Assembly: GCA_001692895.1 (NCBI GenBank)
Contig: KV748180.1
Span: 2,040,195-2,104,194, forward strand
Length of the DNA: 64,000 nt
Source: Cenococcum geophilum 1.58
Taxonomy: Eukaryota > Ascomycota > Dothideomycetes > Gloniales > Gloniaceae
Direction: 5' to 3'
The notes beneath the pieces are model-generated. The model saw only the letters and a list, made by a program, of their open reading frames with translations. It had not been told where the DNA came from and did not search any database. The translations under genes and the position numbers were made by a program. Position 1 is the first letter of the stretch; the number at the start of each line of letters is the position of its first letter. Below, piece after piece: positions 1 through 64,000 of the stretch.

Positions 1-560
1 AAGGGGGTATTATTATTATTAGGGTAGGTTAGGTCCTTAGTAGCATTTATAAAAGAGGGAAAGGGTTGGCTTAGCGCGCTAATACTAAAAGAAGTCGCCG
101 TCGCTCTAATACCGCTAGGAGAATTAAGCTTAGGAGGTATTAATTTCTTATTAATATCTACCGGAGGGTAAGAAAGATAGGGCTAAATGCTTGTCGTTAT
201 ATTATCAACACTAGAGTTAGTGGTAATTACCATCTCCCTAATACTATTAAGCTTAGTAGGTATTAGTTCCTCGTTAATATCTACTAAAGGGGGAGAAGAA
301 AGATGGAGCTAAATATTACTCGTTATATTGCTAACGCAAAAGTTAGTAGTACTCTCGCCAGCCTTATCTAATAATAAGTCTCTAGTATATATAATTCGCC
401 TTTAGTTACTTATAGAGCTAGTAGCCTAGTAGTTCGGAGTTGCTATAGGAAGTTATTAATAGATTTTCATTGCCGGTTATAGAAGGAAAGTATTTATAGA
501 AAATAAAAATAGAGTATACCGAGTAAGTATTTATATAAGGGAAGTATAGTAAAGCTACTA
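1..560 (-). pseudogene. Degenerate coding sequence with two 41-codon repeats, unrecognised
   Basis: On the minus strand, a frame rich in Ser, Pro, Thr and Asn runs through the first 370 bases with few stops, all of RIP type. It contains two copies of a 123-bp repeat, exactly 41 codons, so the repeat unit is in frame, which favours former coding sequence over a plain satellite. Each copy carries a block similar to VDINEELIPTKLNS. Upstream of about 370 the frame is less certain. The gene probably continues beyond position 1. I do not recognise the family. Confidence 0.4.
123..368. repeat. Diverged 123-bp tandem duplication (2 copies)
   Basis: Copy one starts at 123 and copy two at 246. Both begin ATTAAGCTTAG and share TTAATATCTAC and GAAAGAT blocks. 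Many differences are C/T or G/A, as expected from RIP acting after duplication. The period is a multiple of three. Confidence 0.75.
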
Positions 561-2215
561 GCACTAAGCGGCTTCTTATATATAGGGCTGCCTAAATCCT
601 CTATAAGCTAAAGCGCGTAATATATACGCCTACAGTTAAATCAAAACACGGTAATAATTTAGAAATACTACAGAAGTTCGTATATAAGGTTTATTATTAG
701 TTACACTTATACCTAAATACCTCATTATACCCTAATAGAACGGCTTAGCGTTTAAATATAAGAAGTAAATAGTAAGGCCTACTCCTGTAGTTCTTAGAGC
801 TTAGAGGATTACGCTAAGACGGCTAGCCTATATAGGATATTCTATTCTCAATTTCGTAGTAGAGACTTAGTAACTGGAAGAGTAAAAGTCCTATATTTTT
901 AGGTACTGCTTATATAGGTAGCAGCATTATATGGCACAAATTTATATAAGGTATAGCTACGTTAATTAGGGCACAATACGCTGCTAATTTCGTAAGGCGA
1001 GACAGGCACTGCTTATATTAGGCTTTAATTTAAGCGCCTATCTTTGATAATCTGTATAGCCATACGCCTACATACACTACCCGCCACTTATTTTTATATA
1101 TTATCTTATATAGGATCCCACGGGAGCTTCTAAATAGGTTTATTAGTTAATTCCCCTTAGGATTCCTTATCCCCTAAAACTAAAACATAACTTAGTAAAA
1201 ACGTACTAGTTATAATATTTATATTAAAACTAACTAGTAGTACTTCTAATAGCTTTTAGTATACGCTAGCTTATAGCCTTTTAGTTTACTTTATTTAACC
1301 TATTATTTCTTAGCTTTTTATTTACGCGTTCTAGAATTTTTTCCCTTTTAGGTAAATTCACATCATTCTAGCCGCGCCGTGATATAATAATATTCCTAGC
1401 TTCCTTATTTATAAATTTCTACTAATCCTTATTAAAAAAAGGCGCCTTAGCCTAGGCCTATATACTTACTAAAAAACGCTACTACTACTCTAGGTTATAC
1501 TAAACTGCATCCTATACCTACTTTGCAATAGTATTAGCCCTAATGTCCATTATGCGTAGTAGCGTTTAGAAATAGGTATTAGTGAAATTACTAGGTCCTA
1601 ATATGTCGTGGTAAAGCGGGGTTTCGTAAATAAAGAATTTTAAGTTATTTAAGTGTCTTGGCTAACGCCACCAGTATCACCCCTACTAGTTTAATTTTAT
1701 AAGACTAGTCCTCCCGCCTTCCCTAGGGTCGCACTAACTATTTAGCTAAACGCTACTAGTTCTAGCAGCCGCGCTAGACGTAGCCTACCTAATACTTTTA
1801 CTACGTTACGGAATATGTAGAAGAACTATATAAGGTTATAATTTAGGTAGCCCCTAGCTAATATATTAGATCTTTCTTATACTAATAGTCCTAGGGTTGC
1901 TATGAGGAGTTAAAGTGCTAGAAGTTGCTTACTATATTATAGAAGTAAAAGAAGCTAGGGCTCCTAGGTGTAATAGCTAAGTTAATAATAATAGTTACAT
2001 TTTCCCTAGTTATTAGAGGGGTAATTTATTTTGTGGATTGTAAAACCTCCCTAACACTCTATATAAGCTAAAAAAATAATTTTCTTATAAAGTAAAAGAT
2101 TACTTTTATACTATTTTCTAATGCTAAAAATAGAACTCTTAATGTTGTATAATTATAAAAATGGCCAATATAAGGCTTGCGTAACTATATTATATATTAG
2201 TAAACTAATAGCTAA
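561..2215. other. RIP-degraded stretch without recognisable gene
   Basis: AT-rich, TA-saturated sequence with stops in all frames. Short plus-strand blocks around 1,700-1,900 read as hydrophobic peptide, but no family is recognisable and no frame holds for more than about 60 codons. No rRNA, tRNA or clean terminal repeat was seen. Confidence 0.5.
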
Positions 2216-3220
2216 AATTAGGGGGGGGGGGCTTTGTACGTTAAAGTTAACCTTACGACCTTAATTTCCGTCTTGGTGGTTTGCGCTACTATCCTAATTA
2301 TGCCCATATACTAGAAACCTAATAGCTAAATAAAAAATGCGTATTTAGGGCAATCCTATTAAAGCTATAATCGCAAATGCTAACTAAGAGCAATACTAAT
2401 ATAATAAAGCTAGACGTGCTAGACCTTAGAATCTTTAGCTAACTTTTTAAAGAGGTATATTACCTAAAAGAAAATAATAAGTAAGTAAAGAAAGGCACTA
2501 TATAACGCTATTTTAATAATAGAAGGGTTTAGATGCCGTAAAAACCAAGTAATTATAACGAGGGCAAGGGTAGGGTAGGTAAATCTGCTAAAGGGAGCTA
2601 TAATCTTAAATATTTAAGAAAATGGAAAAGAATAAAGATAAAAGTAGGAGTAGGCTAGCTTATAACGATATTATTCCTAAGAAATAAGGCGGGCTATGTA
2701 AATGCTATATCATTACTACTAAATAACTTAACTAAGCGGCTTTCTAATAAGTTGTCGCCTAAACCTTAGGCGATGAATAACTAAAGAAGGCACTTAGGGC
2801 GTATAGGGGTTAGTTACCTTCTCCATTCTATTACTAGATTAAGTATTTAATACTATCTATAATTTTAGGTAATGCTAAATAAAAAAAGAGAAGAGTATAA
2901 ATCTTTTATTTCAGCTAGTAACTTACAAGTTTTCTATATTATTATGCCCCGCATTAATCTTTATCTCCTAGCTATACGCTTATAATGCGGCGCTGTGGTT
3001 TATAAGTACTAAAACCATATAGATACTCCACCGGACCTTCTATTAACTTAGTCTTAATATTAAACCTAAAGTGCCTTAAAATAAGTTGGCTTACTAGTAT
3101 AGCTAACACCTATATTTTCTTTCCCTCTTCGTCCTACTTTTTTACTACTATTTTAATAAGTATTCTACCTAGACTAGACTTCTAATAAGACCCGTATATA
3201 GTAAGAGTAAAGATTTTCAT
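2216..3220 (-). pseudogene. Unrecognised gene remnant, about 330 codons
   Basis: An ATG at 3,220 (minus) opens MKIFTLTIYGS, and one frame runs leftward for roughly 300 codons interrupted almost only by TAG/TAA. It includes a basic segment (KIVVKKQDEEGKK if the stop is a former Q), a block resembling VSQLILRHFRFNIKTK, and a hydrophobic part near 2,650-2,700. An 11-base G run at 2,221-2,231 lies where the frame fades. No domain is recognised. The consistent frame and RIP-type stops argue for a former gene. Confidence 0.45.
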
Positions 3221-4955
3221 CTAGCAATCTTAGGAGTACCTAGCGTAAAATTAGCTACGCCCCTAAGCCTATAACCTAAGACCTATACTAATGCCCCTTA
3301 GCTTAAGTTTTTTCCTTATAAAACTTAATATTATCCAGGTTTTTATCTTAACGTAGATTTTTAATACCCTCTAGGAGGCTATTAAGAATACCTTTATTTT
3401 ATTAGCTTGCAAACTTATACTAGATAAATAATAGTACCGTATAAATGCCCTCCTTAGGCGGTGGTTAAGGTTCTAGGCCACTTATAATAAGGACGCCAGA
3501 AATTACAGTTTCGCTAATTAGCACCGTCAAATCTTGCCTGGCCTATAGTGACTTAACTACCTTAGCTTTATTTTTATTGTATAGGCTTTCTACACTATAA
3601 ACCCTTAAGGTAGAACTAAGAAGCGCATTAATAAGATTAACTGCGTAAAAGTCGTATATGTTTATTAGGAATTCTTTAGAATATAGTCTCCAAATCTTAA
3701 AAGATAGGGAGGTTTTAAAAGCTAAAACAATAATATAGGTTGCTCGAAATATATCTATATACGTAAGCGGTCGAATTTAATAAGTAGCTATCGCAGGAGA
3801 GAGTAAAGGAAAGCAAAATTGGCAGCAAAAGGAGGAGCACCCTTAAAAGATATACGAAGAAGTTATAATATTAATTAGATAAGAGCTATTGGGACCGTTG
3901 CAGATATAGTAGCTATAGCCCCTACTCCAACTAATGGAATTAGGTTCTTTAGTATTACCATTCTACCCTTCCTTTAGATAGAATCTGGTAAAGGATTCTG
4001 TACGGCAGGTATAGCTAAGAATTATTACCGCACGTATTATACTAATTCATTATTATACATTTTATATCTGCTTAGTGTTACCTAATACTTAACCTTTAGG
4101 AATATATATATATGAGCCTAACGCTACCGAATACTATTAGATGTAAAGATAAGGTGCTAAGGCGGAAGATTTAATTTCCTAAGCTAGATATAAATAACTA
4201 CTATTAAGGGTCTATAATGGACAGACACGGCCTCTACTTTAAAATATTCTCTACCCCTCTTTCTTTAATATAGTTCTCTAAACCTTAGAGATTCCCCTAA
4301 ATTATAGTCTGCAATTTAATTAGAATAGATACTATATAAGAGATATTAAACGTACTTAAAACGTATATGCGTTAGAGTGGTTATATATTATTTTAAGGAA
4401 AGTGGGTAAATAGATAATATCCCATACTTATTACTCTCTAGTTTTTCTATAAAGAGCACTAAGGAACTTCTGTTAAGACTTAGAGAAGGAATAAATTAAG
4501 GAGTAAGAGAGTTTATCTATAGTCCTCTTATCTAGGTAGATGTAGAGAATTTCACTTAATATTAAATTATTAGGTATTCGAGCGACTTATTAGTATTTTA
4601 GGTGGTTAGGATTTTCTAGACCCGCACCTACCGTTTATTAGTCTTTTAGGCCTATAGTAATTTAATGCCCCAATAGGCCGGTACTAGGACGCGACTTTAG
4701 AGGTTCCGTTTGCTAGCCTTATATACCCTTAAGTTAGTAAGTACCGGAACGCGAAGTTTTAAGCTTAGTAGTTAATTTAGGATAGCTTTCTAATGTAATT
4801 AAAGACGCCCTCTTTAGATTAATATCGGTATATAATAAGGCACTTGCTCCTAGGCCAAGGTTAGTAGTTAATATATTATAGCCCAAATCTTAATCCTAGC
4901 TACTAGTGATGGTTATAAGAGGCTGCTAAATATACTAGTCTAAGACTAGTAGGGT
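3221..4955. other. RIP-degraded stretch with one short coding-like block
   Basis: Mostly stop-filled. A plus-strand block at about 3,790-4,080 reads KLAAKGGAPLKDIRRSYNI and continues for about 90 codons with RIP-type stops, so it may be part of a lost gene. Nothing else is recognisable. Confidence 0.35.
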
Positions 4956-5192
4956 TTAGCAAATTGCGGCTTAAAAGAGCAAGCTAATTATTAAAGAAGT
5001 AGCATCTATATCGAAGAATAAAGTGGCTATAAATAGCTAGCAGAAATAGGATAGACTAGGGAATGGTTTAAAAGAAGCGGTAAAAATAGTAAAGTTAAGG
5101 AAGTAACGAATAAAAGCTATAGAAGAAGGCGATAAGGCAACCGGTAAAGTGGACGGTAAAGGTAACTATGCATCCCTAGTAATGGGGCGAAA
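4956..5192 (+). pseudogene. C-terminal fragment of an unrecognised lysine-rich protein
   Basis: A plus-strand frame of about 78 codons with only RIP-type internal stops reads KSKLIIKEVASISKNKVAIN and ends ...NYASLVMGRN before TAG at 5,190-5,192. It is basic and probably helical. The upstream part could not be followed. No family is recognised. Confidence 0.4.
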
Positions 5193-5500
5193 TTAGCTTT
5201 ATATATCACTTATCTCTATCCTATACCCTTAAGATTTAAAGCATTCTTAGGTTTATTAAGGCGTTTTATCTTTTAATTCTTACGGGACGCATTATTATAT
5301 TATTAAAAAGAAATTAATGGGAGCTTCTAGACTTTATAGCAGTGGGTAAGCTATATTTAATTAACCGGGGAGATAGCTGCAAATCCTTACTTTAATTAGC
5401 TGTTTAGTTTTCCATTATAAATCTTTAGAGGAGCACGAGTTGCAGTGGTAGAGTTTGGTAAAGTGTGGCGTTTTAGGGATAACGAGGCAAGGGGCAAATA

Positions 5501-5670
5501 CACGCTAAGTTAAAATTATAGGGGTATTATCGTTGCGATCGCAACAATAATCCCCTATAACGTTTCCTGCTTCCTTTACTCTTATACACTAAGTTAAAAT
5601 TATAGGGGTATTATTATTGCGATCGTAATAATAATCCCCTATAACATTTCCTGCTTCCCTTACTTTTATA
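5501..5670. repeat. Two tandem 84-bp units, each carrying a 45-bp near-perfect palindrome centred on GCGATCGC
   Basis: Unit one has a palindrome at 5,516-5,560 and unit two at 5,600-5,644. Each palindrome has about 20-bp arms (TTATAGGGG...CCCCTATAA) with one base of offset, around a GCGATCGC or GCGATCGT centre. The two units also share CTAAGTTAAAATTATA before and TTTCCTGCTTCC after. The second copy carries extra C-to-T and G-to-A changes. The flanking sequence is less mutated than its surroundings. Confidence 0.85.
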
Positions 5671-5994
5671 CCCTATTACCTTCTTTTTTTAGTTTAGCTA
5701 GCCTATAGGATTACAAATACCTCTTTACTTTAGAAGTGTAGTGAAATAGATTTTAGCGCCACGGTAATTCTATTCCGTAGCCTTTCCCTTCCTAAGGCTA
5801 ATTATTATTTATTATAGGACGGAGAAGCAGTCCTTCCCAGTGTACTATTATAGCTTACTTATACCGTCCGTCCTTATTACACCGTAGGTTTACCTTCTAT
5901 TACTCCTCTTATAAGGGGTACTTATGGATAATAGTTATTGTTAAATAAGATTAAGCTTTTTACGTAATTTCTGCGCTCTACTAATAAAGGCGAA

Positions 5995-6780
5995 GTAGTA
6001 AAAGCCTATAAAAGAGTAGTAGACAAAATTCTAGAGGCCTTACCCACCAACCGTAAAGAGGCGCTTAGCTTAAATAAAACCCTAACGGTCTTAAGCCCCT
6101 AGAACGCCTTAGCAATCCTAAAAGCTATAAAAGCCCTAAAAGCTATAAAAGCCCTAAAGGCCTTAACGACCCCTATAGATTTAGAGACTAGGAAAGCTAT
6201 AGTTAAATTCATTTTATTATTCCGGATTTTTAAAAGATAAGGAACCCTACCTTCTAATAAAAGCCCAGACCCACTTTACGGAGGAAGCCCCGCCTCTAAG
6301 GGAGTAAAAACCGCGCTTATAAAACGCTAGAATTTATTACTAGCAGCTATAGAGCGACTGGTTATAGTTTGTACGAAAATTCAGTCTTTAGATAATCGCG
6401 AATTAGAATAGTTCCTTAAGCTTTATAATCTGGCTAAGGGCGGATTACTTAAAGCCCTTTAGGAACTATATATTAAACTAGTAGGAGCTAATAACTAGGT
6501 AATAATTCGTAACCTAGCTAATGTCCTTAACGTAGGCAAAAATGCAGTTAGTTGTAGGTTAATAAAGTCTGTTCTATCTAAGACGCTAAATAATAAGGTA
6601 GAGTAATTAAAGAAAGAAGGTTATAGGCCTAAAAAGGGCTAATAATTTAGAGCTTTAGTATAGGAGATGGCCTGTCTATTAGGAGGAGAGCGCCTTAAAC
6701 TAAATAATATTGCTAGTTAGAAATAGAGTCGTCTTAAACCTAGAGTACTTATTAGTCTTTACAACCTAGATTCTAGTATA
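5995..6780 (+). pseudogene. Unrecognised gene remnant with Lys/Ala/Leu repeats
   Basis: From about 5,995 a plus-strand frame reads KAYKRVVDKILEALPTNRKE and then an ALKAIKALKAIKALKAL run encoded by short direct repeats (6,110-6,160). After about 6,240 the reading continues in another frame (IERLVIVCTKIQSLDNRELE region, 6,345-6,420) to about 6,780. The helical, charged composition resembles the N-terminal part of a structural or gag-like protein, but no motif identifies it. Confidence 0.4.
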
Positions 6781-8700
6781 ATATTAGTTTTTAATTATCT
6801 CTATTAAATTAATAACTAACCTATAATAGTATTAAAAGGTATATAGCACCCAAAGAATTTAATATATTAATTGCTTAAATAGAAACACAACTATAATACT
6901 AGAAATGGACGGAATTATCCCCCTTAGCAAGGAACCTAAAGGATATATATCTTTGTTATGCTAATACTAACTCTATAAGTTAGCCTGAAGCCAACAGCGC
7001 CATTTAAAACCCTAGGGGTATAAAAAGATTAATTATTACTAAGCAGTCTAATACTAAATGTACTAGGCGCGAGTTATTTAAAATAAGTAGTCCGCAAGCC
7101 GTCCCTAACGGGAGTTCCGATTAAATATTTCCAACGTCTTTAAAAAACCAATATAGTATAGTTATACTAGCTAATCTTTATTCGGACCCTTCTAAGATAC
7201 TATTACCTTTTAGATCTACCTTAATCCCTAAGATCTACTTATACCCTTTAGAAATCCCTCTTAACCTAAGCCATTACTCGACCCCTAAGATGTCCTTCTC
7301 TTTTAAACCTATCTTAATTCCTTAAATCTACTTAGATCTACTATTAATTCCTTTTGATATATACCTAGACTATTACTTAAATTTTAAAGTACCTTCCTCT
7401 TTTAAACCTCTTAATTCCTGAAATCTATTCGGATCCTCTGTTAATTCCTCTTAATTTAAATTCTAATCTCTAGCCAATTACTCCGCTAATTACTATAGTG
7501 ATAAATAACTAGCTTAATTTATACCCTACATTTCTATATATAGTAAGCCTTAACCTAAACTAGAATTCGCAATATAGCACTCCCTGTATATTTTAATATT
7601 ATTTTTACTCTGCTTCTAAAGAACCTACAGCCTTAGACGGCTTCTATAAGGCTGCGGCTGTATAGACCTATATAGATATATAAGCATGTCCACCCCCCTT
7701 CCCTATAAAGTGTTAAGGCGTATTATTAAGTACGCCTATTATATTGCCGCTTTGAAGTTTAGGGTATTTATATTTTGTGGAAATCTTAAACCCTAGCAAA
7801 CTGTTATCTGAACTTAGCTGGCTAAGTGCTAATATTACTATAGCCTTTGCCACGCTATTCCTAGGGTTCGCCCAGATTTCCTTATTTATATTATTATAAT
7901 ATACTAAATATTGGTTTTCGACGGAGACCGCGTCTTTAGTAGTGCGGAGGATTTTAGTAGCATGCTGCCTAGCGACTTTCTAAATATTTTTCATTAGTAT
8001 ACTGCTAATCTACCTAGCGTTAGCAATACCTTAATGTATAGTAAAATATAAGGTAATGTTACTTCACTATTAGGTATTTTATAGAAGGGGATATCCTCCT
8101 TTTAGAAGGATAAGGATTAGCTTTATACTAATAAAAAGGCGCGCAAGTAATCTAAATATCTGCTATTTATACTAGAAGCTATCTATAGTATGGATATAAT
8201 AAGTCTAAGAAAGATATAAGTAATAGATGCATTAGTGAATAGATATTAAGACCCTTTGAAGGGGCTGATTTTTCTTTAGCGGGGCTGATTTTTAGTGGGG
8301 TAGGGCCTATATAATACCGCCCGTTCCTAAGAACCGTTATTGCCTTATAGAAGAGGTGCGGGCGACTTATAGAAATTGTCTTAATATTTATAGGTAAAGA
8401 GAATATACCCTAGAGTGTATATAAATATATATCCTCTAGTCCTATATAAAGAGGCCACTAAACCTCCACTTTCGTCGTTATCCTTACTTAGTACTTTTAC
8501 CTTAAGAATAACATTGTAATAAAGCTGCCGGAAATTATAAAGAATAATTTAATTATTAGACTAGATTGTCTTCTAGTTTCTCCTTAGGATTTCCTATAGG
8601 GCTTTAATAAACCTAGTATAGATTATAACGGTATTGAGGTAAAAGATACTATATACCCTTTAATTATATTAGTCTAATAGTTCTATAGGTTATAGATATT
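6781..8700. other. RIP-degraded stretch with small direct repeats
   Basis: Between 7,150 and 7,480 a loosely repeated C/T-rich pattern (TTAATTCC..AAATCTAC) recurs. At 8,263 and 8,281 the 13-mer GGGGCTGATTTTT occurs twice, a spot with little RIP that could be the end of a transposable element. No gene was recognised. Confidence 0.4.
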
Positions 8701-10268
8701 TTTGCCCTCTGCTATATACGGTAGTGCTAGTAATAAGGCCCGCACCTATATTATGGTGAACGTATCTTTTTAGGGATATTTAATTCTAATAGTTTAGTAG
8801 TTAAACGTACGGTATTCTTAGGTGATCTCGTACTTATAAAAGGTGGGCTGGAAATAATTAAATAGGTAAAACGTAAGGTAGAGGATAGGAATGATTGGCT
8901 TTAGATAAAAAATGCTCTATCTTCTTAAAAATTCTTTAAATAGATCTCCTTTAATGACCAACTTAAGTAGGTTAAGGTAAATATTATAAATAATATGGCT
9001 TTTTATATGTTAACAGTTTTATAGGTCTTAGACATATTTAATTTCCGCCCTACTTTAAGCGCTTCCCCCCTATATAGGAGACGGTTTACCCTACTTGGGA
9101 TTTTTCTTTTAAATAGGTCGCAGAAGCTAGGCAAAGTGCTATCGGATATAGTTAAAAAGATAGAAAATAGAGAGGAAGCTATGGAATAGGTAAAGCGTAA
9201 GCTATAGCGTCGTAAGGACGAAGACTTAGCCGGGCAGATATTGTCTTTAAGTTTTACTTAGCTAGGAATAGGAGAACGGAAGCTATAGGACATTGGTTCC
9301 CATAGGGGAGTTTAATAAAGCGTTAAGAATTCGCGTTGTTTAGAGCTTTAATAACCTCGTTTTAAAGGCAAATTATATCCTCTACTTTATCTATAATTTT
9401 AATTAATAGTCCGCTATATGTTTTAATAAGCCAACCGCCTAATCTTTTTAGCTGCTTTAAAGCTTACCACAGTTTTTATCTAGGTAGCCCTCTCTAAATC
9501 ACGCCGTAAGTAATAACCCTAGAGTAGATTAGAAGGTCTCTATGCTTACATTTCTATAACGTTAGGAGGATATAGTTTGCAGGTCTTATAGTATTTTAGG
9601 TACTACGTTTTTACTCTATTAATAGAATGGCCGCATTTAAGCTTTATTTAAATATGGTCACACATTTTATAAGGTAATAATAATAATTTTCCGTCTAGGT
9701 AAAGTATGGGCAATGTGTAGATTTTAATATTAGAGCTATTCCGGAATCCATAGTATATATATACTACTTTAATTAATAGAATTGTGGTAGATTATAGGAA
9801 CCTTATATTTGGTATAGGAGGTTACTTATATATATAAAACTAGTAATAAGCTAAGTATATAGAGGAAGCTAATAGTATTGTTTTTTATTAGTGCCCCTTT
9901 AGGAGACGCTAGAGTATATATATGGGCATATTACTGCCGTGTATGCGAAGAGATCGCTACGTACTAGGGATCGTGGCTTTAATCCTAAAGGGGTAGGTTG
10001 CTGTTTAAATTAATAATGAGCTAGTTTAGGCGTTCTAACAAATAAGATTGGAGCATTCCTTTTATTTAGCTCGGCCTCTATACGCCTAGTGTATTATAGT
10101 ATATTATGGCGGAATAGAGACGCTTTAAAGGAAGTATAGGATAAGGTTTAGACTTTGGTTATTTGCTAATTCGCGGCTATTTTTTAATAGGACTTTAACT
10201 AGGTTTTAATTGGGTTTTAACCGGATTCCAATTAGACTTTAACCAGACTCTAACTAGACTTTAGCTTT
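8701..10268 (+). pseudogene. Unrecognised gene remnant, several hundred codons
   Basis: A plus-strand frame from about 8,730 reads ERIFLGIFNSNSLVVKRTVF, then a GGLEIIK block near 8,850, and later NFRPTLSASPLYRRRFTLLG near 9,040-9,100 and an EEAMEQVKRKLQRRKDEDLA-like helix (former Q codons now stops) near 9,170-9,230. Coding-like sequence resumes in another frame from about 9,705 (KYGQCVDFNIRAIPES) to 10,268, where 11-bp repeats end it. I recognise no domain. It may be one gene with an intron or indel, or two genes. Confidence 0.45.
10191..10267. repeat. 11-bp tandem repeat, 7 copies
   Basis: Seven consecutive 11-mers of the type GACTTTAACTA / GGTTTTAACCG. The copies differ mostly by C/T and G/A. 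The same 11-bp rhythm recurs at 12,072-12,100 and 12,220-12,255. Confidence 0.85.
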
Positions 10269-10944
10269 TTATACCTATAGGAGGTATATAAGAGAGTAAA
10301 TAGAAGTATAATCCTTAATAAAGCCGCTCCTAGCTAGCAATATGCTTAGCGTTAGGTGTTTCCCTAGCTTACAGATTTAAGTAGATAATCTTACAATAAA
10401 ATCCACGTAAATACTTTCCGCTTTACTCCCCTTTCTATTATATATGTTAAGTAGAGCGCAGTATAGATATCTAGATATTGGTTTATGGCAATAAATAGGC
10501 TTAGGTGGGGTTATATATCGCTCTTGCCCCTCTAACCACTTAGGGTAGCGTGGTTTTTTAGTTAGGCGTTAAACGCCTATTACCCAAAAATGTTTTAGCT
10601 GATGCGGTTACTTTTAACGATAATATTATTGCCTTATTACCTTTTTATTAAAGCCCCTTTTACTAAACTTTATATGTTTATTATATTTCCCTTAAAGAAA
10701 TCTATAGAACGTCTTTAATATTTATAGAAAGCTTACCGGAATTCTTACTTAGTTTCTTAGTTTCTTTTTATCTTTATAAGCCTGTAATATAACTACCCTC
10801 CTCTTAACCTTATATATTGCTAGTATAATAGCTTTATTAGTTATTACCGCGATTTGCCCTTAGGCTTAGCTTTTTAATGGTATATATATTACGTGACGGA
10901 GACACCAATTATAACTCACTTTAATTGTCGTGGATTACTATGCC

Positions 10945-11700
10945 ATGGCTAGCACAATTAGGAAAACTAGAGTTAAAGATGATTTAAAAGACGCGCTTAT
11001 AAGGGAGTGTAAGGAAGAGGTAGAAAACTCCTTAGGCCTATAATAGTGGGATCTAACTATAGCTTTAAACCGATTGCGGCGACTATAAGGCGCCTAATTA
11101 GATAAAGCTGGACGGTATACGAACTAACCCCCTAAATAGTACTATTGCTATTATTGTCGATATATAAAATAACGTTAGAGCAGTATTAATCTATAAAAGG
11201 CGGGATAGTAAATATAAAGGCGGCGTTAGGATAGAGGACTAAGGATATATAGTAATAGTTCCTTAGAGTAATAATTGGTATTACTATAGTATAGGATCTA
11301 TTAGGCTGGCGTATATTAAGAAGAAGTAGGATATATTTTAGACTTATTATATTATTTGCCAACGCTATATAGCGAAATGGTTGCTAAGCTCCCTTAAAAT
11401 AGAAATCGTAATAAATAGCGCAGACTCTACTTTATATGTGTTTGTTAAGTATATCTAGCCTCTAAAATAATTGGATATAACTACGCCTTAAGCGTCGGCA
11501 ACTATAAGCTCGTAAATATCCCCTGTAAATAACGCCGGCTATACTAGTAGGGGATCTGTAGGGGTTTCTAGAGTAATTAAGCGATAGAACTTTAAGAGCA
11601 TTATAGTCTTTTATACCTTTTATAGAGTATTTCTTAACTATATCCCTAAGAACATTACACTAATAAGCGCTCTTATGCCCTTTAAATTTCGAAGGAAGTA
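10945..11700 (+). pseudogene. Unrecognised gene remnant starting MASTIRKTRVKDDLK
   Basis: The ATG sits in a good context (CCATGG, 10,945). The first 32 codons are open and read MASTIRKTRVKDDLKDALIR..., then continue with RIP-type stops through a charged helical part. At about 11,155 coding continues in the next frame (YKRRDSKYKGGVRIED, 11,190-11,240; KYIQPLKQLDITTP-like, about 11,450) to TAA near 11,700, so an indel or small intron is likely. No family is recognised. Confidence 0.5.
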
Positions 11701-12386
11701 AGAGCCTATTATAATCCCTTATACTAGCGACTAAAGATTACCCTAGGCCAACGACGCAAAGTATAACTATTTCGCGGCCACTAACCCTTTCGGCCTGCCT
11801 TAAAAACTATTAATAATAATTTTATCTTTCCGCGGTCTTTAAAGCGCCCTTTAGTAGCTTTGCTAATAATATAAAGGCGTATTAGATACGCTTCCCTTTA
11901 TTTAGCTTTATACCTTCTTAACATATAATTAATTTAAAGGCCTTAAAAAGCTTCTTTATTGCTATGGCGATGGTTAATAGTATATAGCGAGATATTTTTA
12001 GCTATATAGGGCCAGATTCTATAATTACTTATAGCTAAAGGGCTATAATATAAACAGTAGTATCGTAGAAAGTGTTAGAAGTTGGTTAAAAATTGGTTAA
12101 AAGTTTAACGGTATTTGTACTAAGCAGCCCTATAGCGGCTATAGCATTAACCCTTGCTAAAATAATAGCGGCTTGGCATTACGGATGCCTATATATCGCC
12201 CCAATTAGTTCCTATTTATTAGAACTTTGTTAGAAATTTATTAGAACTTTACTAGAGTAAATAGGGCAACTAGCTAGCTAAAAGGGGGCTTCTAATAAAG
12301 TACAGCACGCTAGTTTATAGAGAGTGATGTAGATAACTACGCGCTATATTAATTTGTAAGACTACAAGTACAAAATATAAATAATA
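11701..12386 (+). other. RIP-degraded stretch with coding-like traces and 11-bp repeats
   Basis: A plus-strand frame at about 12,080-12,250 reads LTVFVLSSPIAAIALTLAKI, a possible hydrophobic segment. GTTGGTTAAAA-like 11-mers at 12,072-12,100 and GAACTTTGTTA / GAAATTTATTA / GAACTTTACTA at 12,220-12,255 repeat the period seen at 10,191. No gene is defined. Confidence 0.35.
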
Positions 12387-12715
12387 ATGGCGGCTATAGA
12401 GGAGAGCTATAACGTAGCAGAAGCACCTCGCTAGAAGAAGCTAATTAATGCCATCCTCTGCTATAATAAGCGATCCGTATTATTAACTCCACTAAACTAG
12501 CGCTAAGACGCTATAGACTTTAATATCGTAAGGCAATTCTCTACGCTTTAGGAAAGGCTTAGATATACTATATTCTTAGCTCCTTCTAATTCTTAAGGAT
12601 AAACAACTATATACGTCTAGTTTAGGGCTATCCCCTTAGAGAGTAGAAGAAAATTAATAAAGTTAAATCACTGTGGTGGATCACTTTATTAGTAATGCTC
12701 AAGTTTACATATTAG
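12387..12715 (+). pseudogene. Unrecognised small gene remnant starting MAAIEESYNVAEAPR
   Basis: ATG at 12,387 starts a frame reading MAAIEESYNVAEAPR*KKLI and continuing through LCYNKRSVLLTPLN and VRQFSTLQERLRYTIFLAPS to about 12,660, with only RIP-type stops. A 60-codon open frame at 12,716-12,898 in another frame may be chance or a further exon. The family is not recognised. Confidence 0.45.
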
Positions 12716-13449
12716 ATGGATTTAGTAATATCCGCTTTTAGGAGATCGTGCGCACAGATTTATAGGCAACGAATATCTGCATATAGCCGTTTTGGGATAA
12801 TCCTTATATCTTTTAATAAGGAATGGTATCTTTACCTAGTAGACCTGTTATTGCTTAGAGTAATAGTAAAATGCTATAAAGACTATATAAAAGGATAAGT
12901 CTCCCTATCGCCTAGTCTTCTTATATAATCTACTCTCCCTCCTAAATAAGAGCTTCTTACTAAATCTAGCTATACTTGTCATTAACTACACAATATATTA
13001 CTACTATAATTACTTCTTTTACTATAGTGAATGCAGGGCACCGGCTTGGCATATTTAATTAGTACGTAGCTAGGATAAATGCTAGAGAGCTAAAGCTAAT
13101 AGGTATTTCTGCCCTAATGCGTTACTAGCTAAAGGTTAAAACGGTAAAGTAATTATAATAGGATTATTAAGGAAAGTGGGCGAATATCCCTAGTGTCCGC
13201 CTTAATTAAAGGTGAGTATAAATTAAAAAAAAAACTTAGATCTCTGCTAATAATATAAGAATACTACTACCTAGCCTTATTATTTGCGATTTCTTACCTA
13301 GAATATAATAGGGAGTAAAGGAATAAGAGTAAGGGCTATTAGGAGTATAGTAGAATAAAGAATAGTAGAGATGTTAATTTACGCGATAAGTCTTAACTAG
13401 ACAGTAACTGGAAGTTATTAGTATTAAATACCTTACTAACTAAAAATTA
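12716..13449. other. RIP-degraded spacer
   Basis: Contains a 60-codon ATG frame (12,716-12,898, plus) of unremarkable hydrophobic composition and otherwise stop-filled sequence. It separates the preceding remnant from the C-terminal end of the minus-strand kinase. Confidence 0.35.
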
Positions 13450-14165
13450 TACCTTTAGCCTATACATCCTCTAGCAATTTGTTTATACTTATATAATCTT
13501 AGGCCTAGCACTTAGCAATAATATTGTTAAATGCAGCTAGAGCGGCTAGGTTTAGAAACTTTCCCTTAATATATATATTACATATTTCTTAGTCTAAAAG
13601 CTCCTTATATAGCTTTAATCCTATTATTATCTTATAAAAGGTAGAGCTAAGAGTAAACACCTTACTTTTTATAGAGATTCCTTTAATTTTAGGGTGCTTA
13701 TAACTAGTCTTATAATAGATAAGAGGGGCTTAACTATTAATTAATAACCTAGCAAAGTCGCCAAGCTTCGCATTAAGCTCTTTATTAAGGAAAACGTTAT
13801 TATAAAAAATATCCTTATATAGCACCTATTTAGAGTAAATAAAAGTAATTAAAGCTATAATCTGTTAAATTTAGCAAAGTTGTAGTGGCAGCGGAACCGG
13901 CTTAGCTTATTTTATAAAGTATTATTTTATAGAACTATTATAGGCATACTATAGGATAAGGGCATCCTCTAGGCTCCTATAAAATTAAAGAATACTATTA
14001 TAATATTGTCCGAGGCGTTAGTAGATATACTTTTCCCTCTTAATAAATAGCAGCTTAGTAGGCCGGGCGAACTTTATAATAGCATTAAGACGAGCGACCA
14101 GTGCTGTAATTCTAACGCCTATTATATCTTAGCCGTTTAAACTATATAGGTAATAAATAGTATAG
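13450..14165 (-). pseudogene. Serine/threonine protein kinase domain, RIP-inactivated
   Basis: Reading the minus strand from about 14,120 gives an N-lobe-like segment (VRITALVARLNAIIKFARPT), then a catalytic loop reading VLYKDIFYNNVFL (13,787-13,826), the expected H-x-D-x4-N pattern with H changed to Y. GDFA follows in the DFG position (13,751-13,762), and YKHPKIKGISIKSKVFTL occupies the APE / subdomain IX position (about 13,640-13,700). The C-lobe reads IIAKC*AQDYISINKLLED, as in tyrosine-kinase-like and fungal kinases. Several TAG/TAA codons interrupt it. The domain is roughly complete, but flanking domains are not visible. It is one of four kinase-type genes in the window. Confidence 0.85.
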
Positions 14166-15325
14166 TCTGTTAGAGGCATTTATAATAGTCGTGATACCTA
14201 TATATATATATATTAGAAACAAATAGGGAGGGATTCTAATTCTCCTTACTTTATAATTTAGGCGCTTGTATAAAAGACAAAGGTTTAGACTTAGAATTAT
14301 CTTTAGTTGGATAAGGCATCCGTTAAGACTTTAAAATATATAATCGAGGTAGGGAGAACAGAGGGAAGTTAAGCGAGAATTCGGCCTATGCGTAATAGCC
14401 CCTGCTAAGCCTCTTACATATAACTTGGTAAGGGCCTAACGATATACTATAATAAAAGCAATAACTAATCCCAAGCTTTTAGCCAATAAATGGTGGAATT
14501 TAAAAATTGGACGGAATTATATTACTAGAAGAAGACGGTACCATCTAATTACTTATCTAATTATTTCTAGAACCTAGACACGGTTGCACGATTACCTTAA
14601 TCTTTAAATGTAGAAACGTAGTATAATATAACTAGGCTAAGCGAGAATATAGCTTACGCGAGGCGGTAATTAGAGTTTTACCGCTATATATTATATAGAG
14701 TATATAAAGAATTTAAATCTATTAGACTGGTAATTATAAGATGCTCCTGCTAAATACGCTAAGGATAAGAATACTAAACTAGAAATAGACCTCTAAGCTA
14801 AAAAGAGCACTATAATCTAAGAACGAGGATATCTTAAAGTATTACCGCTGTCCCTTATATACGGCAGCTTTAAGATAAATCTTTACTAGACCCTAATTAC
14901 TATTTTGCATAGTATTAACCTATAAAGATAATAGATTATATTAAGCGGCACTTTAATTAATTACCCCCTAATTCTAAAATTTTATGCCCCGATCCTACAT
15001 ACAGTGCTGCTAGGGTTATTTTATATTTTAAGTATTACGTCTTTAAGGTTTATTATATTAAACTTCGCGGCTAAGCTTTTATTATATATATATTTTTTAA
15101 ACTTCTATTTTTATTATCTTTATTCCTATAAATTATATATCTTAATACCTTAGCCTTTATGCTTTATATCTATCTTTTACAAAATTACCCTTATCTATTA
15201 AGTCCCCCTTTCTTATTAAAGTAAGCTTTATATATCGCTTTCTACCTACCCTAGTTCTTACGTCTTATTATTTACTATACTACTGTCCTGCTACTATACG
15301 CCTTATAAAATACCCGAATTCTAAT
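14166..15325. other. RIP-degraded stretch, no recognisable gene
   Basis: Stop-filled on both strands. Coding-like fragments on the minus strand around 14,300-14,650 could be an N-terminal extension of the adjacent kinase, but no continuous frame was established. TA-rich tracts dominate 15,050-15,300. Confidence 0.35.
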
Positions 15326-15631
15326 ATAAAGAGTAAGAAGAGCACTAGGCGTTATAAGCAGTGCAAATTACAGACTAGTATTGATTTAATACTACGCCTA
15401 AACCTAGATATAAAGATTTAAAAGGTAAAGGCTAAATAACTCTATAAACTAATTTGTAAAAGAAGGGAAACGGTATTTAAAAAAGCGGAGGAGCTATAAT
15501 GCCTTAGCAATATAGATATTTATATTCTTATCGGCTATAAAGGGAAACTATTTATATATATATCTACTAAGCGGCCTTTATAGCCACTAATAAAAGAACA
15601 AATTATAAAGGTTATAAGATATCTTCTTTAA
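15326..15631 (+). pseudogene. Small MADS-box-like (SRF-type) DNA-binding protein remnant
   Basis: One frame of about 100 codons, possibly starting at 15,326 where the ATG has become ATA (KSKKSTRRYKQCKLQTS follows). It reads KRRETVFKKAEEL (about 15,455-15,495), then a block like NIDIYILIGYKGKLFIYIST. This matches the order of a MADS box: basic R/K helix, KKAxEL, a short hydrophobic strand and a GKL/F-Y strand. Only two or three RIP-type stops are present. It is far smaller than a typical MADS transcription factor and has no visible cofactor domain. Such short MADS-like proteins occur in fungal accessory DNA. Assignment rests on the motif order alone. Confidence 0.55.
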
Positions 15632-17315
15632 AGCGTTCTAACCTTTATAAAATTAAATATATCCGCCTCTAGTAAAGTTTATACTAAAATAAGTAGGTAG
15701 GAGGGTACTTAATATAGTTTAGGGTTTTTCCTAAGGTATATACTAGACGGCGCTTTAGGCGATTATAGTCGGCGTCTATTAAGCCGCTTTGGCATTCTAC
15801 TATACTATTATTTTTAACTTATCTATTTTTAACTTATTATTTTTTTAAAGACGTTTTTATAATATAATATTAATAGCAGGGACTTCTAGTATAATAATAT
15901 AAGAAATAATAACTATTTTATTATAATTGTTAATCTACCTATTAAACTTTTTAAAAAAATACTTAGTTTCCTGCCTATAGAAGCGGTAGCGGCTCTCCGA
16001 CTTATATGCCGACAAGTTAAGTATTACTACTTTAACTATTTTAGTAGTCTCTTTATAACTAAACGCTTTATACTTTCCTAACTAGCTCTTAAAACCTTAC
16101 TAGAAATTTTATAAGGACCCTTTACTAAACGCCTATAGACTCTTAGATTTAGAACTAAATAGCTAAAGTAAAACTAAGACCTCTAGGTCTGGCCATTAAG
16201 CGAAGAATTATATAATAACCCTCTAATAACACAAGATTAGCGTTAGTTTACTATCCTATATAATAACCAAGAATACGCCAAGAGGTTAGGATTTAGAAGT
16301 ATAATTCTCTTAGTTATATTACGCAACCTTTTAAACCTGCGTTAAGTCGAAATCTATAGGCCTAAGTTATTAGATTGAACTCCTAGTTAGGGTATTACAA
16401 CTATTTGTTAGCAGACTACTACTAAATAGGATATAGATGTTATCGAAACCTTTAAAACCGTTTTAACTGCACTAACTACTTATCCTATCCCAATCTTGGA
16501 GTTTAAGCTAGATCTATTTAAATTTAATATTAATACTTTAGACAATAGAGTTGACCTTACAGCTCTTTATACGATTTTAGGTTAGTAATTTAAGCGTTTA
16601 AGACTGGCTTTTCAAACCCTTACTACTTTTTAAATTATAATCCGCACCAACAATATCTGTCCTTAGTTGCTGCTAAAAGGCGTAAAGCTAAGGGATATAT
16701 AATTAGCTATAAACTTCCTATTAGCTACAGAAAACATCTAAGTCCTTAACTTAGGCTTCTTCTTTAAATTTCTTGGTAATGCCAGTCCTTTAATTTTTAA
16801 AAGCATTACTAAGAGGGTCCGCTTTTTATACCTTAAGTCTTTTGCTCTTTAGCGAGCAACTATTACTAAGGAAACTCTTCTAAAATTCCTTAAAAATTAT
16901 CGCTTAATACTTTAAAAGGCTAGCCTTTGGAAAATATACCTATTAAAAGGGGATTAGGATGCTATTCGCGAGTAAATTACGTTCCTTAATAGTTTAGAGA
17001 TTGGAAAGGTATAGAATAGTTCTTAGTTACTATATAAGGGATAAGTATATGCAAAAGCAAACTATTTAAATAAAATAGGTAAATGGCTCTTAACTAAGAT
17101 ATAGTGAAATATCTTTCTTTTAAACTTTACCTTTTAATATACCCCGTAAAGATAGGCCAACTCTCCCTTATCGCACGACTCGTGCTATATCTAGTTTAGT
17201 AGGTATCTTGGTTTTTGCTTTAACACTAGTATTAATTAGTTTCTTCTAAGGTAGCTTCTAGACTTCGGTAGCCTTCTAAAGTTGCTCCTAGGCTTATAGG
17301 AGTAACTAAGCTACT
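15632..17315 (+). pseudogene. Unrecognised coding-like remnant between the MADS-like gene and the FHA-kinase
   Basis: The best signal is a plus-strand frame at about 16,185-16,600 reading LSEELYNNPLITQD, RLGFRSIILLVILRNLLNLR and ETFKTVLTALTTYPIPILEF with RIP-type stops. Upstream (15,720-16,180) and downstream (16,600-17,300) sequence is less clear, with a frame change around 16,600. No domain is recognised. Confidence 0.35.
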
Positions 17316-18690
17316 AAGGGGCGTTATAGGGGACTAAAAGCGACCATTGCTTTTAAGTCTTTAAATAGTGTCTTATTTGCCGTAGCTCTAATAATATTAA
17401 ATACGTCCTGTTAAGATGCCTGCTAGGATAGATCCCTAAGATCCAATCTTATATAAAGAGCCTCCAATCTTAAATAGAACCTATACTTATCTCTTATATT
17501 AAATATAGTAACTACTAATAACTAGACGTCAGCCTTTACTAACTGCCTCTTCTTAGTATAAACCTCCGGTGCTATATAAAGGCTTATACTATAATACGTT
17601 TTTGTAGATATTACCTTATTATAAATGCTAAAATCCCTTAGCCGGAAGTAATGGCTACTAGTAGTGGCCTTGTAGAGAATATTAGTAGGTTTAATATCCT
17701 AATAGATAAATAAATTCTAATCTAGATAGTTAAGAGCGTAGAGGATGTGGTTAAAGGCGATAGGATAATAGTAGGCATTGCTTAAGCCGCGGAGATTATC
17801 TAATAAACTATCCATAAGTTTAGTAAACATATTAATTGCACTAGTAGTTATCTTATACTATATATATTTAATAATATATATTTATAGAAAAAGTTAGTAT
17901 AGATAAAAATTATTACAACTATATGTCGTAAGAGATTAAACGTATATAAGTAAGACGTACAATGGTCTTAACCTCTTATTTAATGTGAATTAAATCGGCT
18001 TTATCTAATAGAATTAACTTTTTTATAATATACGCACTAAAATCCATATTAAGAGCTTGGAAAACCGCCCTAAACTAGCCTCTGCTAATGCCCTATAGGG
18101 TTTTATATTATATCCCTAGTGCCTTTACAGGAGTATGGATTCTTATTATCTATTAAGATAGTAGAACGGTTGGTACTTCTTTAACTGTCTACGTAAGCCT
18201 AGGGTCCTTTACCCTTTTAGATAAGTCGCTAAGCTAGGTCTCTAACTTTTTTAAAACGTTATCTTTATACTAGAGAAACTTAAACTAAACTAGTGTTAAA
18301 GCCATGCTACCTATTCCAATCTTAGTATTTCTGGTAGGGAGTAGAACAACCTCGTGCTTACGACCAGCCTTAAAGGGGGTAGGACGCGCCCCTAAGACCT
18401 AGGTAGTATATTGGCTGCTATAGTCTTAAAGAAGAATAACTCTACTTTAAAGAATATAGAACTCGTATTAAAGCCTAGAGATTTAGGGTTCCTAAACCGT
18501 TATATTATAATCTAAACGTCTAATAGTAGTAAGACATTCCAGAGAGTATAAGTTAAGAAGTAGGCCAATATCCAGTCCTAGGGTATTATTTGGCAATTAG
18601 GACACTAGATAACGATTAAGTAGATTTTAGGCTACTTATTCCACTTTTATATTTATTAGCTTTAGTATAAATAGTAATAATAGCTAAAGG
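17316..18690 (-). pseudogene. FHA-domain plus protein-kinase fusion gene, RIP-inactivated
   Basis: Read on the minus strand, the N-terminal part (18,690 to about 18,400) has the look of an FHA domain: RRLDYNITV, ISRL*YEF, VILL*DYSSQYTT, then GRKHEVVLLPTRNTKIGIGS. A linker follows and then a kinase: IIKKLILLDKADL (invariant Lys, about 18,000-18,030), K*EVKTIVRL (helix C Glu), catalytic loop YLFIY*DIKPTNIL-type at 17,676-17,709 (HRD damaged), RDFSIYNK in the DFG position (17,626-17,640), and APEVYTKK (17,555-17,573). An FHA domain before a kinase is the arrangement known from Rad53/Chk2 and from expanded fungal families; which of these applies cannot be settled here. The frame holds across about 450 codons apart from one shift near 17,900. 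Confidence 0.85.
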
Positions 18691-20209
18691 CATAGATATT
18701 ATAAATTTATTATTTTTAGAAAAGCTTATTATAGGACTAATAATAAACAGCTTTCTGGATTTAAGTACAGTGCCGTTAATTTTACTATAATAATGGCCGC
18801 CGTACTACCTAAGAAGCGGTATAGTACTATTATCTCTATACTAATAAAGCTTATACAATCTTGTACGCTAAGTATATCTAAGGTAGTAAGAAAGCCGGAT
18901 AAAGAGTGGGTTATATAAGGCGTAAGGTTATTCGTTCTGGAAGAAGCTATAATATTATTATTCTTAGTTCTGGTATAGCGGGCGCAGTAATACGCTACCA
19001 TGGCTATATCCTAGCGCTTTAGGTCCCTACCCCATATTCGCTACTTAAGGTCGCGCCGTCTTACCTAGATCCCGCATCTTACCCACTTTTATCCTTCTAT
19101 TCCATCCCTTTACCTACGTCTTATTTACCTCTAAGAAGTGCCGGAATGTTATATTCTCTTACCTAAATTTAACGCACCCTTAAAGTAATTAATTTACAAG
19201 ATCTAGAGCATAGACGGTATCTTCTTAATAATCCACTACCCCTATATTACTTAGAAGAGCTAACTCGCAGCCCTAGCCCCAAGCCTATATACGCCATTAA
19301 CACCTATTAAGTACGCCCTAATTAACGATTTAATTAAAACTAATTTAATAAAGAAGAACGGCTTTACAATAACTATATTAAAGGGAGACTTAGTAAAACC
19401 GGTTTAGATATTAGGAAATTAGCAATAAAGAGAGTAGCAAAACGGTGGAAAGTAGAGGGTATTTAGGATAATAGCTAGGGCTTAAAACTAACAGCTATTA
19501 ACCGATAGAAGAATCCAGAAGTAAGCCCTCTACTTATAGCAATCCCTTAATAATAAATACGTAATCGCCTTAAGTAAAGGGTTACTTAAATATGTTAACA
19601 AAGTCCTAATATATATGCTAGCGAAGCTTATATAATAGCGGACCGCTTAAGGGTTACTAAAACTTATAAAAAGCCTAAGGGTGGACAAAAAAAGAATGCT
19701 GCTCTTAAGAACCACGTTACGCTTACCGCAATAATTTAATAAAGTACTCCTATAACTGCTATAGTTCTAGAATAACCCCCTCTTTAAAGAAGCGTATAAA
19801 TCTCTAAAAGGCGAGCTTAGGAGCGTGCTAAAGTTAAGGGATATTAGAAGCCGACTAAATTATTATTATATACTAAAGCTATTAGGAAGCGGGGTAGGCG
19901 GCAAGGGTAAATCTAATACAATTTTATTTCCTCTTAATCCTCTAAAGCTTCTACTATAGTTCTAATTCCTCTATTTATTCTATGTATTTTAGCTTATAAT
20001 CTTAATACCTAAAATTTCCCTTCTAAGCTTGTAATCGTGATTCCTCTAGATCGGCTTATAATGGCGTTAGCTTATATATCTCTACTAGTTAAAACTTAAG
20101 GTTTACTAGCTTAATACTATACGCCCTATAGGCTAGGATAAAGTCTTATATCTTATTTTAAATGCCGGTATTTCTAGAGACTATATTTATTAGAATAAGA
20201 TATAAGTAG
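18691..20209. other. RIP-degraded stretch, one 90-codon open frame
   Basis: A 90-codon minus-strand frame at 18,729-19,001 begins MVAYYCARYTRTKNNN; it lies just upstream of the FHA-kinase and could be an upstream exon or chance. On the plus strand from 19,040 to 19,900 coding-like pieces appear (KTYKKPKGGQKKNAALKNHV, about 19,655-19,720) but shift frame. No family is recognised. Confidence 0.35.
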
Positions 20210-21000
20210 AAGAGTCACTTTTGTACCTATTATTATTGTTCTTCCCTTCCAACCCTTTAATTGCATAGTTTTATTTTTAACTTACTTTCTCCCCTCCCTA
20301 CTCTTAAATCTCTTAACTACCTTTTCATTTTTAACTTACTTTCTCCCCTCCTCACTCTTAAATCTCTTAACCACCTTTTTATACTTAAATTGCTTAGCTA
20401 GCAATTTAGGAATATTTACAAAGCCTCTTTTAATTTTAATAGATAACTTTCTTCTAATAATCTCCGGGCTATTCTTCTTTATTAAGTCGAAATAAAGAAT
20501 TTTAAGAACCTAGTTAATTAGACTACTAATAGCCTAACTAGAGTAAGTCTACTTACAAAAGTGCTATCCAACTTAATTAGTTTATTTATTCTTTATACTA
20601 CCTAGTCTTTATAGCCTAAAATAAAAATTATAGCTTATAATCTCTAGCAGAATTTAGTATATACTTACTTAGATTATAATATTGCTATATTAAAACCATT
20701 TTTCTTATAAGGATTGTGCAATCTTAGTAGCCTATAAGAACCTCCCTAATATATAGTAGCTATGCCGCAATTCTAATACCTTTAGCTATTAGAATTACCG
20801 TTCTAAAGTTACCTAGCCTAGAAAGTAATTCATAAGGTCCGTTAACCCAGCTTAGGAACTTATTTTCTTTTTAATGGACTAATTTATAGATAAATCCTTA
20901 TCGGCTATATTCTTCTAAAAGAAGATTAATCTCTATCCTATCTTCGTTCCACCACGTAATTATAAACGAGTGTGTCTGCGTAAATAACTAGAAGCTTATA
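20210..21000 (-). pseudogene. Unrecognised gene remnant with an 18-codon basic repeat
   Basis: The minus strand reads LTLVRLLVV, KKNSPEIIRRKLSIKIKRGF and KLLAKQFKYK, followed by two copies of a basic repeat KVVKRFKSREGRK*VKNx encoded by a 54-bp tandem duplication at 20,277-20,384. An in-frame repeat length and RIP-type stops support former coding. The helical lysine/arginine-rich end suggests a nucleic-acid-binding tail. The protein family is not recognised. Confidence 0.45.
20277..20384. repeat. 54-bp tandem duplication inside the basic-tail gene
   Basis: Two copies of CTTACTTTCTCCCCTCC...CTCTTAAATCTCTTAAC start at 20,281 and 20,335, differing at a few bases. The period equals 18 codons. 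Confidence 0.8.
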
Positions 21001-22850
21001 CTAGGGGTTTAAAGTTAAATATACTAGCCGGCGCGGAAGTCTAATAGCCGGGTAAGCGTAATTGAAAGGTATAAGGTATCTAAGAGGTGCTATAACACCG
21101 TATTTACTCCTAATTTCCTAAACTAGATATTACGGTAAAGTATCTATAAGGTGCGAAGCACTGTTATTATTCTAAGGAGACTAAGTACTATAATAGGATA
21201 GATTTAATTAAGGCCAGTGCTGGGATTTATATATTATAATATTATAAGCCCTACAAAGACTATAAGAGTATAGTAAGATTTTAGAAAAATTTCGTAGCAG
21301 AACTTTTAAACGTAAGGGAAAAGTATAAGCTAGGTTAATAAGATAAAAGCCTAAATATATCTTAGTTACTTTCTAAAATATTTAGATTATAATAAACCAA
21401 AAATCCGGTTAAATGGCTGGAATTTTTAAAAGAAAAATTCCGCTATACTAAAATAACTGAAAAGTGGAAAATGCTTTGCACTATAGTTATAATAGTAATT
21501 AAGCTATAAAGCTGCGTATAGCTCTGTAATAATATACTAATAATATTAGCTGCTAGGCCTAAGGGACTTGCTAAAAAAAGAGGTATAAAATTAATAATTA
21601 TAAGCGTTCTAGCTCTTAAGCTAGCATTGGAAAGAGATTATACGCCAAGAATATTACATATAATAGTTCCTAACTAGTATATTGCTTAGATTAAGGCCTA
21701 GTACCTAGAGAGTGGTATAGTAAAATATAACCCTTAGTAGATTCGCGGGTAAATAAGATGGTTAAGGATAAATATATAAACTAATTGATATTTAAAACGA
21801 GAGAGAAAAGATAGAAGTTTGAAAATATAGAATATTATAAGGATACCGCCTGCGGTAAGAGTATATATCTTAGCAATCTCTATAGTGTTGTGTTTTAGTA
21901 AAAGAATAAAGAAAGTATATATACTTCTTCTTTAATCTAAAAATAAATCCCTATATATAAAAACAAAATCTATATTTAAAAATAAAATACTAAAGACTTT
22001 TTTATAGGTTTTTTTTAGAATTATATTTATTATAAGCCCTTATTAAGCCCTACTGTTAGTAATATAAGGTAATATCACATATCTACAAGTTGTAGGTAGT
22101 ATGATAATTGTTATTCTATATTTCTCTTGCTTGAAAAAGGGCGAGGAGCTTAAGGCTCCTCGCTACGCTAGTGCCGCGGCGATATATAATGGCAACTTGC
22201 CTATATTTCTAATACCTACCTTATAAGGATGGGCGCTGCAATCTAAATAGGGCTAGCCTTTACTAAGGCTAAAAAGTACACTAAAATATATAAATAAACA
22301 CTGTGGTTAATCTGGTTTAACCGATTTTATAACTAGTTTAAGCCTTAAAATTGTATTTTAGATTAGTTTTAGCTTTATTTTTTAAACTTAACCTAACCGT
22401 TAATATTACTGGAAAGATAAGGTAGAACTTGTGGAAATTAATATATAGAGCCTAGCTCTATACTAAAGTTCTAATCTTAACCTCCTCTAATACAACCTTA
22501 TCTAACGCGGCTTAGCGTAGCCTATACTATAGCTCCCTCTAAAACGCCTCTAGCGTAGTTCCCTTTAGTATAGCTCTATTTAGTATATCCTCTTTACCTT
22601 CTCTATTAATAGCGGTAGTTCTAGATATACGCCTTAATGCGCCACTATTAAGCCCATTAAGGGTTATATAGCTACCGTTATTAGTCTATAATATAAGTTA
22701 AAGGGGAAGAAAATAGTACCTATAGGTAGGTGGTGGCTTAAAATATTCTATAGCGTTATCTGCTCCTCTAATTTTCCAAATCTAATTACGTATCTTTCTA
22801 AAAGTCCTCTAAATAGTATAATTTAGATTAGATAAAAATATTATAATAAT
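21001..22850. other. RIP-degraded stretch with one lightly mutated hairpin island
   Basis: No gene was recognised. At 22,052-22,250 the sequence is less degraded and contains GCGAGGAGC-TTAAG-GCTCCTCGC (22,141-22,163), a perfect 9-bp hairpin followed by a GC-rich run (GTGCCGCGGCGA). The island starts near TGTTAGTAATATAAGG (22,060), which resembles the start of a copia-type LTR, but no matching end or second copy was found here. Confidence 0.45.
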
Positions 22851-23276
22851 GCACATCTTTAAGGTAAAGTAGTTAATTAATTCTTTAAATTAAAGTCTTT
22901 TAAGGACGTATATATATGCCCTATATTTTTTTATTATTATTATATATATATAGAGTTAACTAAGTTTATTTTTATTCCGAGACGTTAGACGTCTTAAACT
23001 GTAGTTAAAAGTAGTAAAAGTTATATAATTCCTATCTATACTTTACCAAAATCATAATAATCTTACCTCTATCACTTATCCCACTATCTCTTTAAGCTCC
23101 GCCTCCTCGATTTACTTAGAAAAAGAAATACTATAATCCTCTTCTATACCTTAGTTATATCTTAAACTCTTTCTAAACTTATCTTCATTCTAAACTACTA
23201 TTTAAGTCTCGTTAATTGTTAAACGCTTATTAGCCCTATTTAGAGAACCTAACTTATCGGCCTTAGACTATGCCAT
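22851..23276 (-). pseudogene. Unrecognised small gene remnant, charged N-terminus
   Basis: ATG at 23,276 (minus) starts MA*SKADKLGSLNRANKRLT and continues through an acidic helical part (GIEEDYSISFSK*IEEAELKE) for about 75 codons, then fades near 22,950. Stops are mainly of RIP type, with one TGA. The family is not recognised. Confidence 0.4.
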
Positions 23277-23796
23277 CCCCTTATAAATACGTGATGCTCT
23301 AAAATTATATAATAGATTGGTAAGACTTTCTTCTTTTTAATTTAAGAGTAAGAAGGAAATTAACTTAAAAAGAGGTTATAAGAGAGTTTAGGAGATTAGA
23401 TTAGCGAACTTATAGATTATTAATACTTTAGATAAGATTTACAAGGCTACTAGAAAAGTATAATATAATAGGCTAAGAAAATAAATAAGACTTTTATTTA
23501 CTAGACTATATAAATAAGAATATAAAATTCCTACTAAACTACTAAATAAAAGTAAGAGTTAATAACATAAAAAGACTAGTAAAAGGTAAAAGAGAAATTC
23601 CCCCGCCATTTACTGGTTGAGTTAAGGGCTAGGGCTAAAGGGTAGGTTAAAAGATAATACTATTAGGGATGCTAGCGTCGCCCGTTTCTATCTAATAACT
23701 CCCTTTAAAATTAGTTAGGTTTATAGGAAATAATATTAGTATTTAATAACTTTTAGCTATCTTAACCGGGCTAGTGCTAGTAATTCCTCCTTGCTA

Positions 23797-24453
23797 ATGG
23801 CTACTCCTAGTATTTAGTTTTATAGTTAACTGTCTAATAATACTGCTTGTCTATAGGGTAAACTATAGTAAATAAGCATTATAAAGGAATTCTTCCATAT
23901 TTGGCCTAGGGTTAATAGCGAAGACTATACTAGCGTGGCAATATAAAACTAGTAGCGTTTATTTACAGAAAAACTATTATAGACTTATATGTTGGATAAA
24001 AAAGGAAATAATATTATCTATATAGTTCTTAGGGTTAAAATAGAGAAAGTTAGTATTAAAAATCCTATTAGGTGTACACGGATTCTTAAGTAAGAATTAT
24101 AATACGGTATAGTTTAGTTTAAGAAACTAAAAGTGGATAATGTCTCTAATAGGCGCGGATATTTGATTTAGGGAAAACATTAGATTTCTTTAAGTACTAA
24201 CTTAGACAGTATAGATTGGCGACAAGGAAGTTATAATAGGAGATATAGTCGCCATAATCTTAACGCTAAGCTCAATATCTACTTTAAGCTTACCTCCTTT
24301 AGGCGTAGTTGCCGGTATATCCGCCCTAACTTTAATCAATAGAGACTAATTAATACTATAATTTATTAGGACTAGATTTCTGCAGTAACTATAATCTACT
24401 TACTTAGTAATTACTTCTAGAGATTAATAGTGTACTGCTATAACCGCGCGTAA
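23797..24453 (+). pseudogene. Unrecognised 218-residue gene remnant in one frame
   Basis: ATG at 23,797 and TAA at 24,451-24,453 lie in one frame; all internal stops are TAG or TAA. It reads MATPSI*FYS*LSNNTACL near the start, EFFHIWPRVNSEDYTS (about 23,890-23,940) and RRYSRHNLNAKLNIYFKLTS (about 24,240-24,300). The intact length is a strong sign of a former gene damaged only by transitions. No domain is recognised. It lies between a minus-strand remnant and the chromodomain gene. Confidence 0.55.
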
Positions 24454-24830
24454 AATAAAAAAGAGAAGTATATATATATTTAGTATTAAGTTTAGGGTAT
24501 AAGGGCTATTTTAATTTTTATAATTTAGGGAGAAAATTTTTATTAAATATAGTCTTAAGTTCTAAAAATAATGGCTAGAGATATATATATGGGAATGCTA
24601 AAATTATCTTAAGGATTAGGCTTTTAATCTTTAGACGCCCTACTTATATGTTTTTTCTTAGCATTTATGTATATTAGCCAGCTTAGCTCTAGAATTGGAA
24701 AGCTAAATAAGAACTCTATAAGCGCTAGATATCCTCTAACCCTCTTTTTATCTACTTTTTATTAAATACTTTATTAAGAAATATTGTTTAGGATTATCTC
24801 TTAAAAAGCTCCTACCTTAAAACATCTAGA

Positions 24831-25478
24831 ATGCGTATTTCTTAGGTTAACGACAATAAGGCCGTTTCGGATATTTAAAGCGGCAAAATTACTCTAGAAG
24901 ACTTAGACGATAAGAGTATATACCAGCTAAGTAAGATAAATAAACTAACTAGTCTATATCTAAACCCCTACGATTTATATAATAAAGATAACGGCGAGTA
25001 TAATAGCTCCGCCGCTAATTAGATAAAGTAATACTACTTAAATTCCTACCTATAGGGTTCCCGGGCGATATACAACTAAATTAATAAAATGATCTTAAAC
25101 GATAAATAGGAGATCGACGATATTGTAGGGGAAAGGATAACTAAGACAGGACGCGAATATAAGGTAGTTTAGAAGGATACCTAGGTCTATAAAAGTAGGC
25201 TACTAAATATAAGGGAGGCTCTTAGGTTTTACTAAAGGCGCGTTAGGTATACTAAAGTCTAGAGCGCTAAGCAGCATCTAATTATAGTAGCGACGTCGTA
25301 AGAGGGTAGAATAAATCGGAAGAGACGCTTCTCCTAAGTTATGTAGAATAGCAATACTACCTTAATTACTACGGAAAAAGCTAAAAAAAGTATTGAGTAG
25401 TTCTTGCTCTATAGCTAAGGTGGCAATTTATTTACTAATCTCGTCTTACGCCGTAAAAGGATATATACTTTTATTTGA
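24831..25478 (+). pseudogene. Chromodomain-containing protein remnant
   Basis: ATG at 24,831 and a TGA (not a RIP product) at 25,476-25,478 share one frame of 215 residues with only TAG/TAA inside. After an acidic N-terminal half (EDLDDKSIYQLSKINKLTSL) comes EIDDIVGERITKTGREYKVV*KDT (about 25,105-25,180), which fits a chromodomain: I-x-x-I-V then Y-x-V-x-W-K, with the W codon now a stop, and a following helix RLLNIREALRFY. Chromodomains bind methylated histone tails and also occur at gypsy integrase C-termini. No integrase precedes it, so a stand-alone small protein is favoured. The function is inferred. Confidence 0.6.
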
Positions 25479-26513
25479 AAATATATTACTACTAAGTAAA
25501 TCGCCATTAATTTCAGCTAATTGTTTAAGGTTAGGTTAGAGAAGTAGAAGCTACTTAATAAAGAATTATACTTATTGTTTTGTTATTATATTATATTTTA
25601 AGCCAGTTAGCTTCTTAAGATGGATATTAGTTAAGGACTTACTTTAATAGCACGATTGCTTTAGTAAGATCTTTTAACTATAGGTAATTGCTTACTTTTA
25701 GAAACCGAAGCTAGGGCTCTACGTTTATAAATAGGAGGAAAGATAAAATTTAAATACTATAGACAAAGTAGAACAATTTAAGAATTGCGCTAACCTTAAG
25801 GTTATGCTTAAATATCCTAATAGCAGAATCTCTAGTGCCTCTTAGAATTTTCCAATCTCTGTTAAATAACTTAAGTATTAGGTCATTTCGAATATAGTCC
25901 TAGGCTTTCCTACTAGGAACGACATTATTTTACGGCTGGCTCTTTTTGCGCCTTTTTAAAAAGATAGCTAATTTAGCTTAGATATAGGAGTTAAAGCTTT
26001 CCCGTAATTTAACTTAACTGATTTGCCTTTATACGATGCCTTTGTGCGTCCTGCTTTTAGCCTACCTTATATCTCAAATATAGGCGCGGATGCGATGAAT
26101 ATCCTTAACCTTACTATTGGCAGAATTAACTAATTTGCTCTTGCTCTAAGATTCCTATAATAAATTAATAATAATACGCGCAGTTATACAGTTAAATATT
26201 AGCTGTATTATTCGTATAATAGATAGAAAAGGAAGGCCGGAAGTAATAACTATATTATTAAATTAGGAGAACAGAATTGGAACAGGGGGTATTAATTATT
26301 AAAAATTATAACGTAACGCGTCTAAAATATTTATGTCGATAGTAGGGTTTAAAGAGATGCGTTGCTTTTTAGATAACAATAGGGCGATATACTTTACGTT
26401 AGCGCTTCCTTCTATAAGGGTAAAGATAGTCGAATTCCCTTAAACGGCGCTAATTTTTGGGTAGTTACTGTTGCTAAAGGAATTAGTAAGGGTAGATCTA
26501 CGTATAAATTAAC
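25479..26513. other. RIP-degraded spacer, no recognisable gene
   Basis: Stop-filled on both strands, with no repeat or structure of note apart from short TA tracts. Confidence 0.4.
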
Positions 26514-28676
26514 CTACCTCTTAGGCGGCCCGCCTCTAATAATACTAAGGTCGTTCTCCGTAATAGGAGCCTAGCTATATTTTCTGCTGCAAAACTAATA
26601 GTTAAGAGGAGGTTCCCAGTCCTCCTTAAGTGTGAAGTTAATAGCTTTAGTAATATTAACTCTATTATTTAAAATTTAATGGTATATATACGGTAATATG
26701 ATAACCATTTCCCTAGGCTAGTAATGGGTGATTTTGTAGCGAATATGCTAGAGATTAAGTAACTCCTTATATAGTATAAGATCTATATACCGGATGAATT
26801 AGGAGCAGGCTAACTTCTGTACCTTAGAGTTCGATTTTTGCTTTTAAAAGTTAAAAACCTCCTTAATTCTATCTTTTAACTGGCATATATTGTTAGGGGA
26901 GACTATTAACTAAGACTTGGGGGCTTTAGTATAAACAAGATTTATAGAGCTAAGTCTAGCATCTTCTATATATATAGTTGCCGGCGTATTTTAAGAACTA
27001 CTAATATATATATATAGTAAATGTATCCTAAGGATCTTTGCCTTTATCTTATTAAGTTAAGTCCTATAGTTAAGAAGTGACTTACTACCTAAACTAATTA
27101 TTTCCTGTTCTTCGCTAGTAGAGGTAGGGTAAATTAAGTACGGGAGGGTTTTGTTCTGGATTTTAGTAGCGCAAAATAGGTTTATAGCAGTAGACGGTTA
27201 ATGAGAAAGAATTCTTGGGATCCTAAACTTGTCTTTTTATTAATTGGAAGACGCCTGGTATATAAGGTTGCATATAGTATAGTTTATAACCTCCTTAGTA
27301 CGTAAAGGCCGTATTATATAAGCCGTATAATTAAAGTTTAAGGGGGCACTGTGCTTCCCTATAATTTAGCCTTCTATAGATTTTAAGTAAGTAGAGAGCG
27401 CGTCTAGCGGAACCGAGACTTTAAAATAGCTAATTTTCTATAAGGCTGGATCTCTTTTTATAATTGTTTAAATTGTTTATATAAGATGGCTTATATTAAT
27501 AGTGTCAAATCGGCTAGAACCTATATACTCCTAATATTCGCAAGACTCCTTTAGTCTATTATTAGGCTCTTCTCTAGCTTTATCTCTTCTAGCCTTTATA
27601 GGTGCTAAAAGTTTAACACTTTTCTTATGTTTCCGCTTAAGGCTAGTATATTTAAGGCTGGCATACTTAAGGCGAGAGATAATTTTCTATAGCTTTATAA
27701 TAATTAACCTAAGTTAGAGCCCTTTAGGCTAGGTAGACTGTGCTTAGATTAGTGCTAATAGGGGTATAATAAAGGGGACTATACGTACTTAAGTTAAGCG
27801 TTTAAAAGCTTTAAGTGAGTTTAGGAGAGTTTACTATAACCGTAACTATTATAATATTATTCTTAGGCGTGGGAGAGAAGTGAGTGCGTATGGGCCCTAT
27901 ACCTTAATCTTAGAAGCTGCATCGAGGTATAGTTACGTGAAATTTCTTAGATTGTCCTAGCGATAGCTAGCCTATAAAAGGGCTGAGATATAGGATCTAA
28001 ATTGCTTAGCGTTAGGATTGTATAAAAGAGTTGCCGTATAAAGTGGCTAGGACTTTTTCCATTTTTAGGAAAGATCGATTTTAGATTAAATAGATAGGAT
28101 AGCGTTTGCTTCCTTAGCTTTAAGGTTACTAAGCTTTTATAATGCTAATATATACTAGCCCTAGCGGCTCTAGGCAAATCTTGTGTAATAGTTGACTTCT
28201 AAAGAGATAGGGGTAGTATGTAGAATAATTAGATAATGTAAATACCCTAACTCTGCATGTAAAACGACAAAGTTTAACCTTACTATAGCTACTTTAGTAG
28301 TCTTTAGTAGCCTGGCTCTGTGTTGTAGTATATAAACCCACCACGCCTATAAAGCGGAGACCACCCCTAATATAATTTAGTGGACTTAAGAGACTTATTC
28401 CTACAAAACGTGATATAAAAATTTTAAGATTAAGCTAGACTAAGATACTAAAAGGAATTAATAAGGCTATAATAAAGCCCGTATGGTGTTGCCATTGCTG
28501 TAAATAATAAGACAATGCTGGGCTGGAAAATTAGGTGTAGACTATTACACCTATATTGCTACCGCTTACCTTATAGGTTTAGTATTAGAAAAGCGGGGTC
28601 TGTTTCCTAATAACTTTTCATTATAATACGCTATTCTTTAAACTGCCTGTACCGTGCCCTATATAATAGGTCGCAT
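26514..28676 (-). pseudogene. Large unrecognised gene, about 720 codons in one frame
   Basis: From ATG at 28,676 (minus) a single frame runs to TAG at 26,514-26,516, a span of exactly 721 codons. It is interrupted only by TAG/TAA at positions plausible for Q or W. Segments include EKLLGNRPRFSNTKP near the N-terminus, KTTKVAIVRLNFVVLHAELG, PLYTATLLYNPNAKQFRSYI in the middle, a lysine-rich stretch LKRKHKKSVKLLAPIKARRD, and a C-terminus ending ITENDLSIIRGGPPKR. There is no membrane segment or signal peptide, and no domain that I recognise. It is the longest single-frame remnant in the window, so it is a good candidate for a characteristic cargo gene. The final TAG might itself be a former W. Confidence 0.6.
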
Positions 28677-29097
28677 TTAATAAAAGCAAGTTTTATAACT
28701 TGCCGCTACTTTAGTAAACTTTAAATGAGCTAGTTAGATAAAGTAGACTTTTTATAAAGCTAATATTAGTTGACTGGTATATCTATTCGGCATCGCGTAT
28801 ACTATACTTAAGTTAGACGCTATATTTTAGTAGAAAGTAAAAAAAGCGGTTATTTTACTATAAAAACCTAAGTTTATAGTTAATAAAGAAATGACCTTAA
28901 AGGGAGTATTAATCGCGTTCTATATAAGGTATATAAAGAGGTTTCTAGCGCACTTTTTTACTTAAAGTAAAAGTTATAAGAGAATTAAGATGCTAAAAAT
29001 AGAAATTTTAATTTTAGTATAGTTATATATAATTGCAAATTTTTCTCTAAAACTCTACTAGGAAAATAAAGCATGAAAAAAATATATAAAGAGTATA
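28677..29097. other. Intergenic spacer between divergent remnants
   Basis: Separates the minus-strand 721-codon gene from a plus-strand gene starting at 29,098, so it probably held divergent promoters. RIP damage hides any motif. Confidence 0.35.
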
Positions 29098-29802
29098 ATG
29101 GAGACAGCGGTGCCGTTTACAATTAGCGTAATATTTAAGTATATTAGCCATCTTTTTATTTTAAGTAATCTACTTAGGCCGTAAGCAGAAGACAAGCTTA
29201 ATATAGTTATTTCCCTAAATAAAGTAAGGCTTATTACTAGAGATAACGACCTTTACTAATGGTAGCTAACCCCTAAAAAATAATACCTCTTTAAAAAACA
29301 CCTAAGTAAACATTCTATTATAGCGTATTAGGATCTATACTTGGGTATTAAAAACACTATTAGAGCTATAAGAACTAAAACTATAGAGGTATAAAACTAC
29401 TAATACTATTTAATATAAGCTAATAGTTTCTAGAAAGAATTTAATTCCTATAGATATCTAACCTACGAAATTAGGAGTTAAGGGTTAGGTATAAGAGAAC
29501 TATAGAATATAGAAGCTAGAAGAGAGTAGTAGAAGAGTAACGGAGATAATAAAGGGCTTGGTAATTTAAACGTTAAAATTGCAGAACTATAGCGGGAATG
29601 CCGTTTAATAAGGAAAGCTGCTGTTTATTATTAGGAAAAGGCTTCGCGATATAAATGAGGGATTAATGAGTTTTTAAAAGTACTATAAAAGCTATATATT
29701 AAGACTCTATTAGAATATCTAGTGCCAAATTTCGGTACCTAGCTAATTATTAACCTTTACTACTATTACTTCCACTATTTAATGCCTCCTTTAACTCCCT
29801 AA
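29098..29802 (+). pseudogene. Unrecognised 234-residue gene, probable coiled coil
   Basis: ATG at 29,098 and TAA at 29,800-29,802 share one frame with only RIP-type internal stops (one TGA late). It begins METAVPFTISVIFKYISHLF. The centre is charged and heptad-like (KNTIRAIRTKTIEV, then KIAEL*RECRLIRKAAVYY*), suggesting coiled coil, and the end is aromatic (NLYYYYFHYLMPPLTP). The family is not recognised. Confidence 0.5.
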
Positions 29803-31726
29803 TTCTTGCACTAATAGAGAATGCCTATGCTTATATCTTGGCTATGTAATTGTTAAGATAATTAAGCCGTCTGTTATTAATAATTAGTTTAGACAAAGAT
29901 ATAATCCATCTAATTTCACCTACTTAGCTATTAGCTCTTATTTAAGCAATATTAATAAAGTAATTTTTCTTAATAATCTAAAACTTACTTTTTCTAAAGC
30001 TCTTGTGCTAGTATATAGACATTAGGTGGCTTAGAACCTATTAATATATAGGTCTCGGCCGATGATTTTAGGTTAATATGTGTGTATATAAGGCCTAGAT
30101 CTAGATTAGGCTAATATCCTTACTTATTTTAGTCTTCCTAATTAGGCTGTAGCTGTTCTAGTATAGCCCCCTGGCTAAAAGGTTGCTAAAATATATTAGA
30201 GTGTTATAGCGTAGCTATATCTAGGTTGTCTAAAAACTAAATATTATTAAGGTTAAGAGGATCGATTTCAATAGAACCCTAATCTATCTTTAGAATTTTA
30301 TTTATAATTCTCTCCTAGTATTTATTATCTGCCAGAGAGTTATAGCTAGTTATAGTAGGATACGGCCTTATAGAAAAGGATTAATAGAGTTTAAGTAAAA
30401 GGATATTAGTCTTGCTACATAGGTGCTCTTTATCTTTAAGTAATTATAAAGCTAGGTATCTTTCTAGCGTTAATGCTGCCTTAAGTTAGAAACCCTAGCG
30501 CTTAGTAAGTATAGAGCGCCTAAGGCGATTTAGCTAATAGTTAAACTTCGCGGAGCGCCTAATTAATTATAGTGTTTCGTAATATATAAAGAGTCCGGTA
30601 ATACTATAGGCGTAAAACGCCTAATTGACTTTAGATGGTAATACTGTAGGCATAAGTTCTAAAGTTAGTTCTAGTAATTGTTCTTTAGAAGCTAATATGT
30701 ATAAAGCGCTTAGCCGGTTACACTAGGAGCTATATAGAGTGGCTAGCTAATTAGTAGATATATATAGTCTATTATTACCTACTACGCTTACGCCGCTCTT
30801 TACTACCTACTATTCTATTAGTATTCTGGCATTAGCTTAAAAACTTACTAATTAATATTTATTTAATCTAGAACGTAGATTTAAAAGACTGTCCTTTAAA
30901 ATGCTCGCAATTTAACCCCTTATTTTCTTAACTTATTACCTATAAAGTTATCTACTATAGAGGCTGTTACTTAGTCGGAGGGTTGGTTACTAAATAATAA
31001 AAACCTTCTTTATAAACTCCGGGCTATACTACCCCCTCTTTCTTAGTTTAAGCTTATAACAGCCTTTAACAGAAAGACTACCGGTTTACCTTAAATAAAG
31101 TTAGTAATTAAGTTATAGTAGAAACGCCTAAACTAAAATCCTAAGAAGAACTAAAATCCTAGGAAGAACTAAAAGCTTAAAAAAGTTTAAATAGTGGATC
31201 TCCTCTTACGCCTATAGAGTAGCTATAAGGTTAGATATAAGCAAGTAAACTAAAAAGGGGCTACTAATATAGTAGGTAAATTGCAAAAAGGACTTCTAAC
31301 TTTTTACTTATTATACGGTTTAACATAAAATATAGGACTAGGAATTACCTTTCCTCCCTTAACCCCTATAGTTCCACACACCTATAGCTATTAACTTAGT
31401 AAGGAGGTATAAGCTGGATTTAGCGTAAACTATATTATCATTTTATTCCCTTCTAAGTTGGTAAAGTAGCAACGTTAATAGTAGGGTGGCGTAAAATGGT
31501 TTTATTTAGCGCTATATATAATTTTAAAATAGGTAGCTCTTTAATTTTAAGGCAGGTAGTATTTAATAGTAATTTTAGTAGAAACGTACGCGCATATATA
31601 GATCTTTCTTTTAGTAGTAAGTAATTAGCGCTTAGCGGTTGTGCTAGGGTAATATATACTTATACCTCTCCTATATACTATAGTAAAATAGACATGACCT
31701 ATAATTAGCAGTAGTTTATAATTAAA
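29803..31726 (-). other. RIP-degraded stretch with a minus-strand coding-like block
   Basis: The minus strand at about 30,150-30,560 reads KAALTLERYLAL*LLKDKEH and DPLNLNNI*FLDNLDIATL with RIP-type stops, so a gene once lay here. At 30,600 and 30,640 GGTAATACTRTAGGC occurs twice. At 31,131-31,184 an 18-bp unit (AACTAAAATCCTARGAAG) is repeated three times. The product is not recognised. Confidence 0.4.
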
Positions 31727-32521
31727 ATGTTAATTTATATACTGGTATAGGAAGCCTTTATTCTAGAATTATATTATACTCTAGAAATATAAATAACGTA
31801 ACCTATTACACTAACTATAAGGATAAAAGCTAGTGCTATAGCTTAGCGGTATACCTCTAGTAGAAAAAAACTACTTAAGTACTAATAATTATAGGACCCT
31901 AAATATTGCTAGCACTATAAGATATATAACAGGCGCTTGGATTAGGACTTCCTTAGGGACTTCTTTATTAGAGAGTAATGGACAATATAATATATTTATA
32001 GTCTAGAAACTTAAGTTTCTTATAATTGGATAGCAATTTCCTAGATTTAAAATTAGAGACGTAAGGAGTAATAAGAAGCCTTTAAAGCTAGAGAAGAGTT
32101 AAAAAGGAGGCTTAATAATTACTAAAAGTAATTAAGTCGCGCGACCGCGACGGCCAAATAACTTAGAAAGATGTTCTAAGATATTAGGGAATAAAATTAA
32201 TTCGATAAGCTATTTAAAATATAGGATATTATTTTAAAGAATAAAAGGAAATAAGCGAGGATCGCTAAGCTTAAAGCAGTTGTTTTATTATAGTGGGTAT
32301 AAATCTAGTAATATCTAGATAATAAGATGGCTTAAGAGACTCTTTTAGGTATTTTATGCCTCGCCTTTATATAAGATTTCCTATTAACTTAGATCCTAGT
32401 TAACTCGATTTAATATCCTAGTTAGGTTAGGGAGGCTTTAGAAGATATTTCTTTAAATAGTTTAAAAATCTATATTTACCTACTTTATGCTTTAAAACTA
32501 GCCGTAATATAGTGTCTTTAA
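31727..32521 (+). pseudogene. Unrecognised gene of about 265 codons, helical and basic
   Basis: ATG at 31,727 starts one frame that runs to about 32,521 with only TAG/TAA stops. It reads MLIYILV*EAFILELYYTLE, then HYKIYNRRLD*DFLRDFFIR, a strongly basic helix EAFKAREELKRRLNNY*K*L and IILKNKRK*ARIAKLKAVVL. The central part is likely coiled coil. No domain is recognised. It is oriented like the K-rich gene that follows. Confidence 0.5.
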
Positions 32522-33284
32522 ATAATATAGTAATTTGCTAGTAATATAAGTAATAAAGGCAACCTCTATAGATAGTAAATTATTTAATTTAAATTATATA
32601 TTAAGTATATTTAAGACCCTCTATATAGACGTGATTAAAAGGGCTAATATTACCCTATGTTTAATAAAACGCCACCTTAGTTTTAAGGCCGTATCCCCTT
32701 TTAATTTACTAAAATAGATATAAATTATATATAGTAGTATCTATATATAATTACTAGAGTCTAAATATATACTACTATATATAATTAAGGCAAATATAAA
32801 AGGGTAGTTTCCTTTCATTTAAATCTTTAGAAATTTATTATTAGGCACTAGCGCTAATTTATTAAAAATAGCTAATAGCGCGCCCCCTACTCTATAAGCG
32901 ACCCTATTCCCTAATAATAATCTCTAAAAAAAGNAATAGAGNAANGNAGATAGGGNTAAAGAACTAGCTAAACCTAAATAAGAAAACCAAATACGCCAGA
33001 ATAAGATTAACAAAATTCTTAAGTGGAGTAATAACAACGCCGGTCTACTAAAATTTATTTAACTTAAAAAGGGCGACAACCTAAGTCCTACTTAGAAAAT
33101 ATAAGCGTGGCGGAAGGTAGTATAGGAAGTATATCTAAAGCGGGGTAGTATAAATAATGGCGATAAGGCTCTTTAAAGTATAGAGTTTAATATATATATA
33201 ATATACAACTAACTTTTATATAGTTATTATAAACGTTACTAAAAAACTTAATGTTCTAAGTGAATATGTTAAAGAAATAAAGAA
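32522..33284. other. RIP-degraded stretch with ambiguous bases
   Basis: Contains N at 32,934, 32,942, 32,945, 32,947 and 32,956, pointing to an unresolved position in the assembly. A plus-strand block near 32,965-33,110 (NKINKILKWSNNNAGLLKFI) is coding-like. Confidence 0.5.
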
Positions 33285-34250
33285 TTAAACCCCTAAGAAG
33301 GGTCCAATTAACTTTAACTATCCTCTTAATAGTAAAAAAAAAGGTATAAAGAGGCCAGAGCTAAATAATAGGTTTAGCCGTAGTAAGTCCTTAACCGCGC
33401 TATAAGATCTAATAACAGATAAGGACGGAGATTAAGAAATAAAAGATGATGATTTTAATCCTAATTAAGTTAGTAAATTTCATATTAACCACTAAAATAA
33501 AAAGTTAGTTCCTATTTTTTGGCGAGTTATTATTAAAGACAACTCTATAGCTTTTAATAACCTAAGAAAAATAAATTAAGAAGCTATTAAATATAATGAA
33601 GTATATAACTGCTATAAACTCTTAGGCACTATTTATTATAAGATAGTTCTTTTATTATTAAAGGATTTAAGAAATACACTTATATATATAATAAAAGGAG
33701 AACTAGATAATTTTAGTATAGGGATAGTAAAAAACCACCTAGATATAATTAATACTAAATTACTAGCAGCCTAGTATAGAGAATAAAGAAAGGATCTTCT
33801 AAACTTTCTTCCTTTTACCCTTACTCTTAATAATAATGTTCTTAAAAGATAGTAGGTAGAGTAGTAGGCGTTTTTATAATCGGACCTATCTATAAAGAAG
33901 AAAAAAGCCAAGAAAGATAAGGGGAAGAAGAAAAAGGGGAAGGAAAAGAAGAAGGAAAAAAAGAAGAAAAAGAAGAAAGGGAAGAAAGGAAAAAAGGAAG
34001 TAAAGAAAAAGAAAGGGAAGAAGAAGGATTATATAAAGGTTACCGAAGATAACACTAATAAAACTTTTTAAACCTTTAGCAGCGACGAAGAAGCAAGGTT
34101 AAGTCTTGTTAGATAGCTAATAGTAGTAGCTTAAGGGCTAGTAGGAGGCGGGTTATAGTAGCTATTAGCTCTTAATTTAGTATTTAAAGATATTTAACGG
34201 TTATAAAAGGTATATATTTATTACAAGCGGAAGATTTAGTAAGGGGATTT
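33285..34250 (+). pseudogene. Gene remnant with poly-lysine tract
   Basis: A plus-strand frame from about 33,285 reads PINFNYPLNSKKKGIKRPEL and KKLVPIFWRVIIKDNSIAFN, then a run of almost pure Lys/Gly/Glu codons (33,892-34,030) followed by KDYIKVTEDNTNKTF. The tract survives because AAG, AAA, GAA and GGG contain no RIP target (CA/TG). Downstream a TTG-started 97-codon open frame (34,250-34,543) in another frame reads KYIKDVPFISITIRGIVLVD and may be the continuation after an indel. No family is recognised. Confidence 0.45.
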
Positions 34251-34543
34251 TGCAAATCTATAAGGATAAATACTTTAAGCTAATTATAAAAGGCATAAAG
34301 AAGTATATTAAGGATGTCCCCTTTATAAGTATTACTATTAGAGGTATAGTATTAGTAGATAGAGAATCGAGCCTAAAAGGTTATATCTCCTTAAAAGTTA
34401 AAAATAACACACCCTATTACACTAATATGCTAATTATAGCTATATATATTAAGGTAAAGGGTATAAAGAGGTGGTTTTTAAGGACCGTATTATATAATAA
34501 GTACGGATTAGGACTTATTAATAGGGAATTAGAGGGGTATTAG
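34250..34543 (+). CDS. 97-codon open segment, probable fragment of the K-rich gene
   Basis: Open but without an ATG (it begins TTG), so it is a surviving part of a longer frame. It reads GIKKYIKDVPFISITIRGIV and later GIKRWFLRTVLYNKYGLGLI, has mixed alpha/beta composition and no stop for 97 codons, which is rare here. It ends at TAG, which may be a former R/W codon because the frame continues as KKVK*LEPNSILKYTKK. The family is not recognised. Confidence 0.45.
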   Translation: MQIYKDKYFKLIIKGIKKYIKDVPFISITIRGIVLVDRESSLKGYISLKVKNNTPYYTNMLIIAIYIKVKGIKRWFLRTVLYNKYGLGLINRELEGY

Positions 34544-34596
34544 AAGAAGGTAAAGTAACTAGAGCCTAATAGTATACTAAAATATACTAAAAAGCA

Positions 34597-35418
34597 ATGG
34601 ATACTAGTAGGGGGGGGGAGCGGATAAGTAAGAGGAAATTTAGAAAGAGGGACAACTTAGACAACTTAGATAACTTAGATTTATCTTTCTTTAGGAACAA
34701 CTTAGATAATTTAAACTCGTCTTCCTTTAAGGACAACTCTAATAACTCTACCTCTAGGGATAACTCCTTATTAGATAAGTTATCGGAGGAAAAAGAGAAT
34801 AGTAACTTAGATTTAGATAATAAGGGCAATAAGGACAACTTAGGCTTATTTTCCTCTGGGGATAATAAGGACAACTCCTTGTCGGATAAGTTATTAGAGG
34901 AAGAAGAGGATAGCGACTTAAACGACTTAGATAACTTAAATAACTTAGGTAATAAGGATAATAAGGATAATAAAGAAGATAATAAGGATAATAAAGAAGA
35001 TAATAAGGATAATAAAGAAGATAATAAGGATGGGAAAGCAATAAAGGGTAAGGAAAATTCCCTAGTAATAAAGTATAAGAAGCTAATAGAATTAGGGAAA
35101 GAAAAGAAAGCTAAGAAAGAAAAGGGAAAGAAAGAAAAGGAAAAAGAGAAGAAAGGAAAGAATAAAGAAAAGAAGAAAAAGAAGAAGGAGAAGAAGAAGG
35201 AGAAGAAAAAGAAAAAGAAGGAAAAGAAAAGGAAGAAAAAGAAAAAGGAAAAAAAGAAGAAGGAAAAGGAGAAGGAAAAAAAGAGGAAGGAAAAGAAAAA
35301 GAAGAAAAAGGAGGAGGTAAAGAAGAAAAAGAATAAAGAGAAGAAGAAGAAAAAGAAAAATAAGAAGAAGAAAAAAAAAAATAGGGAAAAGGAAAGAATA
35401 AATCTAAGTAAGTTCTAG
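34597..35418 (+). CDS. 273-codon low-complexity ORF (Asn/Asp/Leu-rich then Lys-rich)
   Basis: This is the longest open frame in the window. It starts at ATG 34,597, followed at 34,609-34,617 by a nine-G run. The first half is N/D/L/S-rich with repeats such as DNLDNLDNLDLSFF and three in-frame 21-bp units (NKDNKED, 34,960-35,022). The second half is nearly uninterrupted Lys/Glu. It stays open because the codons used hold almost no CA or TG, so openness is not evidence of function. Beyond the stop the frame carries on with RIP-type stops (IGYRDSKIVL*DAKEMLKGF) to about 35,880, so it is probably the middle of a longer dead gene. Frames on the opposite strand are shadows. Confidence 0.5.
   Translation: MDTSRGGERISKRKFRKRDNLDNLDNLDLSFFRNNLDNLNSSSFKDNSNNSTSRDNSLLDKLSEEKENSNLDLDNKGNKDNLGLFSSGDNKDNSLSDKLLEEEEDSDLNDLDNLNNLGNKDNKDNKEDNKDNKEDNKDNKEDNKDGKAIKGKENSLVIKYKKLIELGKEKKAKKEKGKKEKEKEKKGKNKEKKKKKKEKKKEKKKKKKEKKRKKKKKEKKKKEKEKEKKRKEKKKKKKEEVKKKKNKEKKKKKKNKKKKKKNREKERINLSKF
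34960..35022. repeat. 21-bp tandem repeat, 3 copies
   Basis: AATAAGGATAATAAAGAAGAT is repeated exactly three times in frame with the surrounding ORF. It contains no CA or TG dinucleotide, so RIP cannot change it. Confidence 0.9.
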
Positions 35419-36875
35419 TATAGTAGTATTAAAGTAGTTCTAATATTAATAGGGTATAGAGATTCTAAAATCGTATTATAAGACGCTAAAGAAATGTTAA
35501 AAGGGTTTCTTAATAGTTTAGGGGAGTATAAATATCTAGAGGATAGTATATTAAAAATGCTAAAAGGAGGGCTTAATAAATTATATATAGAGATAAAAAG
35601 AGATATAAAAATAGATAAAAAGAGAAGAAATTAAATGCTAGTAAAAATTAAAGTAATAAAAAAGGAAATAGATATTAACGCGGAACTATAGTACTAGCTA
35701 GTCTAGTATTATTAAATAGAAATTAATTAATAATCTTTTAAGCCAAATTTTATTATTTTCTACTTATCTCCTCTAAGAAAGAAGAATAGCTCTAGAAGTA
35801 AAAGTTAGCTAAAAGATAGTAATATAGAGGAGATAATATTCGCGAAGTTTATTTTACGTAAGAATTATCTTATAAATTAGACGCCCTATAGTAAAATTCG
35901 GTTATAGGGCAGGGAAAGTATATATATACGGCTATCCCCTATAAAGTAGAGAATTTGTTAGTAAGGAGCGGTTAGTTTATAAGAACTTAGCAAACCTTAG
36001 CTTCGCTAAGACCCCTAACCTTTACCTTAAAGGGCCTTATTTTCTTCTTATTCTTATCTTTTCTTATACCACACCTCCCCCTCTTCTTATTACTTATTAC
36101 CGTCGTATTAAAATATATTCGCCCCTTAGCGCTAATATATATATAAGTATCCATTTTATATCTTTAACTAATAATTAATGTAGTTAATTACGGCCTTTCC
36201 TTTAGCCTCTTCTAACTCTAGCCTTTAGTATTAGCAACTTTCCAACGCTTATTAAGTTCTTTTAGTACTACCTCTATCCTCTTAGCGCGTATATATCCTT
36301 ATAATTCCACTTTCTCTTTTACCTCTCTTTTTTTAATTCCTAATTAAGACTACTCCGTAGTCATTTATATGCCCTTCCTAGGTAGGGATAGATAGGCGTA
36401 CCGCCTCGCCCCGCCTTCTTTACTAAGTTAAGTATACGTTATATAATTTAATTACGCGCTCTTTTCCCCTAGGATGCATTATATAGAGCCAATAGCTTTA
36501 GCGTCTGCTAATAGTTAAAGCCGCCTATATTATAAGGATATACTACTAGGTTACTTAGTAGAAACCTAGCTAAATATCTAAGCGGCTATACCCTACTAGG
36601 CTATTAGAACTAGACCTCGTAAGTAGTATTTTAGGTAGCTATATACGTATACCTATCTGCCTATATAGTTATATTAAAACGGGTATTTTAAGGACGCCGT
36701 GCGGTCTATAGGCTTAGGCGTAAAGGACTATCTAGCTACCTTACCACTTATAAGACGTTTAAGCGGTAAAGGTTTAGTCTTTTAGGTCAGAGTATATAAC
36801 TGCAAAGGATTAATACCAGCCAGTCTATATTAGGAGGGTAAGTATTACGCAGTATTCTATACCGCCTATTACTAA
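35419..36875. other. Tail of the K-rich gene, then RIP-degraded spacer
   Basis: Coding-like sequence of the K-rich gene fades near 35,880. At 35,883-35,910 GCCCTATA and TATAGGGC form an 8-bp stem. At about 35,995-36,012 CTTAGC-TTC-GCTAAG forms a small hairpin. The rest is stop-filled. Confidence 0.4.
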
Positions 36876-37300
36876 TATATCTAGGTTATTTAATAGAGCC
36901 TTACTTACTACGCAGCAGGTCTAGATTACTTAGTATAGCTAACAGACGTACTAGTAATAAAGTAATTAGTATTAGAGGGTCCTGCTTACCGCTAGTAGGT
37001 TACTTAATTATATAGGCGGTAGGCGTACTAGTGATAAAGCAATTAGCATTTAAGAGCTTCGCTCGCTACTAGTAGATCTAAATTACTTAATAATGCGGGA
37101 GGGTAGGCGTATTAGTGGTAGAGGGGTTAATAGGGAGCTACTAGTATACTTAAATTATTTAATAATTATATATGTAGTAGGCGTCTTAGAGTAAAAGCCC
37201 TACTTACTACTAGTAGGTCTAGATTACTTAATGCGGGCGGTAGGCGTATTAGAGTAGTTAGTATTAAGGGGCTCCGCTCACTACTAATAAGAATACTATC
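36876..37300. repeat. Satellite-like tandem repeat, about 75-84 bp, about 5 diverged units
   Basis: A core GTAGGCGTAYTAG recurs near 36,945, 37,020, 37,104, 37,178 and 37,241. Each is followed by GTTAGTATTAAGGGGCTCCGCTCACTACTAGTAGG-like sequence and TCTAGATTACTTAAT. The same repeat lies at 50,733-50,985 in the opposite orientation. Confidence 0.75.
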
Positions 37301-37928
37301 TCCTTTTATTATAGATATTTAGCAATATATACGCATATTAGGCTTTATATCTAGCTAATAATTAATATAAGAGATTAATTCTATTAGGTTAGAGTAGACA
37401 TATTAGCGCTGCTATTTATTAAGAAATACCGATATAACGGCCTTATTAGAGCTAAATATTCTAGCTATGTAGGCGGGGCGCTATTCTAACCGTAATTTGC
37501 TAAAGGTATTAATCAGGCAGCAGGTCTAGGCCATTTTAGACCTTTACCCCGCAAATAGTATATATTAGATACCTTAGCTAGTTAAGAAGTCTAGGCTATA
37601 GGCGAAAGCTAGCGGTAAAGGCAGGACTAGCGCGTATTTTAAAATCCTATAATTCCCCTTAAGCAACAGCGACAAATACTGTTTCTCTTTAGAAATTTCA
37701 TTTAATTAATTTCTATACTACTACTTAAGAAAAGCTAAAAGCCCCTTACCAGTATTATATAACCTATAGCCCTAATAATAAGCGCGGGTATATTTTAGAG
37801 GAAGTCTAATAGACCTCATTTTTACCTAAAAGATAATCCTAAGGCGTATTAAGCTTTACTACTCTTAGGTACTCCGCTCTATATAGGGCCTTAATTTAAA
37901 TATTCCGCCTAATAAAGCATCTATAGAT
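37301..37928. other. RIP-degraded spacer
   Basis: No gene or repeat recognised. TA-rich and stop-filled. Confidence 0.35.
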
Positions 37929-39330
37929 TCCGAATACAATTATAAGAAAAATAATAATAAGGATAACGGGGATAGCGAGGATAAAGATATCTGCGATGCG
38001 AGTAGCAGTAGGGGAAGTAGTTAAGGTAATTCATCCTAGCACTTTCCTATTATTTTCTAGTATCTATATATATCTAATAAGTAGTAGCGGATCCAATAGT
38101 TATTAAAGATAGCGTAGCTAACTTAGACCTAAAAGCTAAAGATTATAGAAATAATAGCAGCGATAATAATGATAAGTTACCCTTATTAGAAGCGTTAGAA
38201 GAGCTCTCCTATATACCTACACGTAGCTATATTAAACCTATATTACTAGATAGCAATAACCTAGCTAACGGCCGTTATAATGGAACCACTCTATAGCTTA
38301 GTTAGGAACCTATAATATTAGTCGCTAGTTAAGAGTCTTTAGGAGCTAAAAGAGTAGAGGGCACTAGTAAGTTATAAAGACTGCGATTACTATAACCTTA
38401 GACTAATAAATATAAATATAGATAACCTATTAGCTAATAAGGGTGGGCGTAAGAAGATAAACTTAAGAAGTATATTATTAACATTAAAGAAGCGGAGACT
38501 TAATTAGCTTAAGTAACTAAAAAATATTAATTATAGCTCTAATAATTCCAAGAACCTTAGGCCCACAAAGTAACAAAAATTACCCTCCTATAAAACCTTT
38601 CCTCCTAGTCCTATCCTTAACCTTTACGACTATACTAACGACCGGGCGGCCTCCGCTGCGCGACCTACTAGCCCTTCCCTTTAGCACTTCTCTCCCTGTA
38701 ATACTACACCACCCTATAATAAGGTTAATAACTATCTAAATTAAGTTCTCTATAATCCTACTAACGATTTAACTAAAGCTAAAAACTATAATAATGGTAG
38801 TGGCGATATAAATAATAAAGGCGAGGGTAATAATATCTATAAGTATATAGTGCAACTGTCGACGCCTATCGGCAGTTAGTTAAACTTAAAGCGCGCTGTA
38901 AAGTATCGTCTTCAGTAGACTTACCATTCCCCATCTATATATAAGTTATCCCCTACACATAATTGCCGCACCTAAAAACCGCTATTAAACTCCGCTTCTA
39001 ATTCTAATGCTAATCTAAAAGAACTATTATTCCTAGTTGTTTTAGGGCGTAAGAAAAACGGGTCTTATATTATAGAAGTTCCTTTAAATAACCTTCCTTA
39101 ATTATTAAACTCTGCCTCTAATCCTGAAGTAAGACTAAGAGCTACGTTAAATACTAGAGAATGGTTATTCCTAGTAGTCCTTAGGTGCGAAAAAAATAGA
39201 TCCTATATTATAGAAATTCCCCTAAACGACCTTCCCTACTTATTAGGCGGTCTCTAGAGCTAAATCCTAGAAATAAGTTAAAAGAGGAATAGAGTTATAG
39301 GATTAAAGACCGCGTTCTAAAACGACGTCT
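37929..39330 (+). pseudogene. Q/N-rich gene remnant with an internal 40-codon repeat
   Basis: On the plus strand an acidic stretch (KDNGDSEDKDICDASSSRGS, about 37,960-38,020) leads into a Gln/Asn-rich region with very many TAG/TAA at former Q codons (NLDLKAKDYRNNSSDNNDKL, then LEALEELSYIPTRSYIKPIL). Near the end a duplicated block of about 120 bp (38,983-39,235) reads SYIIEVPLNNLP*LLNSAS and SYIIEIPLNDLPYLLGG. The density of stops reflects the Q content. No family is recognised. Confidence 0.45.
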
Positions 39331-39870
39331 TAGATTAGTATAGATGCGTTATTACTTAAAGTTAGGGGCCCGGCTACTATAAGTTTCAGTCCTTTCCCTT
39401 TAGAGCCACCCCTTACTTTGCCTTTAGTATTACTTTACTACTACCCTTAATAATTTATTAGGAAATATAGTTATTATTATTAATAAAATATAGTTATTTA
39501 TTTAAGTTTTTGGTACTAACCTCTAAGTATAAAGTAATGTATTTCTCTATTGTAGTAGTAAATAAAGTAAAAAATAGTATATTAAATGTCTGTAAAGAAT
39601 ACCCTTAGCTCTATATTGCTAATCTATATCTTTATTATTAATGCTAAAAGCTATCTATAATTTAGATATAATTAATTTTAGAGGAAGATATAATTAAGGG
39701 GACTTATTAGTAAAAGGATTTAATAGGGCTGATTTCCGGACCCTATCTATAAGGTATTAGTTCCTTACATTTAAGAGCTATATAAGGTTGTCTTTAAGGA
39801 TAAATTTTATACTAAAAATATATTAAATGCTAAGCGTAAATACTAGCGGAATAATATTCCTAGAGCACTT
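39331..39870. other. RIP-degraded spacer
   Basis: No gene recognised between the Q/N-rich remnant and the 17-bp minisatellite. Confidence 0.35.
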
Positions 39871-39875
39871 TTTTT

Positions 39876-40088
39876 AGAGTATAGGTTATTCTAGAGTATA
39901 GGTTATTTTAAAGTATAGGTTATTTTAGAGCACGGGTTATTCTAGAACATGGGTTATTTTAGAGTATAGGTTATTCTAGAGTACGGGTTATTCTAGAGTA
40001 TAGGTTATTCTAGAGTATAGGTTATTTTAGAGTATAGGTTATTTTAAAGTACGGGTTATTTTAAAGCATAGGTTATTCTAGAGTATGG
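39876..40088. repeat. 17-bp minisatellite, about 12 copies
   Basis: The unit AGAGTATAGGTTATTCT is repeated head to tail about 12 times. Variants are TTTT for TTCT, GCACGGG or GTACGGG for GTATAGG, and AAAG for AGAG; most are transitions. Confidence 0.92.
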
Positions 40089-40175
40089 CTTTAAATCCCC
40101 TACGGGATTTTAATAAATAGGGGAAAATATTCCTTACGCTTAAATTTGCCGTGCTTTAGAGTAAGCCATACTCTA
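40079..40175. repeat. Inverted repeat closing the minisatellite
   Basis: TAGAGTATGGCTT (40,079-40,091) and its complement AAGCCATACTCTA (40,163-40,175) flank about 70 bases that themselves begin with AAATCCC-CTAC-GGGATTT, another hairpin. The left arm is the last minisatellite unit. Confidence 0.8.
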
Positions 40176-40647
40176 AAATATTTTTACTAAGGTTATTTAT
40201 AGCTTAGCCTAATTTATTACAAAAATAAATAGATATTTATTCTTAATATAATTTTATATAAATAAGATTTAATACACCCATTTTATAATAAATATGAATT
40301 TTAAAGATAGAAATAATATAGGTAAATTGCTATAGACATTTTTATAACTATTAGAGTTGTGTTTACTTTTGCGTAGTATCTTTTAGGGAACTAAAACGTC
40401 TTTTTAAGGAAACCTCCGCTATATAATAGCGAGAGTAAGTAACTAATTTAGGTATACTATGATTAGAAACACTAAAAGGAGTATTAAGTTGTTATTGCCG
40501 AATAAACTAGAATATACTTTACGGAAACCCACTAATTCTAATACGAATATCTTTGTCTACTTTAAGGTATATTATAATAGTTTTAGAAGGGTATCTTATA
40601 TAAAACACTACTGGTTTCCTAAACCTTAGGCATAAGGTATAAACACC
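40176..40647. other. RIP-degraded spacer downstream of the patatin gene
   Basis: Very AT-rich, no gene recognised. It holds the 3' flank of the minus-strand patatin-like gene. Confidence 0.35.
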
Positions 40648-43500
40648 TTAAGCACCCTTAAAGGTCGCTAGGGTGACTAAATTAGTAACGAATTCTATTA
40701 CTAAAGGGAATATGCGACCAATCGTGTTAGTAATTGCGCTAATTTGGTTTCGGCAGCGAATTAATCCCTTATATTTATAAAATCCTGCATTAAATTTTAG
40801 GGCGTAGTCTAGCTTAAAAAAAAAGGATAAAGCTAAGAGTAATAGGACCAATCTTTGACGCTCCGCAGCTCCGTAAGGCTACATCTATACTATCTCCCGC
40901 AGCTTAGCTATAATTAAAGTATTATTAATAGCTATCGATTTCTCTAGCTTTACGTTAAAACGAAAGTAGTTCGCTTTTGAATTGTCGTCTAAGTGTGTAG
41001 TAAGATCCCTTTATATTCTTTCGCTATTAAAAGAAGAAAGCTATAATTAATAGAGTCTCGGAATAAACCCATTGTTAAAGATATGCCTAAAATGTGGAGC
41101 TTGAGGTGACTGGCTCTCTATAGTGCCAGTTCTAAGAGATAGGACTATATTAGCCCTATAGTCTTTAGACTAAATATAACGACTCTCGCAAAGTCTAAGG
41201 CTTATTGGATTATTATACTTTAATCCCCTATCTTAAAAGGCGCTAAATGATTTTAGTTCTATAGCCCGGAATAATCTTATTAATTAATTAGTAGGTAGTA
41301 AAAGAGAAGATTAAAGGGCTTTAAATATATATACTGGGGCGGTAGAGGTAGCCCTAGCACTGTTTAGTGATTAGCGTAAGAAGCCTAGTTTATTAAAGGT
41401 TAACTTACGCTTACTAGACGTACAGAATCTCTTTAATACCGTTCTCTTTTGGTTTAGTGTGCTTATAGCCTACTAGAAGCCTTAGTTATATTATTTACTT
41501 TACTAGTATTGTTATTAGATAAACCACTTATCTTCTCTACGGAAGGGTTATAATTAGAAAATAAGAAAGGTGCTACGTCTAAGATATTGGTAGCTGTTAC
41601 GGCTACCTTTATACCTAAGTAAGCCGAAGCTATTAGATCTATTAAGCGTCTTATTAGCCCAAAGATATTTTTAAAGTATTTTTCTAAAGCCGTAGCGTCG
41701 TACCGACCGTCCGAAAGCTATGTATAGAGATAACCGCGTAAACGCGAGAGGAATGACTTAGATGTAGGCCTTTAGCTTTTAAAAAATTGCGTAAGGGTTT
41801 AGTTAAATGTTTCGCTATACTGGGCAACGTTCTATTTATAAAGAAATATAAGTAAGGCTTCTAGGCCGCCTATTTTTATAAGCGCCGTATTAGATAATAG
41901 ATAGATTACTTACCGGAGCTTGTGCCGATAACTATATTAAAGAAGTCCTGGATAACGCAGGACCTAAGTAAATTTTAGGTTTGTAAGAGGAACTCTAAAG
42001 GTATTACGCCTCTTATGCCACTACCGTTAATTCTAAGGATACGGATACCATAAGTAGGCGGCTTTAGCTTTGCAGTTAAAGAGCCTGTGGATAAAACTGC
42101 TTTGTAGAGAATATAGGCATTAATAGTGTATTTATACTCTGCTCCTATTACTACATCGCTAAATATTTAAACGTAGATGTTGTAAATAGTATGGCCGCAA
42201 TTAAGCATATACTAAGGAGTTTGAAAGCAATAGAATAGGTATATCTTATTTGTTTTAATATAGGCCTAATATAGACAAATATCTAGAGCTTAGGCTTTTG
42301 CAAAAGGTATATTTTATAATAATTTGAAAAGACTATAGATATGCTTTTCAGCTTGGCGGCTCTAATACTCTTTTATACTTTTGTTAAAGACTTCTAATAA
42401 CGTATAAATAAATGCAGATTGATATAGTAAACGGTAAATTTGCCTTAGTGCAAAATCTAGTAAAATAGTTAGTTAAAAGAAATGGTATAAAGAAGGTGAC
42501 TTTACTATATACTTGTGGAGGATATATATTTATTAAAATACTTAATATAACGAACTTAGTAATGTCTTTATAAAGGATCTTCCCCTCCCTCTTAAGCCTT
42601 ATAATGGTTTTTATATAACTACTAAGATCCTTATATATATAATACTTTCGAGTTGCTTAAATAATATTAAAGGGCTCTATGGCGGTTGTGGCTGTATATA
42701 GTAGCGCTGCCTAATAGAGCGTATTGAGGTGATGTGTAGTAAATAATCGGTATTTAAGCCGTAAATAATATCTAATCTCGTTGACTTATCTTAGTATTTC
42801 CTCCTTTAAAGGCCTATAGCCTACTAGAGGAGATAGAGAGCCGTCTATCTTAAGCGCGGCAATTTGCGAGAAAATCTTTATAGTGTAAGTACTTATACAA
42901 ACGGCTCTAGCTTCCGTTATATTCTTTTATAAAGAAATAATAATTAAACTAGGGCTGGTCCTTAGGAGGACACCTACGTAACTGCTAATATTAGCCCATT
43001 GTTTAAAAAAGGTAGAAATTTGTTTAATAGAATTAAAGTTATTAATAAATACGGTAAGAACTATAATAAAAGGTAGTACGATATAAGCAAATATAGCGTT
43101 AATAACTAACTGTCCGCTAGGGGGCTGCCAAGCCACTATATAAGTAGTGCTCTTATAGTAGGACGTAGGCGCTAGGTAAGATGGGATAGCGCTAGTAAAA
43201 TCGCCGTCTATAAAGATAATTAGGTTGTTATACGCTGTTAAAGATATATTAATTCGGATATTTAAGACTCCCTTAGAGCTATGCCTCTTAAAGTTATTAT
43301 ATAGAAATAGCTGCTGCAAAGTAATGTTTTTACTTCTTTTGCCTAGGAATAGAAGTAAACTCAGCGTCTGTAAAGCAGAGTTCGGTAAGGCTTAAATAAT
43401 ATGGCCTAGCTAAGAAGTATTATTAATTATAAAGCTAGTGGATCCAGCCACTTATAGCTATATAGCGTGGTTTTTACAAAATATAATTATTAAGTAGAAG
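40648..43500 (-). pseudogene. Patatin-like phospholipase gene, RIP-inactivated
   Basis: On the minus strand the N-terminal third (43,500-42,290) is an extended domain: SGSTSFIINNTS, a 130-codon open segment (42,927-43,319; LIIFIDGDFTSAIPSYLAPT and AW*PPSG*-like), then YRPLKEEIL. The patatin domain follows: GIRILRINGSGIRGVIPLEF (42,004-42,045), the oxyanion-hole glycine motif with DGG/GGG damaged, then DFFNIVIGTSSG (41,922-41,955), the nucleophile-elbow GxSxG, then DGRYDATALEKYFKNIFGL and KVAVTATNILDVAPFLFSNY. The last 67 codons (40,648-40,851) are open. Patatins hydrolyse phospholipid acyl chains with a Ser-Asp dyad. Frames shift at two or three places. Patatin-like genes are recurrent Starship cargo, and the adjacent DUF3723 gene fits that. 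Confidence 0.88.
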
Positions 43501-43644
43501 AGAATTTATTACTTTATTTAGTAAGTACGCAAGAGTATTTAAATATAGCTAAGTTTAGGCGTTATACTCTTATAGGAATCTTTATATTAGCTTTATAATA
43601 GAATAGTTTTAATAATATTAGTATTTAAGGTAAAAAAAGCTATT

Positions 43645-43694
43645 TATAGAGAGAGAGAAGATATAAAGGCAACTAGGACCCTCTCTCTCTCTAT
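43645..43694. repeat. GA/CT hairpin upstream of the patatin gene
   Basis: TATAGAGAGAGAGAAG (43,645-43,660) pairs with CTCTCTCTCTCTATA (43,681-43,694), giving a stem of about 13 bp with a loop of about 24 bases. It lies between the divergent patatin and DUF3723 genes. Confidence 0.7.
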
Positions 43695-44049
43695 AGAAAC
43701 TATTTTATATAAAGAAAGGAAAAAAGGCGTTTTTTCTATTTCTAGATAGGATAGAAATAGCTGCGAGAAAGTGGCTAATAACAGTAGGATCCTTAGAAGG
43801 AGGTAACTTCTACTAAGCTCTTAGTAGATAGATATTATAGAGTAAAAGGATAGAAATAAGCTATAAATAGGATATAGATAGGCGTTAGGATCTCTTAATT
43901 TCTTATAGTCTTTTCTACTATTTTTAAACCACCTATTAGTTATTAGCAACCTAATATTTTACTANAGACCGGTAAACCCCTAGTNTANAGGTATATNTTA
44001 TTATANNTAGTATAATATAACGGATATAAAAAAATAAAAAAGCTATTTA
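43695..44049. other. Spacer with ambiguous bases between divergent cargo genes
   Basis: N occurs at 43,965, 43,985, 43,988, 43,997, 44,006 and 44,007. This is where the promoters of the minus-strand patatin gene and plus-strand DUF3723 gene would have been. Confidence 0.5.
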
Positions 44050-46540
44050 TATATTGTAATAAAAATAGAACAAACCTATTTTAACTAGAAAATGCTTTAA
44101 TATACCTAGAAAGGCTAAAGTTAAAGGTAATAGATTCTAAGTTAGAGCGCGACTTATCTCTCTTTAATAAGAAATAGAGTTACTTTTATAGGGATATAAA
44201 GATCCGCTTATTATTTCTAAAGTTTAAGGACTAGAAGGTTAAAGAAGCTCGGACCCTTAATTGGGAAAACGTTCTCCAACTTATTAACATCTTTAAGATA
44301 GAAGGCTGCTACCGCTTAGAGCTGGAACACTATATATTAGCTCTAATTAGTTAAGAGACCCTTAATAAAGGTCTATATAAGTCTAACTTAATATAGGTAG
44401 GTCTTTTAGACTGTTAAAGCGAGCCGCTAGAACTACTGCTTGATAATAACTCTATAGTAGTTTGCTTATATAGTTAACATTGTATTAAAGTAGGTAAAGC
44501 TTACCTTGTCTTAAGGGAAAAGTAGTAGGTTATAAGGTTGTATCTTAATAGTAAGTTAACCTAAGGTATAGAATAACGTAATCTAAAACCAATCTATAAA
44601 GGCCTTTTATTGAGTTATATCTTAGAACTTTGAATGGAATATTTAAATAAACGCCTATTTTGCGACGGCGATATATTTCGACACCTTTGATATTTCTAGC
44701 GTCGCGTAAATCTTATATAAGAAAATAAATAGCTTTTTAGGCTTTCTAAAAGCAAAAAAAAGGATATTAAAAAACTGCTTAAAAAAATGCCGTGTCTCCG
44801 CAATGTATTTAATAACCTTTTTCTACTTATTAGGCTTTGGCCGGCACTTTAGCTGGGCACTTTATATTATATCCTTATTTTAAAATGCGATGAGGTAATT
44901 ATAATAATTAAAGCCGGCTAAAATTTATAACTAACATTGTATAGGAGCTCATTTACTATCTTAACTATATTTATAGTTTATAGTTATATATACTTAACAA
45001 TAACAAAGCCCTTATACCTCTCTTAGATTCTTGTATAGTTTTTCTTATTAAGCTTTTTATTCCCCGAGGTTCATTATATAATAGATTAGAGATTGAAAAT
45101 CTTATAAAGGATAGTTAACTCTTCTTAGCCGTTATTTCTTATTAAGTATAAAGTGGAATCTTAGAGCGCCTAAAGAATTTCCTAGGACAAATTCCTTCTC
45201 TATATACATTTTTTAAGGATATAAAATATCTTAAACCGTGCTCTAAGGTGGTTAAAAGACTTCTACTAAATAAATTTAAAGGTATAGTATAGATAGCTAT
45301 AGGACGAGCCTATCTAGGATTAAATTAAGGCCAAATAAGTATATAAACAGTAGAAAGCGTTTACACTATAGAAGAAAGTAATTTAAAGGAATTAAACTTT
45401 AGGCTCGGCTACCTGTAAATTTAGCTTTTTGCTATACGACACTTTCCTTAACTTACTAGTATAATACCCCAGAAGGACCTCAGTAAGCCTAAACTAGAGG
45501 TTAAGCTATATAATATATTATAGGAATAGCTAGGATTCCTTATATAAAGACTAGGCTTTAGCTTTAATAAGATTACTTAGTTAATATATATAAATTATAT
45601 AGAGAATATAATAGAAGACTTCCTTAGTATAACTTACCTTGGAACTCTCTCTAAGCTTAAGCTAAGTCTTATACTTTAGCAAGTGTAGCGGATTTGTTAA
45701 ATAATTAGAGATATACTAAGTCGCTATCCTTATATAAGTTTCCCATTTCTTATAAATAACTCTATTTGTTAGCTAAAAATACACTAATATAGTCGACCGT
45801 TTAAACAATCCCATATTACTAATAGGAAATATTTATTTATTAAAAATATAAACAGTTAGCAGCCTATTTAGGTAAAGCAATATACCTTAATATTTTATAT
45901 TAAGCGAGATATATTCTATGCTTTTTTTAGGGTTTCCGATAAACCTTTAAAGCCGCTTATTTAAAGACTAAGCGGTAGGCCACTAGGTACTCTCTTAAAC
46001 CCTAACTTAGAGCCTCCCTTAAGCTCTAACTTAGGAGCCTTAGGCCCTAGCATAGGGAACCCCTTAGGTTGTGATATGAAGAATATAACGAACCCCAAGT
46101 TAGAAGCTAGTTAAAGGCCAACTACTAATATACCCTTAAGCGAGAACGACCTAATACCCTTACCCGATAACTCTACGTTCTTAGAAATGATTTAGGAAAA
46201 GCTAATTATTCTATATCTTTATACAAATCGCAGGCTTTATATATTCTTAGCGTTATCTTTAAGATTTAAATCCACTTTAGTGGATTTAGTGAATACTAGG
46301 CATAATTTTTTTATTGCCAATAGAGAGCGTTTTAAGTAGATAGGTGTGGGAGGTATAGGGGAGATAAAAAAAGGGTTGGTCTTTATGGGGGATACGAATA
46401 GGCTAGGGGGAAATACTTAGTCCTTAAATCCAATTCCCGATGAAACAGCCTATAAGATACGCCGAATCTCTTATTTTATTTAAAGTGGAGATAATATAAA
46501 TACTCTACTGCGTTAATGGCCTTTTAACTAGATCCCTAAA
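44050..46540 (+). pseudogene. DUF3723 family gene, RIP-inactivated
   Basis: One plus-strand frame opens with LKVIDSKLERDLSLFNKK. It then shows the DUF3723 order: ENVL*LINIFKIEGCYRLEL ahead of an HYILALI block (about 44,260-44,350), then VVCLYS*HCIKVGKAYLVL and EK**VIRLYLNSKL (44,460-44,560), matching the family's LHGRHRI...WWxVDLY region with RIP changes. Later come GTLAGHFILYPYFKM-type residues, IPSLYTFFKDIKYLKPC and VVKRLLLNKF (45,190-45,290), and a tail ending LGYL*I*LFAIRHFP (45,400-45,440). A Pro/Leu-rich repeat region and an extra C-terminal segment (FLALSLRFKSTLVDLVNTRH) follow. The molecular function of DUF3723 is unknown, but it is a recurrent Starship cargo family. The start is uncertain; N bases lie just upstream. 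Confidence 0.83.
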
Positions 46541-46699
46541 TAAATATATATATTTTTAGATATCTTATATATAGTGTTAAAAGAGCTGTTTTAAATTTAT
46601 ATAATATTCTAATATTTATTTTATTTTAAGAATTCTTTTTTTAGAAGAAGTATATATATACATTATAGTAAAGTATAATTTTTTAATAAAGAGAAAAAT
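46541..46699. promoter_or_regulatory. Short intergenic gap before the kinase-like gene
   Basis: About 160 bases of AT-rich sequence between the DUF3723 frame and the ATG at 46,700, so the two genes are co-oriented neighbours. No motif is legible. Confidence 0.3.
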
Positions 46700-48961
46700 G
46701 TCTTTATAAAGACGGGTTACTAAATTCCTAGCATATAAAAAAAACGCTGAAATGATTAAACCTACTGCGAATAAGGATTAGAATCGGCCTAATATACTTA
46801 TAAAATAAAAGTACATTTATAAGCGCAAGCGTATACCGTTCTATATTCTACTTAAAGTTAATAAAGATTTAGGGCTCTTCTTATTATTATTTACTACTAA
46901 TAGTAAAAAAACCGCTCTACTATTAAAGGAACTAGAGACCCTTATAGTCTTAGGAAGTCCATAGAACTACTACCGCAAATTGCTTAAAGAAGATTAGGCA
47001 GGACCTGTAGTTATTACCTTTAAAATAGAGCCAACTTTCCCTATTATAGTTATTAAAATAAGAGTAATAAGTAAGACAGTAAACGGTTTAGAATGCTCAA
47101 AGTTACCTCACCTTAATATTATCAATATTCTAGAAGTATTTAAAGAGGGCAAAATGGTATATCTAATATACGAGTGCCTGTCTGTATCGTTAGCAGATAT
47201 CTAGGCCAGCCCTTCTAAAACATTAGTAGAGTTTGAAATTGCTATAGTCTATAAGGAGGTAATATAGCTATTCTATTTAAAACCAGCCTCTAATTTTAAA
47301 TATAGGTAATCTAAGGACTTCTATTTATCTATAGCATTTATGTTATTTATGGCTTATTAAATTGCCAAAATCTCCTAATTTTAAGGAGTAGGGAAATTAA
47401 GATTAGTAAGTACCTAACGGTTATTCTAAAATAAAAAGCTAACGGTTAAGTAGTAAATATAGGTAAAAGTATACTTTAAGCGGCTTTTTATTCGGAGGAT
47501 ATTAATATAAAGGCTATTAGCTATATTATAATGCAATTAATAGAGCCCGGAACGGTTTTATAGTAACTAATTAGCCTTACTCTATAAAACCTAGAACGCT
47601 GGTCAGATATAGCTTAGGACTTCCTTAATGGAACCTCTTTACAGCCACTATTTTCTCTTAGTGAAGTATAGTTTCTAGGTTTTATCTCTTATTATGGGTT
47701 TAACGGTATAGTAGGACAAGTTTTTACTTAAATCACCGGGCCCGTCGTGCCTAATCCTATATATTTAGGTAGCTAAAAGGATAATAAGGCGGAAGTGGAA
47801 GATATTTCCGGCCTTATTCTAACTTTAGATACAGCGCTAAATTAGTTAGTTATAGTATAACGCATATAGACGCTAGAATTAGTTAAGATATAACTTAGCA
47901 TACCTAAAATGTTATAGGGGGTATTAGAGCGGCTAATGCATAAGATATATAAGTTTTCACTCTTCCCACTTTTTAATAACTAAGCCCTATTATTAATAGC
48001 TATACATTAATTAAGAACTTTTATAATCCTTCCACTAGTTATATTGCATATTACTATATAAGCTAGCGTCCAATCTTAATAAATCTACTTAACTAACTAG
48101 CCGCTATAGCTACATCCTATAAAGCAAGGTAGAAAAGTTAGAAAAGTCTCTAAACCTCTTTATAATACGATATAAGCCGTATAACGGTACCTAAAGAGGG
48201 GTGCTAGGGCTACTTCAGCTGATTATTTTATAAAGTGGCAATATACATATAAGGCGCGGCTAGAAGCATTTGCGCAGCAATAAAAGACATTAGTAAAGAC
48301 TTTAGAAGACCTTGGAAAATAGGTTTAACAACTTAGAGCTAAGTAATAGCAAAGTGGGTATGTCTATTCTAATTGTTATAAGGCAATTAATAAAGAATAG
48401 GAGGAGTTAGAAAATTTCGCGTGTTAACTACAGGATATTAAAACTAGCGTTAGCGATTTGGATTATAATATGTTAATTCTTAATTTTAATTATAAAACAT
48501 TTAAGTGGATAGCTAGGCGATGTAATTATAGGATAGAGGTGGTAATAAAGAAGGTCCTTAAGATTAAGGAGAGACTAAATAATATAGATGAATAGGTTAA
48601 CTAGTCATTGGGTGCTTTAATGGAATAGAGTATAGTTAGTAGGAATATAATCTCTAAAGCAAAATAATAAACTTAATTAAAGATGCGTTAAATAGCTAAA
48701 AGTACAACTTATAGAAACACGCCTCGGGTTTAATCTAGATAAAGCCGTAGCTCGTCTTTTACTTAGCTAGCAGCTTACTTATTTACGCTAAATGCTTACC
48801 TAGCTTACCCTAGGCGCTTACCCTAGGCGCTTATTTAGCTTACCCTAGGCGCTTATTTAGCTTACCCTAAGCGCTTACCTAGCTTATACTAGACACCTTA
48901 AGTCGCCTGGTAGCCTTTATAATAGCCTATACCCTAGTCCTTTTTTTGCTATATAGCTTAG
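46700..48961 (+). pseudogene. Kinase-like (possibly pseudokinase) gene, RIP-inactivated
   Basis: A single frame of 754 codons starts at ATG 46,700 with only RIP-type stops. After about 90 residues it shows a kinase N-lobe: GPVVITFKIEPTFPIIVIKI (VxIK lysine, about 47,005-47,060), then LPHLNIINILEVFKEGKMVY and LIYECLSVSLADI (hinge). The C-lobe reads GLLNCQNLLILRSREIKISK, where a usual kinase has H-R-D...N...D-F-G; the HRD Asp and DFG are not visible, so this may have been a pseudokinase before RIP. DINIKAISYIIM*LIEPG and DFLNGTSLQPLF complete the C-lobe. About 350 further codons are helical, ending in 22-bp repeats. The substrate is unknown. Confidence 0.75.
48796..48897. repeat. 22-bp tandem repeat, about 4-5 copies, at the kinase-like gene's 3' end
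   Basis: TTACCCTAGGCGCTTATTTAGC is perfect at 48,818-48,839 and 48,840-48,861, with diverged copies at 48,862 and 48,884 and a partial one before 48,818. The period is not a multiple of three, so the repeat cycles through frames. Confidence 0.88.
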
Positions 48962-49169
48962 GAACTTTTAAAAGTTCTATATAAGAAATAACTTCACTAA
49001 GATCTATATACTTCCCTACCTTGCCTACAATGTCTTATTGTCGGCAACTCTCTATATTAGAGACGTTGATACTAAACCTACTTAAAGAACACATCTGTAA
49101 ATATTAGTACTGCACACCTATACTTAAAAAGAGGTGCTTTATTAGCTAGCAACTAATTTATAATACTGT
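48962..49169. other. Spacer
   Basis: No gene recognised between the kinase-like gene and the next plus-strand remnant. Confidence 0.3.
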
Positions 49170-50732
49170 TAATATAGTATATAAGGGATTGGACGGTTAA
49201 ATATATAGTAATGTAAAAGAGGACAATATGCTAGTGTGGGTAGAGTTACCGCCAAAGTATTTTATTGTTTGTAGAGTACTTTAGTTAAATACTTTAGCTA
49301 GGAATTAGATAGCGCTAAGAGATATAACTCTACTAAAGGCCTGCGACTAAATAGAGCTAAGTTATTAAGATATAGCATTAGTTGGTTAAAAAAAGGTGTA
49401 TTTTGTTTTATAGATACTAGGGTATAACTACAAACGGTTGCTACTGTATTGCCTCTTCAATATTAGACATATTAGGCCCCTTAGCATCCTTAGTCTTCTT
49501 TACCTTCTCCGTCAACTAAGCATAATAGTGGACTTATAAACTTACCTAGGTTTGATCTAGGAATTCCTTTACAATATCCTTTTACCGGACGTTATTGCTC
49601 CTTAATAGAATTAGCTTGTTGTTATCCTTTTTTATAAATGCTTATCTTGTTTATTAGGGTAAACCTAATAATTAAGAAGATGCGGGCGAACGGGAACCCA
49701 ATAATGCGCGTGAATAGGAAATTGGTTTTTGGGATAATACGGGTCGAGGGCTTCCGTGTAATAAGGTTGGATGGTTTTTTATAGGTAAGAGGTACTGGTC
49801 GTATATTCAATTCCTAACGGTAATAGTTCCAGCCTAAGTTAAACATCCTTATATAATTATTAGCTCTACTAAAAAGCGAGGAGATAGAGTGTTAGGTAAT
49901 AAATAAAGCTTAGCATTTATTAGGTATTATAAAGTCGTCTCCTTAGAATAGATTAAAGGGTTAAGCTCGGCGAACTTCTTTAACTATAGTTCTCGCTTTA
50001 TTTTAGGAGGATTGTTATTATTAAATCCAACTATAGTCCCCGGGCTACTGCATTCTAGTAAATTAAGACTATCGGTCTTACTATTGGGATTAAAGGCGGG
50101 ATAATTAAGACTTTCGCTCCGTATATTCGTAAGGGCCTTTATAAAGTTATTAATATACAGTTTATAGGTTAGGGTGGGGATTAGGGTCCTTAGGCCTAAC
50201 CTATAGCATTAAATATATAATTGGGGCTTATAGTCCTAGACTCTAATATAGAATGCATTCTAGTAAATAAAAGATATATACTATAAGGGGGTAATGCTTA
50301 AAAACTGCTAGCGAAAGCAGAAGCTTTATATCTTATAATCTGGGGTAATAGTTTGGAATCGCCTTTTTAGGGCTCGCTAATGCAGATAGACTTACTAGAT
50401 GCTATATACAGCCTCTAGCCACTAATACTTATACTTTAGAGATAAGCATATTAGTGGCGACGTTTATTATTTAAGTAAAATATTATAGAGGTAAAGGCGC
50501 TATATACTGGGTTCAAATTCAATTTTATATACTGTAGTCTATTATATAGTTTAAGTGTCCCTTAGACTTAGCGCTCTAGCTCACAAATCTACTATTAAGT
50601 TAATATTTATATAGTGTGCGCTAGTGGCGGATAGGTAGCGACTAGAGTCTTATAGATGCTTCTAGCTCTATATATTAGGTCGCCTATATACCTAAAAGTT
50701 GGCAATATATAAATAAAGGATGCCGTGTCCGT
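49170..50732 (+). pseudogene. Large unrecognised remnant, possibly a membrane protein
   Basis: A plus-strand frame can be followed for several hundred codons with RIP-type stops: CIASSILDILGPLASLVFFT (about 49,450-49,510) and LLLLNRISLLLSFFINAYLV (about 49,590-49,650) look like membrane segments. Then come NNAREQEIGFWDNTGRG-type sequence (49,690-49,750), FFIGKRYWSYIQFLTVIVPA, FAPYIRKGLYKVINIQFIG (about 50,110-50,165) and RVL*MLLALYIRSPIYLKVG to about 50,705. The 49,622-49,810 part is open on both strands and unusually little mutated. No family is recognised, and the unity of the gene is inferred. Confidence 0.4.
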
Positions 50733-50985
50733 AGTGGTAAGCGGAGCTCTCTAGTGTAACCGCTATAGGATTAACTCGCCTACCGCCTACTTTATTATCA
50801 TATAATTAGACTTAATAGTGGCGGGCAGGGCTCTCTAGAGATCGCTATATAACCAACGCGCCTACTACCCACTTTATTGTCGTATAGTTAGGCCTAGTAG
50901 TATTAAGCGGAGCTCTTTAGTATAATCACTGTATTACTAATACGTCTGCCACCTACTTAATTATTGTCACCTAATTAAGCCTGCT
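50733..50985. repeat. 83-bp satellite, 3 units, inverted relative to 36,876-37,300
   Basis: Units begin near 50,741, 50,824 and 50,907 with GCGGAGCTCTYTAG and contain CGCCTACCGCCTACTTTATTRTC. The complement (GTAGGCGGTAGGCG, GGGGCTCCGCTC) is the core of the repeat near 37 kb. Confidence 0.8.
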
Positions 50986-52819
50986 GCCTTGAGATTCTTT
51001 AAGGACTTACTCTGCTATTAGAGAGACTCTATTGCACTAAAACTTAGCTATCTTATAGCTTATTAGCTCGTAAACTAGTTTAGATTCTAGCCTTAATACA
51101 CTAGCTATTAACCCCACTCGCCTTAATATAATAAGATATAGGATCTGCCGTAACCTAGGAGAAAATTCTTATCTTAGCGCCTTATAGCACTATTATAGCG
51201 ATTTAGCCAACGGCCTTAGGCATAAGATGGCTTTAAGGGGTTGCTTAAACTTTGCTATTTTATTTTATAGTCTATAGTAAAAACGGGTTATCCGTACTTA
51301 CTCCCTAACACTCCCTATACTATATAGTAGTACTACTATTAAGAGGTCTAGATTATATAATTACCATGCCTATAGGGAGACTTTGCTTAGGCTTTATCCT
51401 TACAGCTTATAATACGTTAAGTAGCTCCGCTCGCTAATATAGGCGTATAATTTAAGACGCTAAAGTAATTAGAAGATAATGCTGTCCGATTTAAAAGTTA
51501 AATCGCGCTACTAACCTAGGTTTTTCGCTGCATGACCATCTTAAGTAGGGAAAGCGCTGGCGTAACGGTGGTGTGTAAAGCTAAACGCTAGAGTTACTCA
51601 CCGTAATGAGGATCCTGTAAGTTAATCCTTATAGATTATTAAACGGCGGCTTAATTAGCCGTGGTGGCCCAAAATATAATTACCTAATCCTGTTAGTTAT
51701 AAAGGACTAACTTGCTAATATATACTAAGCTAAAAGATATAAGGCAATTTATATCGCTAGTTAGGGCTCTATCTTACCTAACGTAGAGGATTTTAGTAAA
51801 GCCCTTTAAGCATTACACGTTACTATAAGGAAGGAATGTTTAAGCTTACCATAGTTAAAGGCGTAGTAATATCTTTTATGTTATTAGCAGCAGTATTTAA
51901 ATTAAAATAAAGGGGTGTAGTTTATACGTAGTTTTACTATTAAAGGATATCTAGAACTATAGAAGGAATAGAAAAGGACTAGCGGTATAGGTAGTATAGA
52001 CGGTATAAAACTGCGGGAGAGGAATAGTAGTTAAAACTAGAAATAAAACGGCGATAGAAACTATGCTTTTATAGGCGACGTTAACGTATAGGCCTTTAAA
52101 AGCGGCGGTGTTCGCCTATAAATTTATAGTTCTTATTTACTTAGGGGCAAATACTTGAAAAAATATTACTTTTAACCTAGGGTTTTAATAACTAGTAGTC
52201 CTAACACAATATAATTTCTGTTAAGAAGGGCTTAATAAATTGCTATATCCCCAATTTATATAGGGCCACGTTTTGTTTACTTATGGAAAAATGAAGCTTA
52301 TAAAAGGTACTAAGTATTTCTAGAGTAGGCCTATACCTATATAAGGAAACTAGATTCTAAAAGCCATTTTGAAAAGCCTTCCTTCTACATTTTCTGCCTA
52401 ATGTTCTTAAATATCACGCCGTACTTAACCCGTTTAAATTTAAGCTACGCAAGACTATACGGTAATCTCGATAACTAGCCAGGCTTTTGCTATAGTTTTT
52501 GCTAATATCTTTACTATGTTTCTTTGCGATTACCTAAAAGAAATTATCTATTAGCCACATTTATTGGGCATCTTTTTTAGGTCTTATAGTATTTTATACA
52601 CTAAGCTTTTACTATATATTGGAGATTAGTATACTTATAGTAAACTTGGATATAATCGCACATCTAGTGGCGTATAAATGAGTAGGAATAATATATTAAC
52701 TACGGAACAGTTCGCTTGCCCTATACTGTTTTACATACGTTTTAACTAAGGCTACTACCTAGCCTTCGCCGCCTAAATCTCTGTAAAACTTTACTTATGT
52801 ATAGAAGAGCATAAGATAA
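50986..52819. other. RIP-degraded stretch with coding-like traces
   Basis: A plus-strand segment at about 51,930-52,120 reads YLEL*KE*KRTSGIGSIDGI then FKSGGVRL, possibly part of a gene. At 51,540-51,640 the sequence is less mutated. Nothing is identifiable. Confidence 0.35.
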
Positions 52820-54960
52820 TAAAATATTATTCTATCTACTCTACTAGTACCTTTAGATCCTTCCTTACTTCCTAAAGCACCTCCTTTATTTAAGAAGGAA
52901 GTTTTTTATCCTTTTCCTTTTGCCTCCTACCGCCTAAAAATACTACCTTCCGTAATCTGTTGACCTAAGGGATTAGTGGCTAATAGTACGGTGAAAAGTT
53001 ATCGTCTGCACTTTTAAGAAAATCCCCTTTATTATCCACTTCTCCTTTCTTTATCTTAGCTAGCTCTTCCGTATTTATAGAATTCCACTTATTAAACCTA
53101 TTAACAACGTTGCCTTTCTTATTAGGTCTATTATAGTAAATGTATATCCAGAATAGCACCTAAAAGAACGACTTAAGATTATGCCAAGCTAAGTATATCT
53201 TGCCTAGGAGCACTCTAATCGCCATAAACGCTCTTATACCGGTCTTGCCCCGCGCTCCTAAAGGCCCTTCTTACTACTCCTTAATTGCAAGATTAAAGTC
53301 GATTAAGAATGCCGGCTAAGAAGGATTATTGTCTTCCTTATTTATTATAAGGTTGCCTATTAAAATATTATATTAGATAATGCCGGCCCGCGTATATAAA
53401 GACTTATATCCTTTAATACTACCCTTTAGTATAGTAAGCATTGTAGCCTAAGAGCTTGCCTTGTAAAGAGGCTTTCCGTAGTCCCTAGTAATAATATATT
53501 AATATACTCAATTTAAGGTTATAGGGTACCTTTCGCCTTTAGGTAGAGAGCCTAAATATATGCGCTTGCTAGGCGGTAATGGGGTATTAGTATAGCTAGA
53601 CGACCTCTTTCTGCTAGAACTTTAGCCTTTTTTGATTTTTACTCTAGCCGGTTTTAGAGGCATTATTAAGTTTTCTGGCTTATAGTTTATCGCTCTTGTA
53701 ATATCTAGCCCCTTACGGACGTTATTGTAAATATTATCTTCTTTACCGCCTATATAAACTGTCTTGTAGTGATAGTACCTGGCTACGTTAACTACTTCTT
53801 TCTCCATTACCTTATATAGCAGTTTACCTTCTTCCTTACATTATAGGTACTGCTATAAGTCTTTAATAACAAGGGGTATCTTAGAGGTATCCCCCTTACG
53901 GTATACTTTCTAGCAAGTAGTTACTTAACTGGCGATACAGCGTGCCCACTTTATAGATTTGTTAAGGATGAGATACTTAGTCTAATTATTGCGTACGACC
54001 TTAATATATTGTTTACTGTCTAATGTTAAAATAGTAGGGTTAAACCTAAGCTGCTCCTTATTTATTTAGAGAAATCCTAATATTACTAAGGTAAATTATA
54101 GTCCGTCTTTATTAATATTAAATAGTAATAATATAATGCCTCCTACCCGGTTATACTCCTATAGCCGTATAATAGATTTATAGAGGGTAAAGCCTAAGAT
54201 AAAGCGACGAGTGTCTTAAGCGGTAAAGACTTCTCTTATATATTTCCCTAAATTAAACCATACCTATAAGGGTATATTAGAGTTTAGATTACTCTTTAGC
54301 TCTTTTAGTATAAGTATATATAACTAATAGTATTAAGAGCTTTTGCTAGCTATTGGATTATCTATAAAACTAATATCTAGTTTTCGCTTTGCTATAGACC
54401 CTTATAAGGGCTGCTTAGTATATGTGATAAGCGTTTATTATATCTTTGGGGCGGACCCGTGCTCCTCTATAAAGCCTAAAATTAATTTAATTAGGCTACT
54501 AAACCACTCTAGGATATTATCTTGCTCTATACTTTTAGGCCAGTTACGCCAGCCGCCCTTGGCGTATAGTAGATTATTCCCTTCCTTACATTTCTTAAAA
54601 ACAGCAGCGCTTACCTCTTTAAGACCTTTTACTCCTTTAAAGAATGCTTTATAAAAGCCAGGAATCCCTATATAAAAAGGGCCTAGCTCCTCCTTTAGAA
54701 TATAATCTACGTATTCCCTACATTTAGACGAGTTAGTAAAGCTGCTTATATTGCGTAAATATGGGGTTTATTAAATATGGAGTGGTAGCAGTTAGGGGGG
54801 AGGCGTAGACTCTATTATAGTGGTAATAGTATTACTCTAAACGTCCTTATCTAATTCGCGATTAATAACTGTTTTTAGGAGAGGGGTAAACTATTTAATA
54901 TTAAAGTCGTTAGAATTAACTAAAGGGAGGAGTTAAAAAAGGTTACTATGAAGAGTGCCG
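52820..54960 (-). pseudogene. FunK1-type fungal protein kinase, RIP-inactivated
   Basis: The minus strand carries the FunK1 order almost end to end. N-terminal: NSNDFNIK*FTPLLKTVINR and EELGPFYIGIPGFYKAFFKG, then YAKGGWRNWPKS (about 54,530-54,560). Middle: KLDISFIDNP, RRFILGFTLYKSIIRL*EY, GLQFTLVILGFL and the 61-codon open segment VVNVARYYHYKTVYIGGKED (53,622-53,807). C-terminal: RVILRDYGKPLYKAS, an I*YNILIGNLIINKEDNNPS catalytic-loop region (about 53,330-53,390), FLIDFNLAIKE in the DFG position and GKTGIRAFMAIRVLLG, then LKSFF*VLFWIYIYY. FunK1 kinases are fungus-specific and often expanded; substrates are unknown. Stops are RIP type. The plus-strand 103-codon frame at 54,343-54,654 is a shadow. 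Confidence 0.92.
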
Positions 54961-55763
54961 CGGCCAGCGCTAGACGGGAGTAGTTAAGCAGTGAGAAGGT
55001 TTTATAATGCCAGGATAAGGTCGACTATAAGATTTTTAAGCCCTATATATGTTAGAAAGAACCTATAACAGATAAATTAATAATTACCTTTATTGCCTAT
55101 CTAGCGTAACAAGTCTAGAGAGCTAGGGATGCCTAGATCCTAATAAGTTAAGTTAAATAAATTAAGAAAGCTATTTAGTCCTTCCCTAATAGGGTTTATT
55201 TTAATTATCTCTAATTTAAAGAGATTTGCCATTGCAAGCGAACGCGCTAAAAGCTACGTTGGGAGGGCGGGTAGGCAGGCGGGGAGGGAAGGTTAAAGAG
55301 GCTAGTATATAAGGACGGTATAATAGCAAATAAATATAGGGAGGTTAAGAATATATCGGGCGCGTCTTATAATAAGGAAATAACTAGGGAGAAAAGTATA
55401 AGGAAGAAAGCAAGATGCGAGTAAATATAAGGATTAAAGATTGGGCGTAAAAAAGTTAAGCTAACCTAACGTGGCTTAGATTAAGGCTTTGTAAGGCTTA
55501 GTTAAAATACTAAGCTATAATATAAGGAGGCAGCGTTTTCTAGTCTATAATTATTGGTTTTAGTTTATTTTATAACGCGTGAGGCTTATATAGCGAGGCT
55601 AAAGAGGAGCCCTTATCTCTTACCCTACCTATTACCCCTTTTAGACAAATTACAAAATCCTAGTTATTATGTCTATTCTATTAAATACTATAATAGGATT
55701 AAATAATAATAGACTAAAGTAAAATAAAAAGTGGTAAAGAATAATAAGATAAGCGCGTAATAA
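54961..55763. other. Spacer between FunK1 and the captain
   Basis: Would hold the FunK1 promoter and the 3' flank of the captain. A lightly mutated G-rich run (GGGAGGGCGGGTAGGCAGG, 55,260-55,280) is present. No gene recognised. Confidence 0.4.
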
Positions 55764-56737
55764 CTAGGAAAAGGTCCTATATACACTAAGCGCATAGTTT
55801 TAAAAATGCATTTTATACTTAAGGGTCACTTCGCAAACGTTATATCTAATCTTACCCTACTATAGGAGTTTGGAGAGATAACTGCCTTAGAAATGTTTTA
55901 TAACAGCAGCTGGAGTATAGAACTTATATATATGCTTACTAATTGCGAGCTTTTTATTCCCGAGGCAGATAAAGCATATTTTTAGTCTTTTCTCCTTATA
56001 TAAGGATAACCTTGCCCTTTTTAGCGCTTTAGCCGCTTCTAAAATCTCAGTATCTTCTTTAATCTTAACTTGGCCAAGGGCGACATCTATTCTAGACTGT
56101 CTCTGGCAATGACTTGGCCGGTACGCTCTGCCCTCCTTAATATTACAGTAATCTACGACCGCATTAATGGCATTATTGTATCTACGTATTTTATCTTCTA
56201 GTGATATACTAGGTAGCGTTATAATTACTTTAATAAGGCGTTTGTATTCGACCAATCTATTATTACTAGATTTTAAGGTTACTTTAATATCCTCGCTAAA
56301 TATAACCCCGGAAAGTTGCCGCTTAATATCAATTATAGCTTATTCGTTATCCTAATTCTTCTTAATATTTTTTAATAGCGCATTTCTCTAACGTTGCCTT
56401 TTATTTATGATTTCTCGGCTAAGCTTTTAGTATTCTGTACTTTCTATAGTTTTGCGCTTAAGGCTAAGCTTTAGCTTATTTTAAACTTTAATTAAGGAAC
56501 AAATACGCAGGTTCTCGTTTACCGATAAGGATTATTCTATTATTAGGTGCTGTGGCCGCCACAGGTCAATTGATTAGCTTATTTAGTATACTACTTTTAT
56601 TAACTTTTCTTAAGGCTCTAAGCCTTAAATGATTACCTATATATCTACACCAATACGCCGCGGAAGGTAGTGCTTTAGGAATGTTTAAGTGTTGGTATGC
56701 TATATTATCAGGTTTTGGAGGGCGTTACTTACATTAC

Positions 56738-56797
56738 CTAGGTAGTATAGGCGTTAGAAAGGTTTTAGTAGAACTAGCTCTATATAATAAAACTTAC
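56738..56797 (-). other. Captain intron, 60 bp
   Basis: Minus-strand GTAAGT donor at 56,797, CTAAC branch-like site (56,750-56,760) and CTAG acceptor at 56,738. Removing it joins FNKN and NVSNAL exactly where the DUF3435 family is continuous. Confidence 0.8.
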
Positions 56798-57174
56798 TAT
56801 TTTTGTTAAATGCCTTACCTGCGCCGTAATGGAGACTATATAGGCGCGCAACTTGCTAAAATCCCGTAATTGCGCCAAGGTCCTTAATCTAGGGCAAAAG
56901 AGTTAAGTATAGTAAAGGCTCGTTGAGTAAGACCTTATGGCCGTAGGGGGTTTTAATTAATTGCTAAAATATAGGGATATTATCTAGGTTTAAACGGAGT
57001 AGTAGCGGTAACTTGTTACGCCTAGGCTTAATATATAGCTTACTAAGCTACTCTATAGACGTTAGATTAGGAGGTGCAAAAGCTTAGTCAGTAAAGAGAA
57101 GGCCTAGGAAAAAGACGTAAGGGCTAAGAATAAGTAAAGGGTTGAAGATAATCTCAGGAATTGGGAAAGTATTA

Positions 57175-57226
57175 CTAGTTCTCTATAAGCATAAGGTAAG
57201 AGGAATAAGGTAGAAAGAGAATATAC
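57175..57226 (-). other. Captain intron, 52 bp
   Basis: Minus-strand GTATAT donor at 57,226 and CTAG acceptor at 57,175. Splicing restores frame from SIKEA to NTFPIPEIIF, matching the family. Confidence 0.7.
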
Positions 57227-58249
57227 GCTTCTTTTATACTAAGATATTCCTTAGTGAATTTAAATATAAACTTAAGCATGATCTTGTAAGGCCCGCCTTT
57301 TAGGTCGCGAATAAATATAACTATTATATATTAGTAGCATAGATTAAGAAGAGCTTTAGGTTGGCTTATAGTGCAAAAGCCTAGCTATAGTAAGAAATGG
57401 ACTTGTATCCGATGTCGCCTAACTATATATCTTTTTCTTGTTATAACTAAGTTGGTCTTAAGAACTAGGGCGAGATCCTCTGCGTTTATAATAGGCTTTT
57501 CTCGCTTCTTATTACTTAAGCCATGTTTCTTTACTAGTTTCCGAAGTACCTAGAAAAGATATTTTAGCTCCGCCTTACTTTACTAGGCTAAAGGGTTAAC
57601 TAGGAATGTAATTACCTTATATATCTAGCGGGTTAATTTACTAGCAATTTTCCTATTAGTTACTCTCTTATATATAAGGCGATAGTACTTCTAGTATATA
57701 CTAAGCGAGCTAGAAAGCTTTATCCCGTACTATTTCCTACTCCCCTTCCCTTATTTCTAATTTAGGAGCCAGTTAAAAAAGCTATAAAGTAGCCGAAGCG
57801 AGAGGACTTAGTACATTTTCTTAGGGTCTTTCCTTATATAGGTGTAGTATCTAGAAATAGTTAGCTCTAGGTTAAGCCTAAGAGAAAGCCGCAGAATAGG
57901 TTATTACTTACTAATACTATTAATCTTTAATGCGGTCAAGGAGATTCGTACTACTATTAGCGTAGTCCTACGTCGTAAAATTAGATTCCTTAAACTCTTC
58001 TAACTATTTAAGGTAGTATTTTAGTAGATAATCTTAATCCTTATAAAGCTATACTTAAGCGGGCGCTTCGTAAGCATTGTTAGATTTAGCGATACTATTA
58101 GCGTTATAGTTAATGCCACTATCGGCATCGCAGTCGGCGTTACTATCGGCATTACTGTCGGTATTACTGTTAAAGACGGTTAGTTCTGTCCTGTAGCTGT
58201 TACCGTCGCTATCTATATCTATATACTTATTATCGGTGACGCTAGACAA

Positions 58250-58586
58250 TAAGCTATAATCTAATAATTAAGCGCGCCGTATTCTAGGGAGCTAGAAGAG
58301 AACTTAGGGTAATGGCGGCGGGAGGGACCTAGAGGGTAATAACGGCGGGAAGGATCTAAAGAGCAATATGGGGTTAAGGAGATGGGGGGGTAGAGAATAA
58401 GAGAAACGGGGCCTAGATTAAACGGATTAGAGGTAGGAGCTATAGAGTTATATAGCTTTAGCGCCAGGCGCGTGGAAGATTATAGTCTACCTATTAAAAA
58501 GCAAGGGCATAGGGCGGTAAGCGAGAGGCTTAACGTTAGACCGGCAAGCAGGAGGCTTAGGGCGGCGGGGAGTTTTAGCGACGTAA
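58250..58586 (-). promoter_or_regulatory. Captain upstream region and candidate 5' terminus of the Starship
   Basis: This GC-richer, lightly mutated stretch separates the captain start from gypsy sequence. It holds two 27-bp direct repeats (58,307 and 58,334; GGGTAATRRCGGCGGGARGG) and GAGGCTTA repeats (58,523 and 58,552). Short repeats are usual near Starship ends. On the minus strand 58,575-58,586 reads TTACGTCGCTAA, which fits the published TTAC(N7)A target/terminus pattern, a weak match of five fixed bases. Confidence 0.5.
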
Positions 58587-59050
58587 CTTCTAAAAACGGC
58601 GACAGAACCCTCCAAAACCGGCAGTTAGATCTCCATTTTCTTTTTTAAAAGAGGAAAACTTATAAAAGGGATATATTAGACTATTATAGTTATTAGCGGG
58701 TTATCTAGTACTATTTATACTAAAGAAGAATAGTAAACTTAGGCTATATATTAACTATAGATAGTTAAACAGCATTACTTAGAAGGATAGGTATCCTTTA
58801 CCCTTAATTAGCAAAATCTAAAATAGGATAGGTAATATATAAATCTTTATAAAGATAGATCTAAGATAGGCATACCATTAGATTAGAATTAAGGAAGGCA
58901 ATAAATAGAAGGCAGCCTTTAGGTTAAAGGAAGGACTATATAAACCATTAGTTATGCAATTTAGGCTTATAAATACACTAGTAACATTCTAAAAGCGTAT
59001 TAACAATATATTAAAAGAACACTTAGATAAATTTGTTATAGTATACCTTA
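58587..59050 (+). mobile_element. Truncated Ty3/gypsy reverse-transcriptase fragment
   Basis: The plus-strand frame reads FLKEENL*KGYIRL, LFILKKNSKLRLYINYR*LN, KDRYPLPLISKI, IFIKIDLR*AYH*IRIKEG, K*KAAFRLKEGLYKPLVM*F and KRINNILKEHLDKFVIVYL, the classic gypsy RT order from subdomain 1 to just before the catalytic YxDD, where it stops abruptly at about 59,045. It has no visible gag, integrase or LTR. The left end abuts the captain region, so the Starship probably inserted into, or beside, this element. The right end is cut by the next gypsy element. Stops and D-to-N changes are RIP type. Confidence 0.88.
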
Positions 59051-62000
59051 GCGTCTTAGAAGGAATATATAGGAAGCTAGTTCCCCTCTAGAGAAGAACT
59101 AGCAATTAGTCTCTAAATAGAAGTGGTTAGAAGTATTTATCCTTTAATATATAAAAACTTATTCTACCTTCTACTTACCTTTAATATACCTTTAACTTAC
59201 CTTCTACTTACTAGTAATACTATTAATTAGATAATTATACGTTCTAGTTAAGCTAGCTTCTTATAATTCTAATTACTTATAATCCGTTAGGAACGTATAG
59301 CTATTAATTAACAATAACGGACTATACTCCTATACCCTATAAAGCAACGCCCTTACCGCAAGAGGCTTAGAGAGTCTCCTTAGAGGAGCGCATTCCCTCT
59401 ACTTATAAAAGAGTAGACTAAGAAGCCACGGCTAGTCCGTCTAACTTTGCAAGACCTTTAGGAATAATTACCGCGGGGGAATTATTAGAGAGGTCGCTAT
59501 ATAAGACCCTATAAAAAACAAAGGAGTTAGAGATACAATTAAGATAAGTATATTAAAACTACTAAGAATAATTGTAAGGACAATTAGGGGAAGTATAGAC
59601 ACCCTAAACACAAAGCGGACTTAAAGGGGTAACGCTATACTACGCTGTGACGTTAAAAAAACCTAAATTTCGCATAAAGGAACTTAATAAGTACTATAGT
59701 GATAGTCTCCGGAACTATAATTGTTTTATCCGTTAATGCAAAACTAAGTTTTAGCTAGATTTAAAACGTTACTCTAATAAGTATAATTAGATATTAATTG
59801 CTTCTACCTTTCTACGTGGCACCGTTAAGAGTTTATAGATACGCTACGAGAAGAAACTTACTACACCCTTTAAATTTAGCGAACTTAGGACCTGGTTAGT
59901 TAATCAGGTCTAAGACCCTACTAATTAAGGGATAGACTATAACTAGCGATACCACAACGCCAAATAGCGGGATGGTTAGACTATAGTCCAGTTTATAAAC
60001 TACTTAGAAGAACTAAAAGACAATATACCCTACTTAAATCTATAGGATAACGCTATATAACTTTACTAGCTACTTATTAAGCTATAACCTAAGATTTAAT
60101 AGGCTATATAAGAGAAGGGCAAAATTCCTACCTTTTAAGAAAAGCTTATCTCTAAAGCTACTTGGATTAAGAATACTAAAAGAGACTATCTAGGTAAGCG
60201 AAAGGAATAAGACGCTGACGATAAAGAGCGTAGGACTAGATCTAGCTTTAATAATAGAGGCAGATTCTAACCTAACTACTCTACAGAAGGATAACGTAAG
60301 TAGGCCTTACAGCCCTAGAGCAACGCTAATTAACTCTAAAATAATAATAGGTAGAGACTCAATCCGCAGAAGGGGAACTAGAAGACACGTACCTATTATA
60401 ACTGTAGTAAGAAGGGCTATATAAGCCGCTTTTGCTAATAAAAGAAGTAAGAGTTAGCCTAATTAGGAAAAGAGACAGCCTAGTAAATCTTTACTCCCTT
60501 ATACTAGGCTAGCAAGAAAAGGAGGGAGTAGACTACCGTATGGTTATTCCTGTCTCTATTTAAGTTAATAATAAATAGGTAACGTAAGACTGCCTTATAG
60601 ACAGCGGCGCGAGTATAGGGTTTATTTTTTAATTACTAGTAAAAGAATTAGATTTGGACCTTAGTGGCTTATAGGTGCGCACTATTTAAAGTATTAGAGG
60701 CTACTAGATTCCGTGCTATAGGGAATAAACGTTTTCTATTACTAGCTAGGACTATAACGGTCTATAGAACACGTAGGAAATACGCTTCTGCGCCGCAGAA
60801 ATTAAAGGGTATAACCTTATTTTAGGATACCTATAGCTTCGCCAAGTTAACCCAGATATTAATTGGCCTTTAGCCTCGTATTAACACCAAAAGTCTTAAT
60901 CACGCATTATAATTAAGGATTAAGAGACTTTCCTAAGCCATATATAAGAAGAAGGGTGGGCATATACTATATATGCCACTCTTAACCCCAAGAATAAAGA
61001 TATAGGGTAGTTATTTTCGGATATCCGGCTATATACAGTTAAGGAACTAGAGATTCTATAGAAATATACGGACCTAGAAGAGGTTTCTAATAAAGAGGCT
61101 ATATAAACCTTACTTAACCCTATATTAGTTAAGCATAAGATAGATATAGGGGACAAGCAACCTTCTTTTAGACTACTATATAACTTGTTAGAAAATAAGC
61201 TAGCTATATTACGTTAGTATATAGTAGATAATCTTTAGAAAGGATAGATTTGGCCCTCTATAAGCCTAGCAGGGGCACCAATTATATTTGTACTAAAGAA
61301 GGACGGGACCCTTTGCCTCTGTGTTAACTATTAGGCGCTTAATAGGATTACTATAAAGAATTGCTACCTACTACCCTTAATAGGGGAGCTTATTAACAGG
61401 CTGTTAGGCGCAAAGATATTTATAAAACTAGATTTAAAAGATATATACCATCGAATCCGGATTAAAGCCGGCGATAAGTAGAAAACAGCGTTCCAAATAC
61501 AGTACGGCCACTTTAAGGACCTAGTAATGCTATTTAGGCTCACTAACGCACCGGTAATATTTTAGGCCTATATTAATAAGGCATTATTAGGCCTATTAGA
61601 TATAATATATATAGTCTACCTTAACAATATTATAGTCTACTTTAATAATTACAAAGTATATACGTACTATATATAAATAGTACTAGAAAGACTACGGGAA
61701 TATAAGCTCTATATAAACCTAAAAAAAATGCTCTTTCTATATTACTAGTATTAATTTTCTAGGCTTTATTATTAGCGTTAATGGAGTGTTAATAAAGAAA
61801 AGCTAGGTAGACACTATTAGGGAATAGCTATACCCTATAACGTTTAGGGAAGTATAGGTTTTTTTAGGCACAGCAAACTTCTACTAAAGGTTTATTGTTT
61901 ACTATTTATAAGTAATACTCCTAATTACCAATCTACTAAAAGGATCTAAGAATAGTAAGAAGTTAGGACCCTTTATATTTAGAGAAGCTACTAAGTAGGT

Positions 62001-63608
62001 AATAGACCGGTTAAAGGATTTATTTACGTCGGCGCCTATTCTAATACACTTCTGCTAGGAGCTATATATATACCTTAAAACGGATACATCCGGCTTTACC
62101 CTAGAGGTAATTATATCTTAATTAAAAGACGGAGAATGGCATCCTATGGCGTTTTAGTTAAGGAAAATAACCCCTATAGAGCAGCGTTATATAACGCACG
62201 ACTAGGAGCTGCTTATAATAATTACAGTAATAAAGTACTAGTAATATTATTATATAGGAAGCAATTATCCTATTAAAGTCCTTATAGACTATAATAACCT
62301 AGAATACTTTATAACTATAAAGATATTAAGCGGTTAATAGGCGAAATAGGCAGAGGCACTATTATAGTACGACTTTAAAATTACGTACCGCCTAGGAAAG
62401 ATAAATCCTGCTAATGGGTTATTAAGACGTCTAGATTATAAAATAGGGAGGATCTAGGACAGCATAGGGGAAATAATCCCTATATTACAAAATTTGCTTA
62501 GGAAGAAAGAAGACTCTTTCCCTAAAACTATAGAATTTTATAGTAGGGTAGAGGTCCTAGTAATACAGCTATAAAGCAATATAATTATGGAGCCGTAGGA
62601 TATAGTTATAGACTAGGTTATAGACTAAGCAGACATTATAAAGTTAGCGTACCCTAGAATTAGCGAGAATTCTGTGGGATATACTAGAGGTATCGCGGCA
62701 CCTTTAACTTAACAGCGTATTAGCTATAAGTTTTCGGATCTAAGGGGGATAGGTAAGATACCTATCCGCAGCGTGGCACACTATATAATAGTAGGAGAAT
62801 CTACTAGCACTAATAGTTCGAAACGTCTTATGCCACGCCTTAAGTCTATAATAGCGGCAGGCGAAATAGAAGTAAGTAATCTATATAAAACTTTTCTAGA
62901 TTTTCTTTTTTAAGCTTAATAAAGGGACGCCTTTGCCTCTAGGGAGAGGTAGAAAGATATAGTAGAGACTAACTTAGCTAGAGTTACTAAGAAGCTATAG
63001 CAGCAAGACTAAAAGGGTCTATTACGCTTTAAGGGTGTATATATATCCTAAAGGACCAAGTAATTTAAGATAAAATTTTAAAGGTCTTCTATAATAACCC
63101 TTTTAGGGGTTACTATAGTGCTAATAGAACCCTTAAGGCCGTTTAAAGGAAATACTTTTAAAATAGAATATCTAAAGAGGTTAAGGACTATATATTAAGG
63201 TATAATACGTGCTAAAGAATATAGATATTTAGGTATTACCTATACAGCAAGTTATTAATACTTCCTATTCCGTAGGGACCTATATTAGAATTAACAATAG
63301 ATTTTATTATAGGCTTACCCCCTACTAAAATAAGAACTAGAGAGGTTGCTAATACTATCCTAGTAATTATTAATAGGTATATAAAGTTTTTAGGATACTT
63401 TACTATTATAATAACGATTATAGTAGTAGAACTAGCAGACCTATTTTTAAAACAGTAGCTCTTATTTAGCATACTAAGGGGAATTATATCTAACAGAGGT
63501 ACTATATTTAATAGTACATTTTAATCTTTATTCTATTTTTTATTAATAATATAGTAAAGAATAAGCACTGCCTTTTACCTATAAACAGACGGGCTAATAG
63601 AGCGTCTA
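59051..63608 (+). mobile_element. Ty3/gypsy retrotransposon (gag-PR-RT-RH-IN), RIP-dead, 3' truncated
   Basis: In order on the plus strand: a probable LTR/leader (59,051-59,380) with repeated CCTTCTACTTACC; gag (about 59,400-60,440; ARPLGIITAGELLERSLYKT and ASTFLRGTVKSL) ending in a CCHC knuckle whose first Cys and His are now Tyr (60,391-60,435); aspartic protease DSGAS (60,597-60,612); RT with FVLKKDGTLCLCVNY, KNCYLLPLIGELI, IFIKLDLKDIYHRIRIKAGD and VYLNN where YLDD belongs (61,617-61,628); RNase H (KTDTSGFTLEVI near 62,080; YITHD near 62,195); integrase Zn region (YNTC, about 63,205), LTIDFIIGLPP (63,290-63,325), VIINRYIKF and the TDGLIER end (63,590). Minus-strand open frames here are shadows. 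The integrase is cut at 63,609 by another insertion. Confidence 0.93.
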
Positions 63609-64000
63609 TGTCACGGAACCCCACCGCAGGGGCCTCTATAGGAGAGCCCCGTACTCTTACGTACACCTTACGTACAGCTTATGTCAGCTACGCGTAGGTA
63701 TATCACCTCCTTACGCCCTCAACCCTTACGATTGATCGCGTAACGTCTTGTAGACTCCTTGAATACATACGTCTTATAGCCACTGCCCCGTCCCATGACA
63801 TTACGTTACGCCTTTTTACCACTAACACCTAGCCTATAACCAATTCTACGTCTCTGTAATATTATAGGCGCTGCCAAAAACAACATGCCTATAAGTTACC
63901 TCACTTTATACTTCTAAGGAACCCACAATAGTAAGACAATATTCCTTACTAGCTACTATGTTAAACCTAAAGAATAATCCAATACCTACACTTAACCTAC
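63609..64000 (+). mobile_element. Younger, lightly mutated insertion beginning like an LTR
   Basis: At 63,609 the gypsy integrase sequence breaks off after TDGLIERL, and TGTCACGGAACCCCACC begins, with much higher GC and many CA/TG dinucleotides retained (for example CACTGCCCCGTCCCATGACA). TGTCACGGAAC is a common start of fungal gypsy LTRs. No coding frame is present in the visible 392 bases, consistent with an LTR. The element's orientation and other end lie outside the window, so a solo LTR or a full element are both possible. Confidence 0.65.

What the first reader, a model, noticed from the sequence alone, without database searches (positions are those of the whole stretch)
55764..58249. 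DUF3435 captain shows this window to be part of a fossil Starship
Seen: an inward-facing gene whose N-terminal, catalytic and C2H2 blocks follow the DUF3435 family in order. Known: DUF3435 tyrosine recombinases mobilise Starships and sit first at the 5' end. Inference: the DNA to the left is cargo of a giant element, not a random AT-rich block.
Basis: partly seen in the sequence, partly recalled or inferred. Interest (0 to 1): 0.95.

Follow-up and report, generated by a model that had tools for sequence, protein, structure and literature searches.

The report
RIP-killed Starship giant transposon family
Most of this stretch of fungal DNA is a 64-thousand-base jumping element of the known Starship kind, copied to several places in the same genome and then mutated to death, most likely by the fungus's own genome defence.

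Summary
Observation and interpretation both hold. A broken, minus-strand DUF3435 gene lies at window 55767-58243; PF11917 matches it at E=4e-72 without de-RIPping. The window lies in a 177-Mb genome, fungal by its genes. Comparing paralogous copies fixes the element's ends: it starts at window 58652 and ends about 5,002 bases left of the window, about 63.7 kb. The DUF3435 gene is first and faces inward. One copy is colinear over 63.2 kb (with one insertion), another over 48 kb, at about 91% identity; against the latter, 4,023 differences are transitions and 20 transversions, CpA-biased, so near-identical copies were RIPped. Two empty sites show clean insertion into older repeats at a TTAC-like core; short imperfect inverted repeats link the ends. 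I collected 51 captain-type 5' ends; 16 pair with a 3' end within 110 kb, against 0.8 by chance. Copies carry at least two cargo types. This is a multicopy, RIP-inactivated Starship lineage: a new member of a known kind. Little cargo is recognisable; captain family and host species were not settled.

The parts
1..58652 (-). Starship-type element (reads right to left); it continues to window coordinate about -5002 (C5:2035192), about 63.7 kb in all
   Evidence: Colinear with the C45 copy to -4820 and with the C9 copy to 10478; 3' end shared by other copies; junctions located.
58653..58658 (-). 5' junction core TTTTCC, target side of the duplicated core (the 3' junction core ends at about -5002 and reads TTTTAC)
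   Evidence: Empty-site copies L051, L052, L053; coordinates.
58630..58647 (-). 5' terminal inverted repeat, 18 bp imperfect (14 of 18 in this copy, 16 of 18 in the C31 copy)
   Evidence: In this copy 42 of 500 shuffles score as high; in the five other copies tested 2 to 13 of 500.
55767..58243 (-). captain: DUF3435 tyrosine recombinase gene, pseudogene, with C-terminal C2H2-like blocks
   Evidence: PF11917 E=4e-72 and 1.7e-12; tblastn with P0001, P0003, P0004.
52893..54836 (-). cargo: remnant of a FunK1-type fungal protein kinase gene, in a unit (about 52715-55522) found in full at 17 and in part at 4 further places among 33 scored
   Evidence: PF17667 E=6.1e-17 for 53451-53909 and 1.5e-9 for the intact ORF 53622-53840. 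The piece 54336-54836 had no Pfam hit and is assigned by eye (recalled); repeat unit.
17327..17881 (-). cargo: protein kinase remnant
   Evidence: PF00069 E=4.8e-11.
13508..13864 (-). cargo: protein kinase remnant
   Evidence: PF00069 E=8.7e-5, below Pfam's cut-off for the whole protein.
41879..42265 (-). cargo: possible patatin-like phospholipase remnant
   Evidence: No Pfam hit; patatin chain only at E=0.063; motif assigned by eye (recalled). Weak.
58659..59048 (.). right flank: part of the older repeat into which the element inserted (its other half lies left of window coordinate -5002)
   Evidence: Continuous with the left flank in L051 and L052 over about 400 bp on this side, in L053 over 108 bp.
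59049..63608 (.). outside the element: another high-copy repeat, about 4.56 kb
   Evidence: 23 of 30 other rows cover query 393 to 4952 or 4953 (only the best candidates were scored).

Best explanation
Window 1-58652 is most of a 63.7-kb Starship-type giant transposon. Shown by sequence: a DUF3435 recombinase gene is first at the 5' end; the same unit sits at other loci; its ends meet unrelated flanks; the insertion left a short TTAC-like core on both sides in an older repeat, without loss of target sequence. Inferred: the DUF3435 protein, when intact, paired the element's end core with TTTAC/TTTTCC-like genomic sites and moved the whole unit with its cargo. Copies that were still almost identical were then hit by repeat-induced point mutation, which filled captain and cargo with stops and changed likely catalytic residues. 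This copy is now a fossil.
For: PF11917; gene position. Colinearity and transition-only, CpA-biased divergence: own vs C45 5,168 transitions and 59 transversions in 63,158 bases, own vs C9 4,023 and 20 in 48,056; 66-69% of CpA sites differ against 5-19% of other C sites, sites with a differing neighbour left out. TTAC just before the shared sequence in 19 of 23 5' ends read; own TTCC, one ATAC, two TAAC. TTAC at 7 of 7 3' ends read. Two empty sites. 18-bp imperfect inverted repeats. 16 5'-3' pairs against a random mean of 0.79, maximum 4 in 2,000 trials. Weak: the top Foldseek hit of a homologue's poor model is the Cre-derived Tre recombinase, E=8.1e-3.
Against: The structure model is poor (pLDDT 53.6) and a PDB sequence search with a homologue found no recombinase. 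Catalytic motifs were read by eye against recalled integrase motifs; the presumed box I arginine is present in only 6 of the 10 homologues. One paired copy (C52) has its two ends in two different repeats, so at least one 'element' is rearranged or misassembled. The own copy's inverted repeat alone is not significant (42 of 500 shuffles). No second strain was available, so movement between strains was not seen.
Confidence: 0.94

Rival explanations
1. The gene is a solo DUF3435 gene or a short Crypton-like element of about 3 kb, and the DNA to its left is unrelated AT-rich repeat filling.
For: 29 of 39 other scored places share only the stretch up to query 3282-3291, about 3.05 kb, with this one, as a short element would. 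Solo DUF3435 genes are reported as more usual than captains (PMC12134995, passages).
Against: 16 of 16 such copies read past the break carry on into other shared sequence, 13 of one sort and 3 of another, not into unrelated flanks with an end core. The first sort was found at 40 scored places, 27 of them within 2.5 kb of a listed captain match. Two copies are colinear with this one far to the left. 3' ends with the same terminus lie 28-95 kb downstream of 16 captains.
Confidence: 0.03
2. A large segmental duplication or ectopic recombination, not transposition, made the 64-kb copies.
For: The C52 copy has ends in two different repeats, which recombination between copies would give.
Against: Duplications do not stop at the same base in many copies, do not leave a TTAC core on both sides and do not leave clean empty sites.
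Confidence: 0.03

Closest known systems
Starship superfamily, e.g. Hephaestus-family elements with target TTAC(N7)A and the Phoenix-family Janus with A(N3)TTACTA(N2)A(N15)CT (PMC12153272, passages read)
   Same: DUF3435 captain at the 5' end, cargo of tens of kb, short direct repeats with a TTAC-like core, short inverted repeats, empty sites
   Different: High copy number within one genome and heavy RIP; in A. fumigatus a Starship present in a strain is, with few exceptions, single copy (same paper). The target here reads roughly TTTAC-T(A/G)(A/G)(A/G)T in the seven 3' junctions and the empty sites and fits neither published motif exactly. Captain family not placed.
RIP-degraded Starship of Gaeumannomyces tritici type A (PMC11905480 and PMC12134995, passages read)
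   Same: Gene-poor Starship with extensive RIP
   Different: A single element per strain there; here many copies and at least two cargo types in one genome
Horizon of Pyrenophora tritici-repentis (PMC9594970, passages read)
   Same: DUF3435 captain and target site duplications. A P. tritici-repentis DUF3435 protein is 40% identical to this captain over the part searched; whether it is Horizon's captain was not tested
   Different: Horizon is 143 kb and carries other cargo; that genome is under 2% RIP-affected
Cryptons (recalled)
   Same: Tyrosine recombinase element
   Different: Short and without large cargo

Membership tests
Starship superfamily | DUF3435 (PF11917) recombinase as first gene at the 5' end, facing inward | tested here: met
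   PF11917 hit; the gene starts 0.4 kb inside the shared 5' boundary.
Starship superfamily | Giant unit with cargo that moves as one block | tested here: met
   63,158 aligned bases with the C45 copy, 48,056 with C9; 16 end pairs 28-95 kb apart (pairs made by position, most not aligned through).
Starship superfamily | Short direct repeats from the target, empty site | tested here: met
   Own insertion and the C5:283487-353277 insertion. Third one tried, C52, failed: its flanks belong to two repeats.
Starship superfamily | Terminal inverted repeats | tested here: met
   18 bp imperfect; 2 to 13 of 500 shuffles as good in 5 copies, 42 of 500 in the own copy.
Starship superfamily | Captain shows a tyrosine recombinase catalytic signature | tested here: inconclusive
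   Among 10 homologues the presumed catalytic H and Y are invariant, the box II R is in 9 and the box I R in 6 (motif naming recalled). This copy is a pseudogene with stops and both presumed arginines altered, taken as decay. Fold support weak.
Starship superfamily | Placement in a captain family by phylogeny | not tested
   No reference captain set at hand; captains are said not to be monophyletic (PMC12134995).
Starship superfamily | Presence/absence between strains or horizontal transfer | not testable with these tools
   The tool says the genome has no relatives here.
Crypton or solo DUF3435 element | Short element without large cargo | tested here: not met

The most novel reading that the evidence does not exclude
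One captain lineage multiplied inside a single genome like an ordinary high-copy transposon: at least 51 captain ends and at least two cargo types (one of about 64 kb, one of about 34 kb), targeting TTAC-like sites inside older repeats, each type spreading as near-identical copies (shown for three copies of the long type only) before RIP silenced them. Cargo exchange beneath a shared captain and shared ends would then have happened within one genome.
Probability: 0.55. Interest if true: 0.65.

Novelty: new member of a known kind. Interest (0 to 1): 0.55.

Why it matters
Reports of Starships that I read describe one or a few copies per genome, though one paper says some species accumulate more (PMC12153272). 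Here one lineage is present in dozens of places with readable ends, empty sites and a nearly pure transition clock, so copy number, target choice, cargo exchange and the timing of RIP against transposition can be measured in one assembly. It also shows that an AT-rich block can be a dead giant element rather than anonymous repeat.

Tried and rejected
Structure: a model of the homologue P0001 from a 10-sequence alignment was poor (pLDDT 53.6, pTM 0.30); Foldseek gave one plausible hit, Tre recombinase, E=8.1e-3, used only as weak support. A PDB sequence search with P0001 found no recombinase.

Cargo: of 20 low-stop pieces given to Pfam (chosen by eye from the 89 stretches and the ORFs), 3 gave hits that I credit (FunK1, and two kinases of which one is below Pfam's cut-off). 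Hits to Nse5, Cas9_C_2, Pox_F16 and a third kinase at E 0.035-0.09 were set aside as chance. Of 7 ORFs, 5 had no hit. Rfam gave nothing at its gathering thresholds, and no tRNA was found with the bacterial code.

Short-element rival: rejected. A first transition/transversion count mixed in spurious low-identity blocks; one search replaces it.

Host species: a PIK1-like gene in the left flank is 97% identical to an unnamed protein of one source and 85% to Mytilinidion resinicola, so probably a Dothideomycete near Mytilinidion. Papers: searches (listings); passages read in six papers; PMC13004909, PMC9156397 and PMC10104507 are not held.

Full report
Observation. The window is G000:C5:2040195-2104194 of a 177.2-Mb, 162-contig genome. 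All 16 of its 4-kb blocks have a strong RIP signature (composite index 1.03-1.44). PF11917 hits an untouched 150-aa ORF at 1.2e-6 and the unrepaired frames at 4e-72 and 1.7e-12. The domain holds 18 in-frame stops. In an alignment of 10 homologues the presumed catalytic histidine and tyrosine are invariant, the presumed box II arginine is in 9 and the presumed box I arginine in 6. In this copy the histidine and tyrosine are kept and both arginines are changed. The naming of these motifs is recalled, not tested. Two C2H2-like blocks follow, partly broken.

Element boundaries. A DNA search of the own genome with the captain region scored 40 places. All 39 others begin at query 224-248, 25 of them at 243-245 (window 58656-58658). 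Read at base level, 23 5' ends have different flanks and then the same sequence, preceded by TTAC in 19 of 23 (own TTCC, one ATAC, two TAAC). The left side was followed into 20 kb beyond the window. The C45 copy is colinear from window 58658 to -4820, with one 6.4-kb insertion that has TG..CA ends and a CTTAT duplication, like an LTR retrotransposon. The C9 copy is colinear to window 10478 and then breaks off. C45 itself stops short of the 3' end. Seven 3' ends read at base level share ...TTTTTTAC and then differ in their flanks within a few bases. The own element runs from window 58652 to about -5002, about 63.7 kb.

Insertion mechanism. The own flanks are one continuous repeat in copies on C98, C20 and C14...TTTTCC|TAGATAAAC... 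in C20 and C14, TTTTCT in C98 (the C14 copy matches only 108 bp of the right-hand side, the others about 400). At the own 5' junction TTTTCC meets the element, and at the 3' junction the element's TTTTAC meets TAAATAAAT, the target's sequence with two RIP-type changes. So nothing was lost and the core stands on both sides, once in the target's and once in the element's spelling, as expected of strand exchange by a tyrosine recombinase (mechanism inferred). A second empty site was found for the copy at C5:283487-353277: its joined flanks match from query 3 or less to 769 or more of 773 at 24 of 40 scored places, and the three that I read have TTTAC at the join. The same test failed for C52: its 5' flank and its 3' flank match two different sets of repeats, with a TTTAC-like site that continues differently in each. 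That copy is therefore a product of recombination between elements, or a misassembly. An 18-bp imperfect inverted repeat links the ends; it beats shuffles in C5b (the C5:283487 copy), C52, C31 and C6 (2-7 of 500 as good), less so in C19 (13 of 500) and not convincingly in the own copy (42 of 500).

Timing. Between own and C9, 4,023 of 4,043 substitutions in 48,056 aligned bases are transitions; between own and C45, 5,168 of 5,227 in 63,158; between C9 and C45, 4,092 of 4,132 in 47,348. Of C sites before A, 66-69% differ; before C, G or T only 5-19% (sites whose neighbour differs were set aside). The copies were thus nearly identical when RIP struck, so transposition and RIP were close in time, or the copies have gathered little other mutation.

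A family in one genome. together give 51 distinct 5' ends (each search scored only 40 places, so this is a lower bound). I listed 25 3' ends: the 24 of 40 rows that reach query 93 or beyond of about 101, and C15; the 16 rows that stop at 68-70 were dropped. Sixteen of the 51 pair with a 3' end on the same contig and strand within 110 kb; random placement of the 20 3' ends on contigs of known length gave 0.79 on average and at most 4 in 2,000 trials. Pair lengths run from 28.3 to 95.4 kb and sum to about 0.91 Mb (my sum of the rows). Pairing is by position; long colinearity was aligned only for C45 and C9, which are not among the pairs. Lengths recur at 33.8-34.0 kb (three) and 63.7 kb (two). 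The long type shares cargo with this window: C5:283487 and C52 over the first 12.6 kb and last 4.9 kb, C6, C31 and C15 with interruptions. Of 39 other places, 29 break off at query 3282-3291. All 16 of these read past the break carry on into different shared sequence, 13 of one sort and 3 of another. The first sort was found at 40 scored places, 27 within 2.5 kb of a captain match that I had listed. So one captain lineage carries at least two cargo types. Whether cargo was exchanged within this genome or the types arrived separately was not tested.

Cargo. Only remnants are recognisable: a FunK1 kinase (PF17667), two further kinase fragments, one below Pfam's cut-off, and a doubtful patatin-like piece. 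The other 16 of the 20 pieces tested gave no hit that I credit.

Comparison with what is known. The papers I read in passages describe Starships by a DUF3435 captain at the 5' end, cargo, direct repeats (19 of 20 in one set) and inverted repeats (18 of 20) (PMC12134995, PMC11905480, PMC12153272). These features are met here; captain family and movement between strains were not tested. Some captain families are said to prefer other transposable elements or 5S rDNA as targets (PMC12134995); both empty sites here lie in repeats. RIP-degraded Starships and species with multiple copies are already in print (PMC11905480, PMC12153272). In the listings of five searches of the library I saw no paper announcing this element or dozens of copies of one captain lineage in one genome, but I read only passages of six, and many papers are not held.

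Verdict. What is unusual is the copy number and the completeness of the record.

Noticed in passing
window 34591-35415, both strands: A 275-aa frame is open on both strands: K/E/D/N-rich on plus, F/S/L-rich on minus. The stretch is purine-rich on one strand (GC skew 0.58 at 35001-36000), so it may simply offer RIP few targets.
   Followed up: no
window 52715-55522 and places such as C67:375241-378070, C97:164466-167290: The FunK1-bearing unit recurs elsewhere, and on C67, C97, C22, C8, C45, C58 and C44 a match to the element's 3' subterminal segment lies about 10-28 kb away on the same strand. Another element family may share cargo and end with this one; C67 also has a DUF3435 match at 358877-359842.
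   Followed up: no
L031 and L054 (C52:652811-716542): The two ends of this 63.7-kb copy sit in two different repeats, which suggests recombination between giant copies or a misassembly.
   Followed up: partly
C45:118470-124840 (in L021): A nested 6.4-kb insertion with TG..CA ends and a 5-bp CTTAT duplication, like an LTR retrotransposon, lies inside the C45 copy.
   Followed up: partly
C49:752543-753905 (L001, L005): One DUF3435 gene of the genome has a single stop in its two listed PF11917 stretches, so another captain lineage may be less decayed.
   Followed up: no
window 39835-40142: A tandem array with a 17-bp step, about 18 units long.
   Followed up: no
left flank, window about -11000 to -20000 (L030): GC rises to 45-52% and the RIP signature disappears; a PIK1-like kinase gene lies here, so the AT-rich block borders gene-bearing DNA.
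   Followed up: partly
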